From assembly GCF_003688915.1 (NCBI RefSeq), contig NZ_REFU01000001.1, forward strand, positions 2,542,001-2,606,000: a DNA stretch of 64,000 nt, read 5' to 3'. A program made the translations under genes and the position numbers. Positions 1 through 64,000 of this stretch are shown here, in pieces. This stretch comes from Rhodococcus sp. SBT000017 (lineage in GTDB: Bacteria > Actinomycetota > Actinomycetes > Mycobacteriales > Mycobacteriaceae). The first letter of the stretch is position 1. Each line of letters starts with the position of its first letter. The notes under the pieces are model-generated. The model ran no database searches. It was given only the letters and a program-made list of their open reading frames with translations, and was not told the origin of the DNA.

Positions 1-1029
1 ACCACCCGCTCACTCGCAGTCGTCACGACCGGGGAACAGGTCGTGCGAGAGGGAGGCCCGCAACCCGGCGCGGTACTCGCCAGGGTCGCGTCGAGCCATT
101 TGCGGGTGGGCACCTTCGAGTTCGCTGCTCGGCGGGAAGGACTCGCGCAGACCCTCGCCGACTACGCGACCGCCCGCCACTACCCCGAATTCGTCGAGCG
201 AGCACCCGAGGATCGCTACCTCGCATTCTTCGAGGCCGTCGTCGAGGCTCAGGCGTCCCTTGTCGCACAATGGATGTCGGTCGGATTCGTACACGGTGTC
301 ATGAACACCGACAACACGACGATTTCCGGCGAGACGATCGACTACGGGCCGTGCGCCTTTCTGGACGCCTACGATCCCGCCACGGTGTTCAGCTCCATCG
401 ACCACGGCGGACGCTACGCCTACGGCAACCAACCCGCCGTTCTCGGATGGAACCTGGCGCGATTCGGCGAAACACTACTGCCACTGGTGAATTCGGAGCC
501 GAACGACGCCATCTCCGCCCTGACCGCGATCCTGGACACGTACGGGGATCGCTACCGGCAGCACTACTCTGCCGCGATGGCTGCCAAACTCGGCCTGGAA
601 GACGACGCCGTGGACGCGGCGCTCGTCGACGACCTGCACCGGCTGCTGACGGACCACCGCGCCGACTGGACCCTGACCTTCCGCGCCCTCGCCGAGAACC
701 TACGCGGGAACTCGGCACCGTTCGACTCCCTGGTCCCACCCGATGCGTCCAGGAATTGGCTGGAGGTTTGGCGGGCCGCGGTTTCGGCTCGAGGACAGGA
801 CTTTTCATCGGTCGCCGACGGTATGGACTGCGTCAACCCGGCATACATCCCCCGCAACCACCTGGTCGACGCTGCGCTCCAGGCTGCGACGAACGGCGAT
901 CTCGGACCCTTCGAGCGTCTGCTCGAGGTCGTCACGTCACCGTTCGACCGACGCGAGGACAGGTCGGACTACGCCCTGCCTGCGCCCGAGAACTTCAGTG
1001 CCGGCTTTCAGACCTTCTGCGGTACCTGA
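1..1029 (+). CDS. selO: Protein adenylyltransferase SelO (5' end outside window)
   Basis: Frame 1 is open from the first base, so the gene is cut by the window edge and only its last 342 codons are seen. SelO is a pseudokinase-fold enzyme that transfers AMP to Ser/Thr/Tyr of target proteins. Visible family motifs are RVASSHLRVGTFEF, the catalytic-loop segment HGVMNTDN (Asp-Asn pair) and the metal-binding Asp of IDYGPCAF, followed by GGRYAYGNQP and WNLARF. The C-terminal ATP-proximal NPxxIPRNH-like segment (NPAYIPRNHLVD) is also present. No truncation other than the window edge. The next gene converges on it. Confidence 0.9.
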   Translation, partial: TTRSLAVVTTGEQVVREGGPQPGAVLARVASSHLRVGTFEFAARREGLAQTLADYATARHYPEFVERAPEDRYLAFFEAVVEAQASLVAQWMSVGFVHGVMNTDNTTISGETIDYGPCAFLDAYDPATVFSSIDHGGRYAYGNQPAVLGWNLARFGETLLPLVNSEPNDAISALTAILDTYGDRYRQHYSAAMAAKLGLEDDAVDAALVDDLHRLLTDHRADWTLTFRALAENLRGNSAPFDSLVPPDASRNWLEVWRAAVSARGQDFSSVADGMDCVNPAYIPRNHLVDAALQAATNGDLGPFERLLEVVTSPFDRREDRSDYALPAPENFSAGFQTFCGT

Positions 1030-1050
1030 TTCCTGGGCAATTGATCGTCA

Positions 1051-1524
1051 CTATGGCAGCTCCATGAATTCGATGGTTTCTCCATCCGGCCCCACCGCGT
1101 ACATGACGCGGGTGCCCACCTTGGCACCGCCGGAAATAGGTTGTGGAGTTCCCTGCGCCGTCCAACCGAAGTCCGCGATTCGTGTCAGGACCGCATCGAT
1201 GTCGTCGACCTCGAAGGCAAGATGCGCGAAACCCGGATCATAGGGTCGAGACGACCCCCGCGCCCCCTCCACATCGCGATATTCCAGCAGCTCGATCGTC
1301 TGACCTGCAACGGAAACCACCGCCATTCGGACTGCCGCCCCGTGCGCTCCGGTGACCTCTCCCAGAAATTCCCCGCCCATCTCCCCCGTCCGTTCGAGGG
1401 TCGCGCCGAGACCGTCGGTCCAGAACCGAAGGGCGTCATCGAGGGAACCGACGGCGAAGCCGACGTGGTCGGAGCGAAGGATTCGGAAGGACATGCCCGG
1501 AGTGCCTCCACCTGGCGCGTTCAC
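1051..1524 (-). CDS. VOC-family (glyoxalase / methylmalonyl-CoA epimerase-like) protein
   Basis: A 157-residue protein with a single vicinal-oxygen-chelate repeat pair: HVGFAVGSLDDALRFW at about residues 20-35 and FAHLAFEVDDIDAVL near residue 100, ending in GPDGETIEFMELP. His20, the Glu of IELLEY, His of FAHLAF and the final Glu of IEFMEL are the expected metal ligands, an arrangement typical of methylmalonyl-CoA epimerases and related lyases. The GTG start overlaps the stop of the upstream acyl-CoA dehydrogenase (GTGA), so the two are translationally coupled and probably act in one acyl-CoA catabolic step. An alternative ATG lies ten codons in (MSFRIL). The substrate cannot be read from sequence. 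Confidence 0.75.
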   Translation of the reverse strand: MNAPGGGTPGMSFRILRSDHVGFAVGSLDDALRFWTDGLGATLERTGEMGGEFLGEVTGAHGAAVRMAVVSVAGQTIELLEYRDVEGARGSSRPYDPGFAHLAFEVDDIDAVLTRIADFGWTAQGTPQPISGGAKVGTRVMYAVGPDGETIEFMELP

Positions 1525-2699
1525 GAGGTCCGCTTCTGTTCGGCGCGGATCAAGCCGCCTCCGACGATCAGTCGCTGAATTTCGCTCGTCCCCTCGTACA
1601 GGCGCAGCAGTCGCACATCGCGATAGATTCGTTCGACCGGCACATCCCGCATGTACCCTGCGCCACCGTGGATCTGGACGGCCAGATCAGCGACCTTGCC
1701 CACCATCTCGGTGCAGAACAGCTTCACCGCAGACGGCGCGATACGCCGATCGGTCTCCTGCACCCACGCCCGCGCCGCCTCACGCACCATCGCCCGCCCC
1801 GCCATGACACCGACCTGCTGATCGGCGATCATCGCCTGCACCAACTGGAAATTCCCGATCGGCTCGCCGCCCTGAGTGGACGCCGCGGCATACGACACCG
1901 ATTCGTCCAGCGCGCGCTGCGCCTGACCGACGGCCAGCGCGGCAATGTGCACCCGTCCCCGCGCCAAAGACGTCATCGCTGCCTTGTAACCGATGTCACT
2001 GTTGCCGCCGACCAGTGCGTCGGCCTCGACCTTCACGTCGGTGAACGTCACATCAGCGGTGCCGGACCCCTGTTGGCCCATCTTCGCGTCCTTCACGCCC
2101 ACCTCGATCCCGGCGGTGTCGGCGGGAACCAGGAACACCGCGATCCCGTTTCCGCTCTGCGGTTTCGGATCCAACTTGGCGAAGACGACGAACATGTTCG
2201 CAATCGGCGCGTTGGTGATGTATCGCTTGCTGCCGTTGATGATCCAGCCGCTGCCGTCGACCGTCGCCGTCGTCTTCAAGCCTGCCGGATTCGACCCTGC
2301 CCCATCCTCGGTCAGCGCGAAGGAGGCGACGATATCGCCGGTTGCCATGCCCGGCAGCCACGTCGCCTTCTGCTCCTCGGTTCCGAATCCGACGAGCACC
2401 TGCCCGGCGATCCCGTTGTTGGTGCCGAACATCGATCGCAGCGACAGCGAGGTGTACCCGAGCTCCATCGCGAACTCGACGTCCTGAATCAGGTTCAGGC
2501 CCAGCCCACCCCACTCCTGCGGAAGCGCGTAGCCGAACAGGCCCATCTCCGCAGCCTGCCTCCGCAGATCCTCGGGAATCGAATCGGTGTTCATGATCTC
2601 GAGTTCGCGAGGCACGACACGCGATCGCACGAACTGCGAGATCTGCTTCAACACGTCCGCGAAGACGTCATCCGGTACATCGGGATTCAGCGTGTCCAT
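1521..2699 (-). CDS. Acyl-CoA dehydrogenase
   Basis: A 392-residue flavoenzyme of normal family length that introduces the alpha-beta double bond into acyl-CoA. Signature motifs are ALTEDGAGSNPAGLKT (FAD/substrate binding, near residue 125), the C-terminal QIHGGAGYMRDVPVERIYRD and the catalytic-base region LYEGTSEIQRLIVGG, whose Glu is the expected general base. The close coupling with the VOC protein downstream suggests a branched or methyl-branched acyl-CoA substrate, but this is inference. First gene of a two-gene operon with about 570 bp of non-coding DNA upstream. Confidence 0.9.
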   Translation of the reverse strand: MDTLNPDVPDDVFADVLKQISQFVRSRVVPRELEIMNTDSIPEDLRRQAAEMGLFGYALPQEWGGLGLNLIQDVEFAMELGYTSLSLRSMFGTNNGIAGQVLVGFGTEEQKATWLPGMATGDIVASFALTEDGAGSNPAGLKTTATVDGSGWIINGSKRYITNAPIANMFVVFAKLDPKPQSGNGIAVFLVPADTAGIEVGVKDAKMGQQGSGTADVTFTDVKVEADALVGGNSDIGYKAAMTSLARGRVHIAALAVGQAQRALDESVSYAAASTQGGEPIGNFQLVQAMIADQQVGVMAGRAMVREAARAWVQETDRRIAPSAVKLFCTEMVGKVADLAVQIHGGAGYMRDVPVERIYRDVRLLRLYEGTSEIQRLIVGGGLIRAEQKRTS

Positions 2700-3275
2700 A
2701 AGACCACTATCGAGGAGGGCGAGCTCCTCCGTCCACTGGATGGGTCAGACTTTCGGTTCAGCGACACGTACTTCCTCGCGTCGATCGATTCGCCGGCATC
2801 GTCCTGACCCGACCGGAGGCGGGAACCGCCGTCAGTGCCCGCCCAAGCTGTCCAGGGTCTGCACGGTCCACGCCGAGTGCAGTTCATCGATCTCGGACGC
2901 GTACTTCTCGGAAATCAGCTTGCGCCGCAAGTGTCACGCGAGTATCGGACATCAAAAATTGAAGCAGATCGAATATTCATCTGCCAGATCGACGATCCGG
3001 ACCGAGTAGCCGGTCCAGCGCCACGTCCTTGCACAGCGTCCCATCGGGTTCGCTGCACCGGCTGATAGTGAGCAGTTCGCCGACCGGGCATGCCGGTGCG
3101 TATCTGAGCCCTCCGAACACCGCATCGGTCGCGGGCCTGCATCATCGGCTCGGCTCCTCACTCTTGGATGTCCGACACCGTTCGGCGGCAGTTGTCCGAA
3201 TCCGAGGAGTTGATTCGCCGTCGGACGCGGCAAGGGGACAGGACATGAACGTCGTCAGCACTCGAGATGCTGATC
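2700..3275. other. Intergenic region without a convincing gene
   Basis: About 575 bp between the acyl-CoA dehydrogenase start and the diguanylate cyclase stop. Open frames here are short, overlap each other and lack ribosome-binding sites or recognisable motifs. The promoter of the acyl-CoA dehydrogenase operon should lie at the left end. I see no repeat or RNA gene. Confidence 0.5.
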
Positions 3276-4805
3276 TCAGATCTCGGTGATCCGTATCCGG
3301 TTGTGCGGGTCGCTCTTGGCGCGGTACAGAGCTCTGTCTGCGAGTTCGGTGAACATCGTGGCCGACTCGACGCGTGTCGTATCGTGCGTGGCCGCGATTC
3401 CGATCGAGATCGATACTCCGGCAACCGGGTCCGCCGGATCAGCCGATGCTGCCATGTCGTCGATGGCAGAGGTGATCGCCGCGGCCAGGTCGGTCAGTGC
3501 GGCAACTGAGTCACGAGTGGTCACTATCGCGAATTCGTCACCGCCCCAACGACATACCGAATCAGCGGGCTCGGTCACCTGCATCAGCAGTCCAGCGATT
3601 GTCACGAGAGTCTCGTCACCGGCGTGATGTCCCGCGATGTCGTTTACCCGCTTGAAGGAATCGAGGTCGCAGAACAAGACTCCCACGACCTCGAAAACGT
3701 CCGGTCTCGTGGCGGTACGCCGAATCAGTCGATTCTCGAGATCCGACAACCAGACGGGTCGGGCACTGAGACCGGTGAGCGCGTCGTGGTCGGCTCGGTG
3801 ACGGATCGCCATGATCTCGTTACGGGCGTCGGTGCGATCGGTGAGAGTGCATACGTACCGGGGTTCGTCGTTCATGCTGTCCACCCGACGGACCGTCACT
3901 TCCACCCAGCGGTCCCATTGGATACCGCGAGGATGGTGCAGGCGGAGCTCGCTCGACACAGATACCGCCTTCCCCGGTTCGAGTCGGCCCAGTCGCGCTG
4001 CCCACTCCGCCGAACCGATGTCGAGGAGATCCTCCAGGTGTCGCTGATCCAACTCGCCGGGTACCGCGTCGGCCAACTGAAGGAAGGCGTCGTTGACGTC
4101 GGTCAAGCGAAACTGCGCGTCCAACAGCACCGTTGCGAGCGGCGACTCGGCGAATGCCGAGCGGTAGAGGCTGACACGGTCGGAGGCGTGGGTTGCCTCG
4201 GACACCCGGTCGAGGGCGATTCCGACTTGAATCGCGAAGAGGTGGAGCAACATCCGCTGCTCGGCGTCGGGAGTACGGCCGCTCCGAGGCAGGTCGAGGC
4301 TGATCACGCCTTGCAGCGTTCCATCGATTCGACCCTCGGACCATATCGGTGCCAGCAGAGCGAACTCCGCCTGCCAGGGCTCACACGCGTCGACTGTCGA
4401 CGACGAAACACCACGCTGGTCGGGGCCGGACAATCGCTCGCGCCACGGGTCGGCACTCGGGACGTCGGGAGAGAGTTCCAGGACCCGTGAGAAGAACAGT
4501 CCACCCCATCGTTCGCAGGACCCGAGCAACTCACGCCACTGCAGTTCCGACATGCGCCCCCCGCGTATTTGTTCTACCTCGGGTGGGCCGATAACAGCCC
4601 TCACTTCCAGGTCGCCGTCGTCGCGGCGGACGTTGACCGCGACTGCGTCGAAACCGATCACCTCGATCACAGTGCGAGCAACGATGTGCAAGATGTCGTC
4701 GAGGTCACGGCCACCACCCAGCTGATGCGCGACGTTCATCATCTTCAGGAGTGCGTCGCCGCTGAGGGTGAGTCGTCGGGTCATGCGGTCATTGTCCAGC
4801 AGCAA
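3276..4805 (-). CDS. GAF-PAS-GGDEF diguanylate cyclase
   Basis: A 509-residue soluble signalling protein predicted to make cyclic di-GMP from two GTP. A GAF domain spans roughly residues 20-190 (LDDILHIVARTVIEVIGFDAVAV), a PAS domain about 205-330 (SPLATVLLDAQFRLTDVND), and a GGDEF domain about 335-509. The active-site motif is intact (RWGGDEFAIV, near residue 420), as are DHDALTGL and CDLDSFKRVND. The product-inhibition site expected just upstream as RxxD reads EPAD, so feedback inhibition may be absent. No EAL domain and no membrane segment. Start may be at 4805 or seven codons later at 4784 (MTRRLTLSG). Stand-alone gene. Confidence 0.9.
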   Translation of the reverse strand: MLLDNDRMTRRLTLSGDALLKMMNVAHQLGGGRDLDDILHIVARTVIEVIGFDAVAVNVRRDDGDLEVRAVIGPPEVEQIRGGRMSELQWRELLGSCERWGGLFFSRVLELSPDVPSADPWRERLSGPDQRGVSSSTVDACEPWQAEFALLAPIWSEGRIDGTLQGVISLDLPRSGRTPDAEQRMLLHLFAIQVGIALDRVSEATHASDRVSLYRSAFAESPLATVLLDAQFRLTDVNDAFLQLADAVPGELDQRHLEDLLDIGSAEWAARLGRLEPGKAVSVSSELRLHHPRGIQWDRWVEVTVRRVDSMNDEPRYVCTLTDRTDARNEIMAIRHRADHDALTGLSARPVWLSDLENRLIRRTATRPDVFEVVGVLFCDLDSFKRVNDIAGHHAGDETLVTIAGLLMQVTEPADSVCRWGGDEFAIVTTRDSVAALTDLAAAITSAIDDMAASADPADPVAGVSISIGIAATHDTTRVESATMFTELADRALYRAKSDPHNRIRITEI

Positions 4806-4943
4806 CGGTGGGCCGTCTCTTCATTGGCTGCGGATACCGTGGTTATTTCCTGCTCGTACACGACGAGGGTGCGGACGACACCGAGCATCCGGACAGCCCG
4901 ACCACTACACGACCGTCGTCGGGCCCGCTCTTCGCTCGACCGG

Positions 4944-5804
4944 TCAACGACGGGTTGCGGCGAACACGTCGACCGGATGGGGCACCCGAAGTCTGCCGTC
5001 GGTGCCCGGCACCGAGACCGCGGCGAGATAGGCCCGCACGGGGCCGTACAACTCGGGAGTGAGCCGGGCCTGGACCGCGAAGTCGAGAACCTCGTCGCTC
5101 GCGGAGGCGAGGTCGACCAGCGCGTCCAGAGTGACCACGTCGTCGACCGCGATCCCGCCGTCGACGAAGGCCTTCTCGACATCCGCGCTGAACCACTGCC
5201 GGTGGCCCTCCAGAGGCGGGGCAAGGACCCCGACCAGCGCGTTGAGCGCCGCCGACGGTGCGATGGCCACCCACAGCTCACCGCCGGGCCGCAGCAGGTT
5301 CAGCGCGGCACGCAATGTTGCCCCGACATCGGCGACGTAATACATCGAGTGCACGAACAGCACCACGTCGAAGGTCTCGTCCACCGGGGCGTCGTCGAAG
5401 GACGCGACGTGCGCCCCGACGCTGAGCTCGTCGGCCCCCAGCGCAGCCATCGTGGCGGTGAAGAGCTCCACACTCCCGGGCCAGGGGTCGATGCCGACGT
5501 ATCGGACCGGTCGGCCGGACTTTCGCTGCACGAGACCAGCGGCGAGCCGGACGTCCAGCGACCCGTCACCGCACCCCACCGACAGCACCGAGATCGGCCG
5601 GTCCCCCATCCGCACCAGCCTGGCTGCGAGGTGTTCGGCGATCAGACTGCGCTGGTCGGACAGTCGCTCGACAGCGGCGTGGTCTCGGGCGTAGGAGCCG
5701 GGCTCGAGACCGGCCACGGGCCCGGTGCCACGCCGCAGGGCGCGTAACGCGTCGAGGAACCCGGCCGCGGTGTCGGTCGACGAAGTCGGAGCTATGTTGG
5801 ACAC
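4944..5804 (-). CDS. Class I SAM-dependent methyltransferase
   Basis: A 286-residue protein from a GTG start (VSNIAPTSSTDTAAGF); a much longer open frame runs upstream but lies antisense to the neighbouring gene and is not protein-like. The SAM-binding motif I is VLSVGCGDGSLDVRLA near residue 80, followed by the acidic residue of YVGIDPWPGS and motif IV in FDVVLFVHSMYYV. It is divergent from a second methyltransferase (5868), sharing a 63-bp intergenic region. With the downstream 2-oxoglutarate dioxygenase this looks like a small biosynthetic set. Its ELSVGAHV and DVFAATRR ends resemble small-molecule methyltransferases; substrate unknown. Confidence 0.75.
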   Translation of the reverse strand: MSNIAPTSSTDTAAGFLDALRALRRGTGPVAGLEPGSYARDHAAVERLSDQRSLIAEHLAARLVRMGDRPISVLSVGCGDGSLDVRLAAGLVQRKSGRPVRYVGIDPWPGSVELFTATMAALGADELSVGAHVASFDDAPVDETFDVVLFVHSMYYVADVGATLRAALNLLRPGGELWVAIAPSAALNALVGVLAPPLEGHRQWFSADVEKAFVDGGIAVDDVVTLDALVDLASASDEVLDFAVQARLTPELYGPVRAYLAAVSVPGTDGRLRVPHPVDVFAATRR

Positions 5805-5867
5805 CACATCGAGTGAACCACGACGCAGCCAGGAATGCGTTGCGGTTGGCTTCCCGAGAGGAGTGCC

Positions 5868-6680
5868 ATGAGCAACGGAGACACAGCCGAGCGCAGTCTC
5901 GACCACTGGAGCGAGGCCGGCCGAACGGGCATGGAGGCGTTCTACGCCCTGGCCACCGAGGACTACCACCAACTGGCACTGGCAGCCGACTGGCCCGCCC
6001 TGCTGGCCGAGCACGCGCACGACGGCTGGTCGCTGCTCGACGTGGCCTGCGGCAGCGGCAAGTTTCCCACCGCGCTGCGTCGCTATACCGATCTGTCCGG
6101 CGTTCCCGAGGTGGCCTACGACCTGCTCGACCCGTCTGCGTTCTCGGTGGCCGAGGCACGCGGGGCGCTCGACGCGCCGTTCGTACCCCGAGACGAGCTG
6201 GTGATGACGTTGCAGGACCTGCCCGCCGATCGGACCGGGTACGACATCGTGTGGGCCACCCACGCGCTCTACGCCCTTCCGCCCGCCGAGTTGGACGCCG
6301 CAGCCGAACGATTCGTGGCTGCGCTCGCCCCCGGCGGCCTCGGTCTGGTCGCGCAGGCCACGGCGGCCTCCCACTACCTGGCGTTCTACGACGCCTTCCG
6401 GGCAGGCGTCCGCGAAGCGACCCCGTACACGACGGCCGAGCAGGTGCGTGACGCGCTGATCCGAGCCGGCGCGGACGTGCGCGACCAGCGCGTCACGTAC
6501 ACCACCGGTACGTCCGATCGCGTTGTCGTCGAAGGGTTTCTGCAACGCTGCGCCTTCGACGACTCCGTGTCGCTCGAGGAGATGGAAGCAGCGCCGGTGC
6601 TGGGCGACTACCTCGCCTCCTGCCGCGACGCGTCGGGTTCCTACACCTTCTCCCACGAGGCAGCCCTGCTGTGGCTCTGA
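5868..6680 (+). CDS. Class I SAM-dependent methyltransferase
   Basis: A 270-residue protein starting MSNGDTAERS, with a GAGAGGAG-type ribosome-binding site a few bases upstream. Motif I reads LLDVACGSGKFPTAL near residue 58, and a later motif is YDIVWATHALYALPP. The C-terminal part (DYLASCRDASGSYTFSH) looks like a substrate-recognition cap. Its stop codon overlaps the GTG start of the dioxygenase downstream by ten bases, so both are probably translated from one message. Unrelated in detail to the divergent methyltransferase on the other strand, so two different methyl transfers may occur in one pathway. Substrate unknown. Confidence 0.75.
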   Translation: MSNGDTAERSLDHWSEAGRTGMEAFYALATEDYHQLALAADWPALLAEHAHDGWSLLDVACGSGKFPTALRRYTDLSGVPEVAYDLLDPSAFSVAEARGALDAPFVPRDELVMTLQDLPADRTGYDIVWATHALYALPPAELDAAAERFVAALAPGGLGLVAQATAASHYLAFYDAFRAGVREATPYTTAEQVRDALIRAGADVRDQRVTYTTGTSDRVVVEGFLQRCAFDDSVSLEEMEAAPVLGDYLASCRDASGSYTFSHEAALLWL

Positions 6681-7663
6681 ACGAACCTGTGGATCTGACG
6701 AACGAACGGCTCCCCGAGCAGAATCGCGCCGGCGGTATCGACCAGGACTGGGCCGGCGACGATCAGGACTGGTGGGATTGGTACGTCACGCTTGCTGCCA
6801 ACGACCAGGCACCCACCGAGTTGGTCGACGGGCCCGGCCTACCCGACGCCCCGGCGGCATCCGACGAGCAGGTCGAGCGTGAGCTCGCCGAGCCGTACGA
6901 GCTCGACTCGTCCGCGGTCGAATCCTTCGCTCGGGAAGCGTTCGTGAAGTTGCCGGCCGTCCTGTCGCCTGCGGTGGTACGACGCCTCGCCGAGCGTCTG
7001 GAGGATCTGCTGCGCGCCGAGCATGGTGAGAACGTCGCAGGCCGGTTCACCGCGCTCGAGCAGATGTGGCTCCACGACGACCTGATGCGCGCCGTAGCGC
7101 TGTCTCCCCGGATCGGGGGCCTGGCCGCAGCCCTGCTCGGAGAACCGGCCGTTCGGCTCTACCACGACAATGCGCTGTCCAAGGAGCCCGGTTGCGGCCG
7201 CACACCCTGGCACCACGACGCGGAGCATTTCCCGCTGCAGACCGTCCAGGCGGTCACCGCGTGGATGCCGATGTCGGCGATCCCCGGCCGAATGGGTCCG
7301 CTGTCGTTCGCCCGCGGCCGGGAGGTGCTGGCCGAGGTCGCGGACCTGGAGTTCGACAAGGTCGGCACGTCGTACGACGAGGCCGTCGCCCATCGCTTCG
7401 TCGAGCGTGACGTCGCGGTGTCGTCGGAGCCGTTCGAAGTGGGAGACGTGTCCTTCCACTCCGCGCTGTGCTTCCACACTGCCGGGCCGAACCGAACGAC
7501 ACAGCCGCGCCGAGCGTTGGCGACCACCTACTTCGCCGACGGGGCTCGTGTCGTGGAATCGCCGACGCTGATCAGCGGCACGTGGCGCGAGTTCCTTCCC
7601 GGCGTCGAGCCCGGCGGTCTCGCGGCCTCCGAACTCAACCCGGTGGTCGGTCGCCGCGACTGA
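6671..7663 (+). CDS. Phytanoyl-CoA dioxygenase-family (Fe(II)/2-oxoglutarate) oxygenase
   Basis: A 330-residue protein with the double-stranded beta-helix iron ligands visible: the HxD motif in TPWHHDAEHF near residue 181 and the distal His in SALCFHTAGPN near residue 275, followed by the Arg of TQPRRALATTYF that would bind 2-oxoglutarate. The acidic N-terminus (QDWAGDDQDWWDWY) is unusual. GTG start overlapping the methyltransferase stop. The family hydroxylates diverse small molecules; together with two methyltransferases it suggests a tailoring pathway rather than phytanate breakdown, as no alpha-oxidation genes are nearby. Function inferred, substrate not known. Confidence 0.75.
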   Translation: MALNEPVDLTNERLPEQNRAGGIDQDWAGDDQDWWDWYVTLAANDQAPTELVDGPGLPDAPAASDEQVERELAEPYELDSSAVESFAREAFVKLPAVLSPAVVRRLAERLEDLLRAEHGENVAGRFTALEQMWLHDDLMRAVALSPRIGGLAAALLGEPAVRLYHDNALSKEPGCGRTPWHHDAEHFPLQTVQAVTAWMPMSAIPGRMGPLSFARGREVLAEVADLEFDKVGTSYDEAVAHRFVERDVAVSSEPFEVGDVSFHSALCFHTAGPNRTTQPRRALATTYFADGARVVESPTLISGTWREFLPGVEPGGLAASELNPVVGRRD

Positions 7664-7700
7664 GCCGACCGTTTCAGTGGACACACGTACACTCGATTGC

Positions 7701-8969
7701 GTGGGGACCACATCTCAGAGCACCCAGGAGTGGGGCGAGCTCGGTGAGCTCGCTCTTCGCGAGCTGGCGTCGGCCGCGGGTGGTGTTCGCAAAGTGCACT
7801 CGGCCATCGCACGACGCACGTTCGCTGCCGTGCGACTCGGCGTCGGCCCCGCCGTCCTACCGACACAGCTGATGCACGACGCGATCGCCGCCGGCACCTA
7901 CGCGACCATCGCGGCCGCCTGCACCGGCGCAGCCAAAACAGTCAGTGCGCTGACCGGCAGTTCCGAAGTGGCCGACGACGAAGCGACCGAGGACGACCCT
8001 CGGCCGTCGCCGTCGCACACCACGTACGGCGCACAGACCATCGCGATCCTGCACGGTCTCATCGGCGACGACATGGAGCACACCGCCCGAGTCCTCGCCT
8101 ACCCGATGTCGATACGCGTCGACGGACGCCCTGTGCCCCCGAGGTACCGCGCTCTGGCCACCGCTTTTCCCGAGGCGGGAGCACACCTCGTGCTGTTCCT
8201 CCACGGGCTCGTCGAAACCGAATCGGCATGGCGGCTCGGGGGGCGACCCACGTACGGGGAGCGGCTGGGTTCCGAAGCCGACACCACCTCGATCTTCTTG
8301 CGTTACAACACCGGACGTCGCATCGCCACCAACGGCGCGGACCTGTCGGACCTTCTGGAACAGCTCGTGCCGGCATGGCCCGTACGGGTTCATCGAATCA
8401 CCCTGGTCGGTCATTCCATGGGAGGCCTGGTGTCGCGCAGCGCAGCACACCACGCTGCGGAGAGCGGCCGCCGATGGGTGGACCTGTTGACGGACGTATT
8501 CACCTTGGGAACACCACATCTGGGTGCGCCGCTCGCACGCGGCGTTCACGTCGCCACAGCAGCTCTGGCACTCGCGCCCGAGACCCGGCCGTTCGCAAAC
8601 CTACTGGCGCGTCGAAGCGCCGGAGTCCGCGACCTCATTTACGGATCGATCACCGCAGACGAGGGACATGCCAGCTACGCCGACGGATTCGACGTCGGAG
8701 TTGCCGCGGACATCTCGGTACAGGAGGGGGTACGGCATCATCACGCGTCCGCGGTCGTCACCGGAAACCCGCGACACCCGGTCGGAATCTTCGTGGGCGA
8801 CGGCCTGGTACGCACCGACAGCGCCGGCGGACGGAACAAACTGCGCAACATAGGACTTCGTCCCGACGACGGTCTGGCCATCAACAGCGCGCATCACTTC
8901 ACTTTGCTCAACGACGAGAGAGTGTACGGCTGGATGCGAAAAATCCTGGTCGATCGATCCCGGCCGTGA
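7701..8969 (+). CDS. Alpha/beta-hydrolase, PGAP1/lipase-like esterase
   Basis: A 422-residue protein. The nucleophile elbow is LVGHSMGGLVS near residue 235, preceded by the oxyanion-hole-type HGLVETE and followed by the TLGTPHLGAPLARG segment characteristic of PGAP1-like and triacylglycerol lipases. The C-terminal HHFTLLND supplies a likely catalytic His. The N-terminal 120 residues (GELALRELASAAGG, then an alanine-rich stretch) contain no clear signal peptide; this family in Mycobacteriales is often annotated as an esterase linked to cell-envelope lipids. GTG start at 7701; another GTG eight codons earlier (7677) is possible. Single gene, convergent with the next. Confidence 0.8.
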   Translation: MGTTSQSTQEWGELGELALRELASAAGGVRKVHSAIARRTFAAVRLGVGPAVLPTQLMHDAIAAGTYATIAAACTGAAKTVSALTGSSEVADDEATEDDPRPSPSHTTYGAQTIAILHGLIGDDMEHTARVLAYPMSIRVDGRPVPPRYRALATAFPEAGAHLVLFLHGLVETESAWRLGGRPTYGERLGSEADTTSIFLRYNTGRRIATNGADLSDLLEQLVPAWPVRVHRITLVGHSMGGLVSRSAAHHAAESGRRWVDLLTDVFTLGTPHLGAPLARGVHVATAALALAPETRPFANLLARRSAGVRDLIYGSITADEGHASYADGFDVGVAADISVQEGVRHHHASAVVTGNPRHPVGIFVGDGLVRTDSAGGRNKLRNIGLRPDDGLAINSAHHFTLLNDERVYGWMRKILVDRSRP

Positions 8970-8970
8970 T

Positions 8971-9393
8971 CTACTTTTCGGCCAGACCTGTTGCCGTAGC
9001 AAGATATTCACGCGAGTCTCGATACGTCTGCGCCACGCCGCGCCCGGCGATAGCTCGGTACCGACTGATCTGATCGTCATCGAGAAGATCGAGCACCGTG
9101 CTGGAATCCGCATGCATCCAACCGCCGTCTCGCACCAATTCATGGGGCCGTTTGCCCTGCAACGCTGCAATCCCTTCGACCCTGATTCCGTTCGGATCGG
9201 TCGACACCGCGAGGTAGTAGGCCTTCTTGCCCGAGTAACCGGCCTTGACCTTCGAGCGAAGCCGCAGGACCGCATCGGCCGCGTCATCGACGGCGGACGA
9301 CTGCTCGTCGGAACCCGATTCGGCAGCGGAGAGTCGCGAGATCTCAGCATCCAGTCCAGCAAGCAAAGTGGCGAGGTACTCGAGATCGCTCAT
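8971..9393 (-). CDS. Conserved hypothetical protein, function unknown
   Basis: A 140-residue acidic protein starting MSDLEYLATLLAGL. The first half is predicted helical (LDAEISRLSAAESGSDEQ), and the middle has a basic patch SKVKAGYSGKKAYYLAVSTD. No catalytic motif, membrane segment or signal peptide is visible. The start at 9393 is chosen because upstream residues in the open frame are not protein-like. It converges with the esterase gene and is divergent from the aldo/keto reductase, so it appears to be a one-gene unit. Confidence 0.55.
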   Translation of the reverse strand: MSDLEYLATLLAGLDAEISRLSAAESGSDEQSSAVDDAADAVLRLRSKVKAGYSGKKAYYLAVSTDPNGIRVEGIAALQGKRPHELVRDGGWMHADSSTVLDLLDDDQISRYRAIAGRGVAQTYRDSREYLATATGLAEK

Positions 9394-9508
9394 CGACCCA
9401 TGATGCCCTACCGCAGGAACTCCTGAACCAGCACCCGAGGGCAATGGTATCCATACCTGAGGAGCGTGCGCGCATTTCCAACCCGGACAGAACGAAGGTA
9501 TCCACCAC

Positions 9509-10423
9509 ATGACGCAACTCGGTCTCGGCCTTGCCGCACTCGGACGCCCCGAATACCTGACTGTCGGACACTCCGACGCCGTGGACGGCCGATTCGATCC
9601 GGCAGCCCTGGAGCAGCTCTGCCACGCAGTACTCGACGCCGCGTGGGAGAACGGAGTTCGGCACTTCGATGTCGCGCGCTCCTACGGTTTCGCCGAGCGC
9701 TTTCTCGGCAGCTGGCTGACTCGACAGCCGCATAGGCGTCAAGACCTGGTGATCGGATCCAAATGGGGATACGCCTACGTCGCCGAATTCCAGCGGGGAG
9801 CCGAAGTTCACGAGGTCAAAGAACACTCCGTTGCCCGTCTGTCCGAACAGTGGCCCCAGACCCTGCGCGACCTCGGCGGTGCGCCCGACCACTACCTGAT
9901 TCACAGCGTCACCCCGGACAGTCCAGCTCTCGGCGACACTGCACTGCTGGACGACCTGCGTGCAATAGCCGAGAGCGGTACCCGAATCGGCATCAGCACC
10001 AGCGGGCCGCATCAAGCCGACGTGGTGCATGCAGCGCTGGAGATCGGGGTGTTCAGCTCGGTACAGTCGACGTGGAACCCCCTCGAGCCGTCCGTCGGCC
10101 CGGCCTTGGCACGCGCACACGAGGCCGGCTGGTTCGTTGTCGTCAAAGAGGCGATGGCCAATGGCCGACTCGTCGCGGAAGATTCGGCACTTGCCCGGGT
10201 CGCGGATTCGGCCGGGGTCGGCCGTGACGCCCTCGCATTGGCGATCGCACTCGCGCAACCGTGGGCAGATGTCGTGCTCTCCGGCGCTGCCACCGCGGCG
10301 CAACTCGAACAGAATGTCGCTGCACTGTCGATCGACCGCGAACTGATCGCAGCGGCCGGTTCGGACATTGCAGAGAACCCGAAGAGCTACTGGGACAACC
10401 GCTCTCGCCTGGCGTGGACGTGA
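9509..10423 (+). CDS. Aldo/keto reductase
   Basis: A 304-residue TIM-barrel oxidoreductase. The catalytic tetrad is visible as Asp and Tyr in FDVARSYGFAERFLG (near residues 52-57), Lys in VIGSKWGY and His in HYLIHSV. The NADPH-binding region near the end is VLSGAATAAQLEQNV. The length and shortened C-terminus fit the small bacterial AKR group acting on aldehydes or ketones. It stands alone, and nothing nearby tells the physiological substrate. GAAGG ribosome-binding site lies 13 bases ahead of the ATG. Confidence 0.85.
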   Translation: MTQLGLGLAALGRPEYLTVGHSDAVDGRFDPAALEQLCHAVLDAAWENGVRHFDVARSYGFAERFLGSWLTRQPHRRQDLVIGSKWGYAYVAEFQRGAEVHEVKEHSVARLSEQWPQTLRDLGGAPDHYLIHSVTPDSPALGDTALLDDLRAIAESGTRIGISTSGPHQADVVHAALEIGVFSSVQSTWNPLEPSVGPALARAHEAGWFVVVKEAMANGRLVAEDSALARVADSAGVGRDALALAIALAQPWADVVLSGAATAAQLEQNVAALSIDRELIAAAGSDIAENPKSYWDNRSRLAWT

Positions 10424-10632
10424 TCCCCTGAACGGGCTCTCGAGGACGAGTTCACGAAGCGATGCGACCGACCGCCGTGCCGGACGGTGAGTCGAAATCC
10501 ACGACGCGTTCACAGGGTCGTTGTGCTCCGGTGACAACGGAGTCCGAAAAGTCTGGCCTCGCGGGCCGTATCGCCCCATGACGGGGGTCATTAGTGTCGT
10601 GAGTCACAGCACTAGCGAGGGGATCGAACATC

Positions 10633-12108
10633 GTGTCCGGCATTGACTATCTACCGTGGAACTCAGACGCAGAACGAGCGGACCTACCATGCATTCGCGA
10701 CGACAACGAAGAGTTGACGTACGCCGAGTTCTCAACGCGTGTAGATCGTTTCGCTTCCTGCCTGCTGGCCGATGGAATCACGGCGGGCGATGTGATCGCG
10801 GTGATGCTGCCCAATCGCGTGGAGTTGTTGATTGCCATCATGGCAGCGTGGCGGATCGGTGCAGCAGCGACGCCGGTCAACCCCACCTTCACATACACCG
10901 AGGCCGGCTATCAGATCGACGACGCACGCGCGGCCATTACCATCGTCGAGGACGGTGCGTCTCCGATCGAAGGAAAAGTCATCCGTTCGATCGATGACAT
11001 CACCTCTCGCACAGTCGGACTCGTCGATGTGGAGCCGGTCGGCCCGGCTCCGGAGGATCTGGCGCTGCTGATCTACACATCGGGATCCACTGGACGCCCG
11101 AAGGGTGTGGAACTGACCCACTCGAATTTGCAGTACATGGCCGGAGCGATGGCCACGCACTTCGGATTGACCAGTGACGACCACAGCCTGCTCATTCTTC
11201 CGCTCTTCCATGTCAACGCGATCTGTGTCAGCGTGCTCGCCCCGCTGTCGGTGGGCGGTCAGGTCAGCATCACCGGCCGCTTCTCGCCGTCGAGATTCTT
11301 CGACGACGTCGCGCGGCTGCGCCCGACGTACTTCTCGGCCGTCCCGACGATCTACGCGCTACTGACCGCTCAGGCCGACGACATCGTCTCCGACACCTCG
11401 TCCCTTCGATTCGCAGTGTGCGGTGCCGCTCCCATCTCGAAGGAACTGCTGGATCGGGCCGAAACGAGATTCGGCTACACGATCGTCGAAGGGTACGGAC
11501 TCACCGAAGGAACATGTGCGTCGGCGTGCAATCCCCCCAACGGTATTCGTAAATTGGGTACCGTAGGCCCTGCCCTCCCCGGCCAATCGATCGCGATCGC
11601 CGACGAACACGGAACGCTACTGCCGGTGGGTGGCGTCGGCGAGGTCCTCATCTGCGGCCCCAACGTCATGCGCGGGTATCTCGATCGCCCCGACGAATCC
11701 TCGGGAACGGTCGTCGATGGATGGCTGCACACGGGCGACGTGGGCCGCCTCGACGAGGACGGTTACCTCACTCTCGTCGACCGCATCAAGGACATGATCA
11801 TTCGCGGGGGTGAGAACATCTACCCCAAAGAAATCGAGAACGCACTCGCCACTCATTCCGAGATCCTCGAAGCCGCCGTCGTCGGGGCAGCCGACGACGT
11901 CTACGGCGAAGTGCCTGTCGCCTACGTCGTGACCTATCCGAACTCGGATGTGACGTCCACCGATCTGCTCGATCATCTGCGCGCCCGCCTCACCAAAGTC
12001 AAACTGCCCGTTGCGATCCACGTCGTGGACGCCTTGCCACGCAACCCCGTCGGAAAGATCGACAAACCCGGCCTGCGCCGCACCCCCTCGGCCACGCCCG
12101 TGGGCTGA
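10633..12108 (+). CDS. Acyl-CoA synthetase (AMP-forming, ANL superfamily)
   Basis: A 491-residue adenylate-forming ligase that activates a carboxylic acid as acyl-AMP and then acyl-CoA. Motifs in order: P-loop-like YTSGSTGRPKGVE near residue 148, GYGLTEGT near 285, the hinge-region WLHTGDVGRLDEDGYL near 365, IKDMIIRGGENIYPKEIE near 390, and the C-terminal catalytic Lys in NPVGKIDKPGL. GTG start with AGCGAGGGGATCGAAC upstream. It begins a run of four genes on this strand, the next being a DUF3556 membrane protein, so it probably supplies an activated lipid to that pathway. Chain length of substrate cannot be read. Confidence 0.9.
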   Translation: MSGIDYLPWNSDAERADLPCIRDDNEELTYAEFSTRVDRFASCLLADGITAGDVIAVMLPNRVELLIAIMAAWRIGAAATPVNPTFTYTEAGYQIDDARAAITIVEDGASPIEGKVIRSIDDITSRTVGLVDVEPVGPAPEDLALLIYTSGSTGRPKGVELTHSNLQYMAGAMATHFGLTSDDHSLLILPLFHVNAICVSVLAPLSVGGQVSITGRFSPSRFFDDVARLRPTYFSAVPTIYALLTAQADDIVSDTSSLRFAVCGAAPISKELLDRAETRFGYTIVEGYGLTEGTCASACNPPNGIRKLGTVGPALPGQSIAIADEHGTLLPVGGVGEVLICGPNVMRGYLDRPDESSGTVVDGWLHTGDVGRLDEDGYLTLVDRIKDMIIRGGENIYPKEIENALATHSEILEAAVVGAADDVYGEVPVAYVVTYPNSDVTSTDLLDHLRARLTKVKLPVAIHVVDALPRNPVGKIDKPGLRRTPSATPVG

Positions 12109-12202
12109 ACTCCACTCGCCGTACGACACGCGTCACTCCTGGTCCGGATTACCGGACGAGGTGATCGTTGCTGCCCAAATCCTTTCCCGAACAGGAGCAC
12201 TC

Positions 12203-14080
12203 ATGGGATTCAAAGAAGGAAACTTCCCGCAGGTCGACCCTGCGACATTTCTCGATCTACCGTTCCGCGAACGACTACGGGCCATGTCCACCCACTGGGC
12301 CGACCACGGATTCGGCACCCCGAAGATGGTCCACACCATCTACCTCCTCAAACTGCTGGTCCTCTACATCGGCGCAGGAGTGGCAGTGGCCACCCTGACC
12401 TCCGGCCACAATCCGCTCGACATCTCGGCATGGTGGAACGAGCCGATCGTCTACCAGAAGCTGCTGCTCTGGACTCTGCTACTCGAAACCGTAGGACTGG
12501 GCGGATCCTGGGGTCCGCTTGCCGGACACTTCAAACCGATGATGGGCGGTGCGCTGTTCTGGCTTCGACCGGGAACCATTCGCCTGCCACCGTGGCCGGG
12601 CAAGGTGCCCCTGACCACAGGTGACAGCCGTACCGTATTCGACGTCGTCGTATATGACGCCGTACTGGTCAATATCGTTGTTGCGCTTACACTTCCCGGC
12701 GTACACACCAGTTCGATCGACTCCGCGCTCGCGGACAACAACGGCCTGGTGCGCCCCGCACTGATGATGTCACTCGCAGCCCTGCTGGTGGTGATCGGAC
12801 TGCGAGACAAGGTCATCTTCATCGCCGCCCGCGGTGAGCAGTACTTCCCCGCACTCTTGTTCTTCGCGTTCTTGCCCTTCATCGACATGATCATCGCCCT
12901 CAAACTGCTCATCGTGACCGTGTGGGTCTGTGCCGGCATCTCCAAGCTCGGCCACCACTTCTCCATGGTCATCCCTCCCATGCTCTCGAACACGCCCTGG
13001 ATTCCGTCGAAGGCCCTCAAGCGAGCGCACTACCGCAACTTCCCCCACGACCTTCGCCCCTCCAAAGTTGCCGGCGGGGTCGGCCACGTCCTGGGAACCC
13101 TCGTCGAGATCGCTACCCCTCTGGTTCTTCTGTTCACCACCAATGCTGTTGTCGCACTTACCGGTGCCGGATTGATGGTGGCGTTCCATCTGTTCATCAC
13201 CTCCACGTTCCCACTGGCTGTTCCCCTCGAGTGGAACCTGCTCTTCGCCTTCGCTGCGGTGTTCTTGTTCCTCGGCTTCCCCAACGCCGGCGGTTACGCG
13301 GTGTGGGACTTCTCGTCGCCCGCATTGCTGGCACTCATCGTCGCGGGTCTGGTGTTCTTTCCGATCCTGGGCAATCTTCGACCCGATCTGGTCTCGTTCC
13401 TGCCTTCGATGCGGCAGTACGCCGGCAACTGGGCCTCGGCGACGTGGGCGTTCGCCCCGGGATGCGAGGACAAGCTCGATCAGTTCATCGAGCGTCCCAG
13501 CCAAAACACTCGCACCCAGCTCCTGGCCAGCTACCCACCCGAGGTCGCCGACGTGGTGATGCACCAGCTTCTCGGATGGCGTTCGCTGCACAGCCAGGGA
13601 CGCGCCCTGTTCTCACTGATGATGAACCATCTCGGGGACGACATCGACACCTACACGCTCCGCGAAGGAGAGTTCTCCTGCAACTCGGTCGTCGCGTTCA
13701 ACTTCGGCGACGGGCACCTGCACGACGACAAGCTCATCGCCGCAATCCAGCGCCGATGCAACTTCGCCCCGGGAGAATTCCTGGTGGTGTGGATCGAATC
13801 GCAGCCGATTCACAAGAACTATCAGGAATATCAAGTCATCGACGCCGCGCTGGGAGTCATCGAACGCGGCACGTACAAGGTCGCCGATGCCATCAACGAA
13901 CAACCGTGGTTGCCCAACGGCCCCATTCCGGTCGATGTGACATGGACACTGGACATCGACGCCAACCGCGCCGCCACCGACCCCGGCACCGTAGAGGAAC
14001 CCAAGATGCGCGACACCACCGCAACCGAGTCCGGCGACTCCGTCGTCGCACCCACATCACAGCGCGGTCACCGAGTATGA
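12203..14080 (+). CDS. DUF3556 membrane protein
   Basis: A 625-residue multi-pass membrane protein starting MGFKEGNFPQVD, of the DUF3556 family found mainly in mycolic-acid-containing bacteria. The first 420 residues carry about eight hydrophobic segments (for example LLKLLVLYIGAGVAVATL and LMVAFHLFITSTFPL) and polar motifs such as GAALFWLRPGT-like and FSMVIPPMLSNTPW. The last 200 residues are soluble, with SCNSVVAFNFGDGHLHDD. Biochemical role unknown; position between an acyl-CoA ligase and an FAD oxidoreductase suggests lipid modification at the membrane. Its stop overlaps the next start (ATGA). A longer open frame upstream is not favoured. Confidence 0.75.
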   Translation: MGFKEGNFPQVDPATFLDLPFRERLRAMSTHWADHGFGTPKMVHTIYLLKLLVLYIGAGVAVATLTSGHNPLDISAWWNEPIVYQKLLLWTLLLETVGLGGSWGPLAGHFKPMMGGALFWLRPGTIRLPPWPGKVPLTTGDSRTVFDVVVYDAVLVNIVVALTLPGVHTSSIDSALADNNGLVRPALMMSLAALLVVIGLRDKVIFIAARGEQYFPALLFFAFLPFIDMIIALKLLIVTVWVCAGISKLGHHFSMVIPPMLSNTPWIPSKALKRAHYRNFPHDLRPSKVAGGVGHVLGTLVEIATPLVLLFTTNAVVALTGAGLMVAFHLFITSTFPLAVPLEWNLLFAFAAVFLFLGFPNAGGYAVWDFSSPALLALIVAGLVFFPILGNLRPDLVSFLPSMRQYAGNWASATWAFAPGCEDKLDQFIERPSQNTRTQLLASYPPEVADVVMHQLLGWRSLHSQGRALFSLMMNHLGDDIDTYTLREGEFSCNSVVAFNFGDGHLHDDKLIAAIQRRCNFAPGEFLVVWIESQPIHKNYQEYQVIDAALGVIERGTYKVADAINEQPWLPNGPIPVDVTWTLDIDANRAATDPGTVEEPKMRDTTATESGDSVVAPTSQRGHRV

Positions 14081-15510
14081 CCACCGCCGTAGTCGTCGGC
14101 AGCGGGCCCAATGGGCTCGCTGCCGCGGTACACCTCGCCCGCTCCGGAGTCGATGTCCAGGTACTCGAGGCAGCCGACACGATCGGTGGTGGCACTCGCA
14201 GCGGCGAGCTGACGGTGCCCGGTGTGATTCACGATCTGTGTTCCGCGATTCACCCGATGGGCGCAGGTTCTCCGTACCTCGCCACTCTCGATCTCGAGCG
14301 CTACGGCCTCGACTGGAAGTGGGCCGAGGTCGATTGCGCCCATCCGCTCGACGGCGGTGACGCCGGGCTCATCTACCGCTCCATCGACGCCACCGCAGAC
14401 GGGCTCGGTCCCGATGGGACTCGCTGGAAGCGAATGTTCGGAGATATCGCACGCAATTTCGATGTCCTTGCGGCGGACCTGATGCGCCCGATAGCGAACG
14501 TTCCCCGACACCCCTTGCCTCTCGTCGCTTTCGGCCCCCGCGCCTTGCTGCCTGCCACGGTCGCAGCGCGGTGGTGGCGCACCGAGAAAGCGAGGGCCTT
14601 GTTCGGAGGTGTTGCGGCACATACGTTCTACCGGCTGGACCGACCCGCCACCTCGGCAGTCGGACTGATGATCACCGCGTCCGGGCATCGCTACGGTTGG
14701 CCGGTGGCAGAGGGCGGCTCGGAGGCGATCTCCCGATCGCTGGCATCGATGCTGCGCGACTGGGGCGGCAAGATCGACACGGGGATCACCGTTCGGACTG
14801 CCTCCGACATTCCCCGGGCCGATATCGTTCTTCTCGATACGTCACCGAGTGCTGCACTGAAGATCTACGGCGACGCCGTACCGAACCGTGTTGCCAAGGC
14901 CTACAGTAAGTTCCGCAAAGCCCCAGCAGCCTTCAAAGTCGATTTCGCCATCGACGGTGACGTTCCCTGGACCAACTCCGACTGCGCTCGTGCCGGTACC
15001 GTCCACCTCGGCGGAACGTTCGAGGAGATCGCAGCGAACGAGAAGGACATCACCCAGGGCAGGATGCCGTCGCGCCCCTTCGTTCTGGTCGGTCAGCAGT
15101 ATGTAGCCGACCCGACGCGGTCCGCGGGAACGATCAATCCGCTGTATGCCTACGCCCATGTGCCCAACGGGTACACCGGTGATGCAACGGAAGCCGTCAT
15201 CGCCCAGATCGAGCGGTTCGCACCGGGTTTCCGCGACATCATCGTCGCAACGACCGTGACGTCACCGGCAGACCTCGAGCGCTCCAACCCCAATTACGTC
15301 GGTGGAGACATCATCGGAGGCGCGAACACCGAGCTGCAGGTGGTGCTCAGGCCCCGAATCGCCCTCGATCCCTACAGTATCGGCGTCCCTGGGGTCTACC
15401 TCTGCTCGGCGTCGACCCCACCGGGAGCAGGCGCACACGGCATGTGCGGCTTCAACGCCGCCGAATCTGCGTTGAAGTATCTGAGAAAGTCCACGAGGGT
15501 CCTCCGATGA
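14077..15510 (+). CDS. FAD-dependent oxidoreductase, phytoene-desaturase-like
   Basis: A 477-residue protein with an N-terminal dinucleotide-binding fold VVGSGPNGLAAAVHLA at residues 6-21 and the following VQVLEAADTIGGGTRSG. The C-terminal FAD-binding segment is PGVYLCSASTPPGAGAHGMC, the arrangement seen in phytoene desaturase and amine-oxidase-like flavoproteins. There is no squalene or carotenoid synthase nearby, so carotenoid desaturation is not supported. Translationally coupled by ATGA overlaps both to the DUF3556 protein upstream and to the PucR regulator downstream. Likely oxidises or desaturates a lipid made by this block. Confidence 0.8.
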   Translation: MTTAVVVGSGPNGLAAAVHLARSGVDVQVLEAADTIGGGTRSGELTVPGVIHDLCSAIHPMGAGSPYLATLDLERYGLDWKWAEVDCAHPLDGGDAGLIYRSIDATADGLGPDGTRWKRMFGDIARNFDVLAADLMRPIANVPRHPLPLVAFGPRALLPATVAARWWRTEKARALFGGVAAHTFYRLDRPATSAVGLMITASGHRYGWPVAEGGSEAISRSLASMLRDWGGKIDTGITVRTASDIPRADIVLLDTSPSAALKIYGDAVPNRVAKAYSKFRKAPAAFKVDFAIDGDVPWTNSDCARAGTVHLGGTFEEIAANEKDITQGRMPSRPFVLVGQQYVADPTRSAGTINPLYAYAHVPNGYTGDATEAVIAQIERFAPGFRDIIVATTVTSPADLERSNPNYVGGDIIGGANTELQVVLRPRIALDPYSIGVPGVYLCSASTPPGAGAHGMCGFNAAESALKYLRKSTRVLR

Positions 15511-16823
15511 CGAGCCCTGGCTCCCAGGACCGCCGGGCGGTGGCGCGTGGGCGGTTGGCGCGCGTGCCTGCAACGGCCGCCGCCGATGTTCTGGTCGCCT
15601 CCGCCGGCATCGCCCGGTCGCTGGCGGCCAGGGAAAGCGACATCGTGCGCTCGATGACCAGTCTTCTCGCACACGACATCGATCAACTCGACGAGGACCC
15701 CGTCCTGGTCGAGCTCCTCGAAGCATCCGTGCACGGAAATGTCTCGACCATCATCCACGTGCTGGCCAACGACATACCCGTCGACCATCTTCAGCCCACC
15801 ACAGCCGCTGTCGAGTACGCTCTGCGCCTCGCGCAACGGGATGTACCGTCGAACTCCCTGGTGCGGGCCTACCACATGGGACAGAACGACATGATGCGCC
15901 AGTGTTTCGAGGAGATCCACAAGCTCGAACTCGATTCGAGCCTCGAACTACCTGTGCTGGAGCATATTTCGGACGTGATCTACAACTACATCGACTGGAT
16001 CACCCTGTTCGTCTTCGACGCATACGAAAGCGAGCGAAGACGGTGGATCGGCGCCCAAGGCAACGTGCACTCCTCCACCATTCACACTTTGCTGGCCGAC
16101 ACGAGCGAGAACTCGACAGCATTCGAGAATCAGACCGGCTACCGGCTCGATCAACAACACCTTGCGGTCGTGGTCTGGGACAGCGCACCCGACGCCGCAA
16201 CCACACTCGGATCGATCGATGACATTGCTCGCCGCACTGCAGCTTTCGCCAAGTCCAATGATCCTCCGATCATCACGGCGATCGATCGGCGAACAGTGTG
16301 GGCATGGATTCCACTCGGTTCACGAACATCCGCACTCGATACCTCGGAGTTGTCCTCCGTCCTCAACCTCGATGACTCGACCCGCCTTGCCGCGGGTCTT
16401 CCCGCCTACGGAATTCAGGGCTTTCGTCGCTCGCACGAGCAAGCCCGCGCGGCGTACTCGGTCGCAACCGTCCCCGGTACCCCCACTCGATCGATCGTCG
16501 GATTCGGCGACAAGGGAGTGGCGATCGTGTCGTTGCTCGCCCAGAATCTGGACTCGACCCGAGCGTGGGTGTGGGAGAGACTCGGTCCACTGGCCGAGGA
16601 CACACCGGCTGCCGCCATTCTGCGGACAACCCTGAACGCATACTTCGCGCACGACGAAAGCCACCTGCGCGCAGCACAGCACCTCAACCTGCATCGAAAC
16701 ACCGTCAAGTACCGAATCAACAAAGCCCTGGACCAACACACTGTGAGCGCCGACAAACTCGACCTCGCCCTCGCACTTCAAGTCTGCGAATTCCTCGGCC
16801 CATCGGTGCTCAAGCCGATGTGA
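15507..16823 (+). CDS. PucR/CdaR-family transcriptional regulator
   Basis: A 438-residue regulator starting MTSPGSQDRR at the ATGA overlap with the oxidoreductase. The C-terminal PucR-type helix-turn-helix is clear: YFAHDESHLRAAQHLNLHR followed by NTVKYRINKALDQH. A GGDEF-like (CdaR) middle domain precedes it, and the N-terminal 180 residues form a helical sensor region (AYHMGQNDMMRQCFEEIH). As the last gene of the block it is likely to control the ligase/DUF3556/oxidoreductase operon in response to one of its metabolites; this is inference from position. Confidence 0.85.
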   Translation: MTSPGSQDRRAVARGRLARVPATAAADVLVASAGIARSLAARESDIVRSMTSLLAHDIDQLDEDPVLVELLEASVHGNVSTIIHVLANDIPVDHLQPTTAAVEYALRLAQRDVPSNSLVRAYHMGQNDMMRQCFEEIHKLELDSSLELPVLEHISDVIYNYIDWITLFVFDAYESERRRWIGAQGNVHSSTIHTLLADTSENSTAFENQTGYRLDQQHLAVVVWDSAPDAATTLGSIDDIARRTAAFAKSNDPPIITAIDRRTVWAWIPLGSRTSALDTSELSSVLNLDDSTRLAAGLPAYGIQGFRRSHEQARAAYSVATVPGTPTRSIVGFGDKGVAIVSLLAQNLDSTRAWVWERLGPLAEDTPAAAILRTTLNAYFAHDESHLRAAQHLNLHRNTVKYRINKALDQHTVSADKLDLALALQVCEFLGPSVLKPM

Positions 16824-16838
16824 CCCCTGGACAGCCAC

Positions 16839-16857
16839 GACAGCCGCCTCGGCTGTC
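16839..16857. terminator. Possible terminator hairpin after the PucR gene
   Basis: A perfect 7-bp stem GACAGCC / GGCTGTC with a five-base loop, 16 bases after the stop of the regulator gene. There is no T-run, so intrinsic termination is uncertain. Confidence 0.4.
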
Positions 16858-17058
16858 TGAGCCGAATCGGCCCCTCACATTCGAATATCTGACTCCGATC
16901 GGCGTCGGATTCACGAATGCGAGGAGCTGATCCGCAGCGGCGGTGTGGCTGGTGAGGCACAGTGGATGCTGCACGCCGTACGGGCCGTGCAGATGGGTTG
17001 TACCCGAGCTTGTCGAGCCGGTGTCAGGCGGCATAGAAGTGTTTGGGACGATTCGGTC

Positions 17059-18057
17059 ATGACGACGAACCGGCAGACGCCCTCCGACCATGGGGACAAG
17101 GACCAGGGTCGCCCCGGGCTGGACCAGCGACCCGAACTCGATGAAGTTGCCAGGGGGCGGCCGCCTGCGACGGAATTGGCGGTCAACGTCGTTCGCGGCG
17201 GTCTGATCGGTCTGGCGGAAACGGTCCCCGGGGTCTCCGGCGGCACGGTCGCCCTGGTCACCGGCATCTACACCCGGGCCATCGCGTCGGCGAAACATCT
17301 GACGGACATCCCCAAGGCCGTGGTGACGCGGTCCGACGTGCGCGCCGAGGTCCGTCAGGTCGATTGGTGGCTGCTCGTCACGGTCGGCGTCGGCATGCTG
17401 TTGATGGTGTTCTCGGTGGCGGGGATCATGGCGGATTTCGTCACGAATCAGCCCGTCTACTCCAAAGCACTGTTCATGGGCATGATCGCTATGTCGGTGG
17501 CGATCCCGTTCATGGAGATCACGCGTGGTGCGTTCCCCACCACCCGGTCCCGACTCTCTGCCGTGGCTCTGTTCGTCGTTCTCGCTGCCGGGGTCGTCGT
17601 TCTCACGTCGTTACCCGGGGCCGAGGCGTCGAATCCGTCGTTGATCCTGGTGTTCTTCGCCGCGACGATCGCAATCTGTGCGCTCGTACTGCCAGGCGTA
17701 TCGGGGTCGTTCTTCCTGCTGGTCATCGGCCTGTATGCGCCGACACTCACGGCCGTCGACGAGCGGAACCTGACGTACCTGGCCGTATTCGCCCTGGGCG
17801 CTCTGGTGGGGTTGGTCAGCTTCGTTCGAGTGCTCGAGTGGTTGCTGGCGAACTACCACAATCTGGCGATGGTCGCCGCTGCCGGTCTGCTGTTGGGATC
17901 GTTGCGTGCACTGTGGCCGTGGCAGGGCGAGAACAGAGAGCTGCTGGCCGTCGGCAACGAATGGCCCGCTGCCTTGGGATTGTTCGCCATCGGAGTTGCG
18001 GTCGTGGCTGTGGTCGCCATCGCTCAGAGGCGACTGGCAACCACGCGTACGCCCTGA
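17059..18057 (+). CDS. DUF368 (PopT-type) membrane transporter
   Basis: A 332-residue polytopic membrane protein with the duplicated family signatures ETVPGVSGGTVALVTGIY (near residue 52) and LVLPGVSGSFFLLVIGLY (near residue 215) and about eight hydrophobic segments. DUF368 proteins have been shown in other bacteria to recycle undecaprenyl phosphate across the membrane (PopT); whether this one does so is inference from the family. The first 40 residues are hydrophilic. Last chromosomal gene before the tRNA-Thr remnant; it converges with that tRNA. Confidence 0.8.
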   Translation: MTTNRQTPSDHGDKDQGRPGLDQRPELDEVARGRPPATELAVNVVRGGLIGLAETVPGVSGGTVALVTGIYTRAIASAKHLTDIPKAVVTRSDVRAEVRQVDWWLLVTVGVGMLLMVFSVAGIMADFVTNQPVYSKALFMGMIAMSVAIPFMEITRGAFPTTRSRLSAVALFVVLAAGVVVLTSLPGAEASNPSLILVFFAATIAICALVLPGVSGSFFLLVIGLYAPTLTAVDERNLTYLAVFALGALVGLVSFVRVLEWLLANYHNLAMVAAAGLLLGSLRALWPWQGENRELLAVGNEWPAALGLFAIGVAVVAVVAIAQRRLATTRTP

Positions 18058-18182
18058 CCGAAACGGCAGGCGTTGCCGGCCATCCACGCACCTCGTCGAA
18101 ATCCGCACCGCCTGCAGGCACCGTGAATTCCCACGAGGGGCGTATTCGCGCGCGAACCCTCCACACCGGGCCCGCACAGACA

Positions 18183-18214
18183 CAAAAACTCCGACCCCAG
18201 CAGCGGGATCGGAG
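18183..18214 (-). terminator. Intrinsic terminator of the tRNA-Thr gene
   Basis: Read on the minus strand, the stem CTCCGA...TCGGAG with inner G/C pairs is followed by a five-T run (the AAAAA at 18184-18188 on the plus strand). It lies directly after the CCA end of the tRNA remnant, so the original tRNA transcription unit's 3' end is intact here. Confidence 0.7.
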
Positions 18215-18217
18215 CAG

Positions 18218-18262
18218 TGGAGCCTCCTAACGGGATTGAACCGTTGACCGCTCGCTTACAAG
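18218..18262 (-). other. 3' half of tRNA-Thr(TGT): predicted attachment site
   Basis: Minus strand reads the anticodon loop CTTGTAA, the 3' anticodon-stem strand GCGAG, a variable loop, a perfect T-arm AACGG-TTCAATC-CCGTT, the acceptor strand AGGAGGC, discriminator T and CCA. A 5' half is missing: the bases expected to pair with GCGAG are replaced by ACATA, and no 5' acceptor strand GCCTCCT follows. The break falls at the anticodon loop, a usual crossover point for tyrosine integrases in tRNA genes. The most likely reading is the displaced 3' end left after an element carrying its own copy inserted. The intact tRNA would then lie beyond the window. Confidence 0.75.
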
Positions 18263-18585
18263 TATGTTGCGAGACAACCAGATACGTCCGCATGGAACCA
18301 TCACAGATACTCTGACCTGCGTCAATCGTCCAGTCCGTACCACCCGAATCCACCCTCGTTCGTACCGACATGTGACACGCTCGTGACACCGAGATTCGTC
18401 TGGTAAAACCGTGTGGACCGTGGTGGATCCGCCTGAATGCACGTTGATTTGGAGCGCTCTGAGCGCTGCAAGTCGTTGCTCTCGAGCCACGACATATTCA
18501 TCATTACAGTGTAGAACTCGCCTTTCGGACGGGCATTTGAACCCCTAACCTCCTGGTAGTAACTCACACGGTTTCGCGGACCGGT

Positions 18586-18858
18586 GTGGATCCATATACA
18601 CCCCCTGAGCTGACGATTCGGGAGTTCAAGTGCCCGCCCGAGTTCAGGTGGGAACATCCGAACCGAGATCAAAGTGTTGAGCGAGTTCCGGGGTCGAGCG
18701 TCTTCCGAAGTCCGACGAAGTCAATCGACGTCGACCCGGTAGGCAAGGACCGTTGCCACCTGGGCTGGGCGGTTCCGACCGGTCGCTGCAGCGACAAGTA
18801 CGTATGTCCGACCATGGAGCAGGTGACTGCACAGATCCTCACCTTTTTCGACATGTGA
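18586..18858 (+). CDS. Possible small hypothetical protein
   Basis: A 90-codon frame with no recognised domain (TPPELTIREFKCPP, three Cys in the second half). It is kept only because a strong hairpin follows nine bases after its stop codon, which suggests a transcript ending here. Start is uncertain and no good ribosome-binding site is seen. The rest of 18263-19103 holds no convincing gene. Confidence 0.25.
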   Translation: MDPYTPPELTIREFKCPPEFRWEHPNRDQSVERVPGSSVFRSPTKSIDVDPVGKDRCHLGWAVPTGRCSDKYVCPTMEQVTAQILTFFDM

Positions 18859-18866
18859 ACACGACG

Positions 18867-18886
18867 GCCTCTGGCACGCCAGAGGC
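18867..18886. terminator. Strong hairpin, likely bidirectional terminator
   Basis: Perfect 9-bp stem GCCTCTGGC / GCCAGAGGC around a two-base AC loop, between the small frame at 18586-18858 and the 3' end of the CBASS operon. No long T-run on either side. Confidence 0.45.
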
Positions 18887-19103
18887 ATAAACCTCAGTTA
18901 CCGCACCGTCAACGCATCTTGACCTACGCAAGCGATCGTGACGGCGCCCCGTCGGTCGAGCAGGTCTACTACAGTCAAGAATCGACCCTCTACCCGGAGA
19001 TGTCGCAAGCGTGGAAGCGGCAAGAAAACTCGGGGCAATTCAGAGTGTCGAGTGTCTCACGGGTCGAACTTTTTTTGCACGGCTCCGCCGAAGTCTCCTT
19101 TAG

Positions 19104-19733
19104 TCAGGACAGGGGAAGATCGGCCAGCGATTGGCGGTCCTTCTTTCGGTCGACGTAGGTCAGGTCCATATCTCCGACCGTAAAGCGGTCGGTCCAATAC
19201 GTGCCGGTGATGTACTTGGGGAGTCTTCCGACCACAGTGAACTCACATGCCCCTCGGTGCGGAGCGCTCCGCGGGCGGTGTTCCGCCCGCGGCTCGTTTC
19301 GGTACGTGTAGGTCAGCAGCGTTTGCTCTTTGCTTTCGCCGTGGTTGCGCAATGATGCGATCTCCGACATCGAAGAACTCTCGGCCGTCAGCAGTCGCAC
19401 GCTGATCGTCCAGAACGTCTGCTCAACGACCACAGCGCTTGTGATCGGCCCCCAGTTCCCACCCTTCGGAATTCGACTCTTCTGGTGCGGCCGGATGGTC
19501 GTGCGCCAGGTTCCGTCCATACGTGGTCGCCCTACCAATATATGAACCCCTGGCCACTTCCAGATCCAGAGGTCGAAAGCGACAGCGAGTAACACGGAGG
19601 CGGACGGAATGTAGGCGAGAAGTCGTCGCATCGAGTCATCGATATCGACGCCGCTGAGGTAAAGCCCAGCGCCCCAAACCGCGCTGACTGCAACGGCGAC
19701 GATCCGGACAAGCCGAGCTTGGTCCTTAGACAT
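19104..19733 (-). CDS. cap15: CBASS effector, Cap15-type two-TM beta-barrel protein
   Basis: A 209-residue protein with two N-terminal hydrophobic segments (LVRIVAVAVSAVWGAGLYL and LAYIPSASVLLAVAFDLWIW) and a beta-rich C-terminal part beginning RMDGTWRTTIRPHQ and including VVEQTFWTISVRLLTAES. This two-TM-plus-beta-barrel layout is that of the SMODS-associated effector Cap15, which binds the cyclic nucleotide, oligomerises in the inner membrane and kills the infected cell. Its ATG overlaps the TAA of the CD-NTase gene by one base (TAATG), so they are translationally coupled. Identification rests on layout and partner rather than a searched match. Confidence 0.75.
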   Translation of the reverse strand: MSKDQARLVRIVAVAVSAVWGAGLYLSGVDIDDSMRRLLAYIPSASVLLAVAFDLWIWKWPGVHILVGRPRMDGTWRTTIRPHQKSRIPKGGNWGPITSAVVVEQTFWTISVRLLTAESSSMSEIASLRNHGESKEQTLLTYTYRNEPRAEHRPRSAPHRGACEFTVVGRLPKYITGTYWTDRFTVGDMDLTYVDRKKDRQSLADLPLS

Positions 19734-20635
19734 TAGTAGTCCAGGTACTGCCAGGTCGCGAGCACGAGTTCACGTGCATCGCCCGGAGTCCATTTGGCTC
19801 CGGGGTGGAAGAGATACTTCAACCCGTTCGGTTCTTCCCAGTCTGTCCGCACGTAGTTCTCTTCCTTCAATCCGTTCCACAGCCACACGAGCACGGACTT
19901 GAACCCGGCGCTGAGATCCGACCCACCCGTGAGTATCTCGTCCTGCACATTCCAGATAAGACACTCCATGAAGTAGGACGGCAGGTCGCTGATGGTGCCG
20001 TCTGCGACCAATTGGTTCTCTGCACTCTTCAGAGCACGTGCGAATCTCTTGTATCGGCCGTTGGTCCGTCCGTTCTTGGCCGTGCCGCGGTCGAGTTGCT
20101 GTTGCGGGTAGTTGACAATGGGCGATCCAGTTTTCGGGAACACCTTGCTGCCTCTATGCTGCCGGGTTTGGTCGGACGAGTCGTAGCGGACGTAGTCAAA
20201 ACTTGGGACCACGTCTATGTCGGGGCGGGTGCCGTCGTGCTCGTCGATGGTGATGGCGACGACTCCGGACCCGGAAACCTCGCCTGGGAATTTTGCATCT
20301 AGCGCCGCCAAGATTTCGGCGCGCCAGAGTGGCGGTGTCCAATCGCCGTCATATGTAGGGGTCCCTTCACTCGACGGTTGCTCGCAGCCGTTGTACTCGT
20401 AGTAAAGGCACTCTCGGTTTTGCACCGCGATGTCGACATCACTGTCGAGGCGGACGTTCGTGTTGTTGGCGTAGGAGCCTTTCGCGTAGATGTGGTACGC
20501 CACGCCATTGAAGGCCGGCCACGCGTCAATGGCGCTCTTGACCATCCGTAGAGCGCGGTCCTGCTTGTCCTTCTCGTAATCGCTCGACGGCATCACCCAA
20601 CGACGAAGAATCGCTTGGCGTTCTACAAGGTTCAT
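19733..20635 (-). CDS. CBASS cyclic nucleotide synthase (CD-NTase / SMODS)
   Basis: A 300-residue nucleotidyltransferase. The Pol-beta-fold active site reads GSYANNTNVRLDSDVDIAV near residues 53-71: GS plus the DxD pair binding metal, with the third acidic residue in RPDIDVVPSF near residue 140. This is the SMODS pattern of cGAS/DncV-like enzymes that make a cyclic di- or trinucleotide after phage infection. It is first in a two-gene operon with the Cap15-type effector. No Cap2/Cap3 or HORMA/TRIP13 genes are present, so this is a minimal (type I) CBASS. GGGAG ribosome-binding site precedes the ATG. Base composition is lower in GC than the flanking chromosome. Confidence 0.88.
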   Translation of the reverse strand: MNLVERQAILRRWVMPSSDYEKDKQDRALRMVKSAIDAWPAFNGVAYHIYAKGSYANNTNVRLDSDVDIAVQNRECLYYEYNGCEQPSSEGTPTYDGDWTPPLWRAEILAALDAKFPGEVSGSGVVAITIDEHDGTRPDIDVVPSFDYVRYDSSDQTRQHRGSKVFPKTGSPIVNYPQQQLDRGTAKNGRTNGRYKRFARALKSAENQLVADGTISDLPSYFMECLIWNVQDEILTGGSDLSAGFKSVLVWLWNGLKEENYVRTDWEEPNGLKYLFHPGAKWTPGDARELVLATWQYLDY

Positions 20636-20822
20636 ATCTGCTCCCGGTTTCTCACCAGGAGGCTACAGCTGGGCACCGACAGTTCTAACTATGCGATGGA
20701 GCCCGTGACTCCAAAAGCCTCTGACAGGCGACAACGAAATTGCGAGCACGTACGTGATGCGAATCAACGAGGGCGACCCGGCGGCTCTAGGGTCGCGAGA
20801 CCGTCACCTCCAGGCAGACTGG

Positions 20823-21965
20823 CTATAAGCCGATGTCGTTGACGGCATTCCCAACGAGTGGGGTGTGCTCGCGGCGGTACACCTCGACCGAGTCGAGGCT
20901 GGCGTGGCCGGTTTGGCGGGCGATGGCGGATCCGTCGGCACCGTTGCGGGTGCCCTGTGTGACAAACCCAGCGCGCAGGGAATGACCTCCGAGCTTGGCG
21001 AGAGCGGTTGGGTCGAAGCCCGCGTGGTCAGCACGGCGACGGATGGTCTGGTGGATTGCTGCTCCGGACAACGCAGTGTCCCCCAGGTTTCCGTTCTTGG
21101 CGATGGCGCGAAACAGCGGCGCGCGAGCGGCGGTGCGAGGTACTCCCCCACGGCACACGTGCGCGTCGAACAACTCCCGTTTACGGAGCAGCCTAATCAC
21201 CGACGGCCTGCCGCCGACGTCGAATGCGCCGACGATCTGGACCCAGCGAACGTACGCGCATGGCGGGCAGGTCTCGTGAGAGTCGGTGTACGGCAGCGCT
21301 TTCACCGCTCCTCTGCCCTCTTGGTCGGTCTTCGACTTCCGCAACCGGATGTGGAGGCCGTCGTACCGATGCACAGTGACGTCCCCACACGCCATCTCTG
21401 ACAACTCGCTCCGGCGGTATGCGCCGGCGAAGCCGAGGAGCAGAATTGCCGAGTCACGGCGTTCGAGGACCTCGTCGGCCCACCCGCGACACCGCTTCCG
21501 GGCCGTCTCGACAAGGAGTTTCATGTCATCGACAAGCAACGGGTCTCGCGGGGTGCGGGCGCGGTCCCCCGCGGCGGCGTACTCCCGGCGTATCCCGGAC
21601 AGGGTGGCGGTGACGAGTTCGTGTGCGGACGGGGAGAGGTGTCCGGTGGTGCGGTGCTGGTGGTTGATCGCGGCGATCCAGGTCCCGAAGGTAGAGACGG
21701 CGTAGGACCGCTCCCCCGCTTCGGTGCGGGTATCTGCGGCGTCGACGAGATACGCGGCAACGGTGACCGGGTGCGCCGGCAATGCGGCATGTCCCTCGCG
21801 TTCGCACCAGCGGGCGAAGCGTCGCCACCCGGCGGCGTAGGTGCGCCGCGTCCCCTCCGACCGCGAAGATTCCACCGCTCTCGCGATCCGCTTCGCGACG
21901 GCCGGTGGGATCTCCGGCTCCACGGCCGCAGTTGCAAGTTCCACACGGCCGACCGATGTGCTCAC
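20823..21965 (-). CDS. Tyrosine site-specific recombinase / integrase
   Basis: A 380-residue lambda-type integrase. An N-terminal SAM-like core-binding domain (TRRTYAAGWRRFARWCEREGH) precedes the catalytic domain with first Arg in GAYRRSELSEM, the HxxR box HSLRAGFVTQG and the C-terminal nucleophile region GHASLDSVEVYRR, whose Tyr attacks DNA. Located 2.6 kb from the tRNA-Thr remnant, with only the CBASS operon between, it is the natural candidate for the enzyme that inserted the element there. No excisionase gene is recognised next to it. Catalytic residues all appear intact. Confidence 0.88.
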   Translation of the reverse strand: MSTSVGRVELATAAVEPEIPPAVAKRIARAVESSRSEGTRRTYAAGWRRFARWCEREGHAALPAHPVTVAAYLVDAADTRTEAGERSYAVSTFGTWIAAINHQHRTTGHLSPSAHELVTATLSGIRREYAAAGDRARTPRDPLLVDDMKLLVETARKRCRGWADEVLERRDSAILLLGFAGAYRRSELSEMACGDVTVHRYDGLHIRLRKSKTDQEGRGAVKALPYTDSHETCPPCAYVRWVQIVGAFDVGGRPSVIRLLRKRELFDAHVCRGGVPRTAARAPLFRAIAKNGNLGDTALSGAAIHQTIRRRADHAGFDPTALAKLGGHSLRAGFVTQGTRNGADGSAIARQTGHASLDSVEVYRREHTPLVGNAVNDIGL

Positions 21966-22338
21966 CGCGGGTGTTCTGCCTGGCCGGAAGTCGATAACGG
22001 CAGCCTAGCGCAGGTCACCGACAGAGCTGCGGAGCGAAAACTGTGCTGAACTGGCGTTTCAGCCAAAACGGTGCGGAAAATGCAACTTACCGCGGGGACA
22101 TCCGATGTACTTATAGACGTTGCTCGATACTGACCGTCGTGCAATGCGGTGGCGAGACTTCCGGCCCGAAGTCATTTTCACGCCGACGTTTCATCGTATC
22201 TTCGAGCATCTCCGTACGAACGCATCCAACCACTGGGTACAAACCGGAATACAGACCAGCTGGTTGCTAGCGCGACCTTCAGTCATTCGTTACTGTGCCT
22301 AGTTACCAAGGGCAGCGAGGTGCGGGAGGCGGCGTTAG
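21966..22338. other. Intergenic region upstream of the integrase and the SDR gene
   Basis: About 370 bp between two divergent genes, AT-richer than its surroundings. It should contain both promoters; I see no confident operator, repeat or small gene. Confidence 0.4.
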
Positions 22339-23154
22339 ATGCCAGGGGAATGGAGAGCAGTGGTCACCGGCGCAGGTTCTGGGGTCGGCCGCGAAATTGC
22401 GTTGCAGCTAGCAAGCCAGAAATGGTCACTTGCTCTCGCGGACAACAACTACGACGCACTGCTGGACACGCAGTCCCGATGTGCTGCTATGACCACCGTC
22501 GCACGCGCGACCCAAGTCGACGTCGCCAACCGGACCGAGATCAACTCGTGGGCCGAGTCATCACGTAGAGCGCTTGGCGGTCTCGATGCGATCTTCAACG
22601 TCGCGGGCGTTCTCTACAGGGGTGACGTCATCGACACTCCCACAGCTGACTTCGATCTCGTGATGGCAACCAACTTCGAGAGTGTGGTGAATAGCTCTCG
22701 CGCCTTCCTTCCAGACATCCTGAATTCACGTCGAGGTCGAATCGTCAACGTGTCGTCTGCATTTGGGGTTATGTCCGCACCAGGCTACTCGGCGTACAAC
22801 TCGTCGAAATTTGCCGTACGAGGTTTCACCGAGGCCCTCAACCAAGAGCTGCGGCTCGCATCACGAACTGCGCGTGCGACGTGCGTTATCCCTGGTGGAC
22901 TCAAAACGCCGATCGCACGGACGGCACGGGCGGCACCCGGCGTTGATCGCGCGCGAACGGCGAATTTTTTCGACACCCGCGTAGCCAGAACCGCCCCTAA
23001 AGTGGCAGCCCAGAAGATCATTGCGGGCGCATGGAAGGGTAAGTCGCAGGTGACAATCGGAAATGACGCCCGCCTCATCGACGTAACCACGCGCCTACTC
23101 GGCTCTCATTATCAACATCTGCTGCCTGCGCTCCAAGCACTGCGGCGGCGCTGA
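22339..23154 (+). CDS. Short-chain dehydrogenase/reductase
   Basis: A 271-residue classical SDR. The cofactor loop is VTGAGSGVGREIAL at residues 9-22, the structural motif NVAG replaces the usual NNAG, the catalytic Ser lies in IVNVSSAFG and the YxxxK pair in YSAYNSSKFA. The acidic residue of LADNN at the end of beta-2 suggests NAD rather than NADP. The C-terminal SDR tail is lengthened (RTARAAPGVDRART). Substrate unknown. It precedes the Rv3651-like gene by 54 bp on the same strand; both lie inside the putative element. Confidence 0.8.
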   Translation: MPGEWRAVVTGAGSGVGREIALQLASQKWSLALADNNYDALLDTQSRCAAMTTVARATQVDVANRTEINSWAESSRRALGGLDAIFNVAGVLYRGDVIDTPTADFDLVMATNFESVVNSSRAFLPDILNSRRGRIVNVSSAFGVMSAPGYSAYNSSKFAVRGFTEALNQELRLASRTARATCVIPGGLKTPIARTARAAPGVDRARTANFFDTRVARTAPKVAAQKIIAGAWKGKSQVTIGNDARLIDVTTRLLGSHYQHLLPALQALRRR

Positions 23155-23208
23155 GAAGCCGTCACCAATTAACATTTCACTCACCAGACCTGCGGGGGTC
23201 GGTCAACC

Positions 23209-24210
23209 ATGTCGAATAGCTGGATCCTGATTGAGACGTTCGGAGACGGGGAGCCGTCGGTCATCGGGGTTGGGTCTTCGCCCAAATCCTTTGTTCCACC
23301 TCGTAAAGTTCTCCGTAGCTCCACCAGCCGCGAAGAGGCAGTCGCCGCGGTAGCGGAGGCGCTTTCTACAGGAGCCGTAGTGGATCGGCTATCCAAAGAC
23401 CGAGTCAGGCGAGTAGTGGCCGAACCACTACAAACGTTTGCTGCCCGTACGCATGGCGCGTGGGTATGGCTTGGCCAGCGTGACGAGACTCCACCTCCAC
23501 GCCACGCCGCGGGGGCGTGGCAGTTCAACCTCACGAATAGCACGGCAAGCGGTAGCGACGATCTACTCGACCTGTATCGCGTTCCGCAAGACGAGCGCGA
23601 GACCCAGCGCGCACTCGCGGGCGCGTTCACCCGACTGGTCACCAACCGTGACGAGAGCGAAGCAATGGCGAAGATCGTGCAATCAGCGCCGGGCACCACT
23701 CACCAAGCGGTCTGGACAGTGAGGCGGGACGACGGTGAACTTCGGGCCGCGCACTTCTCGTGCCGGATGATTGCCGAAGACGGGGTTTCGGGAACCGAAG
23801 TCATCCTGAGGGGTATCACCCACGACATCGGCCCCGCAGGGGAAATCAATATCGCTCCCCCACCTACGATTCTCGAGCATCGCGTTCTGGAGGCTTCCAC
23901 CAAAGAAGGCGAGTACCGCGCACTGGTGAACCTCAGAACACTCAACTTGTTGCGCTGGTACAACTCTGAACCCGCACCGGATATCTGCTGGGAAAACCTT
24001 CCTGGCGAACCGGTACCTGCGATTCATCCGGACGACGTACCAATTGCGAAGCAAATGTCGAACGCACTCGCACGCGAACGCGCCAACGGCGTGCTTCGCT
24101 TCAGAACTCTTGACGGAAATTGGAAGCCGATGACAATCGACGCGGTTTTAGTTTCACTCGATCAGCACACCACGGCCGCACTCGTCACTCTGACCGAATT
24201 GTGCAAGTAG
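23209..24210 (+). CDS. Rv3651-like (DUF5593) GAF/PAS sensor-like protein
   Basis: A 333-residue protein whose N-terminus (SWILIETFGDGEPSVIGVG, then FVPPRKVLR) and RTHGAWVWLGQRDETPPP segment resemble the mycobacterial Rv3651 family: an N-terminal Rv3651-like domain, a middle GAF/PAS-like domain (AVWTVRRDDGELRAAHFSCRM) and a C-terminal PAS-like domain (IHPDDVPIAKQMSNALAR). No output domain such as HTH or kinase is visible. Such proteins are thought to be sensory, but the function of the family is not established. It is odd to find one beside an integrase and a CBASS operon. Confidence 0.65.
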   Translation: MSNSWILIETFGDGEPSVIGVGSSPKSFVPPRKVLRSSTSREEAVAAVAEALSTGAVVDRLSKDRVRRVVAEPLQTFAARTHGAWVWLGQRDETPPPRHAAGAWQFNLTNSTASGSDDLLDLYRVPQDERETQRALAGAFTRLVTNRDESEAMAKIVQSAPGTTHQAVWTVRRDDGELRAAHFSCRMIAEDGVSGTEVILRGITHDIGPAGEINIAPPPTILEHRVLEASTKEGEYRALVNLRTLNLLRWYNSEPAPDICWENLPGEPVPAIHPDDVPIAKQMSNALARERANGVLRFRTLDGNWKPMTIDAVLVSLDQHTTAALVTLTELCK

Positions 24211-24290
24211 TAAATAATTTCGCGGATTCATATGGATCCACAGAGACCGCTGCGGACCGAGAAAGATGGGAACCATTGGGACCCAGATCA

Positions 24291-24304
24291 GTTTTATAGT
24301 TGCG
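24291..24304 (+). repeat. 14-bp direct repeat, left copy
   Basis: GTTTTATAGTTGCG, identical to 24836-24849. The pair brackets the HTH regulator gene, this copy lying just past its 3' end. Probably an operator for that regulator; this copy may also serve the neighbouring unit. Confidence 0.6.
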
Positions 24305-24308
24305 TGAT

Positions 24309-24800
24309 TTACAATACCTGCGCGCGTGTCGTGCGAGCATCGCGCGTTCGACTCCATGCAGCTGCCACCGTACGCGTCGACACCCCATACGTTTCGGCAA
24401 ACGACTCGATGCGCTCCTCGGTTTCGGGCTTACGCCCACGCTCGATGTCGGCGAGAACGGTGTTCGACATCCCGAGCAGCTGCGCAGCGTCGCCCTGAGA
24501 CAGCGCGGCGTGCACCCTAAGGTCGGACAATTTCAGCTGAGACTCCGGGATCGGAACAAGCGCTGCGACCGACGTGTGCAGTGCGTTCGCAATTCGGCCA
24601 AGCGTCGCAGGCGGTGGCGTCGAGCGCCCCGTTTCCCAGGTCGACACTGCTTGCCTGGTCGCGCCCACCTTGGCCGCAAGGTCGTCAGCACTGAACCCCG
24701 CACGTACCCGCAGCTCACGCAACCGGTCGGCGCGAAACCCACGAACTCCGCTTCGCGGCACTGTCCCCAACTCCCTGTCGAACCTACAAGACAGTCCCAT
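24309..24800 (-). CDS. XRE-family regulator with two helix-turn-helix domains
   Basis: A 163-residue regulator. The first Cro/C1-type HTH is RLRELRVRAGFSADDLAAKV then GATRQAVSTWETGRSTPP (residues 26-63), and the second is LRVHAALSQGDAAQLLGMS then NTVLADIERGRKPETEER (residues 92-130). No ligand-binding or peptidase domain is seen. It sits between identical 14-bp repeats, one overlapping its own promoter region, so autoregulation is likely. Position between the integrase region and the conjugation module fits a master repressor of element transfer; this is inference. The exact start is uncertain. Confidence 0.8.
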   Translation of the reverse strand: MGLSCRFDRELGTVPRSGVRGFRADRLRELRVRAGFSADDLAAKVGATRQAVSTWETGRSTPPPATLGRIANALHTSVAALVPIPESQLKLSDLRVHAALSQGDAAQLLGMSNTVLADIERGRKPETEERIESFAETYGVSTRTVAAAWSRTRDARTTRAQVL

Positions 24801-24835
24801 CTTGCTCGATCCACCGCAGCCTCGAACTCTTGTGC

Positions 24836-24849
24836 GTTTTATAGTTGCG
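24836..24849 (+). repeat. 14-bp direct repeat, right copy (predicted operator)
   Basis: GTTTTATAGTTGCG, 36 bp upstream of the HTH regulator's start and overlapping an AT-rich promoter-like stretch in otherwise GC-rich DNA. Confidence 0.6.
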
Positions 24850-25239
24850 CGTTACTGTTGCATCCATGCACCTATTCGATTTGAGTTCCACGAAGCAGAA
24901 CGGATTGCGCGGTGCACCTAACCTGTTCTACAGTCCTGATGCGCGCCCAAAAGGGATTCCTCGGTGCTTGTCGTTCTCAGCACTGCTTGTAGCGCGGGAC
25001 ATCAGGTCGGTCTGTTCGCAGGTTCCGTCCGATCTTTCCTGTCGGGAGTTCCACATGTTCGCGTCTTTCGCCCTTGCCGCATCGCAATTGCCATCGACGG
25101 CTGAGATCAGCAATTGCCGTCGTCGAAGTTCAGCGTTGGGCCGTTACGGACAAAGTGCGACGGCAGGTGCATTCGCCCGACATCGCCGCTTTCGCCGGGG
25201 TTACGGGGGCGAATCAAGGTGAGTGCCGCACGGGATGCG

Positions 25240-25440
25240 ATGGTGCCAAATTTCCTCCCGCAGAAACAGTTCTGCGCGTCAATCGTCGTAAATCGGACAC
25301 ATGGCGACTTGATTGCCTGCTCGCTCGACCACGGGCATTCCGGTCGCCACCAATACATCGGTGACGACGGAGCCCTGCTAGCCGAGTGGAGTCCATCCAC
25401 ATCGTGCAAGGAGCGGTCCATTCCTACCCGTAAGCCCTAG
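25240..25440 (+). CDS. Possible small Cys/His-containing protein
   Basis: A 66-codon frame starting MVPNFLPQKQF with the segment IACSLDHGHSGRHQYIGDD, in which Cys and three His are closely spaced in the manner of small zinc-binding or tRNA-ligase-like fragments of actinobacterial mobile elements. No clear ribosome-binding site. The preceding 24850-25239 holds overlapping frames only and no gene I can support. Confidence 0.3.
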   Translation: MVPNFLPQKQFCASIVVNRTHGDLIACSLDHGHSGRHQYIGDDGALLAEWSPSTSCKERSIPTRKP

Positions 25441-25446
25441 ACCTGA

Positions 25447-25597
25447 CAGTCCGGACTGCAACCCGACTCGGGTGGGCTTTCGCTGATAGTCCCACTCGTG
25501 AGCTACAGGAGCTCCCCCGCGCCCTGTAGCTCGACCGGTGGACCGGCGCGAGGGTCGCGCAGTGAGCGCATTCATCATGTTCAGCGCTGCGCGACCC
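25447..25597. repeat. Cluster of inverted repeats (possible oriT or regulatory RNA region)
   Basis: Four perfect palindromic units occur within 150 bp: CAGTCCGGACTG at 25447-25458; ACCCGA-C-TCGGGT-type at 25461-25473; GAGCTACAGG / CCTGTAGCTC at 25500-25509 and 25523-25532; GGGTCGCGCAG / CTGCGCGACCC at 25552-25562 and 25587-25597. No coding gene fits here. Location just upstream of the conjugation module suggests a transfer origin, a replication origin or folded leader RNA. Confidence 0.55.
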
Positions 25598-25656
25598 CGC
25601 CGGGACATCACTCCTCGAGATCACACCCGTCCGCACAGAAAGGATTCCGATACCCG

Positions 25657-25704
25657 ATGTGGATTTTTCAGCAGCCTTGGTTCTGGTCGGTGGTGTTCGG
25701 CTAG
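25657..25704 (+). CDS. Possible 15-residue hydrophobic micropeptide
   Basis: ATG-to-TAG frame encoding MWIFQQPWFWSVVFG, preceded by AAAGGA about 16 bases upstream. The peptide is extremely aromatic and hydrophobic, unlike random high-GC sequence. It could be a leader peptide or small membrane protein for the downstream module. Low confidence. Confidence 0.25.
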   Translation: MWIFQQPWFWSVVFG

Positions 25705-25722
25705 ATCTAAATGAGTAAGTGA

Positions 25723-25762
25723 GGCAATCGGATCGACATCCACACATGCCGATGCGATTGCC
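25723..25762. repeat. Imperfect inverted repeat, 13-bp arms
   Basis: GGCAATCGGATCG (25723-25735) and CGATGCGATTGCC (25750-25762) pair at 12 of 13 positions around a 14-base loop, some 100 bp before the first conjugation-module gene. Terminator or recognition site. Confidence 0.45.
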
Positions 25763-25859
25763 CCACATAGCCTCCCTGCTGGTCAATAGCTGAATTGCTC
25801 GACCGATCTGAGATCCAAATTTGTTGTAGGTCAACAAATCTCAAAGGAGATATATCACC

Positions 25860-27032
25860 ATGCCGACTCGCTCTTCAACTAAAGCACGCCACCGTGCGAT
25901 CCCTCGTCCTGTCGCAGCGTCAGCGACAGCAGCGCTCACTTTGACGGTGGCCGCGATGTTCACCGGCGCTGGATTCGCCGTTGCCGCGACAGGGCAGCCC
26001 GGGGTAACCACAGAAGTTCCCGGCGGCCAGCCGAGCGTCACTGCACCGTCCCCGTCGGTATCGCAGCAAGATTCAGGCACGACGGCGGACTGGCAGTACG
26101 TCGGCCCCTACGTGCCACCGGCGGAGTACCGCAACGCACCGACCCGTTCGGTTCCCAACTACAACGCGCCGATCTACTACAGCGAACCCAAAGTCGAGCA
26201 GACGCCGCCGACGCCTGCCCCACAGCCCTCGACCGACGCTGTACCCGAACCTTCCAAGGACGAGACGGTCGTAGCACCGGGTACGCCGGTTGCTCCGATT
26301 CAGGCCCCGGACAACACCGTTCGTTTCGGTGCTATCTCCGGCGAGAAGCCAGGTTGGTTGAGCCAGGACGACGCGGACCGTGTCAACAACACCGCCGCTG
26401 TGCTCGAAGCCCAAGGCGCGACGTACTTCAACAACCTCGGTATCCCGACGACACGCTCGGACCGGATGGCTGCCGGCACCTCGGCAGGCGTCCTCATCGG
26501 AGGAACGACCTCCGCTGTCACGACCTACGCAGTCGTAGCACCAGCGGCGATCTTGGCCGGCGGCCTGATCGGCGGCACCATCGGCGGCATCACCGGCGCA
26601 GGAGTCGGGTCGGTTCTGATCCCCGGTGTCGGAGCTGTCCCGGTGGGTGTCGCCGCCACAGCCGGTGGTGCAGCGATCGGTGCAGCGGTCGGCGCTGCTG
26701 CAGCGCTGATTCCAGCGGCCGGTGTCGGCGCAGCCGGAGCGGTCATCGGCGGTGTCGTCGGCGGCGCATACGGTGCGGGCGAAAACCTCGGTGAAGCACC
26801 TTCGCCCGCCCCAGCACCTGCACCTGCACCTGCCCCGGCACCCACGCCAGTCGCGGCCCCGGTATGGACTCCTCCGGAGGCAGCGAGCATCGCACCCGCG
26901 CATCCGTTGGAGGTGCGGGAGATCGTCGCTGCGCAGCCGGGCGGTGCCGATGCACTCGCCGCTGCCGACAACGTTGCAGCGCAGGCGGGATCGTTCCTGG
27001 ATTCGGTTGCCCCTGCTGGATGGCACCTGTGA
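25860..27032 (+). CDS. Secreted glycine-zipper protein of the conjugation module
   Basis: A 390-residue exported protein: signal peptide with a long n-region and hydrophobic core ALTLTVAAMFTGAGFAVAA ending near residue 42; a proline/threonine-rich extended region (residues 50-150); then a glycine-zipper hydrophobic stretch (residues 215-305) with repeated GG and GA steps such as GGLIGGTIGGITGAGVG; then an alanine-proline linker of eight AP repeats and a short C-terminal domain. It resembles proteins annotated as insoluble domain proteins in Rhodococcus. It may insert into or cross the mycolate outer membrane during transfer, which is inference. AAAGGAGATAT ribosome-binding site upstream. Overlaps the cutinase gene. 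Confidence 0.7.
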   Translation: MPTRSSTKARHRAIPRPVAASATAALTLTVAAMFTGAGFAVAATGQPGVTTEVPGGQPSVTAPSPSVSQQDSGTTADWQYVGPYVPPAEYRNAPTRSVPNYNAPIYYSEPKVEQTPPTPAPQPSTDAVPEPSKDETVVAPGTPVAPIQAPDNTVRFGAISGEKPGWLSQDDADRVNNTAAVLEAQGATYFNNLGIPTTRSDRMAAGTSAGVLIGGTTSAVTTYAVVAPAAILAGGLIGGTIGGITGAGVGSVLIPGVGAVPVGVAATAGGAAIGAAVGAAAALIPAAGVGAAGAVIGGVVGGAYGAGENLGEAPSPAPAPAPAPAPAPTPVAAPVWTPPEAASIAPAHPLEVREIVAAQPGGADALAAADNVAAQAGSFLDSVAPAGWHL

Positions 27033-28591
27033 CCTCGCGTCCTCGACTCCGCGTTGCTCGCGTGGCGTTGGCTGCGGCCGCCACTGTGGCGGTCGTGGTC
27101 AATGCCACGTCGCCGGCGTTGGCTGCTCCGAGCGAATCGGGCACGGACCTCATCACAGGTCCGTGCCCGGCGCTGTTCGCCCTCGGCGTGCAAGGGACCG
27201 GGGAGTCCGCCCCCGATGCCGCGCCGACGACCGACACCGGGATGCTCTCGCAGGTCTTCATGCCTCTGCTCGCCAAAGCCGTATCCGGTGGTACCGAGCT
27301 CGCTGGGCGGGCGTACGTGCCGTACGACGCCGGGTTCGGCGGCGCGGTGCCCGGCGGCAACGTCCCCTACACACAGTCGGTCGAGCGTGCGGAGACCAGC
27401 ATCGACGCCATGGCTGCGGAGGTCGCTGCCGCATGCCCGGAAACGAAATTCACCGCCGCCGGCTACAGCCAGGGCGCTCACGCGGTCTCGACGTGGGCAC
27501 AGAAAGTCGGAGCCGGTCAGGGGTCGATTCCGGCCGCCAAGCTCGTCGGGGTCGCCACCTTCGGCGACCCGACTCGGGCCGTGGGTGCACCGCTGTTTCC
27601 CGGTGCACCAGGGCAGACGACCCCAAAGCCTGCACCGGGCACCGCAGGGACAGAGGTCTCGAAGATCGAGGCCCTCGACCAGAACGCGCCGACCGGTGGA
27701 GGTATCGCGCCCACGTCGGACACGGTGAGCAACTACGGCGCGTTGACCGGCCGGGTCGCGAGCTTCTGCCAGTCCGGAGATCTCGCGTGTGACGCACCGT
27801 CGGATTCGCCGATCCTGCGGGTGGTGACCAACATCGCCGGTCAGTCCGAGCTCTCGGCCGGTGACCCGGTTCGGTCCCTGTCCTCGGTCGCGGAAGCGTT
27901 GGCGATGACCTCGATCAAGACGGCAGTGACGGTGGTCAACGAGGACATCAAGGGAACGACGCTGGCGAACCTGTCGATCGCTCCGAAGAAGTCCCTGTCC
28001 GAGCGTCTCGCGGTGGCATCGGATCCCAATACCCCGCTACCGACTGCCGACCAGGCGATCTCGGCTCTGCTCAAGGTGGGGACGATCGGGTTCAACGCCG
28101 TGAAAACGGTCGCGAAAGAGATCCTGACGCCGGCGAATATCGCCGAACTCGCCACAGTCGGGATGTCCAACCCCGTCGCCGCGGTCGGGTTGCTCGGAAC
28201 CAAGCTCCTCGGCGCGGCCGCCAAGCTCGTTCCCCCGGCCACGACATCGCGGTTGACCAACCAGGCCTTCACCGCTGTCAAAGACAACATCACCGACAAC
28301 AAGGACCTGTTGAACCTGGCGACCCTGACGAAGTACTCGTCGACCATCGCTCAACACGGCTCCTACGGGTCGACACCGACCACCCCGACAGGTGAATCGG
28401 CGACGGCGTTCGTGACCGACTGGTTCGTCGCGCTTGCCAAGGACCTGGCTAACGGTTCGACCGATACGGGCGGCATCGACGCCGACCCCAGCTCCCCACT
28501 CCCGAGCACTGCGATCACCACCACCGCCGTCGTCACACCACCGGCCAGCAGCAGGCCGACCACGACGACCCCGGCCGCTCTGCCGAATTGA
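27020..28591 (+). CDS. Cutinase-family secreted protein with a large internal insertion
   Basis: A 523-residue exported serine hydrolase candidate. Signal peptide VALAAAATVAVVVNATSPALA, then the cutinase core: CPALFALGVQGTGES, the nucleophile motif AAGYSQGAHAVSTW and the acid-bearing FCQSGDLACD. In ordinary cutinases the catalytic His follows the Asp within about 15 residues; here the H-x-SYG motif (QHGSYGSTP) appears only some 190 residues later, so a long helical segment seems inserted between Asp and His. Starts 13 bp inside the previous gene (ATG at 27020). Likely helps conjugation machinery pass the lipid-rich envelope; inferred from position. Followed by a strong hairpin. Confidence 0.8.
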   Translation: MAPVTSRPRLRVARVALAAAATVAVVVNATSPALAAPSESGTDLITGPCPALFALGVQGTGESAPDAAPTTDTGMLSQVFMPLLAKAVSGGTELAGRAYVPYDAGFGGAVPGGNVPYTQSVERAETSIDAMAAEVAAACPETKFTAAGYSQGAHAVSTWAQKVGAGQGSIPAAKLVGVATFGDPTRAVGAPLFPGAPGQTTPKPAPGTAGTEVSKIEALDQNAPTGGGIAPTSDTVSNYGALTGRVASFCQSGDLACDAPSDSPILRVVTNIAGQSELSAGDPVRSLSSVAEALAMTSIKTAVTVVNEDIKGTTLANLSIAPKKSLSERLAVASDPNTPLPTADQAISALLKVGTIGFNAVKTVAKEILTPANIAELATVGMSNPVAAVGLLGTKLLGAAAKLVPPATTSRLTNQAFTAVKDNITDNKDLLNLATLTKYSSTIAQHGSYGSTPTTPTGESATAFVTDWFVALAKDLANGSTDTGGIDADPSSPLPSTAITTTAVVTPPASSRPTTTTPAALPN

Positions 28592-28597
28592 GAAAGC

Positions 28598-28626
28598 CCC
28601 TGGCGCACACCTGCTGTGCGCCAGGG
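28598..28626 (+). terminator. 12-bp perfect hairpin between cutinase and next gene
   Basis: CCCTGGCGCACA and TGTGCGCCAGGG pair perfectly around a five-base loop, seven bases after the cutinase stop and 23 before the next start. No T-run follows, so it may be an attenuator or mRNA-stability element splitting expression within the module. Confidence 0.55.
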
Positions 28627-28649
28627 ACTCTCGAAGACAGGAACCAAAG

Positions 28650-29426
28650 ATGATGACATACAACAACGAAGCATCGACCTCCCTCGACTCTTGGTTTCCA
28701 CCCTTCGATCCCCTCGACGCCACCCCGGTGGCTGATCCCACACCGCCACAGGACGTTCCAGCAGACAAGACCGATGACACCCGCTCCGCCGACGACGGGT
28801 CGCACTGGCTTCTCGCGCCCCCACAGCCCGTCTCGACCGATACCCCACGCCCCGCTCGACGCCGCCCCGTCAACGCCCGCGCGCTCGGCATCACCGCGGC
28901 GGCCGTCGCGATGACGATCGGTGTCGGAGCACTTGCGGTCTCTGCCTTCACCTCCGACCCGGACACCACGCCCGAGATCGAGGCCGTGTCGACCCCAGCC
29001 CCGACATCCGAGCTGCCCGCACCCACGACCACCACCGCTGCGCTCGCCCACTCCTGGTGCCCCGAATCGGTGACCGACGGCGTGGTGACCGGCGCGGGCC
29101 CAGGCGGTACCACCTCGGGAAGCGCAGCAATCCTGGCGTTCGAGCACGCCTACTACGTCGAACGCAGCGGCGCGGCCGCCCGCGAGATCCTCGCGCCGAA
29201 CGCGCAGTTGAAGTCTGCAACCGCCGACGAGCTCCAACGCGGCATCGACACCATTCCCGCCGGTACCGAGCACTGCGTGAGCATCCGGGCCGCCGCCCCG
29301 AACACCTACGCCGTGACCCTCGAACAGCGGTACAGCGACGGCACTCGCACCACGGACAAACAGACCATCAGCACCACCGACGCCGGTGGCCGCACCTTCA
29401 TCACCTCGATCGGAGCAGCACAGTGA
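28650..29426 (+). CDS. Membrane-anchored accessory protein of the conjugation module
   Basis: A 258-residue type II membrane protein. A cytoplasmic proline/aspartate-rich tail (residues 1-75) is followed by RPARRRPVNARALG and a single TM segment (ITAAAVAMTIGVGALAVSAF, about residues 87-106), a Thr/Pro linker and a C-terminal domain of about 120 residues with two Cys (HSWCPESV and GTEHCVSI) that could form a disulfide outside. The C-terminal domain (AILAFEHAYYVERSG) resembles NTF2-like folds seen in VirB8/TcpC-type proteins. Its TGA overlaps the GTG of the ATPase gene. Exact family not recognised. Confidence 0.65.
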   Translation: MMTYNNEASTSLDSWFPPFDPLDATPVADPTPPQDVPADKTDDTRSADDGSHWLLAPPQPVSTDTPRPARRRPVNARALGITAAAVAMTIGVGALAVSAFTSDPDTTPEIEAVSTPAPTSELPAPTTTTAALAHSWCPESVTDGVVTGAGPGGTTSGSAAILAFEHAYYVERSGAAAREILAPNAQLKSATADELQRGIDTIPAGTEHCVSIRAAAPNTYAVTLEQRYSDGTRTTDKQTISTTDAGGRTFITSIGAAQ

Positions 29427-30310
29427 CCGAAGAGCGCGCCGAATGGATGAGCGAATGGCTCACCCCGCCCCCAGAGAGTCCGTTACCCGACCCCGCGGAC
29501 CAGGGCGCACGGGTCCTTCCCCTACGTGCTCACCCCGAACCGGTGCCCGCCCCCGAACCGATACCACCGATGACTCTGGTCCTCGGTGCCTGCGGGGGCG
29601 CAGGAGCGAGCACGACAGCACTCGGACTGGGCAACGCATGGTCTGCCCGCGGCCACGACGTGGTCGTCGTCGACGCAACACCTGCAGGCGGTGATCTGGT
29701 CGAACGCGGCGCAGATTCCATGGTCAGCGACACCGTCATCGAAACCGCCTTCGACAGCTCCGACCCCGACAACGTGCCGGCCTCGGTCGCCGACTGCACC
29801 TCTGCGACCTCGGCAGGAGCACACATACTCGGGCGCGCCTGGCTGCAGTCGGCCGAGCCGGCATACCGGGGCATCGATCGCTACCTCCGCAGCCAAGTCG
29901 ATACCTCGATCTACGACCTCGGACACCGCGGGTTCGGCCGCGCCGCAGCCGATCCGCTGCGGTCCGAGCCCTGGGCGGCGATAGTCCTGGCCGTCCATGC
30001 CCGCGCCGATGCCGTCAATCGGATGCGCGCGGCACTGGAAACCATCCGCTACACCGCCACGGATGCAGGCCCACTGCGCACCATCATCGCGATATCCCAC
30101 CAGCTCCCGGGAACACCTGGAATCGACCTCAACGAACTCCGAAACCACCTGCACGGCAAAGTGTTCGCCGTCCTCGACATCCCCTACGACCCTCACCTGG
30201 CCACCGGGCTGCCGATTACGGCCGACGAGCTGAACCCAGCGACGTCCGCCGCCTACGAGCAGCTGCGGGCAAACACCGTCCGCGCTGCCGCCGGAGGGCA
30301 GGACCGGTGA
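29423..30310 (+). CDS. ParA/MinD-like ATPase
   Basis: A 295-residue protein starting at a GTG that overlaps the previous stop. A proline-rich N-terminal tail of 48 residues precedes the nucleotide-binding motif LVLGACGGAGASTTALGLG, a GGxGxST variant of the deviant Walker A that lacks the usual Lys. Walker A-prime-like DVVVVDATPAGGD and the IYDLGHRGFG segment follow. Such ATPases in actinobacterial conjugation clusters resemble septum-site or CpaE-like proteins that position the machinery. Without the signature Lys, ATP hydrolysis is doubtful. Translationally coupled at both ends. Confidence 0.7.
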   Translation: MTEERAEWMSEWLTPPPESPLPDPADQGARVLPLRAHPEPVPAPEPIPPMTLVLGACGGAGASTTALGLGNAWSARGHDVVVVDATPAGGDLVERGADSMVSDTVIETAFDSSDPDNVPASVADCTSATSAGAHILGRAWLQSAEPAYRGIDRYLRSQVDTSIYDLGHRGFGRAAADPLRSEPWAAIVLAVHARADAVNRMRAALETIRYTATDAGPLRTIIAISHQLPGTPGIDLNELRNHLHGKVFAVLDIPYDPHLATGLPITADELNPATSAAYEQLRANTVRAAAGGQDR

Positions 30311-30957
30311 GCATTCCCCACCTCGCGACCTCCAGCAACCAGACACCCCGCAAGTCGGGAGATCTCTCGATGCGCCTACCCGAACGCGAGCTCCCGATCT
30401 GGGACAGGCCGATACCACTACCGGATCGTTCCCCGTCCCCGATGCTCTGGCTGCTCGGCGCACACGGCGGCGCAGGCGTGAGCACCCTCGCCCACGTCCT
30501 CGCTCCCGCCGGCGACTGCGGTGACCGCTGGCCCGGCGGGTACGGAAAGCAAAGTCCCTACGTCGCGATCGTTGCCCGCGAGACCGTCTCGGGACTGGTC
30601 AAAGCAGGTGAACTGCTCCGTCAACACACCGCAGGCCACGGTGGACCCTCCACGATCATCGGCCTGATCACCGTGGCCGACCGACCGGGTCGAAAGCTGC
30701 CCAAACAGATCCAGCAGACCCGCGACGTGGTCACCGCACTCGTCGGCCGCGACTGGCGCATCGGCTGGATCGAGCAGTACCCACTCGCGCGAGATCCCAG
30801 CGGCCTGGCGGTCTGGTCACCGTTCGATCCGCAACCGGAGAAAAAGCGCAGTGCCACAGACGTTCCCGCCGACATCGCCACCGTCGGATCGGAACTACGC
30901 GAGGCCATCCTCCTCGACGTTCAACGCTCCACCACCCCGACAAAAGGAAAGCCATGA
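30307..30957 (+). CDS. DUF6668-family P-loop-like protein
   Basis: A 216-residue soluble protein that looks like a shortened relative of the ParA-like gene before it: WLLGAHGGAGVSTLAHVLAPAG at about residue 48 has the same GGxGxST loop. The remainder (IIGLITVADRPGRKLPKQIQQ, VGRDWRIGWIEQYPLARD) lacks further ATPase motifs. Named from its match in my memory to DUF6668 proteins of actinobacterial mobile elements. GTG start overlapping the previous gene; its stop overlaps the next ATG. Role in transfer unknown. Confidence 0.65.
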   Translation: MSIPHLATSSNQTPRKSGDLSMRLPERELPIWDRPIPLPDRSPSPMLWLLGAHGGAGVSTLAHVLAPAGDCGDRWPGGYGKQSPYVAIVARETVSGLVKAGELLRQHTAGHGGPSTIIGLITVADRPGRKLPKQIQQTRDVVTALVGRDWRIGWIEQYPLARDPSGLAVWSPFDPQPEKKRSATDVPADIATVGSELREAILLDVQRSTTPTKGKP

Positions 30958-31235
30958 TCCTGCACAGCCTGCACACCGGAATCGACATCCTCGCCCAGAT
31001 CGAGCTCACCCCCGAAGCGCCCCCGAAGTCCGACGGCTTCCTACGCCTGGGCCGCTGGCTCAGTTGGTTTGTCCTTCTCGCCGGGGTGTGTGCACTGGTC
31101 TACGGCGGCGGAAAATTCGGCTGGGAGAAGTACAACGGCGGGGCACTGGAATCGCCGAAGATCATTGTCGGTGCCCTGATCGGCGGTGTCATCGCCACCA
31201 GCGCCGGCACCATCATGACCAGCGTCGCCGGATGA
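30954..31235 (+). CDS. Small two-TM membrane protein, possibly pilin/VirB2-like
   Basis: A 93-residue protein with two hydrophobic helices (WLSWFVLLAGVCALVYGGG and IIVGALIGGVIATSAGTIMTS) joined by a short polar loop KFGWEKYNGG. Size and topology resemble VirB2/TrbC-type proteins, which in Gram-negative systems make the pilus and in Gram-positive systems a channel component. ATGA overlap with the upstream gene. Identification by topology and position only. Confidence 0.6.
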   Translation: MILHSLHTGIDILAQIELTPEAPPKSDGFLRLGRWLSWFVLLAGVCALVYGGGKFGWEKYNGGALESPKIIVGALIGGVIATSAGTIMTSVAG

Positions 31236-31245
31236 GCGTGCACAG

Positions 31246-31482
31246 GTGAAGACACCACCGACCGAGGTCACCGAACCATTGGTGCAGTTGCTGCAATACC
31301 TGCTCTGGTTCGCCTTCGCGATATTCACCATCCGATTGATCTGGGCCGCAGGACGTTTGGCCTACACCCGACGAGAGTCCCCCCACGAGACCGACGCCGC
31401 TCAATCGATCGTGGTCACGCTCATCTCGGCCGTGTTCGCCTCTGCCGCAACCGGTATCGCCGCAGCCCTGTTGACGTTCTGA
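31246..31482 (+). CDS. Second small two-TM membrane protein
   Basis: A 78-residue protein with hydrophobic helices LLQYLLWFAFAIFTIRLIWAA and IVVTLISAVFASAATGIAAAL separated by a charged loop (RRESPHETDAAQ). Same topology as the protein just upstream, ten bases away, and probably a partner in the transfer channel. No sequence family recognised. GTG start. Confidence 0.6.
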   Translation: MKTPPTEVTEPLVQLLQYLLWFAFAIFTIRLIWAAGRLAYTRRESPHETDAAQSIVVTLISAVFASAATGIAAALLTF

Positions 31483-31484
31483 CC

Positions 31485-32204
31485 ATGCGAGCGCCCCAGC
31501 ATCGCGTAACGAAAGAGGCATCTCCGACCATGACCGCATCCACACCCGACGACGGGGCACCCCGCATCCGCGGGGCACGAGCATGGATAGCCGTCGGGCT
31601 GCTCGCAGCGGCACTGGCCACGGCCTGCAGCTCCGGCGGCACCGAAGCCACCGATACGGCGGCTCCGACCACCTCGACGGCCCCGGATCCGTCCGCACCA
31701 CCGACCGGGGTGCGCTGGCAGGACTACCAAGGCATCGCACTGCCTGTCGGCGATCAGGGCCCGGCCCGCAATCCGGGAAGCGGCCCTGTCGGCGGATTCA
31801 CTCACGACCCGCAGGGTGCGGCCCTGGCAGCACTGCAACAGACCGTGCGGATCTCGGTCGCTCCCGACTACCAATGGCCATCGGTGGTCAATGCCGCGGT
31901 CGCTCCCGGACCTGCACGTGACTCGTTCGCCGTCAACCGGCAGCTGATCTCGATCACCGCACCCCCTGCCGCCGACGAGCGTCCCTCGATCGCCGGGTAC
32001 CGGATCACCGACTACACCGCCGAGCGGGCGGCTCTGACGATCTACACCACCTTCCCCGACGAATCGATCGCCGCATCCGACACCGCAGTTCTCTGGTCGG
32101 GCGAGGACTGGCGGCTACTGCTTCCCGAGCCCGGCGACACCACCGTCAGAGTGCGCTCGATCACCGAAGTACCGGCAGAGGCAACACCCTTGGAGAAATC
32201 GTGA
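31485..32204 (+). CDS. Anchored periplasmic conjugation protein (paralogue 1)
   Basis: A protein of up to 239 residues; an internal ATG at 31530 (MTASTPDD) gives a better N-terminus. A hydrophobic segment AWIAVGLLAAALATACSS could be a lipoprotein signal (LATAC lipobox) or a TM anchor. The exported part contains GVRWQDYQGIALPV and FTHDPQGAALAALQQ, shared with the next gene, so the two are paralogues. C-terminal IYTTFPDE and VLWSGEDWRLLLPEPGD give an NTF2/VirB8-like impression. Probably assembles on the outer face of the membrane. ATGA overlap with paralogue 2. Confidence 0.65.
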   Translation: MRAPQHRVTKEASPTMTASTPDDGAPRIRGARAWIAVGLLAAALATACSSGGTEATDTAAPTTSTAPDPSAPPTGVRWQDYQGIALPVGDQGPARNPGSGPVGGFTHDPQGAALAALQQTVRISVAPDYQWPSVVNAAVAPGPARDSFAVNRQLISITAPPAADERPSIAGYRITDYTAERAALTIYTTFPDESIAASDTAVLWSGEDWRLLLPEPGDTTVRVRSITEVPAEATPLEKS

Positions 32205-33073
32205 TGAGCACAGCCCCGCGACACAATCCCGTGCCGTCGTCCCCGGGTGACGACGGACAGGTCCTGGGCGGACGCCGGTGGACGCTGGTGCTGTCGGTGA
32301 TCGTGATCGTTCTCGTCGTCGTCGGCGGCACCGCGGCCGTCCTGATCAACCGCAGCGCCCGCGAGAGCGCCGCGTCGCAACCCGACACCGCCAGTCCCGC
32401 CGCGCCGCAGCCGACCCAGAGCAACCGCGCCGACTGGGGACTGCCCTACCTCGACGAACTCGGCTTCCGCGTCGAGGTGCCCCCGAACCCGAACGGCATC
32501 GCCCTCGACCAAGACCCCGGCTCTCGCCCCGATCCCAGCTCCGCCGACTACCAGAGCGCCCCGCCTGCCGGGGTGATCTGGCAGAAAGTGCAGAACTATC
32601 CCCTCCCGTTCTCCGCCTCCGACGGGCCCACCGCAGTCGACGGTGCCCTCGCCACCGGCTTCGCTCGAACCCCACAAGGCGCGGCCCTGGCGGGACTGCA
32701 GCTGGTGAACCGCAGCCAATCCACGTTCGAGGGTGCAGCGGCAGTGATGAGTACCCGAGCGGTCGCCTCGACCCCCGAGCTGCAGACCGAGCTCGACCGC
32801 AATCTCGCCAACGCCCAACGTCAGATCGCGGCCGGCAACACCGCGCCGCCGGCCAAGCCATTGTTTCGACAGGAGGCCTACCGCCTGACCTACTACTCCT
32901 CGGATTACGCGGTGATCGAATACGCCGGCAAGAACGTCTCCGGCAACGGCTGGACCACGGTGCCGATCGAGCTGCTCTGGCGCGGCGGCGACTGGTCCCT
33001 CAAGCTCGCCGAGGCGGGCAAGGTCGGCAACACCCCGACGTTGGCGGGGTGGACGCAATGGCCCGGCAAATGA
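32201..33073 (+). CDS. Anchored periplasmic conjugation protein (paralogue 2)
   Basis: A 290-residue type II membrane protein: cytoplasmic tail, TM helix TLVLSVIVIVLVVVGGTAAVL (about residues 29-49), Ser/Pro linker, then a domain with GVIWQKVQNYPLPF, FARTPQGAALAGLQL and LLWRGGDWSLKLAEAG that parallels paralogue 1 block by block. Here a normal TM anchor replaces the lipobox. Duplicated VirB8-like or DUF8175-like subunits in one operon suggest a hetero-oligomeric ring. Starts and ends with ATGA overlaps. Confidence 0.65.
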   Translation: MMSTAPRHNPVPSSPGDDGQVLGGRRWTLVLSVIVIVLVVVGGTAAVLINRSARESAASQPDTASPAAPQPTQSNRADWGLPYLDELGFRVEVPPNPNGIALDQDPGSRPDPSSADYQSAPPAGVIWQKVQNYPLPFSASDGPTAVDGALATGFARTPQGAALAGLQLVNRSQSTFEGAAAVMSTRAVASTPELQTELDRNLANAQRQIAAGNTAPPAKPLFRQEAYRLTYYSSDYAVIEYAGKNVSGNGWTTVPIELLWRGGDWSLKLAEAGKVGNTPTLAGWTQWPGK

Positions 33074-34635
33074 CGACCCTCGCCCTCCGGTACCTCCGGT
33101 CGACCGCAGTGGCACTGGTGATCGCGCTTGCGGTGATGCTGACCGGCAGTGCGATCGCGGCCGCGCAGCAACCCACCCCGGACGACACGGCACAGACGGA
33201 CTCGGCGCAGACCACCGCGTGCGACACCGCCGGCGACGTCGTCGGAGACGTATTGGGCACGCAGTTGCCGGTTATCGGCGATCTGATCGGCGGCGCGAGC
33301 GGCGCACTGTGCGCCGCCGATGGCAACCCCCTCGACGCAGCCAAAAACTTCGCCACCAGCCAGTTCGCGGAGATGTGGGAATCGCAGTTCGGGGAGATCG
33401 TGCAGTCGATCCTCACCGGCATGGCGCAAGTACTGACCATGGCGATGACCTGGTGGATCAAGATCCCGAACCCGGATCTGCAGAATTTCACTCCGCTGCA
33501 GACGATCTCGGAGTACACGGGCTGGATACAACTCGCACTGCTGGTCGCGACGATCATCTTCCTGGCCTTGCGTCTGGCGGCTGCGCGTCGTCACGCACTG
33601 CTCAACGAAGCCGAAGAAACCTATAAGGCCCTCTCCCGCACCGTCATTGCCGCCACGATGTTCTCCGTCGTCGTCGCCGCGGGAACCCGTGCCGGGGACG
33701 CGTTCTCGGACTGGCTGATCACCGATACCTCCAACCGTGACCCGGTGGGCATGGTCGACTCGATGCTCTCGATCAACTCCTACGGCAGCGCCACCCCGGG
33801 GCTGATGCTGATCATCGGATTTGTCGGACTTCTCGGCGCGATCGCGCAGGCAGTGATGCTCGTGGCCCGCCAGGTGCTTCTCATTGCCGCTGTCGCGGCC
33901 GCACCGCTCGCGGCCGCGGCCGGAGGTACCTCGGTCGGCTCACAGTCCTACGAGAAGATCGTGGCCTGGATCATTGCGTTCCTGCTCTTCAAGCCCGTCG
34001 GCGCACTGGTCTACGCGATGGCGTTCCTGACCGCACAGAACTCGGCGAACGTCACCGAGGGCGAGATCCCCGACATCGACCAGCTCCAACAATCGCTGTT
34101 GGGCATCGTCATGCTCACCATGGCCGCGGCGGTTCTGCCCGCGATGATGCGCCTGTTGGTGCCGGCGGTCGCGGCCGTCGGCTCGGGTGGATCCGGTGCC
34201 GCCGCAGCAGGAACAGCTCTGATGGCCGGAGCTGCGGTCGCCACGGGCGGAAAGTCCATGGCTGCAGGCAAAGCAGTCGGTGGCGGCAGCGCAGGCGCGG
34301 CAGCGTTCTCCGGAGGGGCCGGTGGTGCCGGACGACTCGCCGGCGGTGGCGGTGGTGGTGGTGGTGGTGGCGGCGGCGGCGGCGGAAGTCGCCCGAGCCC
34401 ACGACCGAACCTGACCCCACCCTCGCCAGGCGGTTCGCCGTCCTCGGCATCAGGCCGACAGAGTCAGAGCGCCAACGGATCTCGCGGAGGATCGGGCGGC
34501 GGATCGGGATCGAAGGCAGCCAAGGCGGTGGGGTCCGGAGCTGCGGGCGCAGGACGTTCGGCCGACGACCTCGCCGGTGGCCGAACCTCGAACAACAACA
34601 GCAGCAGCGGTAACCGACACGCGATACCGCGATGA
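33070..34635 (+). CDS. TrbL/VirB6-like polytopic channel protein
   Basis: A 521-residue membrane protein starting at the ATGA overlap (another ATG lies four codons upstream at 33058). Signal-like N-terminus VALVIALAVMLTGSAIAAA, an exported segment with two Cys, then five or six TM helices between residues 130 and 390 (for example WIQLALLVATIIFLALRLAA and GLMLIIGFVGLLGAIAQAV). The C-terminal 140 residues are glycine/serine-rich with a run of more than a dozen Gly, flexible and probably cytoplasmic. TrbL/VirB6 proteins form the inner-membrane channel of type IV secretion. Gly-run length may vary between strains. Confidence 0.75.
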   Translation: MTTLALRYLRSTAVALVIALAVMLTGSAIAAAQQPTPDDTAQTDSAQTTACDTAGDVVGDVLGTQLPVIGDLIGGASGALCAADGNPLDAAKNFATSQFAEMWESQFGEIVQSILTGMAQVLTMAMTWWIKIPNPDLQNFTPLQTISEYTGWIQLALLVATIIFLALRLAAARRHALLNEAEETYKALSRTVIAATMFSVVVAAGTRAGDAFSDWLITDTSNRDPVGMVDSMLSINSYGSATPGLMLIIGFVGLLGAIAQAVMLVARQVLLIAAVAAAPLAAAAGGTSVGSQSYEKIVAWIIAFLLFKPVGALVYAMAFLTAQNSANVTEGEIPDIDQLQQSLLGIVMLTMAAAVLPAMMRLLVPAVAAVGSGGSGAAAAGTALMAGAAVATGGKSMAAGKAVGGGSAGAAAFSGGAGGAGRLAGGGGGGGGGGGGGGGSRPSPRPNLTPPSPGGSPSSASGRQSQSANGSRGGSGGGSGSKAAKAVGSGAAGAGRSADDLAGGRTSNNNSSSGNRHAIPR

Positions 34636-34700
34636 CCACCCCGACATCGGCCACACCGGTTGTGGCGCAACGTGTTCTTTCCTATCCGAGGAGTGAGTAG

Positions 34701-36188
34701 ATGGCGACGAGAACCGAAGCAGGTCTGCTCTACCACGGGTGGACCAAGCCCCGAAACACCGGATTGTTCGGTGCGACATGGGCAGCGACGATCATCGGGT
34801 TCGTCCTGGTGATCTCGGTGATGGTGACCATGATGTTCGCCGGTTTCGGCACAGGCGTGGTCGTCGCAACAATCGCGACAGTTGTTGCCGCACCGCTGGT
34901 GTGGAGCAGAGATGGTCGATCCGGATACGAAATGACGGTGCTGAGAATGCAGTGGATACGAGCACGACGCAGGAAAGAGAACATCTACCGAGGCGGGCTG
35001 TTCTCCGAACTACCCGGAGGCAAAGCGTTCCTCCCGGGCATCATGGCCCCGACCAAACTCTACGAAGGCGAAGACGCCGCCGGGTTCCGGTTCGGGATGA
35101 TCCACATGCCCGCCAAGCACTGCTACACCGTGGTGCTGCGCGCCTGGCCGCAGGGCGACGAAGCAGTCGATCAGTCCCTGATCAACAACTGGGTCGGCGA
35201 ATGGGGAGTCGTACTCGCCGCGATGGGCCAGACTTCCGACATCGTGGCCGTCGTCCCGGTCATCGACACAGTCCCCGAAACCGGTAACCGGTTGCTCGCC
35301 GAAGTCGACCGCAACACCGCGCCGAATGCACCTGCCCTGGCTCAGCATTCGATGTACGACCTCGCCGAGTCGCTGCCCACCGAACAGGTCCAGCTCGAGG
35401 CCCGGATCGCAGTGACATTCCGCGCCACCACTGATGCCCGCAAGAAGGACCCGTCCGAGCAGGCCGTCGAGATCAGCCGTCGACTACCAGGGCTGTGCGC
35501 GGCCCTCAAATCGGCGTCGGTGATGGTCCGGCCCATGCCTGCGGCCGACATCGTCGCCTTCGTCCGGCGCTCCACCGATCCCGCTTCACAGGCAGATCTC
35601 GAACGCGCGTCGTCGAGCTCGGCGGGACACGGACTTCACTGGGACGACGCCGGACCGGTTTCGCACGAGGAGAAGTTCGACCAGTACGTCCACGACGGTG
35701 GCCGGTCGGTGACCTGGGAAATGGATTCCGCTCCCGCCAGCGCCGTCGACGAGGGCGTCCTTCGGCGCATCCTCGCTCCCAATCCCGACGTGCCTCGCAA
35801 ACGTGTCGCGATCATCTACCGACCCCACACCGCGGCGGATGCGGTCAAGATCGTCGACACCGACTACAAGAACGCACTCATCGCCGAGCAAGGCGGGCGC
35901 GGCATCGGATCGGTGACCGCCTCGATCAAGGTCGAATCGACCTCCCGCGCCCGCGAAGAGCAGGCCCGTGGCCACGGACTCGTGCGCTTCGGGGTGCTGA
36001 TCACCGTCACCGAGCCCCTCACCGGCGACATCCCGGCCATCGAAGCCATCGTCCGCGATCTGTCGGTGCAGTGCCGTCTCAAGATCCGCCGCGCCTACCG
36101 CTGGCAGGCCGCCGGGTTCTACGGCTCCCTCGGCATCGGTGCAGTGCTGCCCGAACACGCCACCCTCCCCGGCGCACTCGCCGGATAA
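34701..36188 (+). CDS. SCO6880-family conjugation protein
   Basis: A 495-residue protein with two N-terminal TM helices (GATWAATIIGFVLVISVMVTM and ATIATVVAAPLVWS) followed by a large cytoplasmic part, the layout of the PrgI-like/SCO6880 family that precedes a VirB4-type ATPase in actinobacterial conjugative elements. Recognisable segments are SELPGGKAFLPGIMAPTKLY near residue 100 and KIRRAYRWQAAGFYGSLGIG near the end. Function: scaffold linking channel and ATPase. CGAGGAGTGAG ribosome-binding site. The ATPase gene follows after 28 bp. Confidence 0.8.
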   Translation: MATRTEAGLLYHGWTKPRNTGLFGATWAATIIGFVLVISVMVTMMFAGFGTGVVVATIATVVAAPLVWSRDGRSGYEMTVLRMQWIRARRRKENIYRGGLFSELPGGKAFLPGIMAPTKLYEGEDAAGFRFGMIHMPAKHCYTVVLRAWPQGDEAVDQSLINNWVGEWGVVLAAMGQTSDIVAVVPVIDTVPETGNRLLAEVDRNTAPNAPALAQHSMYDLAESLPTEQVQLEARIAVTFRATTDARKKDPSEQAVEISRRLPGLCAALKSASVMVRPMPAADIVAFVRRSTDPASQADLERASSSSAGHGLHWDDAGPVSHEEKFDQYVHDGGRSVTWEMDSAPASAVDEGVLRRILAPNPDVPRKRVAIIYRPHTAADAVKIVDTDYKNALIAEQGGRGIGSVTASIKVESTSRAREEQARGHGLVRFGVLITVTEPLTGDIPAIEAIVRDLSVQCRLKIRRAYRWQAAGFYGSLGIGAVLPEHATLPGALAG

Positions 36189-36216
36189 GCACCCGAGACG
36201 AGAAGAGGACCCGTCC

Positions 36217-38591
<2,375 letters not shown>

Positions 38592-38647
38592 ACGACACAT
38601 TTCACGTCAGAAACGAGGCCGACCCGACAACACCGTAGGAGTACCCC

Positions 38648-40007
38648 ATGAGCACGACCGATCCAGATATCGCCATCATCGAAACCTCGAGCCTGGGCGA
38701 CCGCAGTTACCTGGTCAGCCACGACGGCATCGCCGTTGTGATCGATCCCCAACGTGACATCGACCGCGTCCTGGCATTGGCAGCGGAGAAGAACGCCACC
38801 ATCACCCACGTACTCGAAACCCACATCCACAACGACTACGTCACCGGCGGCCTCGAACTCGCACGCGCCACCGGAGCCGAATACGTTGTGCCCGAGGGTG
38901 ACCCGGTCGAATTCGAGCGACGGGCAGTGGGGGACGGCGATGTCGTCGACGCGGGATCGGCGACGTTTCAGGTCATGCACACCCGGCCATACACATCATC
39001 ACGTCAGCTACGTACTGCAACTCGGAGACGAACCGATCGCGATCTTCACCGGCGGCTCGATGCTCTACGGATCCACCGGCCGCACCGACCTACTCGGCTC
39101 CGAACACACCGACGAGCTCACCCATGCCCAGTTCCACTCGGTCCGTCGAATCGCCGCCGAACTCCCCGCCGACGTCGAGGTCTACCCCACCCACGGATTC
39201 GGTAGCTTCTGCTCCGCGACCCCCACCAGCGGCGACTCGTCGACCATCGGTGAACAGCAACAGTCCAATCCCGCGCTGACCCAGGACGAACAAACCTACG
39301 TCGACGAGTTGATCGCAGGACTGTCGGCCTACCCCGCGTACTACGCCCACATGGGCGTCATCAACACCGAAGGCCCCGCACCGATCGACCTGTCCACCCC
39401 AGAACCCGTCGACCCCGACGAACTACGCCGCCGCATCGACGACGGACAATGGGTCGTCGACCTCCGCGCACGCACCGCCTTCGCTGCCGGACATCTCGAC
39501 GGTTCCCTCGGCTTCGAGCTGTCGACGACATTCGTCACCTACCTCGGCTGGCTCTACCAGTGGGGTGCGCCGCTGACCTTGATCGGCGACACATCCGATC
39601 AAATCGACGAGGCCACAAGGGAGTTGGCACGTATCGGCATCGACCACCCCTCCGGCTCCGCTGTCGGAGAGATTCATTCGCTCGCCAGCGACGGGCGCGT
39701 ACGGTCCTACGAAGTGTCCGACTTCGCCGGACTCGCCGCAGAGGACTCGGACATTGCAGTGCTCGACACCCGTCAACAGTCCGAATACGCGGACGGCCAC
39801 ATCCCCGGTGCGATCAACATTCCCCTCCACGAACTGCCGCACCGACTCGCAGAAGTTCCCGACGGCAAAGTGTGGGTGCACTGCGCCTCCGGCTATCGCG
39901 CCTCGATCGCGGCCTCACTACTCGACCGGGAACATCGCAGCGTGGTGCTCATCGACGACGACTACAACCGCGCAACAGATCTCGGACTCGACACCTCGAA
40001 GACATGA
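38648..40007 (+). pseudogene. Persulfide dioxygenase-rhodanese fusion with frameshift
   Basis: Metallo-beta-lactamase-fold N-terminus: YLVSHDGIAVVIDPQRD, the iron-binding THVLETHIHNDYVTG motif, then at about 38980 the expected THTPGHT-type motif is disrupted. Frame 2 reads VMHTRPYTSS and runs to 39205; the correct continuation, HTHHHVSYVLQLGDEP, is in the next frame and continues to 40007. Loss of two bases from a C-run (or gain of one) explains it. Downstream are VYPTHGFGSFC and two rhodanese domains (residues about 270-350 and 365-450), the second with the active Cys in VHCASGYRAS. Enzyme class oxidises glutathione or low-molecular thiol persulfide to sulfite. Probably inactive. Confidence 0.82.
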
Positions 40008-40044
40008 CGAAATGCTTCGACGACCGAACGCGACGAGACAGGCG

Positions 40045-40059
40045 TACCCCCAGGGGGTA
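40045..40059. promoter_or_regulatory. CsoR-type operator
   Basis: TACCCCCAGGGGGTA, a perfect palindrome centred on 40052, 21 bp upstream of the DUF6153 gene and overlapping a TATATGTTGGTAT promoter-like stretch. Matches the TACCCC-N-GGGGTA pattern of copper-responsive CsoR sites. Confidence 0.75.
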
Positions 40060-40080
40060 TATGTTGGTATCATCGGCCGC

Positions 40081-40503
40081 ATGCACTCAGTGAATCGGCA
40101 CGGTCGACGGGGCACAGCTCCGACGGCAGCTTTACTGATTGCACTGACGGTGTTCGGTGTCCTGTTGATGCATTCGGTGACACCGATGTCGATGCCCGTG
40201 ACCGGCTCGATGTCCACATCGATGAGCGGCGGCCATGCCTCGTTCGCAGCACCGTCCCACACGGACGCCACGGTTCCGGTGATGACCGGGGAACATGACT
40301 GCCCGTCGGGGCACCAGATGATGCATCCCTGCGTCGGCACGACGGTGTCGTGGCCCGCGCTGACGGTCCCGGCGATGAGCGCAGCCCTCGACCTGGCGCC
40401 GACATCGGTGAACCGGATCATTGGACGGGCCGACTCCACGCTTGAGCGTGCGCCGCCGTGGACGTTATGGGAGTTGGACAGATCGGTGACCTTGCGAGTG
40501 TGA
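40081..40503 (+). CDS. DUF6153-like exported protein, Met/His-rich
   Basis: A 140-residue protein with an N-terminal hydrophobic segment AALLIALTVFGVLLMHSV, then a methionine-, serine- and histidine-rich exported part (MSMPVTGSMSTSMSGGHA, GEHDCPSGHQMMHPC) offering Cys, Met and His ligands suited to copper. C-terminal TLWELDRSVTLRV. The layout resembles DUF6153 proteins near copper genes. Start chosen at the ATG directly after the CsoR-type box; a longer open frame upstream is antisense-like noise. Likely copper-induced periplasmic copper binder. No catalytic motif. Confidence 0.65.
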   Translation: MHSVNRHGRRGTAPTAALLIALTVFGVLLMHSVTPMSMPVTGSMSTSMSGGHASFAAPSHTDATVPVMTGEHDCPSGHQMMHPCVGTTVSWPALTVPAMSAALDLAPTSVNRIIGRADSTLERAPPWTLWELDRSVTLRV

Positions 40504-40588
40504 CAGGGAGCCCGGCAGACGCGTGTCTGTCGGCGGATCGAACGACATCCAATTCTCTGCACTACCCACTCTTGCAAGGAGTTTCCTC

Positions 40589-41233
40589 ATGCGTACCAAA
40601 GTCATTGCCTCGATCGCTGCTGCCGCCGCGAGCGCGTTCCTCGTCGTCGGCTGTAGCGACAACGCGGCCGATTCGTCGATGGACGGCCATGCGATGGGAT
40701 CGATGTCCTCGGCACCGATGTCCTCGGCCCAAGCAAGCGCGTCCGCAGAGTTCAACGATGCCGACGTGATGTTCGCGCAGATGATGTACCCGCATCACGC
40801 CCAAGCAGTCGAGATGGCCGACATGGCGAACGGCCGCACCGACAACCCGGAGGTGCTGTCGCTGGCATCGGCGATCGCCGCCGCGCAACAGCCCGAGATG
40901 GACCAGATGACCACCTGGCTCACCGAGTGGGGCCAGCCCATGCCCGACATGGACAGGGGTGACATGGGTGACATGGGTGACATGGGCGGGATGGACCACA
41001 GCTCCGGCAGCGGCATGATGACCGCTCAGGACATGGACGCGTTGATGGCAGCGTCGGGACCGGAATTCGACCGCCAGTGGTTGACGATGATGATCGCCCA
41101 CCACACCGGCGCCATCGAGATGGCCAACACCGAAATCGCAGACGGTTCCAATCCTGACGCCCTGGAGATGGCCCGCACCATCGTCGCCACCCAGCAGCAG
41201 GAAATCGACACCATGCAGCGGCTGCTCGGCTGA
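40589..41233 (+). CDS. DUF305 copper-resistance lipoprotein
   Basis: A 214-residue lipoprotein: signal peptide with lipobox LVVGC at about residue 20, a Met-rich linker (MDGHAMGSMSSAPMSS), then two ferritin-like four-helix DUF305 repeats: FAQMMYPHHAQAVEMADMA and WLTMMIAHHTGAIEMANTE. Between them is a GDMGDMGDMGGMDH tandem. The paired HH and Met residues are the expected copper ligands. AAGGAG ribosome-binding site 8 bases upstream. Transcribed with the DUF6153 gene upstream and ended by the hairpin at 41254. Confidence 0.88.
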   Translation: MRTKVIASIAAAAASAFLVVGCSDNAADSSMDGHAMGSMSSAPMSSAQASASAEFNDADVMFAQMMYPHHAQAVEMADMANGRTDNPEVLSLASAIAAAQQPEMDQMTTWLTEWGQPMPDMDRGDMGDMGDMGGMDHSSGSGMMTAQDMDALMAASGPEFDRQWLTMMIAHHTGAIEMANTEIADGSNPDALEMARTIVATQQQEIDTMQRLLG

Positions 41234-41253
41234 CCCGGCCCGCTATAGACAAC

Positions 41254-41292
41254 GATGGCCGCATCCTCTCCGGCGGAGAAGGTGCGGCCATC
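41254..41292. terminator. Bidirectional terminator hairpin
   Basis: Perfect 10-bp stem GATGGCCGCA / TGCGGCCATC with a 19-base loop that itself contains TCTCC-GGCGGAGA, lying between the converging DUF305 and P-type ATPase genes. Confidence 0.6.
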
Positions 41293-41339
41293 AACGTTCC
41301 ACAATTGTCAGGGCTGCGTTCCCGGTACGAGATCAGCTC

Positions 41340-43535
41340 TCACAGTGACGGTGTGCGCTGCGACGGAGGGTTGGAACTCCCCTCGTTCACCGCTCCGGTG
41401 ATGGTGTCGGGTGTGAGGTCGAGTCGACGCAGTAATTGTGCGTTCGCAGCGACGATGATCGTCGACAGCGACATCAGGATCGCGCCGATCGACATCGGCA
41501 GCACGAACCCGACCGGCGCGAGCACTCCTGCCGCGAGCGGAACCGAGATGAGGTTGTATCCCGCTGCCCACCAGAGGTTTTGCTTCATCTTTCGGTACGA
41601 GGCGCGCGAGAGTTCGATCACCGACAACACCGACCTCGGGTCGTCGCTGGCGAGGATCACTCCGGCCGATGCGATTGCGACGTCGGTGCCGGCCCCGATC
41701 GCGATACCGACATCGGCCTGCGCCAGAGCCGGGGCGTCGTTGACTCCGTCGCCGACCATCGCCACCGTACGGCCTTCGCTCTGGAGTTCAGCGACGTTGT
41801 GCGACTTGTCTTCCGGTTTCACCCCGGCGAAGTAGCGGTCCACACCGAGCTCGGTGGCGACGGACTTCGCGACGGCGTCGGCATCACCGGTGATCATCAC
41901 GACCGCGATTCCTCGCGCGTGCAGCGCGTCTACCGCAGTGCGTGACTCGGACCGGATCTCATCGGCGAGCGCGAGGGCACCGATCACGGCCCCGTCGGCG
42001 AGGACGTGCAGGATGATCGCCCCGTCCCCGCGCCACCGGTCGGCGACAGCGAGTTCGGATCCGTGTTCCTGCTCGAGCAGTGCCGGCCCGCCGACCTGGA
42101 TCCGGACGCCGTCGACGTCGGCTGCGACCCCGACGGCGGGGGACGACTGAAAGCCGGCTGCAGCCGGGACCGTCAGGTTCCGCGCGCGTGCGGCCTCGAC
42201 GATGGCACGGGCGAGTGGATGTTCGGAATCTGCTTCTGCGGCAGCGGCCAGCGCGAGAACGTTGTCGGCGGTGCGCCCGCCGGTCACCTCGACTGCGGTG
42301 ACGGTGGGTTCACCCTTGGTGAGGGTCCCGGTCTTGTCGAACAGCACGGTGTCCACCGTGCGCATGGTTTCGAGTGCGAGCCGGTCCTTGACCAGAACAC
42401 CGCCGCGGGCGGCGCGTTCGGTGGCGATGGAGACCACCAGCGGAATCGCCAGTCCGAGTGCGTGCGGGCAGGCGATGACCAGCACGGTGATGGTGCGGAT
42501 GACGGCGTCGTCGGGCATCCCGACCAGAGTCCACACCGCAGCGGTGATGATCGCGGCACCGAGAGCGAACCAGAACAGCCAGCCAGCGGCGGTGTCCGCG
42601 ATGCGCTGAGCGCGCGAGGTCGAGTTCTGGGCGTCGGCGACCAAGCGGCCGATGCCGGCGAGGGCGGTGTCCTCCCCTACTGCAGTGACCTGGACGCGCA
42701 GACCTGAGTCGGTGGCGACAGTGCCGGCGACGACTTGATCGCCGTCGCTGCGGCGGACGGTGCGTGATTCCCCGGTGATCATCGATTCGTCCATGCTCGC
42801 CGATCCGGAGACGATGGTGCCGTCCGCCGGTACGCGGCCGCCGGGGCGGACGACAACGACATCACCGAGCTGCAGCTCGGACGGGGGCACCGGCACCACA
42901 TCGTCGCCCTCGACGCGTTCGGCGACATCCGGGAGCAACGCCGCCAACGAGTCCAGAGCGGAGGTGGTCTGCGCGAGGGATCGCATTTCGATCCAGTGCC
43001 CGAGCAGCATGATCACGATCAGCAGGGCCAGTTCCCACCAGAAGTCGAGCTGATGATCGAGCAGGCCGAGGCTCGCTCCCATCGACGCAATGAATGCGAC
43101 GGTAATCGCCAGGGCGATGAGCAGCATCATTCCCGGTGCACGGGAACGGATTTCGCTGACTGCTCCGGAGAGGAAGGGAGATCCGCCCCAGGCGTACATC
43201 ACCGTTCCGAACACCGGAGAGACCCAGGCAATCCACGCTGCGTCGGGCAATGAGTAGCCGAGGAGCATCGCGAACATGTTCGAGGCAACGATCACCGGAA
43301 CGGCAAGGACCAGCATGACCCAGAACAGGCGACGAAACATACCGACGTGATCACCGTGACCGGTGTGCCCGCCGTGCTCTGCGTTGTGCCCGCCGGTGTC
43401 GTGGTCCGACTGCGGAGTCGCCTTCTCTGCCCCGTCCGTGTGCATTTCGGGTCCTTCTTCATGCCCGCTGTGCTGCAGTCTGTTCGGCGGATCCGTCCGC
43501 GCGGAGTCGACGTCGGAGTGTGTGTGATCGTTCAT
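41340..43535 (-). CDS. copB: CopB-type (P1B-3) copper-translocating ATPase
   Basis: A 731-residue heavy-metal P-type ATPase. The N-terminal 65 residues are His-rich (SDHDTGGHNAEHGGHTGHGDH) with no CxxC heavy-metal domain, and the membrane metal site is CPH (VIACPHALGLAIP), both features of CopB-type transporters, usually assigned to Cu(II) or silver export. Other motifs: MITGES, phosphorylation site DKTGTLTKG, HP dipeptide in SEHPLARAI and GDGVNDAPALA. Its ATG overlaps the TGA of the small gene upstream. The operon is preceded by the long CsoR-type palindrome at 43821. No damage seen. Confidence 0.92.
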   Translation of the reverse strand: MNDHTHSDVDSARTDPPNRLQHSGHEEGPEMHTDGAEKATPQSDHDTGGHNAEHGGHTGHGDHVGMFRRLFWVMLVLAVPVIVASNMFAMLLGYSLPDAAWIAWVSPVFGTVMYAWGGSPFLSGAVSEIRSRAPGMMLLIALAITVAFIASMGASLGLLDHQLDFWWELALLIVIMLLGHWIEMRSLAQTTSALDSLAALLPDVAERVEGDDVVPVPPSELQLGDVVVVRPGGRVPADGTIVSGSASMDESMITGESRTVRRSDGDQVVAGTVATDSGLRVQVTAVGEDTALAGIGRLVADAQNSTSRAQRIADTAAGWLFWFALGAAIITAAVWTLVGMPDDAVIRTITVLVIACPHALGLAIPLVVSIATERAARGGVLVKDRLALETMRTVDTVLFDKTGTLTKGEPTVTAVEVTGGRTADNVLALAAAAEADSEHPLARAIVEAARARNLTVPAAAGFQSSPAVGVAADVDGVRIQVGGPALLEQEHGSELAVADRWRGDGAIILHVLADGAVIGALALADEIRSESRTAVDALHARGIAVVMITGDADAVAKSVATELGVDRYFAGVKPEDKSHNVAELQSEGRTVAMVGDGVNDAPALAQADVGIAIGAGTDVAIASAGVILASDDPRSVLSVIELSRASYRKMKQNLWWAAGYNLISVPLAAGVLAPVGFVLPMSIGAILMSLSTIIVAANAQLLRRLDLTPDTITGAVNEGSSNPPSQRTPSL

Positions 43536-43813
43536 CGTGCAGTCCTCTCATCCATCGAGTTCGATATCCATTCATCCCATGAACTCGTGGGTTCTGGTTC
43601 GGCTGTGTATTCGGCGTCGAGGGCGACAATGATCTGCGCCTGGACGAGCGCGGCTGCACTGGTGACCGTGAATGTCCCTGCCGCCGCCGATAACGCGACA
43701 GTGTCCATTCCGATCACGGCGTTGACGTCGTTGCGGACCGACGGCTCACAGTGGCCGTACATCAATACCGGCGTAACTGACAGTGCGTGATGATCATGCG
43801 TAGCTTTCGACAT
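43532..43813 (-). CDS. Small heavy-metal-associated-like protein
   Basis: A protein of 93 residues from the ATG at 43813 (MSKATHDHHALS); ATGs at 43825 and 43834 lie inside the operator palindrome and are less likely. The core TPVLMYGHCEPSVRNDVNAVI resembles an HMA fold in which GMTCxxC is replaced by YGHCEPSV, leaving one Cys plus His, followed by beta-alpha-beta segments (GTFTVTSAAALVQAQIIVAL). It probably passes copper to the coupled CopB-type ATPase, whose start overlaps its stop. If transcription starts in the palindrome the message would be almost leaderless. Confidence 0.6.
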   Translation of the reverse strand: MSKATHDHHALSVTPVLMYGHCEPSVRNDVNAVIGMDTVALSAAAGTFTVTSAAALVQAQIIVALDAEYTAEPEPTSSWDEWISNSMDERTAR

Positions 43814-43820
43814 CTCGGAC

Positions 43821-43847
43821 AACATATACCCCATAGGGGTATATGTT
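43821..43847. promoter_or_regulatory. 27-bp CsoR-type operator/promoter palindrome
   Basis: Arms AACATATACCCC and GGGGTATATGTT are perfect inverted repeats around a three-base ATA centre. It sits directly before the copB operon and overlaps alternative start codons. The C4/G4 core matches the other CsoR-type boxes of the island; the AT-rich outer arms resemble a -10 element. Confidence 0.8.
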
Positions 43848-44491
43848 GATCAAGTCGAACCATACCCCTTCCTGATCCCATTGGGAAGAACCGTCAGGGT
43901 GTTGTCAACGCGTGAGCGCCAGTCGGCTGGCCACCAGGTGCACCCGCGGTCGCTGTCATGCTCACGGACGGGCATGGATGTCGATACCGATTCGGTCAAG
44001 GGGCGCATGCATCCGCGGCACAGCTGAGCCTTACAGCGACGGGCGTACCTGCACACGCGCGTGGATCATCGGCGTTCGCTGCGATTTCCGTTACGAGTCT
44101 TCTCACCGACTGGAGGCAGGGCAGGGCGAATTACGCCGTGTCACGGCGCGCATGGCGAGCCCGCGTGTCGACTCTCGAAGATCGCGGAACTGCTCGTTCG
44201 GTCGATCGCTGACGCCGCAGATCGGACGGTGGAGCGATACTGTCTCGTTCACCATGGGGCTGCGGCGCCGCCGATGTAGCGTTGAGTAAGTCGTAGATGG
44301 GTGTATCACTCACGTTCGGTTCCACTTTCGATCTGATCGTTTCGGTGCGCCTTCGAACGCGCCGACAGTTGCCGCTCACCGGCCCCGGGCGAGCCCTGCC
44401 CTACCGGCCAGCCGGCGCGCACCGACATATCCAGTCCGCAAACTCGGTCACATGCGGTGAAAATGCCTGCCCGTCACACCGCAGTTGCTCT
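43848..44491. other. About 640 bp without a convincing gene
   Basis: Overlapping short frames on both strands with arginine-rich, low-complexity translations and no recognisable motif. It separates the copB operon from the BlaI-controlled block. Possible remnants of an older gene; nothing specific can be supported. Confidence 0.45.
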
Positions 44492-44743
44492 TTACCGAGT
44501 GTCGGCACGCTTGCGCAGCGCAGCGGTCGCCAATTCTGCGACCGCTGCGCGATAGAAATCTCGATCTATCTCCCCGGCCGCGAATCTACGATCGAGGATT
44601 TCCTGCGCGTCCTCCCCCGATTGCGGGCGAGCGGACATCAGCCGAACCGCACCCCAGATCAACAGAGCGATCACGACCAGCCAGAACGCGGCCATTCCTG
44701 CCATCATCGTCCATCCGCCACTCATGGTGCCCATATTCATCAT
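44492..44743 (-). CDS. SHOCT-domain small membrane protein
   Basis: An 83-residue protein: Met-rich start (MMNMGTMSGGWTMMAGM), one TM helix AAFWLVVIALLIWGAVRLM and a C-terminal SHOCT motif DAQEILDRRFAAGEIDRDFY. SHOCT proteins are small membrane-associated proteins of unknown function, often found beside copper or stress genes. Two BlaI-type operators lie 64-106 bp upstream, shared with the divergent lgt-like operon, so it should be co-induced. Confidence 0.78.
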   Translation of the reverse strand: MMNMGTMSGGWTMMAGMAAFWLVVIALLIWGAVRLMSARPQSGEDAQEILDRRFAAGEIDRDFYRAAVAELATAALRKRADTR

Positions 44744-44806
44744 TGCTGCTCCTCACTCTCGCACCAGCCACCTGCTGACCTGCGGAGTGTGGTCATCCCG
44801 CAGCTC

Positions 44807-44825
44807 CTACTATAACGCTTAGTAG
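44807..44825. promoter_or_regulatory. BlaI/CopY-type operator 1
   Basis: CTACTATAACGCTTAGTAG, matching CTACTAT-N5-(A/T)TAGTAG at 13 of 14 fixed positions. Lies between the divergent SHOCT and lgt-like genes. Confidence 0.75.
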
Positions 44826-44830
44826 TTCAG

Positions 44831-44849
44831 CTACTATCGAGCATAGTAG
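44831..44849. promoter_or_regulatory. BlaI/CopY-type operator 2
   Basis: CTACTATCGAGCATAGTAG, perfect 7-bp arms with a five-base centre, 52 bp before the lgt-like start. Five bases from operator 1, so both divergent promoters can be covered. Confidence 0.85.
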
Positions 44850-44901
44850 TTGACTGCTGTCGAGACGCCGTCGCCCGGACAGGCGATGATGGAGGCAACC
44901 T

Positions 44902-46335
44902 GTGGGAAAGAAATCCAGCAAGTCGCGATCGAAAGCGCACAAACGACGAACCACGGCGACACGATCCGGGGGCGGCCCACCGGCTCCCCACCCCGGTGCC
45001 ATACGTACTGAGCCCCAGCCAAGGCATCCCCTCTCAGCGGTGGCCCCACATTCTGCGGTCAGCGTCGCCGCCGCCGATTATCTTCGAAGCAGGGGCCACT
45101 CGCCCGGCAGCGGTGCACTCCATCCCACTGTCGCCCGGGCTTTCGCGCCGGACTCCACTACCCCACCGCGAGCGTCGGCCCAGGCCGCAGAACCGACGAT
45201 CGATACTGCAGCGCCGCCGGAGCGCCCACGTGCCCGCACGCCTGAAGCTGTTGCGCCCGCACCGCAGAGTTACGCACCCAAGCGCTCACCAGCCACCAGT
45301 TGTACCGATGAGATTTCCCAGGTCGAGCCGCTGGGGCTTGCGGTGACGTACTGGGGTGTCGGCGGGGCCGATGCCGAGCCCAGCCACGACGTGGCGATTC
45401 GCTTCACTGGATCGCGGGTGGAAGTCGAGGGCCATGCATCGACCGAGAAGGTCGGTTTCGATCGGACTCTGGTCGTGAAATCACGTCCTGCCGCTGGAGG
45501 CCGGTTCGCCGCGACCACCCGTATTCAGGGCATTGCCAGCGGGGAGTGGGAGGTGAGTGCGCGACGCATCGACGGGGGCGCAGACAGTAGCGAACGGCAG
45601 CAGAACTCTGTGCTCACCGCGCGCACTGCGCTACTGACATACGGTCCCGCTGTGCGGGTGTGGAGTTGGCCGGCGTTGGTAGCCGCGGGAGCGGTGGTTG
45701 CATTGATTGTTCAGGGATTCCTGCTCTCACGCATGGATGCCAATGTTGCTGCTGCTGTTGCAATTTCAGCTCTGAGTTGCGTTTTGGGATATATCGGTGC
45801 CAAGGTTTGGTACTTGATCTTGCACCGTCGACCGATATCTACTTTCATCCGCGCAGGAGCGTGCATACAAGGCTTCCTCCTCGTTTCGCTCGGCACCTTG
45901 GTCATCGGCGGAGCACTCGGGGGTATGGACGTCGGCGCAGTCCTGGATGCAACCACCCCGGGATTGTTTCTCGGCATGGCGATCGGTCGTCCGGGATGCT
46001 TCTTGGCGGGCTGCTGTTCGGGGCGTCCGACTCGATCTCGGTGGGGCCTGTTTTCGTCCGATCGCACCCTGGCGACGAGGAGGATTCCGGTTCAGCTCTA
46101 CGAGGCCGCTGCAGCCCTGTTGATCGCGGGAGTTGCGCTCGCCGCGGTACTTCAGGTCGACCTTCCCGTCGGAGGGCTGGTCTTCCTGGGGAGTATTGCC
46201 GCATACACATTGGTCCGGCAAGGCCTGTTTCTGTTTCGAGTGGACGCGCACACTCGTCGAGGCCGACTCACTGTCTCGCTCATCTGCTGCGCGGTCCTCA
46301 TCGGCGTCCTCGCAGCGTCGCAGGTGCTCTCGTGA
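44902..46335 (+). CDS. Lgt-like prolipoprotein diacylglyceryl transferase family protein with long N-terminal extension
   Basis: A 477-residue protein from GTG (GKKSSKSRSKAHKRRTT). The first 140 residues are Lys/Arg- then Pro/Ala-rich and disordered; residues 145-245 form a soluble beta-rich domain (VEPLGLAVTYWGVGG, then SRVEVEGHASTEKVGFDR); residues 250-477 are the membrane part with Lgt hallmarks MAIGRPGCFLAGCCSGRPT, RWGLFSSD and RRIPVQLYEAAAALL. Lgt puts diacylglycerol on the lipobox Cys of prelipoproteins. This is shorter and more divergent than housekeeping Lgt, so it may serve the island's own lipoproteins. BlaI-type operators precede it; the rhodanese gene overlaps its stop. Confidence 0.78.
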   Translation: MGKKSSKSRSKAHKRRTTATRSGGGPPAPHPGAIRTEPQPRHPLSAVAPHSAVSVAAADYLRSRGHSPGSGALHPTVARAFAPDSTTPPRASAQAAEPTIDTAAPPERPRARTPEAVAPAPQSYAPKRSPATSCTDEISQVEPLGLAVTYWGVGGADAEPSHDVAIRFTGSRVEVEGHASTEKVGFDRTLVVKSRPAAGGRFAATTRIQGIASGEWEVSARRIDGGADSSERQQNSVLTARTALLTYGPAVRVWSWPALVAAGAVVALIVQGFLLSRMDANVAAAVAISALSCVLGYIGAKVWYLILHRRPISTFIRAGACIQGFLLVSLGTLVIGGALGGMDVGAVLDATTPGLFLGMAIGRPGCFLAGCCSGRPTRSRWGLFSSDRTLATRRIPVQLYEAAAALLIAGVALAAVLQVDLPVGGLVFLGSIAAYTLVRQGLFLFRVDAHTRRGRLTVSLICCAVLIGVLAASQVLS

Positions 46336-46829
46336 TCACCGAACGTATTTTTATGCGTGTGCCTTTCGGTGATCACCTCGATGCGATGGCACCGCATTCG
46401 GTGTCCCGATCGACGCTCCGTAGTCCGGCATCGATACTGACTGTCCTCGTCCTTGCACTCGCTGGATGTACCGGCGGCGAGGTCTCTGAGCCCACCGCGT
46501 CGATGCCCGTTGCTACACGGGCGGAACTGCTCGATCCCGCTGACTTCGCCGCCGCAATCGCCGATCCCGCCCGAGTCACGATCAACGTCCATACCCCCGA
46601 CGAGGGCCAGCTCCCGGGAACCGACTCGAGCCTTCCCTTCGACCAGATCCGACAACAGGCCGCGACGTTGCCGCCCGACCGGACCACGCCGCTGGCGATC
46701 TACTGCCGTACCGGGACAATGAGCGCCACCGCTGCGAAAGAACTGGCCTCTCTCGGCTACACCGATGTCGTCGAACTACAAGGCGGCATGCTCGCGTGGC
46801 GAAACACCGGACGAACCATCGGAGAATGA
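46332..46829 (+). CDS. Rhodanese-like lipoprotein
   Basis: A protein of up to 165 residues; GTG at 46332 overlaps the lgt-like stop (GTGA), and ATGs at 46353 and 46386 give shorter forms. Signal peptide ILTVLVLALAGCTGG contains a clear lipobox (LALAGC), so the protein would be anchored outside the membrane and is itself a substrate of the Lgt-like protein upstream. One rhodanese domain follows: VTINVHTPDEGQLPGTDSSL and the catalytic loop IYCRTGTMSATAAKEL, with the active Cys present. Likely a sulfur transfer or copper-responsive thiol function outside the cell. Confidence 0.78.
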   Translation: MITERIFMRVPFGDHLDAMAPHSVSRSTLRSPASILTVLVLALAGCTGGEVSEPTASMPVATRAELLDPADFAAAIADPARVTINVHTPDEGQLPGTDSSLPFDQIRQQAATLPPDRTTPLAIYCRTGTMSATAAKELASLGYTDVVELQGGMLAWRNTGRTIGE

Positions 46830-47181
46830 TCACGCACGTTCCGCACCACCGCCCCCGAAGGTCGAGCACCAGAACGTGTCCGATGAAATCGAATGCCGAG
46901 ATCGTCTTGGTCAGGGTTCACCAGGTCGGGACCGGACAATTCGCCGATGGTTCCCGCTGCTGCCGGGAAGTAGTCGATATCGGTTTGCCACCGGGCGCAA
47001 CGGAGTCGAACGGGCCCCCTCCCCGTACCGCCGAATCAGAACCTCTCGCGCATGCTGTCCCGCTCAGTGCTACCAGCGCAGGCGTGCCCTCGCCCCAGGT
47101 TGCCTTCTCCTCGGCGGTGGTTCGGCTCCGTCGGCCGACTCGCTCACGATCGACAACGTATGGACGTGCTGGCAGCGCGCG
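46830..47181. other. Gap of about 350 bp without a supported gene
   Basis: Frames here are Arg/Pro-rich and give no recognisable protein. The promoter of the small membrane protein at 47182 should lie at its right end. Confidence 0.4.
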
Positions 47182-47562
47182 ATGTCAGGCGAAGAACGAG
47201 ACGGCCGGTCGTCGGAAGACGCGGGCGGCCCCTACACCGAGGCGTACAAGCGTGAGCGCCGCCGTCAAGGTCGGGGTTGGGTGGTCCTGATGGCGGGTGT
47301 CGTGATCGGTGCGACCCACGTCGTAATTCATCTCGGGCAGCTTCGGTTTCTTCCGAGCGCCGGATGGCAGGATCTCGCGGTCGGCTATCCGATGGCGATG
47401 GTCCTCGCGCTCGTCGGTCTCATGATGATCGCTTCCCGCACCCGAAAGCCGAGGGGCGAGTATTGCGGACTCGCTCCCGTGATCTGTAGTGCCGCGCGGG
47501 GCATTTCATCCCACCGCGCAGGATGCCAACGTCATGGCCCCCAGCAGGGCCACTACTGGTAA
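47182..47562 (+). CDS. Small two-TM membrane protein, unknown function
   Basis: A 126-residue frame starting MSGEERDGRSSEDAGG. A charged segment (AYKRERRRQGRG) precedes two hydrophobic helices, WVVLMAGVVIGATHVVIHLG and LAVGYPMAMVLALVGLMMIA, then a Cys- and His-containing tail that overlaps the 3' end of the M56 peptidase gene on the other strand. The helices look like real protein, the tail less so. No family recognised. Confidence 0.45.
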   Translation: MSGEERDGRSSEDAGGPYTEAYKRERRRQGRGWVVLMAGVVIGATHVVIHLGQLRFLPSAGWQDLAVGYPMAMVLALVGLMMIASRTRKPRGEYCGLAPVICSAARGISSHRAGCQRHGPQQGHYW

Positions 47563-48468
47563 CGCAGGCAGGGCAACGGCGGTGCACGCTACGAACGCCC
47601 GCGCCCACCGGAGGGGAGCATGCGGGATCACTCGGTCCACGGCGAGACGATCGAGCCGCACAACGGTGGCATCGGAAACCATACCGAGGGCGGGCAGAGG
47701 AACAGGGTGCGGGCGCAGCGAAGTCAGAGCGCGCCGCACGGGGTCTCGTCCGTGCGAGCGGGCTGCGCGGGCGTCCGCGTCGAGTTCGACCAGAGCGCGC
47801 ACGAGCGAAGGTGACGCTCGCATGATCGGTAGCCACGGAAACGCATAGGCCACCGACTCGGCAATGCCTACGAGCAGATGATGCCGGCCATCGATGTGTG
47901 CACGTTCGTGTGCGAGGACCGCCTCGACTTCAGCAGGCGTCAACTGCGTACGCAGCCCCTCGCTGGCCACGACCATCGCCGGTCGTCCCGCGACGCTGTA
48001 CGCGAGAGGACTGTCCAACGGAAGCCACAAGGTCGACGCGGGTTGATTCGAACCGGAAAACCCGACGCCTCCAGCGATGATGCGCAGCAGATCGATGTGC
48101 CGCTCGTACACTCGCCGTCGCTCACACACTGCGCGCCTCAGGTGGACGATCCAGCGGACTGCGCCGCAGCCCAACATCGCAATCCCGACAACCCCGACGA
48201 TGGCCTCGACGCGGGCAGGTATGTCGCCCTGAAGGGCGAGCCAGCATTGGTGTGCGATGTCGACCAGGGTCGTCACGCCCCCATGACTGGGGATCGCACT
48301 GAGCACGACCGGTACCGCAATGCTGACCAAGGTGCCCACAACGAGCGCCGACCACGTCAAGAGCGTGACGTGCGCATCGATACCTCTGTCGATCATCGAC
48401 CTCATCAGCAATGGCGCGGCAGCCGCAACCAACAGCCCACCGAGGGCCCACAGGAGTACGGCAGTCAC
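47506..48468 (-). CDS. M56-family (BlaR1-like) membrane metallopeptidase
   Basis: A 320-residue membrane protein with about four TM segments, the zinc-peptidase motif VLAHERAHIDGRHH (HExxH variant HERAH) near residue 190 and a downstream ELDADARAA that could give the third ligand. No penicillin-binding sensor domain follows, unlike BlaR1. The start overlaps the stop of the BlaI-type repressor (ATGA), the usual repressor/protease pair in which the protease inactivates the repressor after a signal. Given the copper genes it controls, the signal may be copper or envelope stress rather than a beta-lactam. Confidence 0.85.
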   Translation of the reverse strand: MTAVLLWALGGLLVAAAAPLLMRSMIDRGIDAHVTLLTWSALVVGTLVSIAVPVVLSAIPSHGGVTTLVDIAHQCWLALQGDIPARVEAIVGVVGIAMLGCGAVRWIVHLRRAVCERRRVYERHIDLLRIIAGGVGFSGSNQPASTLWLPLDSPLAYSVAGRPAMVVASEGLRTQLTPAEVEAVLAHERAHIDGRHHLLVGIAESVAYAFPWLPIMRASPSLVRALVELDADARAARSHGRDPVRRALTSLRPHPVPLPALGMVSDATVVRLDRLAVDRVIPHAPLRWARAFVACTAVALPALPVVALLGAMTLASCAVG

Positions 48469-48821
48469 CTCTGACGCTCTTTCAGACCGCGGGTGAGCAC
48501 CTTCGATTCGTCATCGGAAGCGCCGCGGGCGAAGTGCAGCAGCACGCTCGTCGGGTCGCCGGTCGATTCGAGAAGTATTCGCAAGGCGTCGGAGGCGGCT
48601 TCTTCCCTGCTTCGGGTGGCTTCGTACCAATATGCCCGTCCGTTGCGTTGTCGGTGTACCCAGCCTTTACGGTGCAAATTGTCGAGCACCGTCTGAATCG
48701 TGGTGTACGCCGGTTCTCGACCGTCCTCGAGTTGATCGATGACATCACGAACCCGGACTGCGGCGCTGGTATTCCACACCACGTCCATCACCAGAGCTTC
48801 GAGCTCTCCCAAACCCTGCAT
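48465..48821 (-). CDS. BlaI/MecI/CopY-family repressor
   Basis: A 118-residue winged-helix repressor: LGELEALVMDVVWNTSAAVRV, then the recognition-helix region PAYTTIQTVLDNLHRKGWVHR and the wing RNGRAYWYEATRSREEAA, ending in a dimerisation tail. The CxC metal hook of Enterococcus CopY is absent, so direct copper sensing by that site is not expected. It is the likely binder of the CTACTAT-N5-ATAGTAG sites in this island; BlaI-type operators elsewhere have the related TACTA...TAGTA form. Coupled to the M56 peptidase gene. A weak operator lies in its own upstream region. Confidence 0.88.
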   Translation of the reverse strand: MQGLGELEALVMDVVWNTSAAVRVRDVIDQLEDGREPAYTTIQTVLDNLHRKGWVHRQRNGRAYWYEATRSREEAASDALRILLESTGDPTSVLLHFARGASDDESKVLTRGLKERQR

Positions 48822-48868
48822 GAGTGCCTCCTAGGCGCGTGTTCACTCTATCCCGTCGAACGAGCCAG

Positions 48869-48887
48869 CTACGTGATCCTTCGGTAG
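48869..48887. promoter_or_regulatory. Weak BlaI-type operator upstream of the repressor gene
   Basis: CTACGTGATCCTTCGGTAG keeps the outer CTAC and GTAG at exactly the same spacing as the strong sites but loses the inner bases. It lies 48 bp before the repressor start, where an autoregulatory site is expected. Confidence 0.45.
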
Positions 48888-48942
48888 CGAGCACCCTGGT
48901 CCGAGAGGTTTGCATGCCTCGAATACGAATGCGGCCGTAGGC

Positions 48943-50442
48943 TCACGCCAGGTAGGACACCGATGTCATCATTCCCGCTTCCCCGTGATAGAGGTTGTGG
49001 CAGTGCAGAAGCCACTGGCCGGGATTGTCGGTGTCGAAGTCGACTTCGACAGTTTGGTTCGGCAAGACCAGCGAGGTGTCCTTCCGGGGGCCTGATCCGG
49101 CACCGTTGACAACCTCGAAGGTGTGTCCGTGCAGATGCATGGGATGAAACATCGTGGTGGCGTTGACGAAGCGAAGTCGTACTCTTTCGCCTTCGCGAAC
49201 GTCGAGGGGGGTGTGCTGCTCGTACGTCTCACCGTTGAGCGTCCAGGTGTACCCGCCCATCTCCATCCCGAGAGCGATGTCGTACGTGCGATCCGGCTCG
49301 CGTGCGGACAAGCGGACCGTATCGAGCGACATCAGTTGATCAGCCATCACCGGGGCTGCAGAGAGTTCGGCAGGCCGGACTGAGGACTGCGGCGCGGCGC
49401 CTGGCCCGGTACGCAACACAGCGAACCCGCTCCCGTCCTTACCTTCCGCGGCGGCGACAATCGGAAACGCCCCGTCCTGCAAGGTGATGATTGCGTCGTA
49501 ACGCTCTCCCATCCCTATCAACAAGCATTGCGCCTGCTCGGGCTGAACCGGAAATCCGTCGCTGTGAGTAACAGTGAGAGGATGCCCCCCCACTGCGAAA
49601 CGGAAGGCCGTGTCGGCAGCTGCGTTGATGATGCGCAGGCGCAGCCGCTGGCCCGGCCGTCCGCCGAGCACGATGGGGTCGGCGGCGATCTTGCCGTTGA
49701 TCAGGTAGTACGGGTAGCTCACGTCGCCGGTGTCGCCACCGAGAGGCGACTGGGCGGTGGGCGCGCTCATCGACATGCCGCCCATCGACATGCCCTCGCT
49801 GCGCAGCCGTTCGAGTTCTCGATCGGGGTCGCCGGCTACCCCGTCGAGCCAGTCGTCCAGGACCAGGACGGCTTCGAGGTCGTAGTCCGAGCCGTCGGCG
49901 GGGTCCTCGACGATCAGCGGTGCATACAGTCCTCTGTCGAGTTGGGTACCGACGTGAGGGTGAAAGAAGTACGTGCCCGCGTCGGGCACGGTGAAGTCGT
50001 AGCCGAACGAGTCACCGGAAGCCACAGCCGGCTGAGTCAGGCCCGGCACTCCGTCCATGTCGTTGCGCAAGGCGATTCCGTGCCAATGGATCGTCGTCTC
50101 CTGCTCGAGGCGGTTGTCGAGCTGTGCGCGCAACACATCACCTCGGCTCAGGCGAATCTCGGCACCGGGGAGTCTGTCGCCGAAAGTCCAGGTCTGTACC
50201 TGCACTCCGCCGAGGTCGATCGTGCTCGACTGAGCTCTCAAGGAAATATCGACTTGTCTGCCGACGGCCGAGCGCCGCGCGTCCTCGGCCTGTCCCACCA
50301 CATCGGAGTCCGGTCCGACAACTGTCGCTGCGGACGAGCCATTGCCGCATGCCGCCAACACGACGGCACTCGTTCCGGCCGCGCTCAGCGCGAGAAAGTT
50401 GCGGCGCGTGAGCGAGAACGCACCTGCCCGCTGCCTGGTCAT
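48943..50442 (-). CDS. Tat-exported multicopper oxidase
   Basis: A 499-residue cupredoxin-fold oxidase. The start at 50442 is chosen for its GGGAG box six bases upstream; it opens with the twin-Arg signal SLTRRNFLALSAAG followed by VVLAACGNG, which also has a lipobox. Copper sites are complete: ETTIHWHGIALRN, TYFFHPHVGTQ, HPMHLHGHTFEV and LLHCHNLYHGEAGMM. A Met-rich segment (SEGMSMGGMSMSAP) at about residue 245 matches the cuprous-oxidase Met loops of CueO-type enzymes. Predicted to oxidise Cu(I) to the less toxic Cu(II) outside the membrane. Transcribed after the TlpA-like gene. Confidence 0.93.
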   Translation of the reverse strand: MTRQRAGAFSLTRRNFLALSAAGTSAVVLAACGNGSSAATVVGPDSDVVGQAEDARRSAVGRQVDISLRAQSSTIDLGGVQVQTWTFGDRLPGAEIRLSRGDVLRAQLDNRLEQETTIHWHGIALRNDMDGVPGLTQPAVASGDSFGYDFTVPDAGTYFFHPHVGTQLDRGLYAPLIVEDPADGSDYDLEAVLVLDDWLDGVAGDPDRELERLRSEGMSMGGMSMSAPTAQSPLGGDTGDVSYPYYLINGKIAADPIVLGGRPGQRLRLRIINAAADTAFRFAVGGHPLTVTHSDGFPVQPEQAQCLLIGMGERYDAIITLQDGAFPIVAAAEGKDGSGFAVLRTGPGAAPQSSVRPAELSAAPVMADQLMSLDTVRLSAREPDRTYDIALGMEMGGYTWTLNGETYEQHTPLDVREGERVRLRFVNATTMFHPMHLHGHTFEVVNGAGSGPRKDTSLVLPNQTVEVDFDTDNPGQWLLHCHNLYHGEAGMMTSVSYLA

Positions 50443-50502
50443 ACACATCTCCCAATTCTGTAGAAGTCCGTCCGCCGGCGGGCGTTCGATCCTCGCCGCG
50501 TT

Positions 50503-50534
50503 GCTGGTGCTGGTGCTCGTGCTCGTGCTCGTGC
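50503..50534. repeat. Hexamer tandem repeat after the TlpA gene
   Basis: Five successive six-base units, two GCTGGT then three GCTCGT, followed by GCTGAG, in the gap between the TlpA-like stop and the oxidase start. A likely slippage-prone tract. Confidence 0.6.
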
Positions 50535-50539
50535 TGAGA

Positions 50540-51175
50540 TCAGCGCACAAGCGCTGTTACCGCCTCCCGCACCTGACTCGGGTCGTAGAACACCGGCGTC
50601 GAGGTGATGCGCTCGATCGTTCCATCGCTCTGGACCAAGAAACTCAGGGGCAGGACAGGGGGCGCGTCAAGTGTCTGCAACGCCGCGTCGGCCTGATCGA
50701 ACGAGGGATAGTGCACTCCCAGCTCGGTGAGCAGGCTCAATGCCGCATCGGCATCGTCTTGGACGTTGAGACCGACGACCCGAACCGCATCCGGTTCTGC
50801 GGCGTACTGGGCCAGAACCGGAATCTCCTGTCTACACGGACCGCACCACGACGCCCAGACATTGAGCAATGTGGGTTGCCCAGCCAGGGAGGTCCCCAGA
50901 TCGGATAAGTCCGACGTTCCCAAGCATCGTGCGGACGTACCGACGAGCTCGCCAGTTACGGGGGACGGAACCGGCGACGAGGTCGGGCACGGCTCGAGGG
51001 CAGCACGGGTAGCGATCACTGCCGACGGGAGATCCTCGTCCTCGACGTGAGGTGCCGATCCTGCGGACCCCACCGACTGGGTCGAGGGATCTCGAGACCA
51101 CAATGCCAGCGCTCCAACAACTGTCACGATGACGATGATCGCAAGTAGGGACCAGCGTGTCGTCACCCGCTGCAC
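50540..51175 (-). CDS. TlpA-like membrane-anchored thiol-disulfide oxidoreductase
   Basis: A 211-residue protein with an N-terminal TM anchor (WSLLAIIVIVTVVGALALW), a linker, and a thioredoxin fold carrying the active site NVWASWCGPCRQEIPVL near residue 112 and the cis-Pro region PPVLPLSFLVQSDG. Two extra Cys (LEPCPTSS and ARCLGTSD) precede the fold. TlpA-like proteins reduce disulfides or copper sites outside the membrane. First gene of the operon with the multicopper oxidase; a perfect BlaI-type operator lies 64 bp upstream. Confidence 0.88.
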   Translation of the reverse strand: MQRVTTRWSLLAIIVIVTVVGALALWSRDPSTQSVGSAGSAPHVEDEDLPSAVIATRAALEPCPTSSPVPSPVTGELVGTSARCLGTSDLSDLGTSLAGQPTLLNVWASWCGPCRQEIPVLAQYAAEPDAVRVVGLNVQDDADAALSLLTELGVHYPSFDQADAALQTLDAPPVLPLSFLVQSDGTIERITSTPVFYDPSQVREAVTALVR

Positions 51176-51239
51176 CCTGCACCTCTGTCTCGTTCACCTC
51201 GACGATGTCTTCCGGTCTGTCAGCGTCATACTACACGAT

Positions 51240-51258
51240 CTACTATCTTCGATAGTAG
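51240..51258. promoter_or_regulatory. BlaI/CopY-type operator 3
   Basis: CTACTATCTTCGATAGTAG, perfect 7-bp arms. It precedes the tlpA-like operon and, more distantly, the divergent M23 peptidase gene. A second half-site-rich stretch (TACTACACGATC) adjoins it. Confidence 0.85.
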
Positions 51259-51623
51259 CAACGTGGATCCTGCACGCCGTCAACGCTTTCGCGGCCCCTT
51301 CACCCTCGGGCCTCACAGTGCCAGCACACAGCTCTCCGGCCGTTCGCCGAAGACGACCGTCCCCATCGAGGCGCACGATGAAGGCCGTCCAGCGACGCCG
51401 AGTCCTTCTGGCGCAGAAGATATTACGTACATGAACTTCGGCTCCCGAGAAACAACCCGACGATCGAAATGGGTCGCAGGGTGCGAATGTTACCGATGTA
51501 ATTCACTGTGACTGATGGTGCTTGTGCGGAAAGGGTGTAATAGTGATGCGGCGTGTCGCCTTGACTCGAAGGCGACCTGAATTACTGCCAGGTATGCAGT
51601 TGCCGTCCAGGAGGACCACCGAC
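51259..51623 (+). other. Gap of about 365 bp upstream of the M23 peptidase gene
   Basis: Contains the leader of the peptidase gene. In-frame ATG and GTG codons at 51522-51594 lie upstream of the chosen start but encode no plausible N-terminus. No RNA element recognised. Confidence 0.4.
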
Positions 51624-52802
51624 ATGAGACCTCTGCCCTCGTCCTCGTACATGGCGCACCGAACTCGGTGGGGTACTCGCATCCTCGTCGGTACCGCGTT
51701 CGTGGGAGGCATCCTCGCGCTGGCACCCACGGCGTCTGCAGCCCCGGACGCCGATCCGGCTGCGCCGCCGCCTGCCTTCCCCGCGCAGGCCCAATCGGAC
51801 CCGCACGTCCAACAGGAGGTCCTCGATCTCGTCGTCGGCGCACTACGCGAGATTCGCGCCAACGGTGCTCTCGACGACCTGGCCGGCCCACAGAGCCGCA
51901 TCGTCTCCTGCCTCGTGGGCACGATCGGAGCCACCGATACAGCTGACGGACCAACGGGAGCCCTTTCGCGACTGATCCCCTGTCTCGCGCCGATCGACGA
52001 CATCGACCCCACAGTTCTCCCCCGACTGGTGTCGTCGATGGACGTCGCCACACTTGCATCCACACTCGCGGCCGCCGAGACTCCCCACGATCCGGCCACC
52101 CCGCACACCTCGTCGCGCGGACATGCGGCGGTCCCACCCGGCAGGTCGAACGCCGAGCCCTCGACCGAACAACCGACCGCCCAAGGCACCCAGGACACTC
52201 AGGACCCCGAGTCGGCCGCCGAGTCGGCCGACTCGGCGACGCCCGAACTGCCCGCGCTCGAACCCGACGCCACTGTGCCTGAAACGTCGGCACCCGGCAC
52301 GTCATCTGAAACAACGACACCCGAAACCACGACACCCGAGGCGGGCGATCATTCGTCGGCCGCCCCGCAATCCCCTACCGGCACAACAGGGTCGAGCAAC
52401 GGAAAGTATCGTGCGCCGACAACAGGAACGTTGACCTCGACCTTCGGCGACGGCCGCGCCCATCAAGGAATCGACATCGCCAACTCCACCGGTACACCGA
52501 TCGTCGCCGTTGCGGACGGCGAGGTGATCAGCGCGGGACCGGCCCAGGGCTTCGGACTCTGGGTGCGTATACGCCACGATGACGGCACCGTAACGACCTA
52601 CGGGCACAACAACGACAACCTCGTGACCGTAGGTCAACGCGTCACTGCTGGTGAAGAAATTGCGACGGTAGGAAACCGGGGTATCTCCACCGGTCCACAT
52701 CTGCACTTCGAGGTCGACACACCCGCCGGCAACAAGGTCGACCCCAGACTTTGGCTCGCGGAACGCGGAGCCACCATCACCGGTTCGGATCGTGACTCGT
52801 AG
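51624..52802 (+). CDS. Secreted M23-family (LytM) peptidase
   Basis: A 392-residue exported protein; start chosen for AGGAGG nine bases upstream and for the signal peptide it gives (ILVGTAFVGGILALAPTASAA). After an alanine-rich helical domain comes a long Ser/Thr/Pro/Glu linker (residues 165-285), then the LytM domain: LTSTFGDGRAHQGIDIANS and TVGNRGISTGPHLHFEV. The zinc ligands are present as H-x8-D-type HQGID and HLH. It cuts peptidoglycan cross-links or activates amidases. Convergent with a second M23 gene of very similar catalytic domain. Confidence 0.88.
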   Translation: MRPLPSSSYMAHRTRWGTRILVGTAFVGGILALAPTASAAPDADPAAPPPAFPAQAQSDPHVQQEVLDLVVGALREIRANGALDDLAGPQSRIVSCLVGTIGATDTADGPTGALSRLIPCLAPIDDIDPTVLPRLVSSMDVATLASTLAAAETPHDPATPHTSSRGHAAVPPGRSNAEPSTEQPTAQGTQDTQDPESAAESADSATPELPALEPDATVPETSAPGTSSETTTPETTTPEAGDHSSAAPQSPTGTTGSSNGKYRAPTTGTLTSTFGDGRAHQGIDIANSTGTPIVAVADGEVISAGPAQGFGLWVRIRHDDGTVTTYGHNNDNLVTVGQRVTAGEEIATVGNRGISTGPHLHFEVDTPAGNKVDPRLWLAERGATITGSDRDS

Positions 52803-53003
52803 TCGAGCCTCGACCGCACGGCCCGCCGATGGGAACGAATTCCGCACTGTTGCACTGACTTCGGATGCGTCTCTGCGGTCTCGTTTTCACCATCAGACCT
52901 GAACCCTCGGTGCCTCGACATGTTCAGCGGGCGCGCAGTACGATCGCCCGCATTCCGGTAAGTTCGCCGTACCTACTGCGAGCCCGAGAGGTGAAACGGG
53001 GGC

Positions 53004-53789
53004 CTACGACCGAACAGCCGCGTCGGACAGCGCGACACCCCGAGAGGCGAGCCACTCCTGAGGATCGACCTTGCTCCCCGCCGCGTCGACGACCTCGAAA
53101 TGCAGGTGAGGCCCGGTCGATTGGCCACGATTGCCGACGGTGGCGATCTGCTCACCGGCTTGTACTCGTTGCCCCACGGTCACCAAGGTTTGATCGATGT
53201 GCCCGTAGACCGTTGTCGTTCCATCGTCATGTTGAAGACGTACCCAGAGGCCGAATCCGTCTGCAGGACCGGAGTCGAGCACGGTAGCGTCGGCTGCCGC
53301 GTAGACGGGAGTTCCGATAGCGTTGGCGATGTCGAGCCCGGTGTGCGTAGTCCCCCATCGTGGACCGAAATCCGAGGTCAGGGTCCCGGCGACCGGACGA
53401 ACGACGAGTGGTCGCAGCGCCGCTGCATCACGCGCAGCGCTCTCCTCTGCCCTTCGTTGCCCCTTCGCCAACTGCTCGATCGCATCGTTGATATTGGAGA
53501 TCTCCGGTATGGCGAGGATCTGAGGCAAGTATTCGGCCACCGGGTCCTGCATCGGTGTCGCTTCGTGCACGGGGACTGCCTGCGCCTGGGCGGGACTCGC
53601 ATATTGGGCACCCGCCGTGACCAGAGCGCCCGCTGCCACCGCAATACCGACAGCGACACTGCCGCGGCGCTCGGTGGCGCGCGCCCGAGCGCGATGCCGC
53701 CCTCTCGGCGTCACCGCCACTCCCGGCACGTCACAGTCCATCAACTGTCGACGTCGGTCGGTCATGCGGGTCATACGGTGTTGTGCCAC
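53004..53789 (-). CDS. Second secreted M23-family (LytM) peptidase
   Basis: A 261-residue protein with an N-terminal basic region, a hydrophobic signal or anchor (VAVGIAVAAGALVTAGAQYA), a short helical linker (IEQLAKGQRRAEESAARDAA) and a LytM domain: LTSDFGPRWGTTHTGLDIAN and TVGNRGQSTGPHLHFEV, with all zinc ligands. The catalytic domain is close to that of the converging gene, pointing to duplication with different linkers. A BlaI-type operator lies 116 bp upstream, putting cell-wall remodelling under the same control as copper oxidation. Alternative starts lie 5 and 8 codons in. Confidence 0.88.
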   Translation of the reverse strand: MAQHRMTRMTDRRRQLMDCDVPGVAVTPRGRHRARARATERRGSVAVGIAVAAGALVTAGAQYASPAQAQAVPVHEATPMQDPVAEYLPQILAIPEISNINDAIEQLAKGQRRAEESAARDAAALRPLVVRPVAGTLTSDFGPRWGTTHTGLDIANAIGTPVYAAADATVLDSGPADGFGLWVRLQHDDGTTTVYGHIDQTLVTVGQRVQAGEQIATVGNRGQSTGPHLHFEVVDAAGSKVDPQEWLASRGVALSDAAVRS

Positions 53790-53904
53790 AGCAGAGTCCT
53801 CGGTAATCGAATGGAGCGAGGCGAAGTCATCGACGTGCGCACCTCACTGATGTATCGAACGGATCACGACGCGATAACGAAAAGATACACGACGAGTGGG
53901 GTAA

Positions 53905-53923
53905 TTACTATCATGGTTAGTAG
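53905..53923. promoter_or_regulatory. BlaI/CopY-type operator 4
   Basis: TTACTATCATGGTTAGTAG matches the CTACTAT-N5-ATAGTAG consensus at 12 of 14 fixed positions. It is upstream of the 53004-53789 peptidase gene, just after the lnt-like stop. Confidence 0.65.
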
Positions 53924-53952
53924 TTCGATGTCCCCCGCAGTGGTTTCGTGCC

Positions 53953-55551
53953 TCACAGCGCGGTAGCACCGGACGTCGACGGTCGGAGACCATCGGCCGG
54001 CGAACGCTGCCTTCTCCATGCGAGAGCACACCCCACGACAGCAAGAACGACCGCGGCGTACTCCGGAAGCGGTCCCAGCTTTGTCGCCCACGTCGATCTC
54101 GTTTCCAGGGCAACATCAGCGACCAACGTCTGCGCAGCGAACAAGCCCGAACGATCTGCGACCTTCCCCTGTGGGTCGATGACGGCACTGACCCCACTGG
54201 TCGCCGCAACGAGAACAGTCCTGTTGTGCTCGACCGCCCGCAGCCGCGACATCGCCAACTGCTGGTAGGTCATATCGGTGCGCCCGAACGTCGCATTGTT
54301 GGTGGGGACCGTGATCAGCTGCGCCCCCGCACGCACGGACTCAGTGACCAGGTCATCGAACGCGACCTCGTAACACGTGGCGACGGCCGTCGGAATTCCG
54401 GCGATATCGACGACACCGTCGCCCGACCCGGGAACGAAGTTACCGGCCTGCGAGGCGTAGGAGGACAACCTCGTCATCACAGATCGCATCGGGAGATACT
54501 CTCCGAAAGGAACAAGTTTGCGTTTGTCGTGTCGCTCCCCCGGTCCGAGTACCGGATCCCACACGATCGAGGTATTCATCGAGGTGCCGTCGTCGTTACC
54601 GAGCACAGCTCCGACCAGAATCGGCACCCCGACCGACCGCGCTGCAGCGTCGATCCCGGCAGTGGCGTCGGCGTTGCGCAGTGGGTCGATATCGGATGCA
54701 TTCTCCGGCCAGATCACCAGGTCGGGAGCGGGCACCCTGCCGGCGGTGATGTCGTCCCCGAGCTGCATTGTTCGCTCGATGTGATTGTCGAGAACTGCTC
54801 GACGTTGCGAGTTGAAGTCCAGACCCGACCGCGGAACGTTGCCTTGAACAACGGCGACCGTCGCACGCGCTGCGCCTGCATCGTCAGCGGGAGTGAGCGC
54901 GAAAGCCAGAGCCGGCACGATCACCACAGTGGCCACCGACCCGACTGCGAATCGCGACGTCGGCGAGCGTACCTGGCGGACCACACTGGCCAGTGCCGCG
55001 CCGATCACTGCGACTGCAAAAGATACACCGGGCGCACCGGCGAACGCGGCAAGCGAGAGCAGAGGGCCGTCTGCTTGGGCGAAAGCTAGTTTCCCCCACG
55101 GAAATCCCCCGAACGGAATCCGTGCGCGCAGACCTTCGGTGGCGGTCCAGATCGCGGCGATCCACAGCGCTTCGAAGCGCAACCCGGACACTGCGGCCGC
55201 TGCAGCGCAGAACAGTGCCACTGCTATCGCTTGGATCGCCGCGAGCGCCAGCCACGGCGGGGCACCGACGTAGACACCCACCCAGGGCAGCAGAGGCAGA
55301 AAGAACGCAAGCCCCGACAGATACCCATAGAAGAATGCCGCCCGGATGGAACGGCCGCGGATGACGAGAACAAGAACCCCGACACCCAACGGCGCGAGGA
55401 ACCACAGCGACCGAGGTGGAAAGCCCGCGTACAACAGCACACCAGCAGATACCGCACACGATGACCTGCCTGCTATCGCGGTGAACACACGGCGACGTCG
55501 GGTTCGTCGGTGACGGTTCACTGTTGTTGCGCTGGACTCGATATCGAGCAT
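53953..55551 (-). CDS. lnt: Apolipoprotein N-acyltransferase (Lnt-like)
   Basis: A 532-residue protein: six or more TM helices in the first 230 residues (LLYAGFPPRSLWFLAPLGVG), then a nitrilase-like domain with the catalytic triad visible as Glu in DLVIWPENASD, Lys in HDKRKLVPFGEYLP and Cys in VATCYEVAFDD. Lnt adds the third acyl chain to lipoproteins. Preceded 52 bp upstream by the longest BlaI-type palindrome in the island, so expression should follow the repressor. Together with the Lgt-like gene it forms a copper-island lipoprotein maturation set; a housekeeping copy is expected elsewhere in the genome but is not in this window. Confidence 0.88.
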   Translation of the reverse strand: MLDIESSATTVNRHRRTRRRRVFTAIAGRSSCAVSAGVLLYAGFPPRSLWFLAPLGVGVLVLVIRGRSIRAAFFYGYLSGLAFFLPLLPWVGVYVGAPPWLALAAIQAIAVALFCAAAAAVSGLRFEALWIAAIWTATEGLRARIPFGGFPWGKLAFAQADGPLLSLAAFAGAPGVSFAVAVIGAALASVVRQVRSPTSRFAVGSVATVVIVPALAFALTPADDAGAARATVAVVQGNVPRSGLDFNSQRRAVLDNHIERTMQLGDDITAGRVPAPDLVIWPENASDIDPLRNADATAGIDAAARSVGVPILVGAVLGNDDGTSMNTSIVWDPVLGPGERHDKRKLVPFGEYLPMRSVMTRLSSYASQAGNFVPGSGDGVVDIAGIPTAVATCYEVAFDDLVTESVRAGAQLITVPTNNATFGRTDMTYQQLAMSRLRAVEHNRTVLVAATSGVSAVIDPQGKVADRSGLFAAQTLVADVALETRSTWATKLGPLPEYAAVVLAVVGCALAWRRQRSPADGLRPSTSGATAL

Positions 55552-55603
55552 GCCTGCATGGCTCTTTTCTCATGTACGGCATAGCGCCACCTGACCACCC
55601 TCG

Positions 55604-55630
55604 GTTACTACTATGCACGATAGTAGTAAC
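55604..55630. promoter_or_regulatory. BlaI/CopY-type operator 5 (extended)
   Basis: The 19-bp core CTACTATGCACGATAGTAG (55608-55626) is flanked by GTTA and TAAC, giving perfect 11-bp arms around GCACG. Best site in the window; upstream of the lnt-like gene. Confidence 0.88.
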
Positions 55631-56040
55631 AGCGGTGAGCCCGGACCGGCTCCCCCGCCGACACCGCGCCTCTGCGACGTCGATGCATACCCCGGGATAT
55701 CGACCGCGCACCTTCGCTGTGCCCTTTGTCCTTCGCGGTGCCCTTCGTGGCCGGGCATCGACCGGTGCACGGACCACCCTCGGCTCGCACAAGATGCGTG
55801 CTGGACCCCGGGATGGAGACTGGCTTCTACCGCGCCGCAGCACGCCGACATATGCGGGTGCATCTGCTCTGGCGGCCATCATGATCACCGCCCCGATCGT
55901 CCTGGCCGTGTTCGACGTGACCAGAAACATGTGGTGCCTGCGGGCGGGCGGTGTGACCGCCCGATTCGGCGGCGGCACATCAGGGGCACCCTGAATGGGT
56001 TTGGGCCAACCCAGTTTCCGGCTGCTACCGTCGAGGCGTT
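55631..56040 (+). other. Gap of 410 bp; possible small gene not supported
   Basis: Plus-strand frames cross this stretch. One ends with a hydrophobic segment (ALAAIMITAPIVLAVFD) near 55900, which might be a small membrane protein, but starts and ribosome-binding sites are unclear. Confidence 0.3.
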
Positions 56041-56460
56041 GTGAGAATCTCTGCGCTGGGCCCGCCGCGCCTGCGGACGGTTATCGCAGTCGCCGCTGTC
56101 CTGTATTTGTTGGCTCACACCATCGCTCAATGCGGCATCGCCTGGGAACAGGACCATCACAGCGACGGCGTACACATCGTTTCGTCCTCGTCTCAGGCCG
56201 CCGCGGAACTCTCCCCCAACCACGCGCACATCGACGACGGATCGCCCCACATGGCGCACGATACGAACACCGTCATCGCAATGCCCCGATCCGACAACCC
56301 GCCCCGCCCATCGACCATCGCCGCGGTCGCAGCGATGGCCTTCGCTGTGGTGTTGGTGGCGATGTCTGCCCCGCGCATTTCGCGAGCCCCACCGGATCTA
56401 CCCATTCCGATCCGGCACGGCCGAACCGTCTTGAACGAACTCTGTATCAACAGGTGCTGA
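56041..56460 (+). CDS. LpqS-like copper-associated exported protein
   Basis: A 139-residue protein from GTG. N-terminal hydrophobic signal VIAVAAVLYLLAHTIAQCG, a His-rich exported part (DHHSDGVHIVS, NHAHIDDGSPHMAHD), a TM segment AAVAAMAFAVVLVAMSA and the C-terminal end GRTVLNELCINRC. The order NHxH, Pro-rich segment, then G-R-x-L-x-x-x-C near the C-terminus resembles mycobacterial LpqS, a member of the copper-induced RicR regulon. No catalytic motif; likely a copper-binding envelope protein. Similarity is from memory and weak in the middle. Confidence 0.6.
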   Translation: MRISALGPPRLRTVIAVAAVLYLLAHTIAQCGIAWEQDHHSDGVHIVSSSSQAAAELSPNHAHIDDGSPHMAHDTNTVIAMPRSDNPPRPSTIAAVAAMAFAVVLVAMSAPRISRAPPDLPIPIRHGRTVLNELCINRC

Positions 56461-56568
56461 TCAGCAGCCCGCGGGCCATCCGAGGACTTCTCCTCTCATG
56501 GCCCAGTTCGTGCTGCCCATCACTCACTTACTGCGCTCCTCGCAGATCACATACAGGGACTACTCATC

Positions 56569-57699
56569 ATGAACAGTGCTGTTCGCTCCACACTCGTGCC
56601 ACCGTCCTCCGCCGGCCACATGTTGGCGACCGCCAAGAACTGCCCGGAACCGGGCACAATGGTCGGCAACACGCCCGTTCTGTGGATCGGTGAACCGTTC
56701 GCGGACTCCGGCCGCGGCTTCTGGGCGAAACTCGAAGGCAGCAATCCCGGTGGGATGAAAGACCGCCCCGCGCTGCACATGGTCGAAAAAGCCAAGGCCC
56801 GCGGCGACCTCGCTCCCGGCGCGATGATCATCGAATCCACCAGCGGAACCCTCGGCCTGGGTCTGGCCCTGGCCGGGATCACCCATCACCACCCCGTCAC
56901 CCTCGTCGCCGACCCGGGACTGGAACCGATCGTGCACCGGATGCTCGCCGCGTACGGTGCCCGCGTCGAACTGGTCACCACACCGCACCCCGACGGCGGC
57001 TGGCAGCAGGCCCGGCGTGAGAAGGTCCGTGAGCTCCTCGATACACATCCAGGGTCGTGGTGCCCGGATCAGTACACCAACCCGGACAATGTCGAGGCGT
57101 ACGAGTCGCTCGCTCACGAACTCATCGCCCAGCTCGGACGCGTCGACACCTTGGTTTGCTCGGTGGGCACCGGAGGGCACTCCGCCGGGGTGGCCCGGGT
57201 GCTCCGGCAGTTCTGCCCCGACCTGAAACTGGTCGGTGTCGACACCATCGGATCGACGATCTTCGGGCAACCCGCCAGCACTCGGCTCATGCGCGGGTTG
57301 GGTTCGAGCATCTATCCCGACAACATCGACTATCCCGCCTTCGACGAGGTGCACTGGGTGGCCCCGCACGAAGCGGTGTGGTCGTGCCGCACCCTGGCGG
57401 CGACGCACCACGCCAGCGGCGGCTGGAGCGTCGGGGCCGTCGCCCTCGCGGCCGGCTGGATCGCTCGCACCAGCCCGCCGGAGACCCGGGTCGCGGCCGT
57501 CTTCCCCGACGGACCGCAGCGCTACTTCGACACCATCTACAACGACGACTACTGCACCGAGCACGGCCTGCTCGACGTTGACCCGCCGACCGAGCCGACG
57601 ACCATCGCCCACCCCACCGATGAGACTGTGACGTCGTGGACGCGGTGCGCCACCGTCGTCGATCCCACCGTCGTCGATCCCACCGAGAGCGTTCGATGA
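56569..57699 (+). CDS. PLP-dependent cysteine-synthase-like enzyme
   Basis: A 376-residue fold-type II PLP enzyme. The Schiff-base Lys is in [17 protein letters not shown] near residue 65; the substrate loop [14 protein letters not shown] and the phosphate-binding loop VGTGGHSAG follow. Differences from housekeeping CysK: a 35-residue N-terminal extension, no canonical TSGNTG (reads TSGTLG) and a C-terminal extension with the repeat [10 protein letters not shown]. It may condense O-acetyl- or O-phosphoserine with a nucleophile other than sulfide. Its stop overlaps the start of an MFS transporter, suggesting that the product is exported. Confidence 0.8.
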
Positions 57700-58985
57700 A
57701 AACTTTTCTGACCAAGTTCCGTAGCTTCGACCGGCCCAGCCAGGTGTTGATGGTCAACCAGTTCTCCATCAACGTCGGTTTCTACATGCTGATGCCGTAC
57801 CTGGCCGGGTATCTGGCCGGTTCCCTGGGCCTGGCGGCGTGGGCGGTCGGGCTGGTGCTGGGGATGCGGAACTTCTCCCAGCAAGGGATGTTCCTGCTCG
57901 GCGGCACCCTCGCCGACCGCCTCGGATACAAACCCCTGATCGTCGCCGGCTGCCTGCTGCGAGTTGCCGGTTTCGTACTGCTCGCGGCCGTGGAATCGCT
58001 GCCGGCGATCCTGCTCGCCTCGGCCGCGACCGGGTTCGCCGGTGCGCTGTTCAACCCGGCCGTGCGGGCGTATCTGGCCGCCGACGCAGGGCCACGGCGG
58101 GTCGAGGCGTTCGCGGTGTTCAACGTGTTCTATCAGGCCGGGATTCTGCTGGGCCCGTTGATCGGTCTCGCTCTGACCACCCTCGACTTCCGAGTCACCT
58201 CACTGGCAGCGGCCGCGATTTTTGCTGTTCTGACGATCGTGCAGATTTGGACGCTCCCCGCGCACCGGGCCGAGACGACCGGGGCCACGACATCGGTACT
58301 CGAGGACTGGCGGGTGGTGATGGCCAACCGACCCTTCGTGCTGTTCGCGCTGGCGATGATCGGATCCTACGTGCTTTCGTTCCAGATCTATCTTGCGCTG
58401 CCGCTGCAGGCTGCGGTGGTAGTCGGTAACGGCAGGTCCGACACCGCTCTGGTGACCTCGTTGTTCGTGGTCTCCGGCGTGGTCGCGATCGCCGGGCAGT
58501 TCCGGATCACGTCCTGGTTGTCCCGCAGGTGGGGTTCGGGGCGAAGCGTGGTGGTCGGTATGGCAATCATGGCGCTGGCGTTCCTCCCGCTGATCGTGCT
58601 GCCGAGCCCGGCCGCGCTGGGCGGGTGGGCCGCCGCCGGTGCCCTGGTGTTCACCGCTGCACTGTTGGCGGTCGGCACCGCCGCGGTGTTTCCGTTCGAG
58701 ATGGACACGGTGGTGACCCTGTCGGGCGGGAAGCTGGTGGCCACCCATTACGGGTTCTACAACACCATCGTCGGGGTCGGCATCCTGCTCGGCAACCTGG
58801 GTACAGGAGCCGTCTTCGGGCTTCTCAGCGACGCGCATCTGGGTGCACTGATCTGGGCGATACTGACCCTGGTCGGGGCGGCATCTGTGGCCGCTCTCTA
58901 TGCGCTCGATCGATCCGACCGGCTCACCCCACCCCCCACCGAGACCACGGTGACCGAAAGCGGCGAGGTACCGGCCACCGGCTAG
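57696..58985 (+). CDS. MFS transporter coupled to the PLP enzyme
   Basis: A 429-residue transporter with about 12 TM helices, starting at the ATGA overlap with the PLP-enzyme gene. Typical MFS motif A appears as [14 protein letters not shown] in the loop between TM2 and TM3. N-terminal [22 protein letters not shown] is like drug/metabolite exporters of the DHA1 group. Tight coupling with a biosynthetic enzyme suggests export of its product or a related small metal-binding compound; this is inference. No regulatory box of either class was found upstream of the pair. Confidence 0.83.
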
Positions 58986-59132
58986 CGGCAGTGCACGCCG
59001 AGAAGTGGCCTGCATTGCCCACACCCGAGACCTCGACGATGATTGCCGAACACGAGGGTATCGACGCGGCACCGTTCACGACTATCCACCGACCGGTGGC
59101 CCGCATTCACACGAATGCGGGCCACCCACACC

Positions 59133-59372
59133 TCAGGCGGGGGTACTGCGGTGACGTTGGAGGCGACGGACGACGGGGTAACCCGTGACCACCCCGAGGA
59201 CGATACCGATTTGCATGAGCATCCAGAACGCAGCATCGGTGGCCGGTGGCATGGTCTCGGTGTAGTACAGCAGCAGCATCCAACCACCCATCCCGAGGTC
59301 GAACGCCAGTACGGTCAACGCAGCGACGCCGACCGCAGCCAGGACAGAACGCCGAATGGATTGCCTGCGCAC
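59133..59372 (-). pseudogene. DUF4396-like membrane protein, C-terminal remnant
   Basis: 79 codons with two hydrophobic helices: SVLAAVGVAALTVLAFDLGM and AFWMLMQIGIVLGVVTGYPV followed by VRRLQRH. The second resembles the conserved end of DUF4396 proteins (FWxLMQIGxxxG, then YPxNxWL). Full-length members are more than twice as long; upstream on the same strand a different frame encodes a hydrophobic segment (IIVIAILATIMLFVYE, near 59440), as if a frameshift split the gene. Could also be an independent small protein from the GTG at 59372. Confidence 0.45.
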
Positions 59373-59693
59373 CGACTACTGGTGTGATGGCCGAACGCTC
59401 GTATACGAAGAGCATGATCGTGGCCAGTATGGCGATGACGATGATCATCACCCAAAGAACACTCTGTCCGCACGAGATTCGACGTCGGCAAGGACGGAAG
59501 CGACATCATCGAGAAGATTGTGGGCATCTCTGCGCGCGCGTAATCCGCGTTCGTAGTAGCCGGAGTCGAGGACGCCCGCCGATGCAGGCTCTGGTGCGAC
59601 GTTCGATTCTGGGTGCCGCTCCCGCATCCGAGGGCGGTGTTCCGGTCAGTGCCCAGGGTCATGCCGTAGCACCGGTGCGGCACATCTCGTTGC
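59373..59693. other. Gap without a supported gene upstream of copZ
   Basis: Short overlapping frames only; includes the possible upstream half of the DUF4396 remnant on the minus strand and the upstream region of the copZ promoter. Confidence 0.35.
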
Positions 59694-59710
59694 ATACCGT
59701 AGGGGGGTAT
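59694..59710. promoter_or_regulatory. CsoR-type operator upstream of copZ-copA
   Basis: ATACCGTAGGGGGGTAT, flanked by GC and GG; outer ATACC / GGTAT arms are symmetric and the G-run matches other CsoR sites. It lies 65 bp before the copper chaperone gene. Confidence 0.7.
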
Positions 59711-59775
59711 GGTAAATCTGTAAGTGGGTCGCGACGACCTCGATCACATTCCGAATCGAAGAAAGAAGGGCATCG

Positions 59776-59979
59776 ATGAACACCACCGTCACCGTCACCG
59801 GAATGACCTGCGGGCACTGCGTCTCCTCGGTCCGAGAGGAGATCAGCGGCATCCCCGGTGTGACCGCCGTGAATGTCGACCTCGCGAGCGGCCGAGTCGA
59901 TATCGACTCGGACACCCCGATCGAGCAGACGGCCATCGCCCACGCAGTCGACGAGGCCGGCTACCAGCTCGCCTCCTGA
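59776..59979 (+). CDS. copZ: CopZ-type copper chaperone
   Basis: A 67-residue single heavy-metal-associated domain: [20 protein letters not shown] with the copper-binding GMTCxxC motif, then [15 protein letters not shown] and [11 protein letters not shown]. Complete beta-alpha-beta-beta-alpha-beta fold length. It carries Cu(I) in the cytoplasm to the copper ATPase encoded 326 bp downstream. AAGAAAGAAGG ribosome-binding site. First gene after the CsoR-type box. Confidence 0.93.
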
Positions 59980-60011
59980 TCGACACCAGACCCGGACAGG
60001 AGATTCGCACG

Positions 60012-60275
60012 ATGAACGCATCATCGAAGTTCGTCGGATTCACCATCGCCCTAGCCGCGGTCTTCGGGCTCGCCTTCGGAGCCGGGGACGCCTTCGGCCC
60101 CGAAGGTGCCGCACCACCCGACACACACGACACCTCGACTCACGACGCCGCCGCGGTGTCCACTGCGGGCGGGCCCGTCGCCAATCAGAGACCTGGAGGA
60201 TTGATGGTCACCGACAGCAGATACGCCGCGGTGCCCGCCGCCTCGGAGCCGATGCCCGCCGGGCACGGACACTGA
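60012..60275 (+). CDS. Small anchored His-rich protein between copZ and copA
   Basis: An 87-residue protein with an N-terminal signal or TM segment ([19 protein letters not shown]), a proline- and His-containing exported part ([16 protein letters not shown]) and the end MPAGHGH. His, Met and Asp residues could bind copper outside the membrane. Such small proteins are common between copZ and copA in actinobacteria, but no function is established. ACAGGAG ribosome-binding site. Confidence 0.7.
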
Positions 60276-60304
60276 CACACCACCACACCCCGAGAGGAGC
60301 GACG

Positions 60305-62569
60305 ATGAATCCCGTCACGCACCACCCCACCGCCGACGGCCGGGTCGAACTCGACATCAGTGGTATGACCTGCGCCTCCTGCGCGAACCGGATCGAGAAA
60401 AAGCTCAACAAGCTCGACGGTGTCACCGCGACGGTGAACTACGCCACCGAAAAAGCACGCGTCGACTACGTCGGTGATGTCTCGACCGAGGATCTCGTGG
60501 GCACCGTCGAGCAGGCCGGCTACACCGCCACGGTCCCCGCGCCCGCCGCCTCCTCCACCGACCCCGACGCGGCCGGGCCAGCCGAGATCGACCCCACCGC
60601 CTCGCTGCGCCAACGCCTGCTCATATCGCTGGTGCTCAGCGTGCCGGTGATCGCGATGGCCATGGTTCCGGTACTGCAGTTCACCAACTGGCAGTGGCTT
60701 TCCCTGACCCTCGCCGCACCCGTGGTGGTGTGGGGGGCATGGCCGTTCCACAAGGCCGCCTTCACCAATCTGCGGCACGCCACCTCAACGATGGACACCC
60801 TGATCTCGATGGGCACCATCGCAGCACTGGGGTGGTCGTTGTATGCCCTGTTCTGGGGCACCGCCGGAACGGCCGGCATGACACACCCGTTCGAGCTGAC
60901 CATCTCCCGCTCCGACGGGGCCGGCAACATCTACCTCGAGGCCGCAGCCGGAGTCACCACCTTCATCCTCGCCGGCCGCTACTTCGAAGCACGCTCCAAG
61001 CGACGCGCCGGTGCCGCCCTGCGTGCCCTGCTCGAGCTCGGTGCCAAGGAAGTCTCCGTCCTGCGCGAGGGTGTCGAACAGCGCATCCCCACCGATCAAC
61101 TCATCGTCGGTGACGAGTTCGTCGTCCGCCCCGGGGAGAAGATCGCCACCGACGGCGTGGTCGCCGACGGCTCTTCCGCGGTCGACAATTCGATGTTGAC
61201 CGGCGAATCCGTGCCCGTCGAGGTAGGACCCGATGATCTGGTCGTCGGCGCGACGGTCAACGTCGGTGGCCGAATCGTGGTCCGGGCGACCCGCATCGGC
61301 TCGGACACCCAGCTCGCACAGATGGCGAAACTCGTCGAAGACGCTCAGACCGGTAAAGCCCAAGCTCAGCGTCTGGCCGACAAGATCTCCGGAGTCTTCG
61401 TCCCGATCGTGATCGCCCTTGCCGCGGCGACACTCGGCTTCTGGATCGGCACCGGCGGTGGGATCGCGGCCGCGTTCACCGCAGCCGTCGCCGTCCTGAT
61501 CATCGCCTGCCCGTGTGCCCTCGGCCTGGCCACCCCGACCGCGCTGATGGTCGGCACCGGCCGCGGCGCTCAGCTCGGCATCCTGATCAAGGGTCCCGAA
61601 GTGCTCGAATCGACCCGCCGTGTCGACACCGTGGTACTCGACAAGACCGGCACCGTCACCACCGGCAAGATGACTCTGCTCGACGTGATCACCGCCGACG
61701 GCGAGGACACCGCGCAGGTGCTGCGCCTGGCCGGTGCACTCGAAGATTCGTCCGAGCACCCCATCGCCCAGGCCATCGCCAAAGGTGCCCGCGAGAAGGT
61801 CGGAGCCCTGCCACCGGTGGAGCAGTTTATAAATATCGAAGGCCTCGGGGTGCAGGGCATAGTCGACGACCACGCAATGATCGTCGGACGGGCCCGCCTC
61901 CTCGCCGACCGGGCGCAGCAGCTGCCGGACGAACTCGAAAGTGCGATGCGTGCAGCCGAATCCGAGGGCAAGACCGCCGTCGCAGTCGGTTGGGACGGTC
62001 GGGCTCGCGGAGTACTGGTCGTCGCCGACGCGGTCAAACCCACCTCCGCCGAGGCGATCGAGCAGCTGCGGGGCCTGGGTTTGACGCCGATCATGCTCAC
62101 CGGCGACAACGCAGCCGCCGCGCGTGCCATCGCCGACCAGGTCGGCATCCACGAAGTGATCGCGGAGGTGCTGCCCGCAGACAAGGTGGACGTCGTCAAA
62201 AGGCTGCAGGAGCAGGGCAAGGTAGTGGCGATGGTCGGCGACGGCGTGAACGACGCCGCCGCGTTGGCGCAGGCCGACCTCGGTCTGGCGATGGGCACCG
62301 GTACCGACGTTGCGATCGAAGCCAGCGATCTGACGTTGGTGCGCGGTGATCTGCGCGCAGCAGCGGATGCTATCCGCCTGTCCCGCCGAACGTTGGGCAC
62401 CATCAAGGGCAACTTGTTCTGGGCGTTCGCCTACAACGTGGCCGCCCTCCCCTTGGCTGCGGCCGGGCTGCTCAATCCGATGCTGGCCGGTGCAGCGATG
62501 GCGTTCTCGTCGGTGTTCGTGGTCAGCAACAGCTTGCGGTTGCGCCGGTTCAAGTCCCTCACCGGATAA
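60305..62569 (+). CDS. copA: CopA-type (P1B-1) Cu(I)-exporting ATPase
   Basis: A 754-residue heavy-metal P-type ATPase. One N-terminal HMA domain with GMTCASC, eight TM helices, metal site [16 protein letters not shown], phosphorylation site [19 protein letters not shown] and [12 protein letters not shown]. This is the cytoplasmic Cu(I) export class, distinct from the CPH-type ATPase at 41340. Co-transcribed with copZ. An AT-rich patch (TTTATAAATATCG near 61827) interrupts otherwise high GC but keeps the frame. Nothing is missing. Confidence 0.95.
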
Positions 62570-62677
62570 CCGCGCGGGTAGAACAAGCACCCAAAAGGCT
62601 GGGGTGGGCGTGGCATGCAGGCGCGCCACCCCACCCCACCGCTACAACCCCGATGCAGCCTACGAAAGGAGAGGGCC

Positions 62678-62845
62678 ATGTCCTTCGTGACAACGACCTT
62701 GGTGCAGATCACCCGGCACCCGGCGACCCGAGCGGTGGCCCGCTGCGCGGTGATGTGCGCTGCGGCGGCGGCCCAGCGACGACTCGACGGACCGACCCTC
62801 TCGCGCCATACCCCGGGCGGGCATAATCGAGGATGCTCGGCATGA
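62678..62845 (+). CDS. Possible small protein between copA and csoR
   Basis: A 55-codon frame starting MSFVTTTLVQITRHPATRA, with AAAGGAGAGG six bases upstream and a hydrophobic, Cys-containing middle (ARCAVMCAAAAAQRR). The CsoR-type box lies inside its 3' part, which argues against it being an important gene; the good ribosome-binding site argues for. Unknown function. Confidence 0.4.
   Translation: MSFVTTTLVQITRHPATRAVARCAVMCAAAAAQRRLDGPTLSRHTPGGHNRGCSA
62808..62824. promoter_or_regulatory. CsoR-type operator upstream of csoR
   Basis: ATACCCCGGGCGGGCAT, a C-run/G-run pseudo-palindrome 44 bp before the csoR start; probable autoregulatory site. Confidence 0.6.
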
Positions 62846-62868
62846 CACTCGGATTCCAGGAGGACACC

Positions 62869-63207
62869 ATGGCCACTCCCGCGGCCGCGCAGGCACCCGC
62901 CGAGACCGACGGCCATGATCACGCCGCGCACGGCTACATCACCGAAAAGGACGCCTACCTCAAACGCCTCAAGCGCATCGAAGGCCAGGCCCGAGGACTG
63001 CAGCGCATGGTCGAGGAAGACAAGTACTGCATCGACATCCTCACCCAGGTCTCGGCGATGACCAAAGCCTTGCAGGCGGTGGCCATGGGCCTGCTCGAAG
63101 CTCACATCAGCCACTGCGTGGTCGACGCCGCCATCGCCGGCGGTCCCCAAGCCGACGCGAAGATCAAAGAGGCCACCGACGCGATCTCACGGCTCGTCCG
63201 CTCCTGA
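62869..63207 (+). CDS. csoR: Copper-sensing repressor CsoR
   Basis: A 112-residue CsoR-family protein; the ATG at 62869 is chosen because AGGAGG lies five bases upstream, while ATGs at 62833 and 62842 lack one. The Cu(I) ligands are all present: Cys54 in EEDKYCIDIL, His79 and Cys83 in LLEAHISHC, the C-H-C triad of copper-sensing members. The His-rich N-terminal tail (DGHDHAAHG) is also common in actinobacterial CsoR. It would release the TACCCC/GGGGTA boxes when Cu(I) binds. Contrast the broken CstR-like gene at 38322, which lacks the His. Confidence 0.93.
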   Translation: MATPAAAQAPAETDGHDHAAHGYITEKDAYLKRLKRIEGQARGLQRMVEEDKYCIDILTQVSAMTKALQAVAMGLLEAHISHCVVDAAIAGGPQADAKIKEATDAISRLVRS

Positions 63208-63293
63208 GCACCGGCAGTGCGAAGCCATTCCTCGCCGTCCACTCCCGCGTGCTTGTCGGAAACCTCGGCGAGGCGGCGCAGGCAGAGACCGTC

Positions 63294-64000
63294 ATGACCG
63301 AAACCGTATCGGCGATTCTGCGCGATCGCCGAGTCCTCGCCACCGTGGCAGCGCTGGCAATACTGGCAGTGGCTGCCGCCCTCGTACCCCGCCCGTCGAT
63401 CATTGTGGTGCGCGAGTGGGCGGAGTCGATGGGCCCGTCGTTCGTGGTGGTGTTCTTTCTGACCCAGGCGGTGTTGACGATTGCCCCGGTACCGCGCACG
63501 GTGTTCACCCTCAGCGCCGGACTGTTGTTCGGTCCCGCCACCGGGGTCGCCGTCACGATCGCCGCCACAACTGTCAGCGCTGTGCTGGCGTTGCTGCTGG
63601 TGCGCGCGCTCGGGCGCACCGCGGTGCAGGAGCGGCTGACGAATCCTGCGGTCAAGTCCATCGATGCCCGGTTGGCTCGGCGGGGGTGGCTGGCCGTCGG
63701 GTCCTTACGGCTCATTGCCCCGGCACCGTTCGCCCTGGTCAACTACTGCTCCGGACTCTCCGCGGTGCGCCTGCTGCCCTACACGACGGCCACTGTCGTG
63801 GGGATTCTGCCCGGTACGATCGCCGCGGTGCTGTTCGGGGACGCTTTGACCGGGCGAACGAATCCGGCATTGATAGTGGTGACGTCGGCCTGCGTGGCCG
63901 CCGGGGTGGCAGGATTGCTGGCCGACGCCCGCCTGCCGGTGTCGCAGGCACAGCCCAACACCGCAGATGGCGCATCGAGAAGCGGTCGCCTTCGTCGTCT
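63294..64000 (+). CDS. TVP38/TMEM64 (VTT-domain) membrane protein, cut by the window end
   Basis: At least 235 residues, running off the right edge. Hydrophobic start VLATVAALAILAVAAALV, then the VTT-domain region: TIAPVPRTVFTLSAGLLFGP, a loop with ALGRTAVQERL, RLIAPAPFALVNYCSGLS and LPYTTATVVGILPGTIAAVLFG. The VTT/DedA superfamily includes lipid scramblases and small-solute transporters; in bacteria the TVP38 group is often beside mercury or copper genes. A GTG at 63249 in the same frame is an alternative start. No ribosome-binding site is distinctive. Confidence 0.8.
   Translation, partial: MTETVSAILRDRRVLATVAALAILAVAAALVPRPSIIVVREWAESMGPSFVVVFFLTQAVLTIAPVPRTVFTLSAGLLFGPATGVAVTIAATTVSAVLALLLVRALGRTAVQERLTNPAVKSIDARLARRGWLAVGSLRLIAPAPFALVNYCSGLSAVRLLPYTTATVVGILPGTIAAVLFGDALTGRTNPALIVVTSACVAAGVAGLLADARLPVSQAQPNTADGASRSGRLRR

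Follow-up and report, generated by a model that had tools for sequence, protein, structure and literature searches.

A candidate mobile BlaI/M56 regulon joining copper, lipoprotein-maturation and cell-wall genes in Rhodococcus

Gene content and operator-like sites of the segment

The window, by which we mean the whole 64,000-nucleotide stretch of Rhodococcus sp. SBT000017 DNA analysed here, contains a BlaI-type repressor of 118 aa (48465..48821, minus strand) next to a 320-aa M56-type membrane metalloprotease with the motif HERAH (47506..48468, minus). Ahead of this pair on the same strand lie a TlpA-like thioredoxin (50540..51175, minus; PF08534) and a multicopper oxidase (MCO; 48943..50442, minus; PF07731/PF07732/PF00394), the latter showing, in its translation, a twin-arginine and lipobox-like start. 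Beyond them come two M23 peptidases (both PF01551), M23a (51624..52802, plus; start uncertain, either GTG 51549 or ATG 51624) and M23b (53004..53789, minus), and an extra copy of apolipoprotein N-acyltransferase, Lnt (53953..55551, minus; TIGR00546 score 293.6 against a cut-off of 132.9). On the other side are an Lgt-like gene (44902..46335, plus), a rhodanese-domain protein (46332..46829, plus; PF00581) whose lipobox-like start was likewise read from the translation, and an 83-aa ORF (44492..44743, minus), which an earlier note made from the sequence had labelled SHOCT and which has no Pfam or NCBIfam match. Neighbours without sites of their own are a heavy-metal P-type ATPase (41340..43535, minus; PF00122), which we label CopB-like, and, at 59776..63207 (plus), an ORF called CopZ-like from reading the sequence, a CopA-like ATPase and a CsoR-type regulator (PF00403/PF00122, PF02583).

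The Lgt-like label holds at the level of the fold: behind an N-terminal extension the protein matches Pfam LGT with 79.3 bits. Its TIGR00544 score, however, is 24.9 against the curated cut-off of 118.9, and in the alignment GRPGCFLAGCCSGRPT stands where the Lgt signature is expected, with CFLAGCC opposite NWFNNE of a canonical protein (locus L044) that passes TIGR00544 with 137.3. We therefore rejected a canonical Lgt here and regard the protein as atypical.

The palindrome CTACTAT-N5-ATAGTAG occurs in the window at exactly five places when up to 3 mismatches are allowed over its 14 fixed bases, whereas 100 shuffles gave a mean of 0.11 and none reached five. All five are those the earlier note had listed. 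Two stand in tandem, 24 bp apart, in the interval separating the 83-aa ORF from the Lgt-like gene: 44807..44825 (one mismatch) and 44831..44849 (exact), at 64 and 88 bp from the start codon of the former and 77 and 53 bp from that of the latter. The same 24-bp tandem recurs in a relative (G018, L037) and in R. erythropolis CERE8 (L051), and a 23-bp one in Tsukamurella (L053). The exact site at 51240..51258 lies 65 bp upstream of the TlpA-MCO-BlaI-M56 run, with TlpA the first gene behind it and M23a diverging at 291 or 366 bp. The site at 53905..53923 (two mismatches) is 116 bp upstream of M23b, and that at 55608..55626 (exact), whose arms extend to TTACTACTAT...ATAGTAGTAA, is 57 bp upstream of Lnt.

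A sixth, weaker site had been proposed directly before blaI; we discarded it, since the best match in 48822-48960 has 6 mismatches of 14 and no ACTA core. The 51240 site would instead serve blaI, since TlpA and MCO precede the gene in the same orientation. A sigma-70-like promoter scan of 44400-56000 returned a single candidate, at 52915, where shuffles gave 2.0, and so no promoter overlap with the sites is claimed. At the sites themselves, Rfam and tRNA scans of the window gave no hit.

A second segment in the same genome

Across the 5.65-Mb genome the 19-bp matrix did not hit hundreds of unrelated sites, the outcome that would have spoken against the earlier note: at up to 2 mismatches it found 16 places, 14 of which sit in two segments, each with its own BlaI-M56 pair. 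At 3 mismatches the search is uninformative, given 31 places against 113 for a reversed-pattern control. The window's own segment holds three more sites, and the second segment six, beyond the five noted earlier; they had been missed because they lie outside the window.

The second-segment repressor scores 91.1 bits with PF03965 and the window's 89.6, both above the gathering cut-off of 22.6. A further Lnt (TIGR00546, 306.8 against 132.9) brings the total to two, apart from an LNT_N gene outside the segments at G000:C1:847371, and the second segment also carries an LspA that passes TIGR00077 (84.2 against 73.95). The programme suggested earlier, in which lipoprotein processing, copper oxidation and peptidoglycan cutting go together, proves too narrow: besides the two Lnt, LspA, the atypical Lgt-like protein and peptidoglycan hydrolases, it includes Res/Ccs/Ccd cytochrome c maturation, thiol-redox proteins and CtaD/CtaG/CopC/CopD, with sites at CtaD, at a CopD-CtaG fusion and at CopC (33 bp). 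In locus L013 the site at 13998 precedes an M23-BlaI-M56 run. Searching plasmid DNA by identity yielded nothing beyond M23 fragments, in 18 records and over 3% of the query.

Association of the palindrome with BlaI across genomes

Among 14 loci from 13 other genomes chosen only by an exact site, 13 carry BlaI, and 12 of these 13 have a called M56 (the column for this set covers 13 loci, L056 being left out). Conversely, of 75 loci for which BlaI was the only basis of selection, 52 carry sites, while 40 control loci (796 kb) contain none. The 75 are 79 BlaI loci minus four close relatives (L070-L073), and this and all following counts on them refer to the best 80 of at least 548 matches; the two sets share at least two loci with the same proteins (L063/L084, L065/L080), and the controls were picked by hand at round coordinates in 15 genomes, without one-to-one matching to the 75 loci. 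In the BlaI-chosen loci 101 of 103 sites fall outside called genes, the median distance to gene starts within 300 bp is 77 bp, and in 26 of 75 a blaI start has a site no more than 300 bp away. When 61 genomes, the window's included, were scored for a segment-type BlaI and for sites at up to 1 mismatch, 12 had both, one BlaI only, two sites only, and the other 46 had neither (Fisher 6.5e-10, uncorrected for relatedness). As in all our Fisher values, phylogeny is uncorrected, and close copies are not independent. P. autotrophica (L054) lacks a site at up to 2 mismatches although it possesses both a BlaI-M56 pair and a multicopper oxidase. On these co-occurrences the CTACTAT-type motif is very probably the BlaI operator.

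Conservation of the sites might simply be the baggage of one spreading island, uninformative about function. Identical sites are indeed found in the copies of three relatives (G019, G025, G033), and the copy in G018 is more diverged. In paired sites, however, the arms are kept while spacers and flanks change (0/84 arm against 4/30 spacer changes in one comparison, 3/70 against 11/25 in another, with an acknowledged picking bias), and diverged loci of other families have both motif and content in common. We consider inherited baggage highly improbable.

Copper genes were found in 41 of 75 BlaI-chosen loci against 1 of 40 controls, peptidoglycan genes in 27 against 2, and thiol or cytochrome c genes in 16 against 1, with gene labels in both sets drawn from one blastp set built mainly from the segments and plasmids studied here. 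The genes behind sites in the loci listed include MCO, M23, RipC, Lnt and CsoR. The motif joins copper handling, lipoprotein maturation and wall cutting far above chance in several families of Actinobacteria, as the earlier note had supposed for one genome.

Such content also raises the question of whether the signal is cell-wall damage, sensed by M56 directly or via a partner, with the copper genes as island passengers. BlaI/M56 pairs classically answer beta-lactams; RipC, M23, LDT and NlpC genes recur; and peptidoglycan is the class best separating loci with sites from those without (23/52 against 4/23, p = 0.036, uncorrected for the seven classes compared). The strength of the copper association argues the other way, as do three loci that combine BlaI-M56 with genes resembling DsbA and CcdA and the lack of a penicillin-binding domain in M56 (below). 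We regard a wall-damage signal as improbable.

The repressor and its protease

The earlier note had termed the regulon BlaI/CopY-type. CopY/TcrY repressors have a Cys-rich metal-binding C terminus. The window BlaI has no Cys at all, any Cys occurs in only 11 of 82 relatives, and its TIGR02698 (CopY_TcrY) score is 44.4 against a curated cut-off of 121.95; CopY-type metal sensing was accordingly rejected. Phe occupies the aligned P1' position in 82 of 82 BlaI proteins, 65 of them with HF, as in the window protein, and MecI aligns with NF there. One report places cleavage of BlaI at N101-F102 (PMC9834060). Cleavage of BlaI by M56 is, on this alignment, probable.

M56 has the membrane zinc-metalloprotease fold with HEXXH, and BlaR1 tops its fold matches; BepA and ZMPSTE24 are also among them, which we take to reflect a shared protease core. 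Only PF01435 was found in it, with no beta-lactam sensor or penicillin-binding domain, and the protein ends with its last helix at residue 320. Two Cys, Cys75 and Cys317 in the window protein, lie in predicted outside regions, a loop and the tail; 120 of 136 aligned M56 proteins have both, and in 129 the two are either both present or both absent (4 of 109 homologues, shorter than 270 aa, were left out, and the 7995 candidates sharing most words were scored). Cys75 falls in the loop equivalent to BlaR1 EL1, and Cys317 at the end of the last helix, where the BlaR1 sensor would begin. That the pair is the sensor is plausible, if somewhat short of an even case; that M56 responds to copper or thiol stress outside the cell we hold to be evenly balanced.

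The chromosomal paralogue

As an independent check on the link between motif and repressor, the gene of a chromosomal BlaI paralogue is preceded, about 36 bp from its start, by an exact TACTAC-N5-GTAGTA. Among the matches listed, this motif precedes the gene at every blaI locus read in the genus (10 of 10); of the 32 loci read overall, 20 have it before cydA, whose product belongs to the copper-free cytochrome bd, and 10 have it before chromosomal blaI. Each genome contributed a single locus, to which three from the window's own genome were added, and L150/L151 are one place read twice. As the listed counts of 1-3 per genome in the genus are close to the 0-3 of the reversed pattern, it is the position before blaI and cydA that constitutes the evidence. 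The chromosomal operator differs from that of the segments by one base per arm, a change that may insulate the paralogue from them.

This connection brings in a respiratory alternative, in which haem-copper oxidase failure or copper starvation is the signal and the BlaI/M56 pair monitors respiration, a role that the chromosomal paralogue may also have. Within the segments are genes that supply copper to an extra oxidase and assemble it (CtaD, CtaG, CopC/CopD, Res/Ccs), and sites stand at several of these genes. Two papers describe control of the atp operon by M. tuberculosis BlaI (PMC5874750, PMC12565901), and a third describes raised cyd and atp genes in a sigC mutant short of copper (PMC7924339). 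The sites at MCO, M23, RipC, Lnt and CsoR, on the other hand, fit excess or damage better than starvation, and both chromosomal M56 paralogues lack the Cys pair, so that their inputs may differ. A respiratory signal is in our view unlikely, slightly less so than wall damage.

Proposed mechanism

We favour, with some confidence, a mobile and self-contained regulon in which copper or thiol stress acts through M56 and BlaI cleavage to release spare envelope machinery. Each segment's BlaI would repress promoters bearing TACTAT-N5-ATAGTA. Its operon partner M56, BlaR1-like without the beta-lactam sensor, would sense copper or thiol-oxidising stress on the outer side of the membrane, perhaps through Cys75 and Cys317, and once activated would cut BlaI at the H96-F97 position. 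Derepression would then supply extra copies of outside-membrane machinery that copper can damage, namely Lnt, LspA, thioredoxin/CcdA, Res/Ccs, CtaD/CtaG/CopC/CopD and the M23 and NlpC peptidoglycan hydrolases, together with a multicopper oxidase for Cu(I) detoxification. More tentatively, M56 may represent a new receptor class: BlaR1-like, with an EL1/C-tail Cys pair that reads copper or disulfide state and with control over a horizontally moved spare set of envelope machinery, from which the one-base operator difference insulates the host's chromosomal paralogue.

If correct, this scheme would explain how a BlaI/M56 pair works without a beta-lactam sensor, and actinobacterial copper resistance would involve replacing damaged envelope-assembly machines besides pumping copper. 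It would tie copper, lipoprotein N-acylation and cell-wall remodelling together in a directly testable way, alongside a chromosomal BlaI-cytochrome bd connection recurring across a genus.

Comparison with known systems

In the open-licence literature searched, judged by titles and opening lines, we found no description of a regulon of this composition. With staphylococcal BlaI/BlaR1 and MecI/MecR1 the segments share the repressor family, palindromic operators, a coupled membrane metalloprotease and the Phe at the aligned P1' position; they differ in the operator TACTAT-N5-ATAGTA, in a Cys pair replacing the beta-lactam sensor, and in a regulon of copper, thiol, lipoprotein, cytochrome and wall genes. 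CopY is of the same Pfam family (PF03965) as the segment BlaI, whereas the latter lacks the Cys metal motif and is coupled to a protease. The CopD-CtaG fusion resembles CtiP, the copper transport and insertion protein of Corynebacterium, but here is encoded in a mobile-type segment, with a BlaI-type site ahead of it. M. tuberculosis BlaI (Rv1846c) is likewise an actinobacterial BlaI, and its regulon is reported to include energy genes; it appears nearer the chromosomal paralogue (TACTAC-N5-GTAGTA, cydA) than the segment pair. The copper-induced lit2/lgt2 mobile element of Listeria and Enterococcus, for which N-acylation has been proposed to lower copper binding (PMC8275575, PMC8689077), also combines mobile copper resistance with extra lipoprotein-modifying enzymes; the segments differ from it in phylum, in carrying Lnt as the enzyme where the element has Lit, in the BlaI-M56 pair and in the added cytochrome c and peptidoglycan genes.

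Palindromic sites in the window and its genome

The five BlaI-type palindromes (CTACTAT-N5-ATAGTAG) that an earlier note had placed in the window are all present at their positions, against 0.11 expected by chance. In the 5.65-Mb genome, which belongs to the Rhodococcus group, 31 places matched the 14 fixed bases with up to three mismatches versus 113 for the reversed-pattern control, and only closer matches were therefore counted. At up to two mismatches, 16 places were retained: eight in the window's segment (2586807–2619270, five of them inside the window), six in a second segment (2692293–2702442), and two elsewhere. All four exact matches lie within the window's segment. A two-mismatch site (G000:C1:970304-970322, locus L007) is flanked by a transketolase-like ORF and a UbiA-family gene that is probably ctaB. 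Among the matches listed, the window's BlaI has 97–100% identical relatives on contigs of Rhodococcus sp. KRD162, KRD197, ARC_M5, and EPR-157.

Association of the motif with BlaI

The motif, its placement, and its co-occurrence with BlaI were established by sequence comparison, and five tests of this kind point to the motif being the BlaI operator. Across 61 genomes, including the window's, sites with at most one mismatch occurred in 14 (the reversed control gave one place in each of four genomes) and a segment-type BlaI (cut-off 198 bits, chosen once the scores had been seen) in 13; both were present in 12, BlaI only in one (G021), sites only in two (G008 and G057), and neither in 46 (Fisher test, 6.5e−10, uncorrected for relatedness). 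An exact site was found in 14/397 genomes drawn from the order, versus 1/397 for the reversed pattern. When loci were chosen by their sites (14, from 13 genomes besides the window's), BlaI was found in 13, and 12 of these 13 had a called M56 protease; locus L056 had no BlaI within the 19.9 kb read. Among 75 loci chosen by BlaI alone, drawn from the best 80 of at least 548 matches, 52 carried sites. These numbered 103 (6 exact, 44 one-mismatch, and 53 two-mismatch), and 101 of them fell outside called genes. No sites were seen after shuffling each of these loci once, nor in 40 control loci totalling 796 kb. Paired sites differed at 0/84 arm, 4/30 spacer, and 29/180 flanking positions between the window's genome and G018, and at 3/70, 11/25, and 78/150, respectively, against G010, although the pairs compared (6/8 and 5/6 sites) were chosen since both members match, which biases the comparison towards conserved arms.

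The chromosomal BlaI paralogue has an exact TACTAC-N5-GTAGTA, one base per arm different from the segment motif, ~36 bp upstream of its own start. In the window's genome, exact copies (G000:C1:777147-777163 and 2369752-2369771; L149, L150) are located upstream of chromosomal blaI, at 36 bp, and of cydA, at 79 bp. It is the position of this motif, not its count, that is telling: 1–3 copies occurred in 37/37 genus members searched, with 0–3 for the reversed pattern too. Across 32 loci read among the matches listed, it preceded cydA in 20, chromosomal blaI in 10 (at 36 bp in all ten), and neither in two. Its recurrence before cydA in the genus suggests that cytochrome bd oxidase may be under BlaI control. 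The motif also occurs once before cydA in G050, from another family. A third type of BlaI, scoring 132 bits, is encoded 12–15 kb away from that of the second segment in four genomes (G033:C39:21507, G025:C8:75489, G011:C12:90142, and G019:C99:97976), and is present in G008 too.

Genes behind the sites

Sites in the window precede an 83-aa ORF, Lgt-like/rhodanese genes, TlpA-multicopper oxidase (MCO)-BlaI-M56 with the divergent M23 peptidase gene M23a, a second M23 gene (M23b), and Lnt. To the right of the window (L011), sites precede a 167-aa membrane protein (1040–1543, no Pfam match), an NlpC/P60 gene, ResB-CcsA (TlpA-CcdA farther along), and a 269-aa protein 59% identical to the annotated F510_1955 protein of plasmid locus L051. 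The 167-aa protein contains a CPIC motif and has relatives in G018, G046, and L059 loci. The NlpC/P60 gene (L011 1825–2888, behind the 2606576 site) occupies two frames here and is intact in G018, the split being either gene decay or a sequence error. A PBP gene in the same segment has no site near its start. Second-segment sites (L013, L014) lie at ResB, Lnt/LspA, a cation-efflux gene/CopD-CtaG, M23-BlaI-M56, CtaD, and CopC (33 bp away, with CtaG after it). Outside the segments, the genome carries one more each of Lgt, LspA, and Lnt, making the segment copies extra ones; both segment Lnt copies and the LspA pass curated family models. ORFs that, from their translation, resemble an IS21-type transposase pair and an excisionase/integrase border the two segments (L011 15558–17968; L014 7566–9742).

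The window's Lgt-like protein (44902–46335) fails the curated Lgt model. At its N terminus the protein is extended well beyond the Lgt fold, and the sequence CFLAGCC aligns at the position of canonical Lgt's NWFNNE; an Lgt-fold family sharing an N-terminal extension and CC at that position recurs in L051, L053, L059, and L064.

Related loci in other genomes

At up to two mismatches, plasmids of R. erythropolis CERE8 (L051), M. gilvum (pMSPYR101, L052), and R. erythropolis (pBD2, L055) had five sites each and that of Tsukamurella tyrosinosolvens (L053) six, and the four loci jointly hold Lgt, Lnt, LspA, TlpA, CcdA, ResB, MCO, M23, RipA-C, L,D-transpeptidase, CtaD, and CopC/CopD genes; P. autotrophica (L054) had no site at this threshold. 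M. chubuense pMYCCH.01 carries two BlaI-M56 pairs, a similar gene set, and two 2-mismatch sites, one of them 38 bp before lnt, and R. oxybenzonivorans pRB29 has three sites. Locus L044 (G046), from a different family of the same order, combines a 46% identical BlaI with a canonical Lgt, TlpA, CcdA, ResB, MCO, an amidase, and five sites. Small ACPxGMGxMMW proteins, possibly Met/Cys copper peptides, start 25–42 bp from sites (L057 8618, L058 9705, L064 14703, L112 16258). Epimerase-/cupin-like and methyltransferase-like genes, labelled by reading only, diverge from the site in Pseudonocardia loci L105, L125, L133, and L135, and are predicted to be other cargo behind the same motif.

One labelling method was applied to the 75 BlaI-chosen loci and the 40 controls. 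Near BlaI, in these loci from the best 80 of at least 548 matches, we found copper genes in 41/75 (controls, 1/40), DUF305 in 28/75 (0/40), peptidoglycan genes in 27/75 (2/40), and thiol or cytochrome c genes in 16/75 (1/40); lipoprotein genes were not enriched (7/75 versus 2/40). Within the same selection from the best 80, peptidoglycan genes occurred in 23/52 loci with sites versus 4/23 without (p = 0.036, uncorrected), and copper genes did not separate the two groups (31/52 versus 10/23), so that copper neighbours track the whole BlaI group and not the motif alone. DsbA-like and CcdA-like genes adjoin BlaI-M56 in L066, L068, and L069, and L066, L067, and L068 have no copper label among their genes; thiol redox is possibly the core of the system. 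Amycolatopsis tucumanensis, called copper-resistant in a review (PMC8503819), was the source of three loci among the matches listed, L081 without sites and L085 and L142 with them.

Relation to known systems

The M56 protein resembles BlaR1 without the beta-lactam sensor domain, and co-occurrence of its cysteines is likewise visible at sequence level. We infer repression by BlaI, its cleavage, and a signal. Cytochrome c assembly and L,D-transpeptidases are among the copper targets on record, and Lnt acylates the lipoprotein amino group. A copper or thiol sensor governing a spare set of lipoprotein, cytochrome c, and peptidoglycan enzymes would fit. Regulation by BlaI-M56 is already known; in the open-licence literature searched, we found no description of this receptor form, motif pair, or regulon. 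In Listeria, lit2 is described as copper-induced and as a neighbour of lgt2 and of copper genes within a mobile element (PMC8275575 and PMC8689077); the proposal made there is that copper binding falls once this lipoprotein amino group is blocked.
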